From contig OY759266.1 of the NCBI GenBank assembly GCA_963662155.1, positions 57,954,010-58,018,009 on the forward strand: DNA of 64,000 nucleotides. The letters run 5' to 3'. Positions within the stretch are counted from its first letter, which is position 1. Each line of letters starts with the position of its first letter. This DNA comes from Lamellibrachia columna (Eukaryota > Annelida > Polychaeta > Sabellida > Siboglinidae). Shown here piece after piece: positions 1 to 64,000 of this stretch. The notes under the pieces are model-generated. The model was given only the letters and a program-made list of their open reading frames with translations. It was not told the DNA's origin and did no database searches. Both the position numbers and the translations under genes were made by a program.

Positions 1-597
1 GTGATGTGGTCAGTGCAACCGGGTGATGAATCTTCAGATTAGGTGGACAGTAGTCTGTAGAGCAGGCATAATTTTCTTGTAGAAAGTCAGTTACAAAGTA
101 GAATACTGCCAGTTACTATCAGATAATCTGACAGGCACAGGCACAATTTTATTTAATTATGTAATTTAATCTATATATTATTACAATTACTATGTTACAA
201 TTACTTGTAACTGATTATGCAACCAGTAATGCAGCATGCTACACATAGTACTGTGTTGTAATTAATTATAAGTGCAGTTGTCACTGAACCTTGTTTAGAG
301 TGAACACAGTAGCAATGCAACTGTGAACAATGCAACTAAATTTTTGTTTTACATTCAAAACAACTACACATATTATGGGTTTAAAAACATCAAAGCTTGG
401 TACGTTTGCTGAATCAGGTAATTTATTAATGAGCACTGCATCTGACTGGTTGGCACGGTAACTAGGACAAAGTTAAAATCTGTATTTGTAAGGGTGGTTC
501 CACTGAGGGTGGAATGTCAATCACCACTTAATCATGAGGTTGCAGTTGACCACAGTATTTGTGAGGTCACACACTTGTAAGGTGACAGGAAATTGCT
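1..597. other. Non-coding, probably intronic or upstream of the RhoGAP gene
   Basis: AT-rich sequence with no recognisable exon, RNA gene or element. The first in-window RhoGAP exon (4675) starts inside a codon, so this stretch is probably part of the preceding intron. The expected short first coding exon (basic N-terminal helix of the BAR domain) was looked for from 1 to 4674 and not seen. Confidence 0.5.
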
Positions 598-1765
598 ATT
601 TAGATATGACCAGTACAGCTACTCCATTTACTTGTTCACTCTGTTTAGATATGACCAGTACAGCTACTCCATTTACTTGTTCACTCTGTTTAGATATGAC
701 CAGTACAGCTACTCCATTTACTTGTCCACTCTGTTTAGATATGACCAGTACAGCTACTCCGTTTACTTGTCCACTCTGTTTAGATATGACCAGTACAGCT
801 ACTCCATTTACTTGTCCACTCTGTTTAGATATGACCAGTACAGCTACTCCGTTTACTTGTCCACTCTGTTTAGATATGACCAGTACAGCTACTCCGTTTA
901 CTTGACCACTCTGTTTAGATATGACCAGTACAGCTACTCCGTTCACTTGTCCACTCTGTTTAGATATGACCAGTACAGCTACTCTGTTTACTTGTCCACT
1001 CTATTTAGATATGACCAGTACAGCTACTCCGTTCACTTGTCCACTCTGTTTAGATATGACCAGTACAGCTACTCTGTTTACTTGTCCACTCTGTTTAGAT
1101 ATGACCAGTACAGCTACTCCATTTACTTGTCCACTCTGTTTAGATATGACCAGTACAGCTACTCCGTTTACTTGTCCACTCTGTTTAGATATGACCAGTA
1201 CAGCTACTCCGTTTACTTGTTCACTCTATTTAGATATGACCAGTACAGCTACTCCATTTACTTGTCCACTCTGTTTAGATATGACCAGTACAGCTACTCC
1301 ATTTACTTGTCCACTCTGTTTAGATATGACCAGTACAGCTACTCCATTTACTTGTCCACTCTGTTTAGATATGACCAGTACAGCTACTCCGTTTACTTGT
1401 CCACTCTGTTTAGATATGACCAGTACAGCTACTCCATTTACTTGTCCACTCTGTTTAGATATGACCAGTACAGCTACTCCGTTTACTTGTCCACTCTGTT
1501 TAGATATGACCAGTACAGCTACTCCATTTACTTGTCCACTCTGTTTAGATATGACCAGTACAGCTACTCCGTTTACTTGTTCACTCTATTTAGATATGAC
1601 CAGTACAGCTACTCCATTTACTTGTCCACTCTGTTTAGATATGACCAGTACAGCTACTCCGTTTACTTGTCCACTCTGTTTAGATATGACCAGTACAGCT
1701 ACTCCATTTACTTGTCCACTCTGTTTAGATATGACCAGTACAGCTACTCTGCTACTTGTCCACTC
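598..1765. repeat. 45-bp minisatellite, about 26 copies
   Basis: Tandem copies of a 45-bp unit beginning tttagatatgaccagtacag. Copies differ mainly at a few C/T and A/G positions. Because 45 is a multiple of 3, long reading frames stay open on both strands (15-residue repeats). These have no plausible start context or homology and are a consequence of the period, not evidence of a gene. It lies upstream of exon A of the RhoGAP gene. Confidence 0.95.
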
Positions 1766-1951
1766 TGCTCACCCTAATCTGTTTTGTACATGTATACTAC
1801 ACTGTTTAGTGGTTGGCCTGCTCAAACTAGCCACATCTTAATCCATTGATGGTGTATCCTGCAGTTGTCTTGGTAGAATAAAAGAAATCAATAATTGCCA
1901 TGATCTCTTGTATTACAACATTCATTCTGTATGAATTTAACTAACAATATT

Positions 1952-2515
1952 CTCGACTTCCTTAGATCTGCTGACGTTGTAGTGATAGCACTGACGGTAA
2001 CTCAGGGTTTGTAGTCTCGACTTCCTTAGATCTGCTGACGTTGTAGTGATAGCACTGACGGTAACTCAGGGTTTGTAGTCTCGACTTACTTAGATCTGGT
2101 GACGTTGTAGTGATAGCACTGAGGGTAACTCAGGGTTTGTAGTCTCGACTTACTTAGATCTGGTGATGTTGTAGTGATAGCACTGACGGTAACTCAGGGT
2201 TTGTAGTCTCGACTTCCTTAGATCTGCTGACGTTGTAGTGATAGCACTGAGGGTAACTCAGGGTTTGTAGTCTCGACTTACTTAGATCTGGTGACGTTGT
2301 AGTGAAAGCACTGACGGTAACTCAGGGTTTGTAGTCTCGACTTCCTTAGATCTGCTGACGTTGTAGTGATAGCACTGAGGGTAACTCAGGGTTTGTAGTC
2401 TCGACTTACTTAGATCTGCTGACACTGTAGTGATAGCACTGAGGGTAACTCAGGGTTAGTATTCTCGACTTCCTTAGATCTGCTGACATTGTAGTGATAG
2501 CACTGAGGGTAACTC
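1952..2515. repeat. 64-bp minisatellite, about 9 copies
   Basis: Tandem 64-bp units beginning ctcgacttccttagatctgc. Variants are interspersed (cttcc/cttac, gacgg/gaggg) and the copies change gradually along the array. It shares no sequence with the 45-bp array 190 bp upstream. Confidence 0.93.
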
Positions 2516-4674
2516 CGGGAAAGATGAAAAGTCATGGAATTTGACAATTTTGATTCTGGGCTTGGTAAGCCATGGAAAGCAAACTGCTTACAAAAAATAT
2601 ATATAAATGAAACTTTTTACATATAAACTAACATTTATTTTGCACAAGTAGTATCTTCATCAAGTAAAGCTGTTATGTTTGTAAACAAATTCAAACATGG
2701 GCAAGGCAATGCTTTGTAGTAGTTTAATGTGTAGAAAAGGGTCATGGAAATTTATATTGCCAGGTCATGGGAAGTCCTGAAAAGTCATGGAATTTGAAAG
2801 TAAAAGATATACAAACCCTGCAATGTAACTGGTGAAAGTTGACAGTGTGATGTCATCAAACGCATCTTGGGACTATGATGTCAGTCATAGTCATATGACA
2901 ACATCAGCCAACATTACAAATGTTTAAATTTAGAGCACTCACCAGACTTTTTTAAGCAGTAAAGGTTGTCAGCCAAATAGGCTGGGGTCCTCAGGTGCAC
3001 ATCTGCTGGCTCACGGAGAGGAGCATTTGTTACTTACTCAACTGTCAAGACAACCCAGGTTTAGAGTATGGACTGGTATTGAAACATGAAACAGACCAGC
3101 TTCCCATATAAGGCTATAACCTTTTCATAGGTTTAGTGCTAGTGTTTTGCCATTATAGAACTGAAAGGACAACATGGCTCAACATATGTAACATAATCCC
3201 CATTGGCATTGCACAGTGGCCCATAGAATGATGGTGATGGGATCCATGTGAAGTTGATGTGCCATTCCTTGGCTTGACAAACCTTTGGTTATTCTGTTCT
3301 TTTTGTGTGTTCATTATTTCCAAATCTGTGTTGAAAATAACCTGCTTGATACATTCATGGTGGACGTGAACAGTTGTCCTGTTTGAGGATAGAGGGATTG
3401 GTAGTTTTAAAAATATACCTAATAAACTAAAACAACAATTTGGAGAATATTTCCAACTAATCATGTTTAAGCTACCATAATTTAGAAAAAGGTTGCAAAG
3501 CTGGGCTTAAACAAGATAGTTCATATTTAACAGTGAGTGTCATCAGACAAGTACATGGATCATTTTGAGGCTTGTTTGCTGCTAACGTAAAGAGGTTGCC
3601 ATGGAAACACTGGTGTCTGAGAGTAACCATGGCATCGCTGGGGTGGTACCAGGTGTCTAGGAGAATCATCTTGATTTAATTATACTTTCTAGACATCTAC
3701 CTTTGTGTCTCTAACATAGGTGCATCTGTATTATACTGCATTTATGTGATATTGTATTACCACTCCCAGTGTTGTGTTCTTAAATAACACAAGAATCAAT
3801 CAAGTGTTCTAATAACTCACTGACTGGAATCAGAGGTAACGTTTATCGCATTAATTGCTGAACAGTACTAGCATTGCCACAACATAATAGTAAATTATGC
3901 TTAAAGAACCTGTATAACGGTGCTATTTTAGTATATCCCTCAGTTACCTTATAGTGGCTTATCATTTTAAAAAGGTGGTCATTTGTTGGTTTCTCAATGC
4001 AACAAATGTGTCAACACACTGTTGTACATGTGTCAACACACTGTTGTACATGTATCAACACATAAAGTCTAAACAGTTACTGCATTTAATGACTTATGGA
4101 AGAGGTGTGGCAAAAAGTGGGAAGATGGAAATTGGCCCAAAAAAATGGTGGGAGTTGGGAGGTTGGTCCCCAAAACAGGTGGGAGATGGGAGGTTGAGAC
4201 CTATGACCATCTCCCCACCCCCGTAAGTGGCAAGTGGGAGGTTAGATCTAAGAATGGTAGTTAAACCCCAAAACAGATGGACGTTGGGGAGTTGAAACCC
4301 CTGCCTCACCCTATCATTTATAAACCACTATATGTGATGTCCAATCTGTGTGGTCCTGTCAGCTCATTGAACTGTATTTAATACAATCCTGATAGTTGGA
4401 TGACTGCTAGCATGCTACATCTGTTTGTTGACATTCTACTGAAATAAGCTGGCAGTCTCTCTTGAACATTATTTAACTGACATGCAAGACTCATCCAACT
4501 GCATTCATACTCACAACACCCATGTCTGTTCATGACAGCCATGGCAGGGCGGACCACGCTAGTGTTGCTATGTTCCTTGTTGCTAGGTCGGCATGGCCTC
4601 CACACAATGCAATGGCCATGGCACGCTGTAGAGGTCTGTTGTTGCTTCACATGCTGTCTTACTCTTGCATTCAG
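2516..4674. other. Intronic stretch with short repeats
   Basis: No exon recognised. At 2523-2825 there is a dispersed-repeat-like segment with aaaagtcatggaatttga twice (about 2526 and 2779), ending near an aaaccctgcaat motif. At 4013-4060 a 21-bp unit (gtcaacacactgttgtacat) is present about 2.5 times. At 4100-4320 there is a purine-rich imperfect repeat of 'gtgggaggttg'-like blocks. The 3' end is the polypyrimidine/CAG acceptor of exon A at 4674. Confidence 0.5.
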
Positions 4675-7600
4675 GGCTGCGAGGTCAGAGGTCCTGACTG
4701 AGGACCTACAGACTCTAGAGAGGCGGGTGGACCTGGTCAAGCAAGTATGGCACACCATGGTGAAGAAGCTGCAGACTTGCAGTCAGTCACAGTCCGGCGA
4801 CTTTGAGAGACGACTGGTGCGTGTCACTTCCTTTAGTCACTTCCTGCTTTTGTGGATGTGTTCACACACGTAGTTCAGTCCATGATTGTTAATTTACTGT
4901 ACTTTTTATTTATGTATATAGCAGTCTTGGTGTCAGTTATAGTGAACAATTTCAAACAAAGTCAGAGGTCTAATGTGCACAGTGAAAAAACACTTATGAC
5001 AAACACAGATTTGACAATAGTGCTTCAAACCTAAGTATGGATAGGGATTTGTTCCATTGAGATTAGTTTGATGTTACGAGTTAGATGATGAATCCCATAG
5101 TTCTTGTAGAATAACATGAAATGTACAAAAATAACACATTTAACCAAAGTGTTACAATGTGTTACAAAATGTTTAATATACATCAAACTAAGTGCATTGA
5201 CTTGATCTTGGGCATGTATTCTGTGGGTTTCAGTGTTGATGACAAGATCCTGTTGTTGTTCAAGTGAAAATCCACCAGGCTCCCAATAATAATTCAAAGT
5301 CATAATTTCAGTGCAAAAACTGTTCTACTTTGCTGCCTGTGGAATATGTTAGCAGTAATAAATAGGTTTATTTTTAGACCAAAGGTTGTTGAATTAATCC
5401 ACAAGACATGGAATTTATGTGATTGTTCAATGTGCAATATGTTTTTTTATTACAGAAAAAGACCCCTGAGGCAGGTCTGTACCATAGCATGATTGAGTCG
5501 GCCAATCTACTGGGAACCGACACGCTTCTAGGGTGAGAGCTTCTAGTACAGTCTTTTAAATAGCTTTGTGTAGACAGATTGCAGTGCGGTGTACAGTCTT
5601 TTAAATAGCTTTGTGTAGACAGATTGCAGTGCGGTGTACAGTCTTTTAAATAGCTTTGTGTACACAGATTGCAGTGTGGTGTGCATTCTTTTAAATAGCT
5701 TTGTGTAGACAGATTGCAGTGCGGTGTACAGTCTTTTAAATAGCTTTGTGTACACAGATTGCAGTGTGGTGTGCATTCTTTTAAATAGCTTTGTGTAGAC
5801 AGATTGCAGTGCGGTGTACAGTCTTTTAAATAGCTTTGTGTACACAGATTGCAGTGTGGTGTGCATTCTTTTAAATAGCTTTGTGTAGACAGATTGCAGT
5901 GCGGTGTACAGTCTTTTAAATAGCTTTGTGTACACAGATTGCAGTGTGGTGTGCATTCTTTTAAATAGCTTTGTGTAGACAGATTGCAGTGCGGTGTACA
6001 GTCTTTTAAATAGCTTTGTGTAGACAGATTGCAGTGTGGTGTGCATTCTTTTAAATAGCTTTGTGTAGACAGATTGCAGTGCGGTGTACAGTCTTTTAAA
6101 TAGCTTTGTGTACACAGATTGCAGTGTGGTGTGCATTCTTTTAAATAGCTTTGTGTAGACAGATTGCAGTGCGGTGTACAGTCTTTTAAATAGCTTTGTG
6201 TAGACAGATTGCAGTGCGGTGTACAGTCTTTTAAATAGCTTTGTGTAGACAGATTGCAGTGCAGTGTACATTCTTTTAAATAGCTTTGTGTAGACAGATT
6301 GCAGTGCGGTGTACAGTCTTTTAAATAGCTTTGTGTAGACAGATTGCAGTGCGGTGTGCATTCTTTTAAATAGCTTTGTGTAGACAGATTGCAGTGCGGT
6401 GTACAGTCTTTTAAATAGCTTTGTGTACACAGATTGCAGTGTGGTGTGCATTCTTTTAAATAGCTTTGTGTACACAGATTGCAGTGCGGTGTACATTCTT
6501 TTAAATAGCTTTGTGTACACAGATTGCAGTGTGGTGTGCATTCTTTTAAATAGCTTTGTGTAGACAGATTGCAGTGCGGTGTACATTCTTTTAAATAGCT
6601 TTGTGTACACAGATTGCAGTGTGGTGTGCATTCTTTTAAATAGCTTTGTGTAGACAGATTGCAGTGTGGTGTGCATTCTTTTAAATAGCTTTGTGTAGAC
6701 AGATTGCAGTGCGGTGTACATTCTTTTAAATAGCTTTGTGTACACAGATTGCAGTGTGGTGTGCATTCTTTTAAATAGCTTTGTGTAGACAGATTGCAGT
6801 GTGGTGTGCATTCTTTTAAATAGCTTTGTGTAGACAGATTGCAGTGCGGTGTACATTCTTTTAAATAGCTTTGTGTAGACAGATTGCAGTGCAGTGTACA
6901 TTCTTTTAAATAGCTTTGTGTAGACAGATTGCAGTGCGGTGTGCATTCTTTTAAATAGCTTTGTGTAGACAGATTGCAGTGTGGTGTGCATTCTTTTAAA
7001 TAGCTTTGTGTAGACAGATTGCAGTGTGGTGTGCATTCTTTTAAATAGCTTTGTGTAGACAGATTGCAGTGCGGTGTACATTCTTTTAAATAGCTTTGTG
7101 TACACAGATTGCAGTGTGGTGTGCATTCTTTTAAATAGCTTTGTGTAGACAGATTGCAGTGTGGTGTGCATTCTTTTAAATAGCTTTGTGTAGACAGATT
7201 GCAGTGCGGTGTACAGTCTTTTAAATAGCTTTGTGTAGACAGATTGCAGTGCAGTGTACATTCTTTTAAATAGCTTTGTGTACACAGATTGCAGTGTGGT
7301 GTGCATTCTTTTAAATAGCTTTGTGTAGACAGATTGCAGTGCGGTGTACATTCTTTTAAATAGCTTTGTGTAGACAGATTGCAGTGCAGTGTACATTCTT
7401 TTAAATAGCTTTGTGTAGACAGATTGCAGTGCGGTGTACAGTCTTTTAAATAGCTTTGTGTAGACAGATTGCAGTTCGATGTACATCTTAGTGGTAGTGG
7501 ATTATTCTGTCAACAAACACATGGGAGAGAGTGCACCAGTGCATGGGAGAGAGTGCACCAGTGCATATTCCAGCTAAAAAGGTTCAAGTTTCACCTTCAC

Positions 7601-10600
7601 TGTTTGCCTCTGGCAATGATAGTGACTGACGTACATGAAATATAACTACAAAACTAATTCTCGCTTTTGGTTAATACCTTAAGTTTATATATTTTGATTC
7701 ACGCACACATTGGGATGAAGTTGTTGAAAGTGTCTGAAAATATGGAATATGCCGGTCTTGTGTGGATGTTCTCTGAAACTGTTGTAAACATTGTAGGCCG
7801 ATGATGAAGTTATGTGGCGACGCACAGGGAAACCTCGCTCACTCACTTGTCAACTATGAGATTGCTGTTGAGACGAAAGTTACTTCTCCCATCCAGCAAC
7901 TGCTTGAGGTTAGTGTCAATTTCTATGCTATCCAGTACACATGCTAACCAGTTGTTTTGCAAAATCTTCAAATGTAAATACTTTTAAAATGTATTTAATT
8001 GCATTTGACCCAATGTCTGCTGACGAGGCTGTCTTTAGTGTTTTGAACTCCCAAGACATACATGTTCCAGCTGTGCCTGTTAACAGAATGGTTGTTGTAC
8101 TGCTGATCTTATGGCAGAAACTATTAGAAAGTTGGCGGAAACCAAGGCTGGAAAGACAGAGGGAAACATGGAGAAGAACAGTTCACAGTTTATTCAAATA
8201 GGAAGGAATTGGGTTGAAAGTATGGCAGTAGTGGTGGTCTCAGTATGGCAGTAGTGGTGGTCTCAGTATGGCAGTAGTGGTGGTCTCAGTATGGCAGTAG
8301 TGGTGGTCTCAATATGGCAGTAGTGGTGTCAATATGGCAGTAGTGGTGGTCTCAGTATGGCAGTAGTGGTGGTCTCAGTATGGCAGTAGATGTGGTCTCA
8401 GTATGGCAGTAGTGGTGGTCTCAGTATGGCAGTAGTGGTGGTCTCAATATGGCAGTAGTGGTGTCAATATGGCAGTAGTGGTGGTCTCAGTATGGCAGTA
8501 GTGGTGGTCTCAGTATGGCAGTAGATGTGGTCTCAGTATGGCAGTAGTGGTGGTCTCAGTATGGCAGTAGTGGTGGTCTCAATATGGCAGTAGTGGTGGT
8601 CTCAATATGGCAGTAGTGGTGTCAATATGGCAGTAGTGGTGGTCTCAGTATGGCAGTAGTGGTGGTCTCAATATGGCAGTAGTGGTGGTCTCAGTATGGC
8701 AGTAGTGGTGGTCTCAGTATGGCAGTAGTGGTGGTCTCAATATGGCAGTAGTGGTGGTCTTCGTATGGCAGTAGTGGTGGTCTCAGTATGGCAGTAGTGG
8801 TGGTCTCAGTATGGCAGTAGTGGTGGTCTCAATATGGCAGTAGTGGTGGTCTCAATATGGCAGTAGTGGTGTCAATATGGCAGTAGTGGTGGTCTCGGTA
8901 TGGCAGTAGTGGTGGTCTCAATATGGCAGTAGTGGTGGTCTCAGTATGGCGGTAGTGGTGGTCTCAGTATGGCAGTAGTGGTGGTCTTCGTATGGCAGTA
9001 GTGGTGGTCTCAGTATGGCAGTAGTGGTGGTCTCAATATGGCAGTAGTGGTGGTCTCAATATGGCAGTAGTGGTGTCAATATGGCAGTAGTGGTGGTCTC
9101 AGTATGGCAGTAGTGGTGGTCTCAATATGGCAGTAGTGGTGGTCTCAGTATGGCAGTAGTGGTGGTCTCAGTATGGCAGTAGTGGTGGTCTCAATATGGC
9201 AGTAGTGGTGGTCTTCGTATGGCAGTAGTGGTGGTCTCAGTATGGCAGTAGTGGTGGTCTCAGTATGGCAGTAGTGGTGGTCTCAATATGGCAGTAGTGG
9301 TGGTCTCAATATGGCAGTAGTGGTGTCAATATGGCAGTAGTGGTGGTCTCGGTATGGCAGTAGTGGTGGTCTCAATATGGCAGTAGTGGTGGTCTCAGTA
9401 TGGCGGTAGTGGTGGTCTCAGTATGGCAGTAGTGGTGGTCTTCGTATGGCAGTAGTGGTGGTCTCAGTATGGCAGTAGTGGTGGTCTCAATATGGCAGTA
9501 GTGGTGGTCTCAATATGGCAGTAGTGGTGTCAATATGGCAGTAGTGGTGGTCTCAGTATGGCAGTAGTGGTGGTCTCAATATGGCAGTAGTGGTGGTCTC
9601 AGTATGGCGGTAGTGGTGGTCTCAGTATGGCAGTAGTGGTGGTCTTCGTATGGCAGTAGTGGTGGTCTCAGTATGGCAGTAGTGGTGGTCTCAATATGGC
9701 AGTAGTGGTGGTCTCAGTATGGCAGTAGTGGTGGTCTCAGTATGGCAGTAGTGGTGGTCTCAATATGGCAGTAGTGGTGGTCTCAATGTGGCAGTAGTGG
9801 TGTCAATATGGCAGTAGTGGTGGTCTCAGTATGGCAGTAGTGGTGGTCTCAATATGGCAGTAGTGGTGGTCTCAGTATGGCAGTAGTGGTGGTCTTCGTA
9901 TGGCAGTAGTGGTGGTCTCAGTATGGCAGTAGTGGTGGTCTCAGTATGGCAGTAGTGGTGGTCTCAATATGGCAGTAGTGGTGGTCTCAATATGGCAGTA
10001 GTGGTGTCAATATGGCAGTAGTGGTGGTCTCAGTATGGCAGTAGTGGTGGTCTCAATATGGCAGTAGTGGTGGTCTCAGTATGGCGGTAGTGGTGGTCTC
10101 AGTATGGCAGTAGTGGTGGTCTTCGTATGGCAGTAGTGGTGGTCTCAGTATGGCAGTAGTGGTGGTCTCAATATGGCAGTAGTGGTGGTCTCAATATGGC
10201 AGTAGTGGTGTCAATATGGCAGTAGTGGTGGTCTCAGTATGGCAGTAGTGGTGGTCTCAATATGGCAGTAGTGGTGGTCTCAGTATGGCAGTAGTGGTGG
10301 TCTCAGTATGGCAGTAGTGGTGGTCTCAGTATGGCAGTAGTGGTGGTCTCAGTATGGCAGTAGTGGTGGTCTCATTATGGCAGTAGTGTTGGTCTCAGTA
10401 TGGCAGTAGTGGTGGTCTCAGTATGGCAGTAGTGGTGGTCTCAGTATGGCAGTAGTGGTGGTCTCAGTATGGCAGGTGGTGGTGGTCTCAGTATGGCAGT
10501 AGTGGTGGTCTCAGTATGGCAGTAGTGGTGGTCTCAATATGGCAGGTGGTGGTGGTCTCAGTATGGCAGTAGTGGTGGTCTCAGTATGGCGGTAGTGGTG

Positions 10601-13600
10601 GTCTCAGTATGGCAGTAGTGGTGGTCTCAGTATGGCAGTAGTGGTGGTCTCAGTATGGCAGGTGGTGGTGGTCTCAGTATGGCAGTAGTGGTGGTCTCAG
10701 TATGGCAGTAGTGGTGGTCTCAGTATGGCAGTAGTGGTGGTCTCAGTATGGCAGGTGGTGGTCTCAGTATGGCGGTAGTGGTGGTCTCAGTATGGCGGTA
10801 GTGGTGGTCTCAGTATGGCAGTAGTGGTGGTCTCAGTATGGCGGTCTCAGTATGGCGGTAGTGGTGGTCTCAGTATGGCGGTAGTGGTGGTCTCAGTATG
10901 GCAGTAGTGGTGGTCTCAGTATGGCAGGTGGTGGTGGTCTCAGTATGGCAGGTGGTGGTGGTCTCAGTATGGCAGTAGTGGTGGTCTCAGTATGGCAGTA
11001 GTGGTGGTCTCAGTATGGCAGTAGTGGTGGTCTCAGTATGGCAGGTGGTGGTCTCAGTATGGTAGGTGGTAGTCTCAGTATGGCAGTAGTGGTGGTCTCA
11101 GTATGGCAGTAGTGGTGGTCTCAGTATGGCAGTAGTGGTGGTCTCGGTATGGCAGTAGTGGTGGTCTCAGTATGGCAGTAGTGGTGGTCTCAGTATGGCG
11201 GTAGTGGTGATCTCAGTATGGCAGTAGTGGTGGTCTCAGTATGGCAGGTGGTGGTCTCAGTATGGCAGGTGGTGGTCTCAGTATGGTAGGTGGTAGTCTC
11301 AGTATGGCAGGTGGTGGTCTCAGTATGGTAGGTGGTAGTCTCAGTATGGCAGTAGTGGTGGTCTCAGTATGGCAGGTGGTGGTGGTCTCAGTATGGCAGG
11401 TGGTGGTGGTCTCAGTATGGCAGTAGTGGTGGTCTCAGTATGGCAGTAGTGGTGGTCTCAGTATGGCAGTAGTGGTGTCAATATGGCAGTAGTGGTGGTC
11501 TCAGTATGGCAGGTGGTGGTCTCAGTATGGTAGGTGGTAGTCTCAGTATGGCAGTAGTGGTGGTCTCAGTATGGCAGGTGGTGGTGGTCTCAGTATGGCA
11601 GGTGGTGGTGGTCTCAGTATGGCAGTAGTGGTGGTCTCAGTATGGCAGTAGTGGTGGTCTCGGTATGGCAGTAGTGGTGGTCTCAGTATGGCAGTAGTGG
11701 TGGTCTCAGTATGGCAGTAGTGGTGGTCTCAGTATGGCAGGTGGTGGTCTCAGTATGGCAGTAGTGGTGGTCTCAGTATGGCAGTAGTGGTGGTCTCAGT
11801 ATGGCAGTAGTGGTGGTCTCAGTATGGCAGGTGGTGGTGGTCTCAGTATGGCAGGTGGTGGTGGTCTCAGTATGGCAGTAGTGGTGGTCTCAGTATGGCA
11901 GTAGTGGTGGTCTCAGTATGGCAGGTGGTGGTCTCAGTATGGCAGTAGTGGTGGTCTCAGTATGGCAGTAGTGGTGGTCTCAGTATGGCAGTAGTGGTGG
12001 TCTCAGTATGGCAGGTGGTGGTGGTCTCAGTATGGCAGGTGGTGGTGGTCTCAGTATGGCAGTAGTGGTGGTCTCAGTATGGCAGTAGTGGTGGTCTCGG
12101 TATGGCAGTAGTGGTGGTCTCAGTATGGCAGTAGTGGTGGTCTCAGTATGGCAGTAGTGGTGGTCTCAGTATGGCAGGTGGTGGTCTCAGTATGGCAGTA
12201 GTGGTGGTCTCAGTATGACAGGCGATGGTCTCAGTATGGCAGTAGTGATGGTCTAAGTATGACAGGTGATGGTCTAAGTATGACAGGTGATGGTCTCAGT
12301 ATGACAGGTGATGGTCTCAGTATGACAGGTGATGGTCTCAGTATGGCAGGTGATGGTCTCAGTATGGCAGGTGGTGGAGTATGAATTAACTAAGTAAGGG
12401 AGTATCGGGCTGAAGTTCTTGGTCAGCTTCAGCTGTACATGGATAGCCATGGTGATCCAGGCCAGAACTGACCTCAGGTCAGGCCAAGACGGGCTGAAAT
12501 ACCAAGATGCACATATACCAGTGAAGTGATAGCTTGTGGAGTAACCATTACTGTTGGATAATTAATGTTAAGGTAACTGTACAAATCTAGCACTGCATAT
12601 ACAAGGACGTGGTGGAACCAGGTTCAATGCATGTTGTGTCGGTTGTCTCCAGAATGAAATCCCCACCATACAGAAACTGCGCAAACAGTTGTCCAGGTTG
12701 ACACTAGACATGGACTCTGTTAGAACCAGGTACGTTCACAGTCTCTCTCACCGCATGTAGACACGGTTCAAAACTAACACACCTTTCAACGTATCCAGAT
12801 TTGACTCATATCTCAGCACTGGAAATTAGCCACAGAAAAATTATGTATTTTGGAAAGTAGAAATGATCAACAACTGAACAGTTTTGACAAGTTACTTGAT
12901 GCTAAAACTTGTCCAACGTGATTTCAGTTAGTTCCAGACATTCAGATAAGCATTTGTTTAGAACCATGTGTAGAAACCACATAGCTGCATATTGTGTTTC
13001 TGAAATGTTTTAATTTATGGACATGCTTTATAAGATGAATTCTTCGTACTGATCGAACCACCATTGTGGCATCACCAACATCATCAACAACATCATCAAC
13101 AACATCATCACCAACATCATCAACAACATCATCACCAACATCATCAACAACATCATCACCAACATCATCAACAACTTGTATTTCAGCCACATATGCAGAA
13201 TTACAGTTATGGAACTGATGACATAAAAAACTATTTTTACCCTTTCTGTGATATCCACTATTTTTGCCCCTGGGAAACACACTACCATGTCGTCCCCCTT
13301 ATTTTTGACTATTGAGTCCCCCACATACACCCTCGCTTTCCTTGTAACACCCTCTATCACTACCTCAGAGTAACTCTTTCGTCATTTCCCTTCTGTCATA
13401 TCTGTCCTGCAGTCATGCCATGTGGCACTATGTTGTCCATCTCCTTCTCACCCATCAACTTGTCACCTTTCCCTCTTGTCTCGTGATTTTCTTGCGCTCA
13501 TGTCGCCTTCGCACCTGTCACCTTCCAGCCAGTCTTTCATCTCCTTCCGTCCCGTTTCCTTCTGTCCTGTCTAATGGTTACACAAGGTTGCAATCTGGAC

Positions 13601-14406
13601 AGTATAAATATATATAAAGAAGTATAACCTGTGTAACTCTGTATATGCTCGGAACACATGTAACTGAGTCTCCTACTGACCAGAGCCTCTGTGCAGGTAT
13701 CAGACAGCCGCACGACAAACCCAGGGTGGTCAGGGAACGTCCACTCCGAAGGTGGACGGCATTCGAGATGAACTGGACGAGGCCTGCACCAAAGTTCAGC
13801 AGTGCAGGGTAGGCCAATAGGTTGATAGGGTGGTGAATGCGGTGAACCAGGTGACTGGCTCATGACAAGGTGCGTGAATATATAAGTTCAATAAACCAAG
13901 ATGAAGCACTGAGATTCAAAGTTGTTTAATAATATAACACTCTTACAAAACAAATAGTTGAGAAAGTTTCTCTAGAATATAATAGCCAACTAAGAGATAA
14001 AATAACAAGCCTACTTAGAGACTGCACGTAGTATGTCAGAAGTGTAACGCAGGTATGTGTTTATACTGATGATGTTTGACAGTGTGGTGTCTTGTAGGAC
14101 CAGCTGGCCACTGAGATGTACAACTTTGTGGCACGTGAGTCAGAATACAGCGAGTTGCTTATAGAGGTGAGTGATTCTTCAGTCTACCTACATTGGTAAC
14201 AGAACAAGTCGGTTGTGGCTTGGTGTGAGACATGTGCAGTACGTTAGATTGTTCCTCTGCCACCTTTCTTACGTCCCTCCATACAACTGATGTGTTGGCC
14301 CTACAACTGATGTGTTGTTGACAGTTGGTGCGGGAACAGACGGAGTACCACAGGCAGGCCCTGGAGACATTGGACAACATGCTGCCAGAGATGACAGAAC
14401 AACTAG
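4675..14406 (+). CDS. ARHGAP17: BAR-domain exons A-G of the RhoGAP gene
   Basis: Seven exons (4675-4816, 5456-5532, 7797-7908, 12653-12729, 13697-13808, 14098-14166, 14325-14406) encode residues 1-223. Exon A reads SEVLTEDLQTLERRVDLVK, close to the vertebrate family's BAR helix 1 region. Later blocks also match: CGDAQGNLAHSL, NEIPTIQKLRKQLSRL, DQLATEMYNFVARESEY and EYHRQALETLDNMLPEM. The segment is helical and charged, as expected for a dimerising BAR coiled coil. Exon A begins with one base that completes an Arg codon, as in the human gene. The introns between B-C and C-D are filled by minisatellites of 1.9 and 4.2 kb. Identification rests on extended recognisable blocks in collinear order. 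Confidence 0.93.
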
Positions 14407-17400
14407 GTAGGTCTCTCACTGCAGCAGTCACTACAGTTATACTTGTGATGCAACTAAGCGAATTTTAGAACTGAGAGACCCTAAAATTCCTAATAGAGTT
14501 TGGTTTGACAACACTAGAGACACTAGATCCCAGAAGATTAAGAATAGACCCAATAGAAGTATGTTTAAACAGTAAAATTTACAGATATCCGATAAGGGCG
14601 GGCTACACATATTATATGAAAAATTTTTGGCCTATCAATAAAGCAAAAATCAGACCCATGCCCTGCACATGCATACAGGCACAAATAGGTATGGATCCAA
14701 ACCTGTTTTGTTTACACATGCTCACGCGCACACAGACCTCAAATATGTACGTGCGTACACCCACATAAACATACATGATAATGTGCATACATGTATATGT
14801 GCAGAAATATACATGTGTAAGATGATGTTGATGTACCCTGTGTTTGCTGTGCCTCTAGAACAGTACTGTCAGATACCTGTATACGGTCTGGCCCTGGAGG
14901 AGCACCTGAGACGCAGTAACCGCGACATCGCGAGCGTCCTAGAGGAGTGTGTGTGTACGCTGCTCCACGTAGGCATGGAGGAGGAGGTAGGTCCAGCACC
15001 TTGTTTACGCTGCTCCACATAGACATGGAGGAGGAGGTAGGTCCAGCACCTTGTTTACGCTGCTCCACATAGACATGGAGGAGGAGGTAGGTCCAGCACC
15101 TTGTTTACGCTGCTCCACATAGACATGGAGGAGGAGGTAGGTCCAGCACCTTGTTTACGCTGCTCCACATAGACATGGAGGAGGAGGTAGGTCCAGCACC
15201 TTGTGTACGCTGCTCCACATAGACATGGAGGAGGAGGTAGGTCCAGCACCTTGTTTACGCTGCTCCACATAGACATGGAGGAGGAGGTAGGTCCAGCACC
15301 TTGTTTACGCTGCTCCACATAGACATGGAGGAGGAGGTAGGTCCAGCACCTTGTGTACACTGCTCCACATAGACATGGAGGAGGAGGTAGGTCCAGCACC
15401 TTGTGTACGCTGCTCCACATAGACATGGAGGAGGAGGTAGGTCCAGCACCTTGTGTACGCTGCTCCACATAGACATGGAGGAGGAGGTAGGTCCAGCACC
15501 TTGTGTACGCTGCTCCACATAGACATGGAGGAGGAGGTAGGTCCAGCACCTTGTTTACGCTGCTCCACATAGACATGGAGGAGGAGGTAGGTCCAGCACC
15601 TTGTTTACGCTGCTCCACATAGACATGGAGGAGGAGGTAGGTCCAGCACCTTGTGTACACTGCTCCACATAGACATGGAGGAGGAGGTAGGTCCAGCACC
15701 TTGTGTACGCTGCTCCACATAGACATGGAGGAGGAGGTAGGTCCAGCACCTTGTGTACGCTGCTCCACATAGACATGGAGGAGGAGGTAGGTCCAGCACC
15801 TTGTGTACGCTGCTCCACATAGACATGGAGGAGGAGGTAGGTCCAGCACCTTGTGTACGCTGCTCCACATAGACATGGAGGAGGAGGTAGTTCCAGCACC
15901 TTGCAAACAACTTAAGGCCAGTTTCCACGAGACATTTATGCCCCAATTTGTCGGGCGTCACTTTGTCAGCATTGTGTGTGCATTTAAATGAGCGACATGT
16001 CTAGACACTGCGACCTAGATCTTGGTGCAGAGTGGCGAGTGTACCTACTGTCTGTAGCTAATTAGATTAAAATCAGGGTTAACTGTTAGCAACATTGGAA
16101 CCAGTCCCAACTCTCCCGGGCACAACTGTTTGACAAAGTTGTCTCACTAATCAGGTACATGACCAATTCATGCAGCCTGATGTTGCTTTATAGTTCACAT
16201 TCATAATTGTTTCCGACTTTTTATGTATTTTCTATGATTGTTCCGAGCTGCATATATTTTGGCAAATGTATTATTTCAACAATTCATGAAACTGGCCCTA
16301 GAACAACACTACCATGGTATGAAACAACACTACCATGGTATGAAACAACACTACCATGGTATGAAACATCCAGTATATTTGATACGAACAAATAAGCTTG
16401 TTGTGATTCTATACATGTATAAATTGAGGAGTAATTTAACAAGATTTAACAAGATTTGCCATCCAAGCCAAAGGCCCAGATGGCAAGTGGACAAGGAAGC
16501 CATTGGCTTATCGAGAGTCCAACAATGTTTATCTACTTATAACCCGCCCTCCTGAGATATGTGTCAACCTTGTTTTTAAACATATTCACGCTGCTAGCAG
16601 TTACACAATCTGTAGACAATTTGTTCCATTCATTTATTGTCGTCTGTGAGAACGAGTGCTTCCTGATGTCCAATCTACATTGATCCTTTACTAATTTTAC
16701 CTCGTCATCTAGTTCTGCTATCTTTCTTGAGTGAGAAAAACATATTTCTATCAATATTTTCATACCCATTCAATATCTTAAAAACTTCAATCTGATCTCC
16801 TCTTAACCTCCTTGTCTCTAGAGTTGTTAAACCACATTCTTTCAGGCGTTCTTCATAACTAAGGTCTCTAAGTTCTGGAATCATTTTAGTTGCTCTCCTT
16901 TGTATGCGTTCAAGCGTATCTATATCCTTCTTACGATATGGTCTCCATGCTTGTATACAGTATTCTAAATGAGGTCTAACTATTGCTTTATAAAGAGGTA
17001 TAATTAACTTTTTCCCTTGTATGTTATGTTTCTTCTAATCAATCCAAGAATTTGATTACCCTTTGAAGCTGCAATACCACACTGCTCTGAAACTTTCATA
17101 TCAGCGCTTATTGTAACTCCTAAGTCCTTTTCTTTTACAGTAGTACCCAGAACAGTATCTCCCATTTTATAGTTTACATTCAAGTTCCCATGTCCTGTAT
17201 GTAGGCATTTACATTTCCCAAAATTGAACAGCATCTGCCATTTCTCAGACCATTTCACTAATCTGTCTAGATCGTTTTGTAAATGTTGTTTATCACCATC
17301 AGTATTAACCTTTCTAAACAGTTTTGTGTCATCCGCAAATTTCAGTACATTACTAGTTATACTGTCGTCCAAGTCATTGATATATATTAAGAATAATATA

Positions 17401-20400
17401 GGTCCTAATACTGATCCCTGAGGTACCCCACTCAAAACCGATTTCCAATTTGAAACTTCTCCATCTACTACAACTCGTTGTCTTCTGTCAGTCAGCCATT
17501 GTTCTATCCAGTCAGTTATGCTATCCCCAATACCATGGGCTTTTAATTTAAGTAGTAATCTTTGATGTGGCACTTTGTCAAAAGCTTTCTGAAAATCTAA
17601 GTAGATAATATCTACTGGCGATCCCACGGTAATGCCTGAATCATCAGCGACATTTGTCTGTCCATGTTCCAGGGCCTGTTCCGCATTGCTGGTAGTGCAT
17701 CACGTCTAAAGAAGTTAAAGGTATGTAGTGGGTCGTTATTCTACAGAGATGATACCACGTATTTAGATTACCTTTCGTGGGTTAGATGTTCACTAATGAT
17801 ACAACTTACAATTGAGTGCCAGAGCAGTGAAGGGCAGGTTTCCCATCTGACTTAAGCAACTCTGTAGCATAACAACATAACAATGGTACAATCCTAATTT
17901 CAGACATTATGGTACTATCTACCCTAAATGACTAAAATTATTACCATCATAACTCAGGGTCAGGAGTTAGCAATTGTCATTTATGATCCATTGGCACAAG
18001 GGTCAGGGTTCAAGCTTTTAAATTCTTCAAATGATACTTTTGATACGCCGAAACACATAACAACAGCACAATCCTAACATATGAGAAATATGTTGCTCCT
18101 GTTTTTAAATTATAATGTCAATCTTTGTGAATTTTTCAAATTGTTTACAACATTGGTCCATTGTTATACAGATTGTAGTAGAAACTTCTATCTTGCCTAA
18201 ATCCTTGGAAATTCAAGCTCAGTGGCCCCAAAACTTCAAGATGATGGCAAAGATATATTGTGTTTGATACTTGAACATGTGTGATTTGTTCCAGGCTGCC
18301 CTCAACTCTGGGCTAGTCGATATGAGTGACTACATCATGGACATTCCCTGTGTAGCAAGTGAGTGAATACCATGGCTGTGTACAGTGGGAAGGAATTCAC
18401 TCTCAACTGTATTTTGCAATATTTTCATTATGAAATTGAATAGCTGGGAATTTTGGCACTTTTGTCTGTTGGACAAGTTCACCAAAATTTGAAGTTGTCA
18501 TGCTGGATAAGTGATCAGATGTTTAGGTTGTCTGCAAAATATACTGTGATATTTAACAAGATTGAACAAGATTGTCATGCAAGGGAAAAGGTCCAGATGG
18601 GATGTAGACAAAGAAGCTACTGGATATGCAGACACGAATGTATGTAAACCGTGAATGGTACTGTGTTATAGGTGCACTGAAGCAGTACTTGCGAGAGTTG
18701 CCCGAGCCACTGATGACTCACGCTCTCTACGATGAATGGATGCAGGCCGCTTACCTGTGAGTACTCAGTAGGACTCATTTATGGGTACTTGGTAGAGCTC
18801 ATTTATGGGTACTTGGTAGGGCTCATTTATGGGTACTTGGTAGGACTCATTTATGTGCACTCTCTAGGGCTCATTTACGGGAAGTTAGTAGGGCTCATTT
18901 ATGGGTACTTGGTAGAGCTCATTTATGTGCACTCTCTAGGGCTCATTTACGGGAACTTAGTAGGGCTTATTTATGGGTACTCAGTGAATGGTTAAAACAG
19001 CTCATGTGTGACTACTTTGCATGATTCGTCCATTAGTATTTAGCACAGATCATCTGCGAACAAGCCATCTACAACGATGAGATATCTGCCTTGACTGGTG
19101 CCATATTGACCTTGTTTCATGTATCTGTGATTAACTTAAGTTTCACGTTTCTCCAACAATGCATTCTCATTACTACAAATTACCTCTGTTTGGATATGAA
19201 CTTATCTGTTTGTTTGTGTCTGTCTGTGTTGTACGCTTGTTTGTTGGTGTAATTTAATAATGCATCAATGTCTTTCTGGAAGGTATGCACGTTGTGCCTG
19301 TTTTGTAGTGCACCTGAAGAAAGGTTGAACGTGTTTCGGTTGGTGTTAGAAAAGATGCCAAAAGCCAACTACAATAACTTGAGGTGAGACAGCTTAGACC
19401 AAGATGTATTACAAGTGTCTTTGTGTACTTGTGTAGTAGAACCTATATTCTTTCTACTATGGTTCTACCTTTACATATACGATACAATAACTTGAGGTGA
19501 GACAGCTTAGACCAAGATGTATTACAAGTGTCTTTGTGTACTTGTGTAGTAGAACCTATATTCTTTCTACTATGGTTCTACCTTTACATATACGATACAA
19601 TAAGTTGAGGTGAGACAGCTTAGACCAAGATGTACTACAAGTGTCTTTGTGTACTTGTGTAGTAGAACCTATATTCTTTCTACTATGGTTCTACCTTTAC
19701 ATATACGATACAATAACTTGAGGTGAGACAGCTTAGACCAAGATGTATTACAAGTGTCTTTGTGTACTTGTATAGTAGAACCTATATTCTTTCTACTATG
19801 GTTCTACCTTTACATATACGATACAATAACTTGAGGTGAGACAGCTTAGACCAAGATGTATTACAAGTGTCTTTGTGTACTTGTGTAGTAGAACCTATAT
19901 TCTTTCTACTATGGTTCTACCTTTACATATACGATACAATAACTTGAGGTGAGACAGCTTAGACCAAGATGTATTACAAGTGTCTTTGTGTACTTGTGTA
20001 GTAGAACCTATATTCTTTCTACTATGGTTCTACCTTTACATATACGATACAATAACTTGAGGTGAGACAGCTTAGACCAAGATGTATTACAAGTGTCTTT
20101 GTGTACTTGTGTAGTAGAACCTATATTCTTTCTACTATGGTTCTACCTTTACATATACGATACAATAACTTGAGTGAGACAGCTTAGACCAAGATGTATT
20201 ACAAGTGTCTTTGTGTACTTGTGTAGTAGAACCTATATTCTTTCTACTATGGTTCTACCTTTACATATACGATACAATAACTTGAGGTGAGACAGCTTAG
20301 ACCAAGATGTATTACAAGTGTCTTTGTGTACTTGTGTAGTAGAACCTATATTCTTTCTACTATGGTTCTACCTTTACATATACTATACAATAACTTGAGG

Positions 20401-23400
20401 TGAGACAGCTTAGACCAAGATGTATTACAAGTGTCTTTGTAGAACCTATATTCTTTCTACTATGGTTTTTATCTTTACATATACTATATAAGTTTGTGCA
20501 TTAAATTAGCTCAGAACTTCAATAATGTGGGTTTGTCTAGCACTAGATGTGTTCTGTTTATGTAAGTACTGGTGTATTATTATATGTAATGTTATAAGTG
20601 AAATGTGAGGTTTGTATTTGATATTTGGGTAGGTGTATGCTGATTCAATGACTGATAAAATATATCAGTATGATTTACGTCTTCATATTACCAAATACTG
20701 CAGTATAACTAATTGGGACAATGTCTTTCACGAAGATAACGACATACTTTTACATGTACAGTAGGGCACACTGGATGATGAAGATAACGACATACTTTTA
20801 CATGTACAGTAGGGCAGGTTGGCATTATTGCTGTAGGAATATGTCAGCTTCACTTAACAATGAACTTGTTTCAGGTATTTAATAAAGTTCCTTGTGAAGC
20901 TGTCCGAGAAGTCTGATGTGAACAAGATGTCAGCAAGTAACATCGCAATTGTGATAGGCCCCAACTTACTGTGGCCCCCGGGTGATAACAGGTCAGTGTG
21001 TCATTGTGATATGCCCCAACTTACTGTGGCCCCCGGGTGATAACAGGTCAGTGTGTCGTTGTGATACGCCCCAACTTACTGTGGCCCCCGGGTGATAACA
21101 GGTCAGTGTGTCGTTGTGATACGCCCCAACTTACTGTGGCCCCCGGGTGATAACAGGTCAATGTGTCATTGTGATATGCCCCAACTTACTGTAGCCCCCG
21201 GGTGATAACAGGTCAGTGTGTCATTGTGATAGGGCCCAACTTACTGTGGCCCCCGGGTGATAACAGGTCGATGTGTCATTGTGATAGGACCCAACTTACT
21301 GTGGCCCCCGGGTGATAACAGGTCAGTGTGTCATTGTGATAGGGCCCAACTTACTGTAGCCCCCGGGTGATAACAGGTCAGTGTGTCATTGTGATATGCC
21401 CCAACTTACTGTAGCCCCTGGGTGATAACAGGTCAGTGTGTCATTGTGATAGTCCCCAACTTACTGTGGCCCCCAGGTGATAACAGGTCAGTGTGTCATT
21501 GTGATAGGGCCCAACTTACTTTGTCCCCGGGTGATAACAGGTCAGTGTGTCATTGTGATAGGGCCCAACTTACTGTAGCCCCCGGGTGATAACAGGTCAG
21601 TGTGTCATTGTGATAGGGCCCAACTTACTGTGGCCCCCGGGTGATAACAGGTCAGTGTGTCATTGTGATAGGGCCCAACTTACTGTAGCCCCCAGGTGAT
21701 AACAGGTCAGTGTGTCATTGTGATACGCCCCAACTTACTGTAGCCCCCGGGTGATAACAGGTCAGTGTGTCATTGTGATAGTCCCCAACTTACTGTGGCC
21801 CCCAGGTGATAACAGGTCAGTGTGTCATTGTGATACGCCCCAACTTACTGTGGCCCCCGGGTGATAACAGGTCAGTGTGTCATTGTGATACGCCCCAACT
21901 TACTGTAGCCCCCGGGTGATAACAGGTCAGTGTGTCATTGTGATAGTCCCCAACTTACTGTGGCCCCCAGGTGATAACAGGTCAGTGTGTCATTGTGATA
22001 ATCCCCAACTTACCGTGGCCCCCAGGTGATAACAGGTCAATGTGTCATTGTGATAGGGCCCAACTTACTGTAGCCCCCGGGTGATAACAGGTCGATGTGT
22101 CATTGTGATAGTCCTCAACTTACTGTGGCCCCCGGGTGATAACAGGTCAGTGTGTCATTGTGATAGGGCCCAACTTACTGTAGCCCCCGGGTGATAATAG
22201 GTCGATGTGTCATTGTGATAGTCCCCAACTTACTGTGGCCCCCAGGTGATAACAGGTCAGTGTGTCATTGTGATAGGGCCCAACTTACTGTGGCCCCTGG
22301 GTGATAACAGGTCGATGTGTCATTGTGATAGTCCCCAACTTACTGTAGCCCCCGGGTGATAACAGGTCAGTGTGTCATTGTGATAGGGCCCAACTTACTG
22401 TGGCCCCCGGGTGATAACAGGTCGATGTGTCATTGTGATAGGACCCAACTTACTGTGGCCCCCGGGTGATAACAGGTCAGTGTGTCATTGTGATAGGGCC
22501 CAACTTACTGTAGCCCCCGGGTGATAACAGGTCAGTGTGTCATTGTGATATGCCCCAACTTACTGTAGCCCCTGGGTGATAACAGGTCAGTGTGTCATTG
22601 TGATAGTCCCCAACTTACTGTGGCCCCCAGGTGATAACAGGTCAGTGTGTCATTGTGATAGGGCCCAACTTACTGTGGCCCCCGGGTGATAACAGGTCAG
22701 TGTGTCATTGTGATAGGGCCCAACTTACTGTAGCCCCCGGGTGATAACAGGTCAGTGTGTCATTGTGATAGTCCCCAACTTACTGTGGCCCCCGGGTGAT
22801 AACAGGTCAGTGTGTCATTGTGATAGGGCCCAACTTACTGTAGCCCCCGGGTGATAACAGGTCAGTGTGTCATTGTGATACGCCCCAACTTACTGTAGCC
22901 CCCGGGTGATAACAGGTCAGTGTGTCATTGTGATAGTCCCCAACTTACTGTGGCCCCCAGGTGATAACAGGTCAGTGTGTCATTGTGATACGCCCCAACT
23001 TACTGTGGCCCCCGGGTGATAACAGGTCAGTGTGTCATTGTGATACGCCCCAACTTACTGTAGCCCCCGGGTGATAACAGGTCAGTGTGTCATTGTGATA
23101 GGGCCCAACTTACTGTGGCCCCCAGGTGATAACAGGTCAGTGTGTCATTGTGATAGTCCCCAACTTACTGTGGCCCCCAGGTGATAACAGGTCAGTGTGT
23201 CATTGTGATAGTCCCCAACTTACTGTGGCCCCCAGGTGATAACAGGTCAGTGTGTCATTGTGATAGTCCCCAACTTACTGTGGCCCCCAGGTGATAACAG
23301 GTCAGTGTGTCATTGTGATAGGGCCCAACTTACTGTGGCCCCCGGGTGATAACATGTCAGTGTGTCATTGTGATAGGGCCCAACTTACTGTAGCCCCCGG

Positions 23401-26400
23401 GTGATAACAGGTCAGTGTGTCATTGTGATACGCCCCAACTTACTGTGGCCCCCGGGTGATAACAGGTCAGTTTGTGTTATTGTGATTATGCCCCAATTTA
23501 CTGTGGCGACAATGGGTCAGTGTGTTATCACTCAATCTTTTATCAGTGACATTTACATATTTATTTATGCAGTAGCTAACTTACATGGAGTTGTGTCTTA
23601 GTATAAAATGACATCTCACAATCTTTTGAACATTTTGAAAATGTGTTTTTAAAAGCGTAGAGCATAGAGCATCACAACAGTTGAGTTTCTTCCACCTGTA
23701 CATGTAGTGTTTTAAGCACTTGTGAAAAAAAATGGTTAGTTCATTTTGGGGAATTTGCACATCGTATACAAGATAGCGCTCTCAATGGGTTTTCTCTGTT
23801 TCCAGTCCAAGTGTTGTGAGCTCGGGAACACAAGCGTCCATTGTAGAAACGTTGATCAACAATGCTGATACGTTGTTTCCCGGAGGTAAGTCACAATACT
23901 GTCGTCTTTTATTCTAGGCATGTTGTGTACATATCTTGGCTGTTCCATCGCTGCGTGGGTTCTGCATGGTTCGTTGGTCTCTTGTTATAAAGATCACCCC
24001 TTGCTGCATGGCTGGTTGGCACGTCTAGCAGGCTAGTGATACCTTGGTGTTTATAACCCAGGCAGTATGACACCAGCGGACAAACAAGGGGTTATTGGTG
24101 ATCTGGAATCTGCCGTGGCAGGGGGTGCAGGACAGATGTTTCAGTCATTCTCATTTTGCTATACCTGTTGCTATGGTACTTCCAAATAAATTACTTCTAT
24201 TACAAATTTCTCTGTACCCAAACGGGAACATATGTGACCTCAAGAATGCTATTGGGTCTACTTTGTTTTGTCCATGCCTTTTTCTTTGTTGGACCTAATG
24301 AAATTGTAATATAATGAAATTATTTGTAATTTAATTATTTTATTTTAATGCAATTTAATTATTTATTTCAATGTTTAGCTCCCCAAGTAGTTTTTAACTA
24401 GATTTGGTGCTATTATTGTTATTACAATCTTTATTTGGACTCAAGATCCAAACATGTACATATTAGTTCCATATCAGAAACAGTAGTTAGAAAACACATT
24501 ATATTGTGCTTAGTATTGAAATCACAGCATTACATTCTTCCTTATTTAAGACAGCGTCATTGTTACGCTCTATCATTACCACAAATTCACAAATCATATT
24601 TGCGTAGTCATAGTATGTAGCATTTACACTGATATTCCACATTTCTTAACATTTATAGTTAATGCCACTCATAGGCATATACAATAGTTCATGGTGTGTC
24701 ATGAGTGCAATATTTATTTTATTTATTATTTAGCTCCTGCAACGTTTCTATGGTTTGACTCATTATTTGCCTATATTGAATCAAGTTTTTACATTTAAAA
24801 AAATCTTTTACTTGATAACTTTCTATTTTTTTCTTCTTCCTTCGCCTCAGTCTGTTGACATTGGTTTTTGACATATGCCTACAAATGTTTCAGATCCATT
24901 GAAAATCATCATTTTAACCATCTCTGACTCAACGAAATAGAAATACAATTCTGTTTAATTACTTCTTTATGTAATTGGCTGTGGAAATTTTTTTTTATTT
25001 TTGCTTTTGCTAGGAATTCTTGCATCCTTTTTCTTGGCTCTATTTGAGTTGCTGTAATATTACAGCACCTTAATGTCACTTAGCTTATTGCATGTTATTA
25101 GTTTATCTATTTGCCACTGAGACCAATACTTTGATCTTTTTTGCATTGATACATTGTTTAATCCCTTGATTTCATGTTGTCACATATATGCTGTCAAATG
25201 TACGTGTTTTAATTCTGCTGTCAATTGTACATACTTTAATGTGTTGGTGGTTATTCACAGGTAAGTTTTGAAAAAAGTATTTGATTTTTCTGCTTCTTCA
25301 GAATTATCCAGGAGTCTTGTAGCTGTCAGGTAGCCCTGTGGCTGTCTGGTGACCCCATGGCTGTCTGGTGACCCCGAGGCTGTCAGGTAGCCCCATGGCT
25401 GTCTGGTGGCCAAGTGGTTGTTAGTTGGCCCCGTGACTGTCAAGTAGCCCTGTGGCTGTCTGGTGACCCCATGGCTGTCAGGTGGGCCCACGGCTGCCTC
25501 ACGTAACCTCTCAGCTCCCTCAGGTAGCCCCTAGGCTCCCTCAGGTAGCCCTGCGGTTCCCTCAGGTAGCAATGCGGCCAACTTAGGTAGCCCTGTTGGT
25601 GACTGCTGTCAGGGTGTAACTGATGTAGACGGAGCTTGTTGCCTTGATGTCTGACCATTGCCTTGACCACTGACTACTGTTGCATTGCTGCAGTGATGTT
25701 TCAACAAATGTGTTGCTACTGTTGAGTTTGGACTTAGTTTCCTGCGTTATTTCTTGCATTGTTGTGTGTATTATTTGATTAATCGTTGCATGGCTTGTGT
25801 AGTCTTCATTCTTGTACAGACAGCTTGGTGATGTTGACAGTAGTGAGACTGTTGCATTACCATGCAACAGTCTCAACAGTCAAGTAGCACCACTAAACAT
25901 TTAGATTTGGTGCATTTAAACAGGACCACTGTGAACATTTAAATAGGACCACTGTAAACATTTAAATTGACACTTGTTACGTTAGCTGATGTGACTCAGT
26001 GTAGAGTCATAGACTTTGTCATAGAAACATTCAGTATAAGACACTCGCTATTTGTGTAATGTTTTACTAACATTTAATCTAAGACATTTATACACACAAT
26101 GTAACGCATTTTTTATAAGGCTGTAACAACATTTATTGTATTTAAAGTAGAAACAACCAACATAAAACAGTTAATTGTCTGTTGGGTAGGATGATACACA
26201 ACAGAATCATCCCATATTGGAGTTAGTAACTCACCATTACAGACATGTCATGTGTTGTCAGTATATAGTGCTGGGTGAAGAGTTTGATTATAGTGATTAA
26301 CTCTCCGATTGGATGATTGCTAACATGTACAAATAGTCGTGTAGCCTCATGTGTAAGCTGTTCAATGTTGTGTTGGGGGATTACTGCCCCTGCCTTTGTG

Positions 26401-29400
26401 TGTAGTCAGTTGTAAATAGAGTCTAGCCAGTACTATGCATGTGTAGTCTAAAGCTTTGTATATTTTTCCTATCTGTACACACTGCTGCAGGCCTCATGTA
26501 CATTACACATTGCACAGCACACATCTTAGAGTGCTGAAGACCTTGTGTTCACAACATTACACAGCACACATATCAGCATGGTGAACGCCTTGTGTTCACA
26601 ATATTACACAGTAGACATCTCAGTGTGCTGATGATCTTGTGTTCACAACATTACACAGCACACATCTCAGTGTGTTGAAAACCTTGTGTTCACAATATTA
26701 CACAGCACACATATCAGCATGCTGAAGACCTCGTGTTCACAACATTACACAGCACACATATTACTGTGCTGTAGGCCTTGTGTTCACAACATTACACAGT
26801 ACACATCTCAGTGTGCTGAAGACGTTGTGTTCACAACATTACACAGCACACATCTCAGTGTGCTGCAGGCCTTGTGTTCACAACATAACACAGCACGCAT
26901 CTTAGTGTGCTGAAGACCTTGTGTTCACAACATTACACAGCACACATCTCACTGTGAACAGCAGCAAGCCTTGTCCAGCCTTTGTAACATCAATAAATTG
27001 ATGGATTGCCCATTTACCAATCTACACAGTCGTCGGGTTGTTCACACAAACAGTTGGGATGTCTAGAACATTGTAGTGTCTACACAAATACGCATTTTGT
27101 TATGTTAATTAATCTAGATGTATTTCTTCAGCCAGTTAGTTTGTGTTGTTATTGCTGTGATTGGCTCAATGTGTTATTGGGGTTCGTAGAAACCACTTAG
27201 ACGCTTGCAATTAAATAAATGTGGTGTGTGATATATTGGTTAAACGTGTAATATACAGTGTTATGTGCAGGTGTACTGTGTCTCGTTCTTGTTGCCACGT
27301 GTCTGTGTATCACATACATGATACCAACATAAGACGGTTTATTTTTAGAGTAACATTTTCTATTTAAAGAATAAATCAGGGGAACCATAACAATTATGCC
27401 CAAAAATCTAAATGTTGTGAAAGCTGGTACATAAAACATGCAACTTTATTAGATTTGTCTGCGTAAGCAGCTGCAGTTAATAGCAGCTCTGTTTACATGT
27501 TTGAGGTTTGAACCAACCAGAAGTGCTTGTTTAATTTACATGACATCTTGTGTGCTTGCAGAAGCACATGTTACTGCCCTGTAATTGCAATGAATGGAGG
27601 ACACGAAACATTGTATAAATTTGTCAGCTTTCTTCCTAGTCTAATGAAGATGTTTGGTTGTGGCATTACAAATAAACATGTTTTGTATACATCCTTTAAT
27701 TGTATATGCCATTCAATGTAATGTGTAGTGGTTGCATTAAGTGCATAAACCTGCCACACTCTGTAGTGCTTGCTTACTGTTGACTATGCTAACATGTCCT
27801 ACCATGCTTGTGCTTTGGTTCTGTCCTGTTTGTTAGATAACACAACTAACCACCAGCTTGTGGTCATGGGTTGGTTTTGTTTACCCTACCCTGGTGTTAC
27901 CCTCCACCCTCTGTGTGTGTCAACATCCAACACGTCATGTATTCACTGTGTGATACCATCGATTCAAGTGGGGTGTGTTTGTAACTGTTTTGTGAATATT
28001 ATCATTAAGGCCTTTTATTTTTATTAGTTGGTTCACGGATAGGCCGACCAGATATTTTTCAATAAAAAAACCTGTTTACGTATTCATTGTGTCGTATTTT
28101 AACATGAACCATTTGTTAATTGTGCCCAAAGACAAGATTGTTATCATGTTAATCATGTATATACTTTAATATAATGTTGGTATTCAAGTTGTCAAGTGTC
28201 CCATTTTCAGCAAACTAGCTTTCAGTGGGAGTCTAACCAGACATTACCCTCCTGATCTTGGCTGAGCCTCATGGCCCAGTGGCACCATTTCACTGTTCAT
28301 TCACTAGATATCTCATGGCCCAGTGTCACCATTTCACTGTTCATTCACTAGATATCTCATGGCCCAGTGGCACCATTTCACTGTTCATTCACTAGGTATC
28401 TCATGGCCCAGTGGCACCATTTCACTATTCATTCACTAGGTATCTCATGGCCCAGTGGCACCATTTCACTGTTCATTCACTAGGTATCTCATGGCCCAGT
28501 GGCACCATTTCACTATTCATTCACTAGGTATCTCATGGCCCAGTGGCACCATTTCACTATTCATTCACTAGGTATCTCATGGCCCAGTGGAACCATTTCA
28601 CTGTTCATTCACTAGGTATCTCATGGCCCAGTGGAACCATTTCACTATTCATTCACTAGGTATCTCATGGCCCAGTGGAACCATTTCACTGTCCGTTCAC
28701 TAGGTATCTCATGGCCCAATGGCACCATTTCACTATTCATTCACTAGGTATCTCATGGCCCAGTGGCACCATTTCACTATTCATTCACTAGGTATCTCAT
28801 GGCCCAGTGGCACCATTTCACTATTCATTCACTAGATATCTCATGGCCCAGTGGCACCATTTCACTATTCATTCACTAGGTATCTCATGGCCCAGTGGAA
28901 CCATTTCACTGTTCATTCACTAGGTATCTCATGGCCCAGTGGAACCATTTCACTGTTCATTCACTAGGTATCTCATGGCCCAGTGGAACCATTTCACTAT
29001 TCATTCACTAGATATCTCATGGCCCAGTGGAACCATTTCACTATTCATTCACTAGGTATCTCATGGCCCAGTGGAACCATTTCACTGTTCATTCACTAGG
29101 TATCTCATGACCCAGCAGAACCATTTCACTATTCATTCACTAGGTATCTCATGGCCCAACAGAACCATTTCACTATTCATTCACTAGGTATCTCATGACC
29201 GAGCAGAACCATTTCACTGTTCATTCACTAGGTATCTCATGGCCCAGCTGAACCATTTCACTATTCATTCACTAGGTATCTCATGGCCCAGCGGAACCAT
29301 TTCACTGTTCATTCACTAGGTATCTCATGGCCCAGCGGAACCATTTCACTATTCATTCACTAGGTATCTCATGGCCCAGTGGAACCATTTACTGTTCATT

Positions 29401-32106
29401 CATTAGATATCTCATGGCCCAACAGAACCATTTCACTGTTCATTCACTAGGTATCTCATGGCCCAGTGGAACCATTTCACTGTTCATTCACTAGGTATCT
29501 CATGGCCCAACAGAACCATTTCACTGTTCATTCACTAGGTATCTCATGGCCCAACAGAACCATTTCACTATTCATTCACTAGGTATCTCATGGCCCAACA
29601 GAACCATTTCACTGTTCATTCACTAGGTATCTCATGGAGCAGTGGCACCATTTCACTGTTCATTCACTAGGTATCTCATGGCCCAACAGAACCATTTCAC
29701 TGTTCATTCACTAGGTATCTCATGGCCCAGTGGAACCATTTCACTGTTCATTCACTATGTATCTCATGGCCCAGTGGAACCATTTCACTGTTCATTCACT
29801 AGGTATCTCATGGCCCAGCGGAACCATTTCACTGTTCATTCACTTGGTATCTCATGGCCCACCGGAACCATTTCACTGTTCATTCACTTGGTATCTCATG
29901 GCCCAGTGGAACCATTTCACTATTCATTCACTAGGTATCTCATGGCCCAGTGGAACCATTTCACTGTTCATTCACTAGGTATCTCATGGCCTAGCGGAAC
30001 CATTTCACTATTCATTCACTATGTATCTCATGGCCCAGTGGAACCATTTCACTGTTCATTCACTAGGTATCTCATGGCCCAGCGGAACCATTTCACTGTT
30101 CATTCACTAGGTATCTCATGGCCCAGCGGAACCATTTCACTGTTCATTCACTAGGTATCTCATGGCCCAGTTGCACCATTTCACTGTTTATTCACTAGGT
30201 ATTGTTACCAAACTCATCAGAAGCAAATTATGAACAAAATTACTGACATTGCGTTATTAAATACACTTGTGTTAGTTTAGTCAATAATGTATATTGCATT
30301 TATGTAGGATTTCTTTGTAGATATAGAACAACAACCTGCCTAACTCGGGCCCAGAGACAACGACCCATTTTTTAGTTAAAGAAAATCCATAAACCAACTA
30401 ATAAAAAATAAAAGGCCTAACTTGAGACTGAAAATCATGTAAGCCAAGAGGTTATGGTGTCTGTAGGATAGTTTTGTGTACATTGTAAATGCTAGGCTGT
30501 AATTTGTAAAGTTATTCTGAACAATTCAGATTAATTTATTAATTGAGGGCGCATGTGATAAAACAGTAGCACTGGTGATGAATTTAAAAGATGTGATGGT
30601 GAAAAATTAAATTTTTTAAATGGGGCCAGATTTATTTTTATCAAACAATGGTCTTCCACCTGGTTTTGACATTTACTTTTAAGTGAACTAAGTTTGATCT
30701 CTGGAGGGATCAAGACATGCGTGCACACCGACAGCGTTTGGTTGTGCGCGGCTCACGTCTGTGTTCACTGTTTGGTTTGTTTGCTCACACATGTTGCTTC
30801 CTCTATCCCCGCTGTAGCCATAGACTTCCACCAGACGGCTGTCTCGGCCTCCCAGCCGCATTCCGCCCACACCAACTGCTTCCACGTTGCAAGCTCCAGC
30901 GACAAGCCAACTGCACTCACCACTGGCCTGAGTCTTGCCCATCAAACACTCATTGTTCCGCTAACATCGCCTCCTCTGGCGTCCACTCTGTCGTCCACTA
31001 CTGGCTGCAGTAATCGGTCATCAAACAGGTCAAGCAGTTGCAGCCACCAGCAAGAGGCGAAGATGGACATAGAACAGATGAGTGTTGACAGTGGGGTGAG
31101 TTGTGGCACAGACTTCAGTAAGGCAGCCAAGACGGAGCAGAAGGACAGAAGTGTGGTGAGAAGCACCGATAACCTTGCCAGTTGTGTGTCACCCTCGAGC
31201 CCAACTAGTCTGCAGCTCGGTGGCTCCACCCCAAACATTGCACCGCAGCACAGTTATCACAGTGACCTGTACAACACAGCATTTGCCTTGCACTCTCTCA
31301 GTAGTGTCGGGGGCTGGACAGACTATCTCAGTCAGGCCCGCTCGCTCTGGGATGGATGTCTGCGTCAACAGCTGGATGTTGATGAAGGCGCAATGACCGG
31401 TAAAAGGGATGACGATGACCGAGGCACAGAAAGAGGGGCATCCAATGGGGCTGTCAACCCCGTGGAGGCAGTGAGGGTAGGAGGGGTGAAGACAGGTAGG
31501 AGGCTGTTTGTTCAACACCCTCGGCTTGCTAGTTGCTGCTGCTGCTGTTGTCGGTGGTGTTGATACTGCTGTTGTCTGTTGATTGACACCCATGCTGCTG
31601 TTGTTGTTTTCCCTGCTGTTGTTGGAGTGACTGTTTTCCCTGCTGCTCCCACTTCCCCTGCCTAACCTCCCCTCCCTCTCGTTAAAGGTGTCACTGAGCC
31701 CGTTATCTGGGCAGTCTCCTTCCCCTCTCAGGCTTGGCTTCTAGGGTCAGTAAAACTCACTGGTGTAGTTGTGTATTCGTGGCAAGCAGGTTACAGAGTG
31801 TAGGTAGACCAAACAACCAGTTGTGTGTCACTCAGTCATTCTTCTGGTATTACATCATCAAAAGCTGGATTTCAGCCACATTTCACTTTCAGCCTGTACG
31901 GCAGCTGCGAGAGAGACAACCATGTTTACAGATCCTACCAATCTTTTCCACTTAAAAAGAAAAAGCATGCTGCATAAATTTGTCGTAACTTTCTGGTGAA
32001 TCCTGTCAACTGCATGTATGTTAATATAGATTTTCTTATGAACACAGTTATTAAGTTTACTTATTTTGCTGTATGTCTTTTATGCAGTATGGTTTTTCAA
32101 AAGATT

Positions 32107-32137
<31 letters not shown>

Positions 32138-34575
32138 GTGTTTTACAAGTATTTATTTGTCAAAGGTTTGACATAAGGGTCTCTGATAAAGGTTTGACAT
32201 AAGGGTCTCTGATAAAGGGTAAAGATGACACAAACTTACTTTTCTATGCTCCCAGTTGGACAGTTGGACAGTTGGACAGTTGGACAGTTGTAGCACAAAT
32301 AAGCACCCACAGATGATGCAAGAAATTTCATGAGTATATTTTTGGTGTATATAATTATGATGATTTTTGTGGTAACGTTGCTACCAAGAGCTGCATATGT
32401 GCAGCAACAGGCTGTACACAACATTGTGTATGTGATACAACTGGTTGTACATAATGGTTCATATGTGGTACAACTGATTGTACACAGCATTTCACATACA
32501 ACTGGCTGTACAGAAATAATTAATTGTTGGACTGTGTAAACCAATTACTTCCTTGTTCACTGGACACCTGGAGTTTGTGGCTTTGGTTGGCAATCTTGTT
32601 CAATATTGTTCAATATTGTTCAGTCTTGTTTAATATTTTTCAGTCTTGTTCAATGAAAAAGTAAAGAATTGTGTGGCTAATGTTTACAAATTATCCAAAA
32701 TACCTACATTTATTTAGATATGCATAAAATACACCATTGTAAGAGTTTCCAGTGAAACAGTGATGTCTGACCATACTGTGCATGCTGATATCATATCGTG
32801 CATGCTTGCGTTCGTGTGTTGGAAGGAAAAGTTTTGGATTATCAAAATTGTGACTCTATTCAAAGAGACAGGAAGTTCTGTGCTGAAGTGTTTACTGTGT
32901 TAAAGATGCCTCGCTAGTCATGTAGCCAAGTGCTTGCAGCCAGACTGATTATGTGATCAAGTGCTTGCAGCCAGACTGATTATGTGATCAAGTGCTTGCA
33001 GCCAGACTGATTATGTGATCAAGTGCTTGCAGCCAAGCTGATATAAGACAAAATGCTTGCAGCCAGACTGATTCTTTGATGAAGTGCTCATGGACAGACT
33101 GATTATTTGATGAAGTGCCTGTAACCAGGCTGATTCTTGGATGAAGTGCTTGTAGCCAGGCTTATTATTTGATGAAGTGCTTGTAGCCAGGCTGATTATT
33201 TGATGAAGTGCCCTTAGCCAAGCTGATTCTTTGATGAAGTCCTAGTAGCCAGGCTGTTCCTGTAACAAAGTGCTTCAGTGTTGATTGACTGCTGACAAGA
33301 TGACATCGTGTTGACAGAGGAGGACTTCCTGTGCGGAGGGTGCACTGACTCCCCCAAGACAACCCCTCCCAGTACCCTCAACAGTGCCCCTGCTGAAGGG
33401 GGTTATCATGATATTGAACTAACTGCCGTCACTGAGCCCCTCATGGTGGTCTTACCTTCGTATTCCCCTGGCCCAGCTGGCGAGGCAACTAACCCATTCA
33501 CTGAAGGGTAAGTCAATGGTATCTTAAACAGGGGCATTTATTAAGCAAAATCTTTAGTTAGGTCATTAAATCTTAGCGGTTGTAACCGTTGATTCAAGTT
33601 CCCAAACTTGTACGGACCAGATTGACTGGTCCTGTGCCAATGAGTTATTGTATTGGTATCTGATGTGCAGGAGTGGTTTGCACTGTGTAACATGTAGCAT
33701 TCACCTAATTTTTATCTCACCCTCTTTTTGGCATTACTTTATAGTCAAGGTCTTCTGCGTTTTAATGTGTGTTATTTTAGAGCTTATGGTTCTTTCAAAT
33801 CTTGCTGTATTTATCAAACTACCTTAAATTTAATTAATGTATAATGTGACAAGTCACAGTATGTTAGTAACCTGTGGATAGAGGACACATCAAGCCCACT
33901 CACTCAACATCTCTTGATGGAGATTTCATTAAATGTATAATTAAAGAGCATCCTATTCAATCTGTTAACCCTGTCCCTTGTTGTAGAACCAGTGCAGCTC
34001 GCAGCCCAAGGACAATTAGACATGGAGTTAAGAAGCCAGCCCCTATGCCACCAGGCGTGATGCTCACCCCTGATAAGGCCACCGGATCTACAGAGGGTGG
34101 GGTGCATTCCTCAATCAGCAGTGAAGAAGCCCTAGAAAGGTCACCCAGTGAGAAACCCCCCTTGCCCGACCGACCAAATGCACCCCCTCCCGCACCTCCA
34201 GAGAAGCCCTCACTAGCCAAAGTGGACCCACATTGTAAATCTGCCAACGGTATGAGTAGCCCTCGCCCCGACAGACCTAGAGGACCACCGCCAGAGAGAC
34301 CACCCGGTCCATTGCCGGAGCGCCCCCACGACAGGCCAATGGTGGCACCTCCTGAGCGTCCACAGTCCACATCATCAGAACAGCCACCTGGTGGCCAGCG
34401 TAGCAGCAAGCCACCGCCTCGTCCGATGCCACCGCCACGTGGCTCACATAAAGACACTCCAAAAGTACCATTGCCACCAGGTGGCAGTACAACAGATGAA
34501 GCTGCGCCTCCTGTACTGGAACGTAAGGAGAGCAATGAATGTTCATCACCTGTGCCTGAGGAAACGCATCTCTAG
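4675..34575 (+). CDS. ARHGAP17: BAR-RhoGAP protein, ARHGAP17/ARHGAP44 (RICH/nadrin) family; 5' end outside the window
   Basis: A Rho-family GTPase-activating protein that binds curved membranes through a BAR domain and stimulates GTP hydrolysis on Cdc42/Rac through a RhoGAP domain. Family members act at cell junctions, endocytic sites and the actin cortex. Exons: 4675-4816, 5456-5532, 7797-7908, 12653-12729, 13697-13808, 14098-14166, 14325-14406, 14859-14986, 17673-17720, 18295-18358, 18672-18756, 19309-19383, 20875-20991, 23806-23885, 30818-31495, 33318-33507, 33987-34575. Phases agree at every junction, giving 907 residues plus a split first codon. Domain order is BAR (about 1-235), RhoGAP (about 240-420), Ser/Thr-rich linker and Pro-rich tail ending in a PDZ-type ligand. 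One missing upstream exon (about 20 residues in vertebrate relatives) would complete it. The symbol stands for the whole ARHGAP17/44/SH3BP1 group; a single invertebrate gene could be ancestral to all three. Confidence 0.93.
5545..7480. repeat. 45-bp minisatellite, about 43 copies, starting 11-12 bp after a 5' splice site
   Basis: A tandem 45-bp unit containing cttttaaatagctttgtgta, with a few diagnostic variants (tagaca/tacaca, gcggtgtaca/gtggtgtgca) that alternate in blocks. It fills the intron between exons B and C. The array begins just behind the donor of exon B (gtgaga at 5533). The exon end and the array edge share gcttctag as an 8-bp direct repeat across the donor. The 45-bp period keeps a 647-codon frame open on the minus strand, repeating 15 residues. 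I treat this as a by-product of period and composition. Confidence 0.95.
7909..8209. other. Intronic spacer before the 23-bp array
   Basis: Unique sequence between the donor of exon C (gttagt at 7909) and the large minisatellite. No element is recognised. A 22-bp direct duplication (catgggagagagtgcaccag) lies in the preceding intron at about 7521-7564. Confidence 0.5.
8210..12375. repeat. 23-bp minisatellite, about 180 copies, with higher-order structure
   Basis: An array of a 23-bp unit (gtggtggtctcagtatggca plus gta), with a 20-bp deletion variant (gtggtgtcaatatggcagta) and a cttcg variant. The cttcg variant recurs at 8758, 8985, 9212, 9439, 9643, 9893 and 10120. The spacings are 227, 227, 227, 204, 250 and 227 bp, so nine 23-mers plus one 20-mer form a higher-order unit that gains or loses single monomers. 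After about 10460 the array switches to ggcaggtggtggt-type monomers, and it ends in diverged gatgg monomers. It lies in the intron between exons C and D. Confidence 0.96.
13062..13173. repeat. Trinucleotide-type (CAA/CAT/CAC) repeat
   Basis: A CAN-type microsatellite made of catcaacaacat and catcaccaacat blocks. It lies at the edge of the minus-strand LINE ORF1 remnant and seems to have expanded inside or beside it. Confidence 0.85.
13180..13615 (-). mobile_element. LINE ORF1 fragment (SGNH/esterase-like segment), decayed
   Basis: Read on the minus strand it encodes VYVGDSIVKNKGDDMVVCFP followed by GAKIVDITERVK. This matches the esterase-like ORF1 domain of CR1-type non-LTR retrotransposons and the equivalent part of the LINE at 40.7 kb (VNRGDDITVCLPGAKIEDI). 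It is short, has no flanking endonuclease or RT, and is broken by stops and by the CAN repeat. It sits in the intron between exons D and E. Confidence 0.65.
13809..14097. other. Short intron between exons E and F
   Basis: Unique AT-rich intron with a gtaggc donor at 13809 and a cttgtag acceptor. Nothing else is recognised. Confidence 0.5.
14463..14580 (+). mobile_element. Small diverged LINE RT C-terminal fragment
   Basis: The sequence gtttgacaacactagagaca, with the following agaagattaagaatagaccc and aatagaagtatgtttaaa, aligns to the RT C-terminal segment (GLTTLETRRLRGDQIEVFK) of the LINEs at 16.4-17.6, 39.7-40.4 and 43.6 kb. Many substitutions show it is old. It lies in the intron between exons G and H. 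Confidence 0.6.
14859..23885 (+). CDS. ARHGAP17: RhoGAP-domain exons H-N
   Basis: Exons 14859-14986, 17673-17720, 18295-18358, 18672-18756, 19309-19383, 20875-20991 and 23806-23885 encode residues 224-422. The catalytic signature is complete. GLFRIAGSASRLKKLK carries the arginine finger (R270, the Arg of GLFR). LKQYLRELPEPLM (K307, R311) gives the conserved Lys and Arg. NIAIVIGPNLLW (N387) gives the conserved Asn near the GTPase interface. PVYGLALEEHL opens the domain. The protein should therefore be an active GAP. Three of these exons (H, L, M) have 3' ends that seeded minisatellites carrying copies of their own donor site, and exon K is followed at +3 by another array. Confidence 0.94.
14952..15900. 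repeat. 50-bp minisatellite built from the exon H tail plus its 5' splice site, about 18 copies
   Basis: Each 50-bp unit contains about 35 bp of exon H (tgctccacatagacatggag plus gaggag), the donor gtaggt, and about 9 bp of intron. The true exon end (14986) is the first, slightly diverged member (cacgtaggc against cacatagac). All later units keep an intact GAG|gtaggt except the last (gtagtt). Splicing at a later copy would read E-V-G-P-A-P-C-L-R-C-S-T then a stop. The antisense frames open through the array are period artefacts. Confidence 0.95.
15901..16419. other. Intronic stretch between the 50-bp array and a LINE
   Basis: Mostly unique. At 16300-16370 a 23-bp unit occurs three times (gaacaacactaccatggtat...), each copy carrying the 10-bp palindrome taccatggta. 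No exon is recognised. Confidence 0.6.
16420..17635 (-). mobile_element. 5'-truncated CR1-like LINE (RT domain to 3' end)
   Basis: On the minus strand, 17627-17004 reads through RT motifs: LDFQKAFDKVPH, GVPQGSVLGPILFLIYINDL and the catalytic FADD (residues 97-100 of that frame). After frameshifts, the C-terminal LERIQRRATKMI and RTRGH region follows, ending RRAGYK and stop at 16533. The 3' end (plus-strand 16438-16457) is two copies of the 10-mer aacaagattt, as CR1/L2 elements often end in short tandem repeats. It is truncated in the RT domain, so it cannot move by itself. Its 5' edge lies only about 40 bp from the acceptor of exon I. Confidence 0.85.
17721..18294. other. Unique intron between exons I and J
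   Basis: Donor gtatgt at 17721 and acceptor ccag at 18294. AT-rich sequence with no recognised feature. Confidence 0.5.
18553..18628 (-). mobile_element. LINE 3'-end remnant
   Basis: aacaagattgaacaagattg followed by gtcatgcaagggaaaaggtc and a diverged ccagatgg...aagaagctactggat. This is the same order and orientation as the 3' tail of the minus-strand LINE at 16438-16525, at perhaps 75% identity by eye. It is an extreme 5' truncation, between exons J and K. Confidence 0.6.
18757..18985. repeat. 24-bp tandem repeat starting at the donor of exon K
   Basis: About 9 imperfect copies of a 24-bp unit (gtacttggtagggctcattt plus atgg). The first unit overlaps the 5' splice site itself (gtgagtactcagtaggactc), so the array starts at intron position +3 to +4. 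Variants with gtgcactctctagggctcat are interspersed. Confidence 0.9.
18986..19308. other. Intron remainder before exon L
   Basis: Unique sequence leading to the acceptor cctgttttgtag of exon L. No other feature seen. Confidence 0.5.
19370..20480. repeat. 113-bp minisatellite carrying the exon L 3' end and donor, about 10 copies
   Basis: Units start at 19371, 19484, 19597, 19710, 19823, 19936, 20049, 20162 (112 bp), 20274 and 20387. Each holds tacaataacttgag|gtgaga, which is the last 14 bases of exon L and its donor, followed by about 99 bp of intron. The first copy is the real exon-intron junction at 19383. One copy lost a G (cttgagtgagac near 20170), which damages that pseudo-donor. Identity between units is very high, suggesting recent expansion or homogenisation. 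Confidence 0.95.
20481..20874. other. Intron remainder with a 48-bp direct duplication
   Basis: Unique sequence except for two adjacent copies of gaagataacgacatactttt plus acatgtacagtagggca at about 20732-20816. It ends in the acceptor cttgtttcag of exon M. Confidence 0.6.
20948..23480. repeat. 55-bp minisatellite built from the exon M tail plus its 5' splice site, about 45 copies
   Basis: The unit is 44 bp of exon M (attgtgataggccccaactt through gggtgataacag) plus 11 bp of intron including the donor gtcagt. The first member is the true exon end at 20991. Most units keep aacag|gtcagt; variants are gtcgat, gtcaat and aacatgtcag. Differences at the gg/gt/cg/tg dinucleotide before cccaactt mark subfamilies distributed along the array. 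Use of any later donor would reach an in-frame TGA (ccc ggg tga) in the first added unit. This exon encodes the conserved GPNLLW segment of the RhoGAP fold. Confidence 0.96.
23886..25309. other. First part of the 6.9-kb intron between exons N and O
   Basis: AT-rich (especially 24300-25250) with no recognised element or exon. Donor gtaagt at 23886. Confidence 0.5.
25310..25590. repeat. Diverged 21-bp tandem repeat
   Basis: Imperfect 21-bp units (gtgaccccatggctgtctgg and gtagccctgtggctgtcagg types) about 13 times, with poor conservation at the 3' end (ctccctcaggtagccc). The open frame across it on the minus strand follows from the period of 21. Confidence 0.8.
25591..26494. other. Intronic, nothing recognised
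   Basis: Unique AT-rich sequence. A short direct repeat 'aggaccactgt(g/a)aacatttaa' lies near 25920-25970. Confidence 0.45.
26495..26957. repeat. 47-bp minisatellite, about 10 copies
   Basis: Units of 47 bp containing cttgtgttcacaacattaca followed by cagcacacatctcagtgtgctgaagac. Spacing was checked at 26542, 26589 and 26636. It lies in the intron between exons N and O. Confidence 0.93.
26958..28007. other. Intronic, nothing recognised
   Basis: Unique AT-rich sequence. No exon-like block with conserved residues was seen on either strand. Confidence 0.45.
28008..30418. mobile_element. Candidate non-autonomous DNA element with about 33-bp inverted ends enclosing a minisatellite
   Basis: Left end ggccttttatttttattagt plus tggttcacggat (28010-28040). 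The right end, reverse-complemented from 30387-30417, reads ggccttttattttttattag plus ttggtttatggat. They agree except for one inserted T and about two substitutions. The 2.35 kb between them is mostly the 44-bp array at 28262-30200. No transposase frame is present. An alternative is two unrelated inverted copies of one repeat. Target-site duplication is unclear (attaa on the left, gttag on the right after reversal). Confidence 0.5.
28262..30200. repeat. 44-bp minisatellite, about 43 copies
   Basis: Units of 44 bp (atctcatggcccagtggcac plus catttcactgttcattcactaggt). Variants agtggcacc, agtggaacc, agcggaacc and aacagaacc occur in blocks along the array, suggesting local duplication waves. It is enclosed by the inverted repeats at 28.01 and 30.4 kb. 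Confidence 0.96.
30201..30817. other. Intron end before exon O
   Basis: Contains the right inverted repeat (30387-30418). Otherwise unique, with the acceptor tatccccgctgtag of exon O at 30817. Confidence 0.5.
30818..34575 (+). CDS. ARHGAP17: C-terminal tail exons O-Q of the RhoGAP protein
   Basis: Exons 30818-31495, 33318-33507 and 33987-34575 encode residues 423-907. Exon O is a Ser/Thr-rich, poorly conserved linker (226 codons). Exon P continues it. Exon Q starts near TIRHGVKKPAPMPPG, matching the family's basic/proline block before its SH3-binding region. It continues as a chain of Pro-rich repeats (PDRPRGPPPERPPGPLPERP type) that should bind SH3 domains. It ends E-T-H-L, a class I PDZ ligand like the family's usual C-terminus. 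Junction phases 1/1/2 agree only with a donor at 31496 (gtagga), not with the other GT sites around 31471-31480. The minus-strand frame at 33957-34535 is a shadow of exon Q. Confidence 0.88.
31496..32929. other. Intron between exons O and P, with small repeats
   Basis: No exon seen. At about 31540-31640 there are CTG-rich stretches. At 32108-32138 an (AT)n microsatellite. At 32162-32218 a duplicated 27-bp block (aaaggtttgacataagggtc...). At 32253-32292 a 9-bp repeat (cagttggac) about 4 times. At 32590-32655 a 10-bp repeat of caatattgtt/cagtcttgtt type. Confidence 0.6.
32930..33270. repeat. 31-bp minisatellite, about 11 diverging copies
   Basis: Units of about 31 bp (gtgcttgcagccagactgat plus tatgtgatcaa). 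They are nearly identical at the start and increasingly diverged toward the 3' end, which lies about 50 bp from the acceptor of exon P. Confidence 0.88.
33508..33986. other. Intron between exons P and Q
   Basis: Unique AT-rich intron with gtaagt donor and cttgttgtag acceptor. An ATG-initiated frame runs from 33874 into exon Q. That upstream segment is intronic because the phase-2 acceptor at 33987 fits exon P. Confidence 0.7.
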
Positions 34576-37145
34576 CAGGACTAGGAACCTTGTGTTATGT
34601 AGTCATTGCAATGTGGTGTGATATCAGATATATGTATGTCCACTGTGGCTCAGAGGTAATCTGCTGTCAAAGGCTATCTAGCTGAGTCAAAGCTCGTGGA
34701 ATATATGTTTCCCGTTGTTGATGAGACAATATAACATCAAGTGCTATCTTGAGTCCATATCCACAGTGAATATGTCTGAAGTCACCGAGAGACTATATGG
34801 TATCACTACTAGAGGCTGTGCTCAAACTAATTGTGTCGGCAAGTGCTGAAAGGTTATATAATGTTACACAGAGGCTGCCTTCAACTTAATGCTGTCGCTG
34901 AGTCTGTGTTGACAGTTGCTGAGAGATGACGTGGTATATGAGGCTGCTGCCCTCGGTACTGAATGACTATCCACAACTGTCGGTCATAGAAGACAGCCTG
35001 CTCACATTGTTTATGTTATTGAAGTCAGTTTGGCCAACTTGGACATTTGTCTCTAGATGAACGCTTTTATGTTTTGAATGCTTGTATCGCAACAATTGAT
35101 TTTTCATTCTGCCTGTGGCTTGCTGGTTCGTCCCATATTCTCCTGCCATGGTTGGTTTGCCAAAAACTGTGTCTTGGCCAAAAAACATTGCTAAACTTAA
35201 TGTGCCATTAATTTTGACACACTGTTTCCAACAGCTCCATTACATATCAGTAAGTTTAATTATCAGTGGTTGAGAAATATAACAATTGCATGTCATGTGC
35301 AGCATATGTTCTTTAAGTTTGTTAAGGTTTAATTTGACATAGTTTTACCTCATAAGAAACTTGTTGTTATCTCTCAGTCAGACATTTGTGACAATGTCTA
35401 AAGATTCCATGCTCTAATGGACATGCTGAAATGAGTAATTAAGCCTGTTGATTCTGTCTCCATGCAAGATGACATTTCTCTGCTAACAATGTGTTGACAA
35501 GTTGCCATTCAGTTTTGACATGTTCCCTAAAGCTGCAAAGTACAATCACTTCATAATTAATTGCATTGATGAACTGCAGAGACGGAGTCAATAGTGTAAG
35601 TTTGCAGTGCAACCATTGATCCTGACACAAGTTTATTCATGCCTGCAGCTTGTATCTTAATCCTTTGTCTCATATTTGTAATATAATCATCCAAATCAAA
35701 TGGATTAATGTACTTTAGAGTATCTAATAGAAATGCTAGAAAACCATTCTGTAAGAAAATTGAAATTTGTATTGACATGCACACAAAATTGAAGTGTATA
35801 ATCAGCCTTTGTTTTATATACTCATCCAAGAAAATGTGCTTTATTGCCAACAGCTGGTAACTAAATTGTTATGCTTTCTAAGAAACCCTTGGTGCAATTT
35901 GCCTCCATTTGTTATTACAAATAGTGTGCATCGTGTCACTATGTAGTTGTATATTTCCTTCCTACTTTGACCATCTTGAATTGTTTTTTATGTCTGCCTA
36001 TCCTAACTATTACTTGGTCAGCTTTTTAGTTTTCAAGCACCCTTGCTGTGGTTTCGGTCAAAGAATGTTGTATGGTGCCTAGTGTGTGAATATGCTCATC
36101 TCCAGCACCGTAACATGTCTCAACTACTACTGTTGTGTTGGTTTGTCCTGTAAGCATTTACAGTACTGAGTAACTGGTGTACACGTCTACAGCAGCGAGC
36201 ATCTTACGAGACCTCCAGCACGGCACAAACTGAAACTATTCTATATATGACAATGAGAAACTTTGTGTTTACACTATATATATATATATATATATATATA
36301 ACTGCATTTTCATATCACTGTTCTATGTAAACTTTACCATGATATGAATGAGAACTGTGATTTTTACATAAATATGATTAATCTGAAGCTAAACATTTTA
36401 TTTTGTAAGCAGGCATAGAACTGTAATTGTTTGAATATGTGCCATTAGTGTAGACGCCGTTGGTTCTTCCTAGCAATGCTGTGTGTTCTTCATAAAGCCA
36501 CAACAATGCTCCTGTTCTGTCTGTGATGATGTGTGCACTGTGCTAAATGGTGCTTGATTATCCTGGATTGTACAGCTATATTTGGGGATTAATTTGCTGA
36601 TTAAGTTCCACCAGACTTCATTGTTGTACAACGTATGGTGCAAGACTCACAGTTGCTTCTGTTGTTCGCTGCAACACTTGCAGAACACCGTACACAGCTT
36701 CCACATACCTGTAATTGTACATGGGGGTCTGAGTTTCACTGGTGGGCTGAACGGGTTGTATGCCCGTGACCAGTTTGCACGTGAAGTGCAGTTTCTCCAA
36801 GTGTTTAACTTCTGCAGGTCTGTGTCAAGTGTTATTAAGCAGTACAAGCTTTTCTCTAGGCCGACATGTAATAGTATAAGTAATTAAAATTGTAGTGTCG
36901 TTCTGCCAAGAGTACAAATTTGTATTGACAATATTGCTGCCTTAAAGAAATCATTGTTAAAATTGAAGCTGTGTATCTTATGTTAATGATTAGGTGAATG
37001 ACATGAAAAATATCAGACAAATAAACGTCTGATGATGATTAGTATTACACAGGGTGTGTATGATGTAATATTTCATTGTCTCCTCAATATGTTGATGTCT
37101 GTCAACAGTGGAATGAGCTGTATAATAAAGACATAATTGTGATAT
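34576..37145 (+). other. 3' UTR of the RhoGAP gene
   Basis: A long non-coding stretch after the TAG at 34573-34575, without splice-like or coding structure. It holds a (TA)n run at 36276-36301. Poly(A) signals AATAAA are at 37020-37025 and about 37122-37127. Either would end the transcript near 37.04-37.15 kb. Confidence 0.55.
37020..37025 (+). other. Candidate poly(A) signal of the RhoGAP gene
   Basis: AATAAA in AT-rich context, followed by GT-rich sequence (cagggtgtgtatgatg) about 40 bp downstream. A second AATAAA lies about 100 bp further on. Confidence 0.5.
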
Positions 37146-38250
37146 TTAGTTGTTATAGCACAGATTTTAATTTGGTATATTTTAGGGTAATCACCCACAT
37201 GATGGGGTGGTAGTGTAGTGGAGAGTTACCACATAAAATACACGTCAGACTGCCTATTTCAAAAACTCTGGTGTAAAAACTTGGGTTTTCAATACTTGGT
37301 GGTTTATTTGGTAAATAATTTGCCTATTTCAAAAACTCTGGTGTAAAAACTTGGCTTTCAACACTTGGTGGTTTATTTGGTAAATAATTTGGTTTATATG
37401 GTAAATATATTAATTGGGTTTGTTGATTGGGGGCATAACTGAACTACTGTGGACAACATGCACCTGGCAGTAACCACACTTAATGCCAGCACAAGTCTGC
37501 CAGGCGTGATGTTGTGAACAAAGGCTGTTTACTCGAATGAGACCTCAGATGACCATGATATTCTGACAAACATGTGCAGACTTGTCAGTTAACAGAATAT
37601 GTCAAGTGCTGGAAACTGAGACTGGTGCAGATGAATGAACTGGGGCAGAGACTGGGGGGGTGTACAATAAACCCACAAGAGGTGTTGATAAACCACTTGT
37701 CTGTCAAAATACATTGCCAGAAATGTCAAATGCACTGTTGTTTATGTCACTCAATTGTCCACAAGGTGGCACATTTCACAGAATCCTGGGTTATTAGTAC
37801 AACATTGTTCCAAATAATCCCCCTATTCATACATAATTATCTGCTTCCTTGAATTTCTCAACATTGCCAATTGGCCTGTCCTTAGCCTTTGTTCTCCTTT
37901 GTTCACTGCTCAACATTGGGTGGAAACTGTTCTGGTTGGCTCAATGGCGGCCATGCCCTATTGACAAAATCTCCCATTTTATATACATTAAAACAAACAA
38001 AACAAAATCCATTGTAGACAAAGGAATACAGTCAACACAATAAAATAATCAGGAACACAGTTATGTGGAACACAATAAGTATTTAATTAATCTAGTAATT
38101 TGTGTTGTTTCAAATTAATCAAAAGACAAGTGAAAGCCAACTAGCTGCCCTCTATAACTGGTAGATAGTACAGTTCTCCATTACTGTGTACACATTAATT
38201 AGTTGGTTATCTCGTTGTAATGTTAAAGTGGGGAATCGTTAAAGCAACTG
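37146..38250. other. Intergenic between convergent genes
   Basis: Holds a 70-bp direct duplication (37251-37390; units start tgcctatttcaaaaactctg). The start of this stretch (37201-37235) has a weak tRNA A-box match (tagtgtagtgg) without a good B-box. The EXOSC5 3' end should lie here; plus-strand tttaat at 38082-38087 would be ATTAAA on the minus strand. Confidence 0.5.
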
Positions 38251-38940
38251 TTAAAAAACTAACATGCTACCAGATAGCCTTTCTTCAACAGCCTCTTTGT
38301 AGAAGGCAAACACCTGTTTGCTAGCTTCTCGGCACATTCCCAGACAGTGCTGAAACTGTTCCTCACTAAAACTACCAGTCGTGTGACAACACACAACGTT
38401 GTGGTCAACACTGTCAAATGCCAATGTCACGTGGGCGGTCGCATTCACCTCTTGCGCAGACGTTGGACTGAGGATTGGTTCAGTGCTGCCCTCTGTGATA
38501 ATGCAGCATGTGGCCGCCACCATATACTTGACAGGGACACAAGCATCCAACAATGCAAGGAACGCCGCATTGATGCAGCAGGCCAGTTGTGAGCCACTGT
38601 TCTGAAGTTCCTGTACAATGATGCTCACAGATTTTCTGGGGTGCAGCGAACACAATATGGCAGTCTCGCATGCATTCCCAACAAGCGTCTCCAAGAACCG
38701 CTCGGCGCAACCGCTCTGGCCTACCTTTGGTCTGTACATAAACTCAATAGTGGCTGTATCTACCTTTTCCTTGTTCATTTTCACCTCCCTTGGGCCATAC
38801 ACGGCAGCCATTAAAGCTGTCTGGCCAAGGCTAATGCTACATGAACCATCAGCCTGGGTCAGCAAATGTAGTTTTCCCTTCATCAGTTGGCCCTTGTGAT
38901 GTGAAGCCATCAGTTTGTCTGATGGTGGTGGAACTTTCAT
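38251..38940 (-). CDS. EXOSC5: RNA exosome complex component RRP46 (EXOSC5)
   Basis: A 229-residue RNase PH-fold protein, one of six PH-like subunits of the nine-subunit ring of the eukaryotic RNA exosome. The ring threads RNA to the catalytic subunits DIS3 and EXOSC10 in nucleus and cytoplasm. The animal ring itself is considered catalytically inactive. Recognisable blocks in order: VYGPREVKMNKE, ATIEFMYRPKVG, LHPRKSVSIIVQ, GSQLACCINAAFLALLDACV, SPTSAQE and HCLGMCREASKQVFAFYKEA. These match human RRP46 (235 residues) end to end. The start ATG at 38938-38940 is preceded in frame by TAA only 8 codons up, and by a minus-strand acceptor (cgttattgcag) about 26 bp up. The coding region is therefore one exon behind a probable 5'-UTR intron. 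It is convergent with the RhoGAP gene. Confidence 0.95.
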   Translation of the reverse strand: MKVPPPSDKLMASHHKGQLMKGKLHLLTQADGSCSISLGQTALMAAVYGPREVKMNKEKVDTATIEFMYRPKVGQSGCAERFLETLVGNACETAILCSLHPRKSVSIIVQELQNSGSQLACCINAAFLALLDACVPVKYMVAATCCIITEGSTEPILSPTSAQEVNATAHVTLAFDSVDHNVVCCHTTGSFSEEQFQHCLGMCREASKQVFAFYKEAVEERLSGSMLVF

Positions 38941-39682
38941 GCTTCGGCAGTGTTGCTTCAGTTAACCTGCAATAACGTAACACAAAAGTTAACTAATAAG
39001 TTTTTAACAGGAAAATTAGTTTGCAATTATGATAGTAACATGGAATTTTATAATCACGTGGAATTTAAACTCCATTTATTATTCATAAATGTTGCCATCT
39101 TTTTGATGAAATGAACAATTTGTAGAATAATTCATCTGTTTAGCAAGCCTTATTGTCACAAGGATGTGCAAGACTGTCATGCAAAGATGTAACAAATTAG
39201 TGTATCTTGCTATATAAGCTTTCCCAGCATGCTATGGATTTGGATAGAATATAAAAAATATATAATGGGACAACCTTGTGTATAGAGCTACATAATATAA
39301 TCGCATAAAGTGAAGCCGCCACAATGTAACATGCAACCTGACATTTTAGAGCCAATACAAGACACTATTCAATAATACAATGAACAGTATATTGTACTGA
39401 TAAATTCTACAAAATAAAATCACCTTTTTGACATCACATTTCTGCCAAACCTACAACCACCGAGTTAAAAAAATCAAAACGGTAATACCAATCAATCAAT
39501 CCAAATACCGTGCCAAATAAATGGCTGTCTATTCTTCCTATCTAAAAGTAATAAGGACACAGAATCTACTACCATCAGCTGGTTAAGCGTGACCACGTTT
39601 GATCGTGACTTGCACTGGCATTGTGAGTCAACTGGTGTAACAGGTTCATAAAAGCAATAATATATATATATAATAATATATA
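38941..39682. other. Upstream region of EXOSC5
   Basis: AT-rich with no coding sequence. The minus-strand acceptor at about 38967 suggests a non-coding first exon further upstream (toward higher coordinates). It was not located. The LINE pair begins at 39.68 kb. Confidence 0.5.
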
Positions 39683-40398
39683 TGATTTGGAAGATATATC
39701 TAGCGAAGTACTCAAATTTGCAGACGACACAAAAGTATTCAGAAAGGTTACTAATGATACAGATAAACAAAGTTTACAGGATGATGTAGATAAATTAGAT
39801 GGTCAGAAAAATTGCAGATGTTATTCAATTTTGGGAAATGTAAATGTATACATATAGGACATGGAAACATGGATGAAGAATATAAAATGGGGGATGTTAT
39901 ACTAGGTAGAACCACACAAGAAAAGGACTTAGGAGTAACATTTAGTGCTGACATGAAAGTTTCAGAGCAATGTGGGATTGCTACTTCGAAACGACATAAA
40001 ATTCTAGGGCTAATTAGGAGAACTATCATGTATAAGGAGAAACAGCTAATTGTACCTCTGTACGAAGCAATAGTTAGACCACATTTGGAATATTGTATTC
40101 AAGCATGGAGTCCATATCGTAAAAAGGACATAGACAAGCTAGAAAGAATACAACAAAGAGCAACTAAAATGATTCCAGAATTGTGAGACCTTAGTTATGA
40201 AAGTCGCTTATTACAATGTGGTTTGACAACACTAGAGACCAGGAGACTAAGAGGAGACCAAATAGAAGTGTTTAAAATCGTGAATGGTTATGAGGATGTT
40301 GATAGGAATATGTTCTTCAAACTTAAAGAAGGCAGTAGAACCAGAGGACACAAAGCAGCATTAGTTAAGGAGCAGTGTAGGTTGAATGAGTTAAGTTA
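39683..40398 (+). mobile_element. 5'-truncated CR1-like LINE copy (copy 1 of a head-to-tail pair)
   Basis: Starts abruptly at a (TA)n stretch, then atgatttggaagatatatct, inside the RT palm. It reads LKFADDTKVFRKV, FNFGKCKCIHIGHGN, RTTQEKDLGVTFSADMKVSE and VRPHLEYCIQAWSPYRKKD. A TGA at about 40184 replaces the Arg of PEL-R-DL. It ends at gttaagttaagacatatgat, where the second copy begins. A short deletion is visible after aaattagatgg. Confidence 0.88.
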
Positions 40399-40721
40399 AG
40401 ACATATGATTTTGATGATGACAGGGCAGGGTGAAAAAGAAGAAAGCAGAGGCGGTGAGAATGATGAGAGCAGAGGCGGTGAGAACGAGGAGAGCAGAGGT
40501 AGTTAAAAAAATTAGGAGAGCAGAGGTGGTGAGAACAAGGAGAGCAGTGGCAATGTGAGGGAGAAAGCTGGTAAGGAGAAGAAAGATGACAGGAGGCAGA
40601 GTATGCAACAAAAGAAAGGTAAGCGGGTGAGTGGAGAGGGAGTGCCAGGTGGTAAGATAGTAAAGGTTGATGATAGAAGAGAAAGGGGGCATAGTGTGCG
40701 ACAGGAAAGGAGCTTTCCATC

Positions 40722-41115
40722 ATTATGAAAGTGGATAAAATTGTAAACAGAGGAGATGATATAACAGTATGCCTACCAGGGGCAAAAATAGAGGATATAG
40801 CAGCGAAGGCAGGACACGTGGTGGTGGCACTGGAGGTGCTGTTCTCGTGCATGTGGGAACGAACAATTCCGAGAAGGAGGGAACGTCAGCCATCGTTGGC
40901 AAGTACAGGAGGTTGATCAAGACACTTAGAGGCACAAGTTGGACAGATTGTATTGTCGGGGATATTACCAATAATGGGAGGCAGGGGTGAAGAATATAGG
41001 AACTGTAGGAGGATGACAATCAACACACAAGTACGGAGGAGGAAGTAGGCTTCATTGACATGTGGTTAAACTTTGTGGGAAGAAATGACTTTTTCACGAG
41101 AGATGGACTTCATCT
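40722..41115 (+). pseudogene. LINE ORF1 esterase-like segment, frameshifted
   Basis: VDKIVNRGDDITVCLPGAKI in one frame, then GGGTGGAVLVHVGTNNSEKE in the next. This is the core of the SGNH-hydrolase-like ORF1 domain of CR1-type elements, with the HVGTNN block. Further down, gagatggacttcatctgaca encodes RDGLHLT, the expected His-containing block. Frameshifts separate all three. Confidence 0.7.
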
Positions 41116-41189
41116 GACAGGGGTGCTGCAGTGAGAAAACTCAAAGGAGTACTACTACAAATACACATCCAAAGAAATGTTCACCAATA

Positions 41190-41860
41190 ATTTCAGACAA
41201 TGAACTTAAATGTGTATGCTTAAATGCCCGGAGCATAGTAAATAAAAAAAGTGAGTTAGACATTATGGTAGCAGATATTGATCCTCATGTAATAGAGATA
41301 TAGTAGATGCTGAGTTAGCGCTGACAGGCTATGTAATGTTTAAGAAGGATAGACAAGAAAGAAGGGGAGGTGGAGTAATTTATATATTAAGGAATCTATC
41401 CAAGCATATGAAATAACACTGAAAAGTGAAGCAGATTGTGAGGAAGCAATTTGGTGTAACATAGTTACCAGGAACTCAACATTAGCAATAGGAGTGGTTT
41501 ATTGTAGTCCTAACATAGGACAACAGGAAGATGTAAAATTACAAAAGGCGATAAGGGAGGTGAGCAAGGGGGAATGTGTTATAATGGGTGATTTTAACCA
41601 TGGCCATATACAATGGGAATCATTAGAGAGTGCTGGAGGTGACGACCATCAGTTTCTACTTCTAACACAGGATTGTTTCCTTATTCAAAATGTCTTGGAA
41701 CCAACCAAAGGTGGGAATGTGTTAGATTTAATTTTGTCTTCTCAAAATGAATTAGTTGACAATGTTAAAGTACACGAACGTTTGGGTTCAAGTGATCATA
41801 ACCAAATCCAGTTTAATATAAAAGTAAAAACAGGGAATGCATATAAAAAACAATGGTAGA
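41190..41860 (+). pseudogene. LINE apurinic-type endonuclease, broken
   Basis: CLNARSIVNKKSELDIMVAD opens the domain. An intact 121-codon frame at 41494-41859 holds ECVIMGDFNHGHIQWESLES (the catalytic MGDFN block), GGNVLDLILSS and LGSSDHNQI (the catalytic SDH block). This is the exonuclease-endonuclease-phosphatase fold that nicks target DNA. A frameshift and a stop around 41290-41405 disrupt the N-terminal half. Confidence 0.85.
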
Positions 41861-42305
41861 GGAACTTCAACAAAGGTAAATATAGAGATGAGAACATATC
41901 TAGCAAATATAGATTGGAATAACTTGCTGTAGAACAAGACAGCAACAGAATGCTGGACTTGTTTAAAATATGAGATTGAGGGCATTATTGAGAAATTTGT
42001 TCCATTAAGAAAACATGGGAAAATGTCCAGGAAGAAACACCTGGCTATTAGAAAAATTTCTCACAAACAGATGCTGTGGAGGATTTATAAACACACTTGA
42101 AATGTAGAAGACCACACAAACTACAAAGACGCACTTAACCTGGCTACAACTGAAATTAGAAAATCTAAAAGAAAAAAATTGGCAGGTAATATAAAAAAAT
42201 TACAGCAAGAGTTTCTATGCTTATGTAAGGAGTAAACAGAAAGTTCGAGATAAAGTCGGACCACTCGAAAACAACAGTGGAAACATAATTTCAGACGGGT
42301 TTCAA

Positions 42306-43604
42306 ATGGCAGAGGTTCTGAATGAGGATTTCAGCTCTGTTTTTACCACAGAAGATATCAGCTCACTTCCAGTTCCATTTACTAAATTTGAGGGCAATAA
42401 ATCAGAACATTTGGGGCAGTTATTTGTAACTCCTGAAATGATAGAAAAGAAAATTAAGAAGATGAAAGATAATAAATCACCTGGAGTTGATGGGATACCA
42501 CCAAAACTGCTTAAGGAAATTGTTGAGCAAATTAGTACACCACTTCCAAAAGTGTTTAACTTGTCACTAGAAGAAGGAATAGTTCCTGCAGAATGGAAAG
42601 AAGCAAACATTACACCGCTATTTAAGAAAGGATCGAGGAACAAACCAGAAAATTACAGACCAGTGAGTTTAACATCAGTTGTAAATTACTCGAAACATTA
42701 ATTAGAGACCACATAGTGGAATTCCTTGTAAAACATAAATTAATAAATACATCTCAACATGGGTTCCTAAAAGCAAGGTCATGTCTAACCAATCTCTTAT
42801 GTTTTTTGGAAGAAATTACAAAGTGGGTAGAAGACGGGTCACCAGTGGATGTTGTCTATTTAGATTTTCAGAAAGCTTTTGATAAAGTGCCACATTAAAG
42901 ATTGTTACTTAAACTAAAAGCCCATGGTATACGTAATGATGTAATCAACTGGATAGAAAAGTGGCTTACACACAGAAGACAGAGAGTAATAGTAGATGGT
43001 TAGATTTCAAACTGGAAATCTGTTTTGAGTGGGGTACCACAGGGATCAGTATTAGGCCCTATATTTTTTTTAATATATATATATATATATAAATGATTTG
43101 GAAGATGACATATCTAGCAAAGTACTTAAATTTGCAGATGACACAAAAGTATTCAGAAAGGTTACTAATGTTACAGATAAACAAAGTTTACAGGATGATC
43201 TAGATAAATTAGTTAAATGGTCAGAAAAATGGCAAATGTTATTCAATTTTGGGAAGTGTAAATGCATACACATAGGACATGGAAACATGGACAAAGAATA
43301 TAAAATGGGGGATGCTGTACTAGGTAGAACCACACAAGAAAAGGACTTAGATGTAACATTTAATGCTGACATGAAAGTTTCAGAGCAATGTGGGATTGCT
43401 GCTTCGAAAGGAAATCAAATTCTAGGGCTAATTAGGAGAACTATCACGTATAAGGAGAAGCAGCTCATTGTACCCCTGTACAAAGCAATAGTTAGACCAC
43501 ATTTGGAATATTGTATTCAAGCATGGAGTCCATATCGTAAAAAGGACATAGACAAGCTAGAAAGAATACAACAAAGAGCAACTAAAATGATTCCAGAATT
43601 GTGA
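42306..43604 (+). pseudogene. LINE reverse transcriptase, broken
   Basis: KKIKKMKDNKSPGVDGIPPK, EANITPLFKKGSRNKPENYR-PVSLTS, DVVYLDFQKAFDKVPH, SVLSGVPQGSVLGPIFF and KFADDTKVFRKVTN follow in order across three frames. The FADD catalytic pair is intact. There is a stop where the Gln after VPH should be (42896-42898), and a (TA)n run interrupts LIYINDLED. RT activity from this copy is not possible. Confidence 0.88.
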
Positions 43605-44005
43605 GACCTTAGTTATGAAAGTCGCTTATTACAATGTGGTTTGACAACACTAGAGACCAGGAGACTAAGAGGAGACCAAATAGAAGTGTTTAAAATTTTG
43701 AATGGTTATGAGGATGTTGATAGGAATATGTTCTTCAAACTTAAAGAAGGCAGTAGAACCAGAGGACACAAAGCAGCATTAGTTAAGGAGCAGTGTAGGT
43801 TGAACATGAGTTAAGTTAAGACATATGATATTTGTTTGATATTTGTTTTGCAAAACAAATTTTATGAATGATTATTAGTAATGGTACATTTTATACATAT
43901 TTTTTTATTTTGTATATCTATATTACTATAATATCAAGTAGTATATTTACATAATGCATATTGCATGTATTCTTTTGTCTAAAATAAAAGATTGATTGAT
44001 ATTGA

Positions 44006-44339
44006 TTAAACTTGTTGGGCTGTGCTAAGTTAGTAGAATAATTAAATTATTATGTAATTTTTCTGATTGAAAAAAAAACTGCACAAGAGATATTCTAAAT
44101 CACTAGTTAATAATAAATTAATTGCTGTACTGAACCTGCAATAAACTGTATATGCAGGAAATTACAAAATGCCAGAATATATAATAAATTGTGTTATATT
44201 TATGCAACGACATTGTTTTTTTTGCAAAAAAAAAAACATTTAGCACTCTATATGGAACAACAACTAGTATATACTTCTCCAATAATTATTTTACCATAGT
44301 CACCATGCAAGACTATTTTCGTGTTCTTTGGCAGGGAAA
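44006..44339. other. AT-rich spacer
   Basis: Low-complexity AT-rich sequence between the LINE and the satellite. Nothing recognised. Confidence 0.5.
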
Positions 44340-45075
44340 GAAAGCCCAGGCTCTGCCAAAATTACACAAATATCTTCATAATCATGGAAGTTGTGGCTTT
44401 TTATTGAAATGTATTGGTCTGTTGAGATATCATGCTGATTAGCCATTGTTGATTTATTAATTGAGTTAGTATTAATGATAAATGACTAATGTATATTTAT
44501 TACCCTATTTAATGTTTTGAAATTATACAAATGTCTTCATAATCATGGAAGTTTGGCATAAAAAAGGTGTTGACCTGTTGCGTTTGCACATCAATTAGCC
44601 AATATTTACTTATTAATTACAATAGGGTTATTAAATGACTGTGTGATGTATATTTTATGACCCTGTTTAATGAATTTGTAAACCCTGAACAAATTATACA
44701 GATGTCTTCATAATCATGGAAGTTATGGCCTTTTATCAAAAGGTTTTGGCCTGTTGAGTTTACGCATTAATTAGCCAATAATATTATTGACTTATTAGTT
44801 GCATCAATTGAGTAATGAAATGAGTGTGTGATGTGTATTTATGACCTGGTCAATGAGTTTGCAAACCCTGAACAAATTATACAAACATCTTCATAATCAT
44901 GCAAGTTATGGACATGTGTCGGTCAGTTGACTTCATGCACTAATTAACCAATATTGACTTATTAATTGCATTAACTGATTTACTCTTAATGATACATGGT
45001 TGGATTATGCATATTTATGACCCTACTTAATGTGCTTGCAACTCCTGAAAAAATTATTAAAATATATGCAAAAAT
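44340..45075. repeat. Diverged 160-183-bp satellite, 4-5 copies
   Basis: The core cttcataatcatggaagtt recurs at 44374, 44535, 44706 and 44889 (spacings 161, 171, 183). It is followed each time by ggcct(g)ttga..., attagccaat, gacttattaattgca and tatttatgaccct blocks. Copies are strongly diverged, so the array is old. Confidence 0.8.
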
Positions 45076-45360
45076 AAAGTTATGAAATTTTAATCATACA
45101 TTGATTGAAAGAAAACACAAAAATAGAGTCTTTCCTGTATGACATACAATTTTTTTTCTAATTTTTACTGTATTAAAATCGCAATATCTTTGGATCTAAC
45201 AGATATATTAATAAAATTAGCAGTTTTGGGTTCCTTTACATTTCACCTTTCATTTAAATCAATTGCCAATGTTCTATCATGATATCTAATTTTTCTTTGA
45301 AGTGCCTTCTATCAGAATCGGTATCACTGACAGCCCAATCCAGCAGATCTAATTACTGCC

Positions 45361-45830
45361 CTTGGATGGCCAACCCTCGAACGAAGGCGCATTATCAAAC
45401 AAGCCACTACCTTCTACAACATTCTAAACAACATTATTGAGATCACCCCCCCTCCAGGCCTACTAACTCGCTCTCGAACCCGTGGACAATACATAGCCCC
45501 CAAGTGTCGTATAAATGCAATGGTCTTTTCATTTTATCCCAGAGCCATTCGCATATGGAATATGATTCCACCAAAAATTACCAACATAAAAAACCCAAAA
45601 TCATTTCAAGAAGCTATTATGGAACTCCCTTTCACCACACCTCCTCACCTAAACTGCCTTTAAAACACAGTGCTCAGCGTAAACTTATCCATGGTGTGGG
45701 TATGGAGACTGTCTATGTGTGCATGTAGCAAGGCAGCGACAGTATCCATACACACAACCAACCTATTAAAAAATTTCGTTAAACATCCTATACATAAAAT
45801 AAATAAAACTCAGATAAAACCATTTCAGCA
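45361..45830 (+). mobile_element. 3' fragment of a second LINE family
   Basis: In one frame from 45361 to the TAA at 45661-45663 the sequence reads GWPTLERRRIIKQATTFYNI, then TRSRTRGQY, FYPRAIRIWNMIP and NPKSFQEAI. This is the typical C-terminal segment of non-LTR RT proteins (TLE-RR...RTRG...F-PR-I--WN-LP). It differs clearly from the CR1-like copies nearby. The 3' UTR probably continues to the aaataaataaaactcagata tail near 45800-45830. Confidence 0.75.
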
Positions 45831-46769
45831 ACATTAATGATACTAGTCTTTTAATCGAATGTACCACCCACAGCGCATGCGCACAGTCCACCACAAACTC
45901 CTGCGTTACCCCAAGTTTGGAGTAAATCACTCGAGACTGAGACTAACGCAAGAATGTGTGTGCATGCGTTGTAATATTAGTTTTAGTTGGTGTATGGGAA
46001 CTGTCCCTGTCATGCCCTACACTCCACAGACAGCTCTCATGCACTAGTTCAGTGACTAGTGTTACCCAACATTTAGATTCAGTTTGGTTTGTGCAAATTG
46101 TGGAAACTGTCCATCGGCATCAGCATCATCATCATGCCCATTGCCTTGGCATGGGCCTGACTTGTCATGCCTTACAATTACATTTCCCTTTTAGCAGTGC
46201 CTGTAAAACTCCATATGTTATCCCCAGCTGGAGCTGTCGAACAATCTAGTTGGGAGTCCGAGGCTAAGAAGCGGATTTGACTTTCAAAAGATAGTAATAT
46301 CAATAACAACAACGCACCAAAGTTTTGCTTCCCGCAACGTTATTACCCATGCTACTTCCTGTTTATTGCGCAGGCGTTGTTTCTACAGGATGTGCCGAAC
46401 AACTACTACAAGGCGTAGGCGTATTGATTATGTAACAAAATAGTACCTTAATTGTGCGTAATGTTTTATAAATAATATACTATATAATCAATTGTATAAT
46501 TGTCAAATCCCATAACCCTATCAATATGCATCGCAAAAATTAAATTATGAAAAATATTTCAGCCGTACCAATACATTTGGTTTTCTTGAATAATATCGGC
46601 GCATTAATATAGTAAATGTTCACGTTCGTTCATCTGCGCCATTTTTAACGAAGCGGTTTGTTGTAGTGTTGGTTTTAAGCATTCTTTATTCAGACATAGT
46701 TTAGTAGTCAGTCGTTTACACAGCTTGAATATTTTACCCACTACATTGGACAATTGTAAGAATAAAAAA
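45831..46769 (+). promoter_or_regulatory. 5' flank and 5' UTR of the helicase gene
   Basis: CpGs are more frequent here (for example 46325-46435, gcgcaggcgttg and aaggcgtaggcg) than in neighbouring AT-rich DNA, as expected near a housekeeping promoter. The transcription start cannot be placed. The 5' UTR probably covers at least 46650-46769. No TATA box is in an obvious position. Confidence 0.4.
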
Positions 46770-62680
<15,911 letters not shown>

Positions 62681-63115
62681 AGACGCACTGCTGTTGCCCA
62701 TTGAATGAGGACATGGGTCGCTTGCTCTCCGTGTCACAGTACTGTCTGTGGCAGTGGTGGCCGTCTGGCAGTGACAGCAGTGATGTTGGGACCAATGACG
62801 GTGTGTTCTGTCACTGGCACGGAAACAATTGTGAAAGTGATTGAAGTCACCTATGTATGTGTGGCATCCTGTGGTCTGGTGCCTTTTGTCGTCACTATGG
62901 CATCATTCCATCACTAGTTTGTGGCAACGCACTTTTAATGAGGCATTTTGTGTAGATATATAAATTGTTTTAGTGGCACTCGGTCTAATGCTGTGGCACA
63001 ACAGTGACTGGATGCTGTGGCGTCATAAGGGCCCTGTGGAAACAAACGTTTTAAATGTAGATAATTTTGAATATAATATGTATAGTCTGGTTAATAAATG
63101 TGTATCACTTATTCC
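62681..63115 (+). other. 3' UTR of the helicase gene, with poly(A) signal
   Basis: Non-coding after the TAA at 62678-62680. AATAAA is at 63093-63098 in ctggttaataaatgtg, with a T/GT-rich stretch within 40 bp, so the transcript probably ends near 63.11 kb. Confidence 0.65.
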
Positions 63116-64000
63116 GCTCTACAGTCCTGGCAACTGGGTGTTAATAATGTTAAGATAGTCTTTCCTTAGACAAGCAGCACTATATAAGTACATCATGTTG
63201 GCCATCCCAGAAAATGTGACACCTCTGTAGCTTAGGCACATGTTCCTCATCCTCCCAAAATGCAGTAAGTCTTGGCATGTACAGTATTTGTACTATTTGC
63301 ATCTTTAAATTTGTTGATGCTATACCGATTGTTTAACTGTCAAGTGAAATCCCCAGTTGTTAACAAATTAATTTTATTTCAGTTAAATGGGTTGTTATAT
63401 TTAAGTTGGACTATAATTTAGGTGACTGAAGAGGTGGTAGTCTTTTCTGGAATAGCCATGATGCTAGGACGCAGTGGAACGACAGAGCCCTACAGTGCAC
63501 TTGACTTTCAGGAGACAGTCGCACAGTGGGTCTGCATGCCTGGCACAGCTGTGCGCTGGGTGTTGTAACGCCAGTCACACCCCAGCAGTGAACTTACCTA
63601 ATTGTCCTTTTGTAAAGCTGGCTGTACAAGTTGAAGTCGTCCAGTGTGTACCTATGAAGCAACTGGCGAGTCTAGAGAGGCTGGAGAAAGGACAGTGGTT
63701 GCCGTCGAGTCGGCTTCTGTTGTTGTGCCTCGTGTACATGTTACTTGCAGGCAGGCCGAGACGCACGGATGGTTGCCTGTCGTTGTCCATCAGCGGCAGT
63801 AGTGTGGGCGCTGTCACTTGTTGCCGACACAACTAGTAGCACGTGTATGTGGAGGCGACAGTGCGAGTAACATCTCGATCCTTCGTTGCAGCCCCGACAC
63901 AGCAGCAGCAGACATGGACGAAGTGGTCGAATTGAGGGCACTGTCTTTAGGCTCGACCGTCCCCCATTAGGATGAATAACCGTAGACTCGCCAGTGACAC
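63116..64000. other. Downstream flank, unassigned
   Basis: A GC-richer segment from 63460 to the window end. The ATG frame at 63474-63836 has no recognised domain. It could be an extended helicase 3' UTR or the start of another gene. Nothing can be supported. Confidence 0.4.

Follow-up and report, generated by a model that had tools for sequence, protein, structure and literature searches.

Introduction

Why should the ends of three neighbouring exons of one gene, each together with its own 5′ splice site, have become long tandem arrays? Such arrays were proposed in an earlier note on a 64-kb stretch of DNA from the deep-sea tubeworm Lamellibrachia columna (here called the window), which read the three events as the sign of a mechanism favouring 5′ splice junctions, or of selection tolerating the arrays, and which pointed to a parallel at the amphioxus Adh locus. 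Judged by the available passages of the amphioxus reports, that parallel is apt (PMC3087553, PMC3902484). These passages place ‘mirage’ minisatellites in Adh3 and in the globin genes BflGb6 and BflGb9, cite two further loci as similar, and regard the arrays as harmless to splicing (PMC3087553, PMC3902484); mirages are also described in troponin C and in two neighbouring exons, 3 and 4, of PGBD5 (PMC3902484). Two human cases are likewise known from excerpts of their sources. Tandem repeats at exon borders can alter gene structure in segmentally duplicated genes (PMC2812944), and 792 introns lie within 262 tandem repeats that carry dual-specific AGGT splice sites, as in the polyubiquitin gene UBC (PMC10809524).

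Results

The window contains an ARHGAP17/44-like gene on the plus strand (4685..23885), for which we built from the sequence a model of 14 coding exons, a to n. The model has GT at all 14 donors and AG at 13 of the 14 acceptors, and it reads through an unbroken frame of 419 amino acids, the predicted protein carrying the Pfam domains BAR (8e-36) and RhoGAP (9e-46). Eleven of the exons, all on the plus strand, have ends outside the three arrays in question: a (4685-4816, its 5′ border not fixed), b (5456-5532), c (7797-7908), d (12653-12729), e (13697-13808), f (14098-14166), g (14325-14406), i (17673-17720), j (18295-18358), k (18672-18756) and n (23806-23885). A motif known from relatives marks what we take to be the first coding exon, 12.9 kb upstream of the window; no listed array was found at its donor.

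The other three exons end inside arrays, and the exon tails and donors that the earlier note had seen repeated there are borne out by TRF, by the gene model and by the donor contexts of the units. Exon h (14859-14986, plus strand) runs into array H (14952..15903), which consists of 19.0 copies of a 50-bp unit at 98% match; the unit joins the last 35 bp of the exon (14952-14986) to 15 bp of intron, across the junction at 14986/14987. Exon l (19309-19383, plus strand) runs into array L (19370..20440), with 9.5 copies of a 113-bp unit at 99% match, made up of the last 14 bp of the exon (19370-19383) and 99 bp of intron on either side of junction 19383/19384. Array M (20948..23507) follows in the same way from exon m (20875-20991, plus strand), its 55-bp unit, present in 46.5 copies at 93% match, combining the last 44 bp of the exon (20948-20991) with 11 bp of intron across junction 20991/20992. 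Each of the three unit types includes the GT donor. The unit sizes, with their make-up of exon tail, donor and intron start, are thus as first described, and the original copy numbers (about 18, 10 and 45) were roughly right, the counts being 19, about 10 and 46; the start at 14952 also holds, and the end, given as 23480, moves to 23507, where the third array stops.

We scored the donor context unit by unit, allowing up to two mismatches for the match in array H. There, 18 of 19 units are exact and one has a changed base, with GT in all 19; in array M, 37 of the 46 scored units are exact and GT is present in all 46. Array L has the context in nine units, eight of them exact, and a further copy near 20170 lacks two junction bases. 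Two bases separate the internal copies of array H from its first, coding copy, and both changes would replace an amino acid. The variants seen across units 6-10 of array M return in the same pattern at units 27-31, a repeated five-unit block that marks block duplication in a genuine array. Between the arrays and the following exon remain 1769 bp (H), 434 bp (L) and 298 bp (M), and none of the introns that hold the arrays (2686, 1491 and 2814 bp) is a whole multiple of its unit (50, 113 and 55 bp). A dispersed repeat family as the source of array H was ruled out by one 27-bp word of the unit, all eight of whose matches in the 880-Mb genome fall inside the array.

Three further arrays lie in introns of the same gene, on the plus strand. 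A 24/72-bp array (18761..18981, TRF) begins 4 bp into the intron after exon k and leaves the exon out, and an array of 43 copies of a 45-bp unit (5546..7486) begins 13 bp into the intron after exon b, abutting the junction from within the intron; both were absent from the earlier note. For comparison, exons c and d are separated by an intron that entirely encloses a minisatellite of 183 copies of a 23-bp unit (8219..12377, TRF).

We surveyed other exons of the genome in three gene families. From the RhoGAP set (45 genome matches) 30 loci were taken, one of which was the present gene (L033) and was left out of all counts; from the protein kinase set (136 matches) we took 80, and from the kinesin motor set (130 matches) 58. 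The kinase and kinesin loci were picked by hand, mostly with short open frames so that introns would be near. Arrays were required to have a period of at least 20 bp and at least 2.5 copies, and the genome DNA examined beyond the window came to 298 kb, overlaps included. The kinesin set served as a replicate with cut-offs set in advance, its 200-bp flanks lowering the detection of long units.

Of the 248 junctions scored in 167 exons (127 donors and 121 acceptors), 15, or 6.0% (95% interval 3.4-9.8%), are spanned by an array, a rate that applies to three families, to junctions placed heuristically by a simple splice-site score near match ends, and to exons of which some come from paralogs or from one gene and so are not independent. 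Seven of these arrays span donors (L029, L045, L071, L107, L118, L151, L180) and eight span acceptors (L031, L036, L058, L071, L072, L083, L088, L092), the kinase exon L071 carrying one at either end. Spanning arrays occur in all three families, with 13 among the 154 junctions of the RhoGAP and kinase sets and two among the 94 of the kinesin set. The count includes L072 and L180, despite the low similarity of their copies (77% and 80%), and the donors of L071 and L107, which have weak splice-site scores; L141, an acceptor-spanning array of 2.4 copies, falls below the cut-off and stands outside the 15. One exon called acceptor-spanning by the script (L051) was dropped, its likely AG lying about 10 bp beyond the end of the array.

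A preference for donors is rejected on these counts (Fisher P = 0.79), and the mechanism favouring 5′ splice junctions that the note had put forward finds no support, since acceptors are struck as often. In the present gene 3 of 14 donors are spanned, a slight elevation over the rate found in the sampled donors (P = 0.04, uncorrected for a window chosen for its oddity); when all 27 junctions are counted P rises to 0.22.

Whether junctions of both kinds attract arrays depends on how many would be expected there by chance, and the local density of minisatellites varies. Around 25 RhoGAP loci, 36 arrays above the same cut-offs occupy 20% of 80 kb, and around the 14-exon block 31 arrays occupy 8% of 125 kb. 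The density of the RhoGAP flanks, computed with five overlapping or own loci omitted (L022, L029, L033, L041, L042), predicts 0.0235 spanning arrays per junction and hence 5.8 against the 15 observed, a 2.6-fold excess (P = 0.001) for which the expectation is slightly raised by some spanning arrays that the null still includes. On the same density the RhoGAP and kinase sets together give 13 of 154 junctions against 3.6 expected (P = 0.0001), and no excess is seen in the kinesin set with its shorter flanks, where 2 of 94 compare with 2.2 expected. The sparser density around the present gene predicts 1.9, so that the excess becomes about 8-fold; the expectation from the exons' own 300-bp flanks, in the RhoGAP and kinase sets, is about 2.4 against 13, and it overlooks long-unit arrays near the ends of the stretches.

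A fourth null placed one unit at random for each array that spans a junction or has its start in the 100 bp of intron next to it. Here 15 of 33 arrays are spanning against 8.9 expected (1.7-fold, P = 0.014); relaxing the cut-offs gives 17 of 42 (10.7 expected, P = 0.020) and 17 of 56 (11.8 expected, P = 0.055), and for the two junction ends taken separately P is 0.055 and 0.105. The RhoGAP-density and placement nulls are regarded as the better matched of the four. The comparison on which the note had proposed to stand or fall, that of arrays at junctions with arrays elsewhere, therefore has a divided outcome: the pooled sample probably holds a junction excess, which is absent from the kinesin set and not specific to donors.

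A mutational process that favours splice junctions, for example through breaks associated with transcription or splicing (R-loops, paused polymerase), would account for the pooled excess, which appears under both of the better matched nulls and is largest on the sparser density. We nevertheless consider such a process rather unlikely. The replicate lacks the excess, albeit with flanks of 200 bp; the placement test weakens when the ends are separated; and part of the sample is not independent. Acceptors share the excess, and therefore it would not be a donor mechanism.

Discussion

The reading that we favour, and hold to be probable, is that tandem duplications arise by chance in a minisatellite-rich genome and are tolerated where they fall across a junction; the tolerance that the note had offered as its second option is accordingly rated likely. 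Each array would have started by chance, when a segment of about 50-110 bp lying across a donor site was duplicated in tandem, and would have grown by unequal exchange or slippage. The outermost copy, which is the first in an array at a donor and the last in one at an acceptor, would keep the exon edge and its splice site, and the remaining copies would become intron and be removed with it. Within an exon a duplication would be expected to harm the protein, while in an intron or across a junction it would be free, in the latter case since the exon edge is preserved in the outermost copy and all others leave with the intron. Exon definition favours the pair of sites that gives the shortest exon, and it would most likely pair the sites that bound the real exon, namely the first donor or the last acceptor.

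Several observations agree with this account. The model spliced at the outer sites has an intact frame, and splicing at any copy of H, L or M other than the first would shift it (50, 113 and 55 bp). Unit lengths show no preference for the frame, 5 of 18 being multiples of 3, in keeping with untranslated copies within the limits of a weak test on so small a number. The recurring five-unit block of array M is as expected from unequal exchange; for the length instability associated with mirages it is at most an indirect sign, drawn from a single assembly. Similar arrays are found elsewhere in the genome, and tandem duplications seem to arise in it often. Against the tolerance of chance events stands the fact that spanning arrays exceed random placement, by which a mild junction bias is possible.

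The arrays might instead be functional, acting as a reservoir of decoy donors that tunes the splicing or expression of the RhoGAP gene, as could be argued from the GT that is retained in every scored unit of M and H. That retention is accounted for by homogenization, use of the decoys would disrupt the reading frame, and like arrays occur in unrelated genes, all of which makes such a role very improbable. Tandem repeats are a known problem of assembly, and false copies could come from mis-joined reads, an origin that we find hardly credible for a large-contig assembly (880 Mb in 30 contigs) whose 64-kb window contains no N, for an array M whose copies differ in a structured block pattern, and for arrays that recur at 14 other sampled exons.

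The nearest known parallel is that of the amphioxus mirages, as described in the available passages. As in H, L, M and the other loci sampled here, the unit of a mirage spans the exon-intron boundary; mirages sit at donors or acceptors, as do the arrays of our survey; and their AG or GT signals, like the GT of H, L and M, are retained in many copies. One gene can hold several arrays in both systems, in exons 3 and 4 of PGBD5 and in exons h, l and m of the present gene. The hosts differ, a cephalochordate in one case and, by protein identity, a siboglinid annelid in the other, which is a matter of range and not of definition. The amphioxus mirages of the available passages have 2-7 units, whereas up to 46 are found here, and the passages give no genome-wide rate to set beside our 15 of 248 sampled junctions.

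The human cases, in the parts of the sources at hand, offer additional parallels. Exon-border repeats of segmentally duplicated genes are likewise minisatellites at exon-intron borders; they vary among recent paralogs and can form new introns (PMC2812944), whereas the exons modelled here match those of relatives. In arrays of the UBC type each tandem unit has an AGGT motif, much like the repeated donor units described above, the intron lies inside the repeat and has a length that is a multiple of the unit, and the copies are coding (PMC10809524). The units of H, L and M, in contrast, run from exon tail into intron and are not multiples of 3, and their introns extend past the arrays.

What is new here is the phylum and the apparent scale, junction minisatellites being known gene by gene from the amphioxus passages. 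Within partial coverage of the literature, by titles and the beginnings of abstracts, no junction arrays in siboglinids or other annelids were found, and the portion of the Ridgeia genome paper at hand leaves junction arrays unmentioned and lacks the word ‘minisatellite’; such silence is a weak sign of novelty. A rate of 6% of sampled annelid splice sites suggests a broad, repeatable phenomenon, of which the present gene is one visible case, an oddity that seems to be both widespread and tolerated. As an extrapolation, applying the sampled rate to the whole genome, at about 24,000 genes (the number given in the part of the Ridgeia genome paper at hand) and several introns in each, would put array-bearing junctions in the thousands. 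It is a bolder and in our view doubtful proposition that arrays occupy several percent of vestimentiferan splice sites, at thousands of loci, through a truly junction-biased process, and form a stock for the movement, gain or lengthening of introns.

Arrays of this kind offer a natural experiment, in the form of many introns where the spliceosome faces several near-identical donors or acceptors, and they are relevant to the proposal that intron gain draws on duplicated splice sites. They also call for caution, since annotation of such genomes may yield gene models spliced into copies of an array. The closest protein match of the present gene, rho GTPase-activating protein 44 of Lamellibrachia satsuma (P0001; Annelida, Siboglinidae), is nearly identical, the alignment having three mismatches, two of them in a KVD segment and the third where the splicing of the L. 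satsuma model differs. That model (MSARPNLLW) omits SNIAIVIG and has an arginine in its place. Most simply read, the predictor for that gene would have placed its splice in a copy further down array M; on the evidence of a gene model that is suggestive and not proof, the array is therefore probably present in L. satsuma too.

Minisatellites across the ARHGAP17/44-like gene

The interval from the likely first exon of the ARHGAP17/44-like gene, 12.9 kb upstream of the window, to 34.6 kb holds nine of the ten longest arrays listed for a 144-kb region. Most of the intron separating exons c and d is taken up by a 4.2-kb minisatellite (8219-12377; ~183 copies of 23-bp units), whose 3'-end copies contain a donor-like motif, CAGGTGATG; these copies are not near any modelled donor. 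Further minisatellites inside the span of the gene lie at 599-1767 (45-bp units), 1951-2519 (64 bp), 26507-26956 (47 bp) and 28268-30202 (44 bp).

Among exons sampled elsewhere in the same genome, a 180-bp kinase exon (L071) has its acceptor under a 105-bp array and its donor under a 35-bp array. At three others (L132, L153 and L051), the array ends ~5-12 bp upstream of the exon's first base, as though the acceptor had trimmed the edge of the unit.

Protein comparison showed that the public Lamellibrachia satsuma model of the near-identical product (P0001) is missing SNIAIVIG and carries 12 additional residues at the place of an apparent intron read-through. These differences suggest that the model was wrongly spliced into one of the copies in array M, the 55-bp repeat spanning the exon m donor. 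Mis-spliced models of this kind are a possible annotation problem in minisatellite-bearing genomes.

Other genes and elements

A reverse transcriptase fragment (17004-17627, minus strand; Pfam RVT_1) lies in the intron after exon h, and two pieces resembling it by eye, with no Pfam match, occur at 43098-43604 (plus) and 57843-58430 (minus). The single-ORF RNase PH-family gene at 38251-38940 (minus; Pfam RNase_PH and RNase_PH_C) has a predicted product of the exosome subunit type. At 48852-49966 (minus), a pair of overlapping ORFs (167 and 213 aa), coding in appearance and with no match in Pfam, perhaps encodes a transposon protein.
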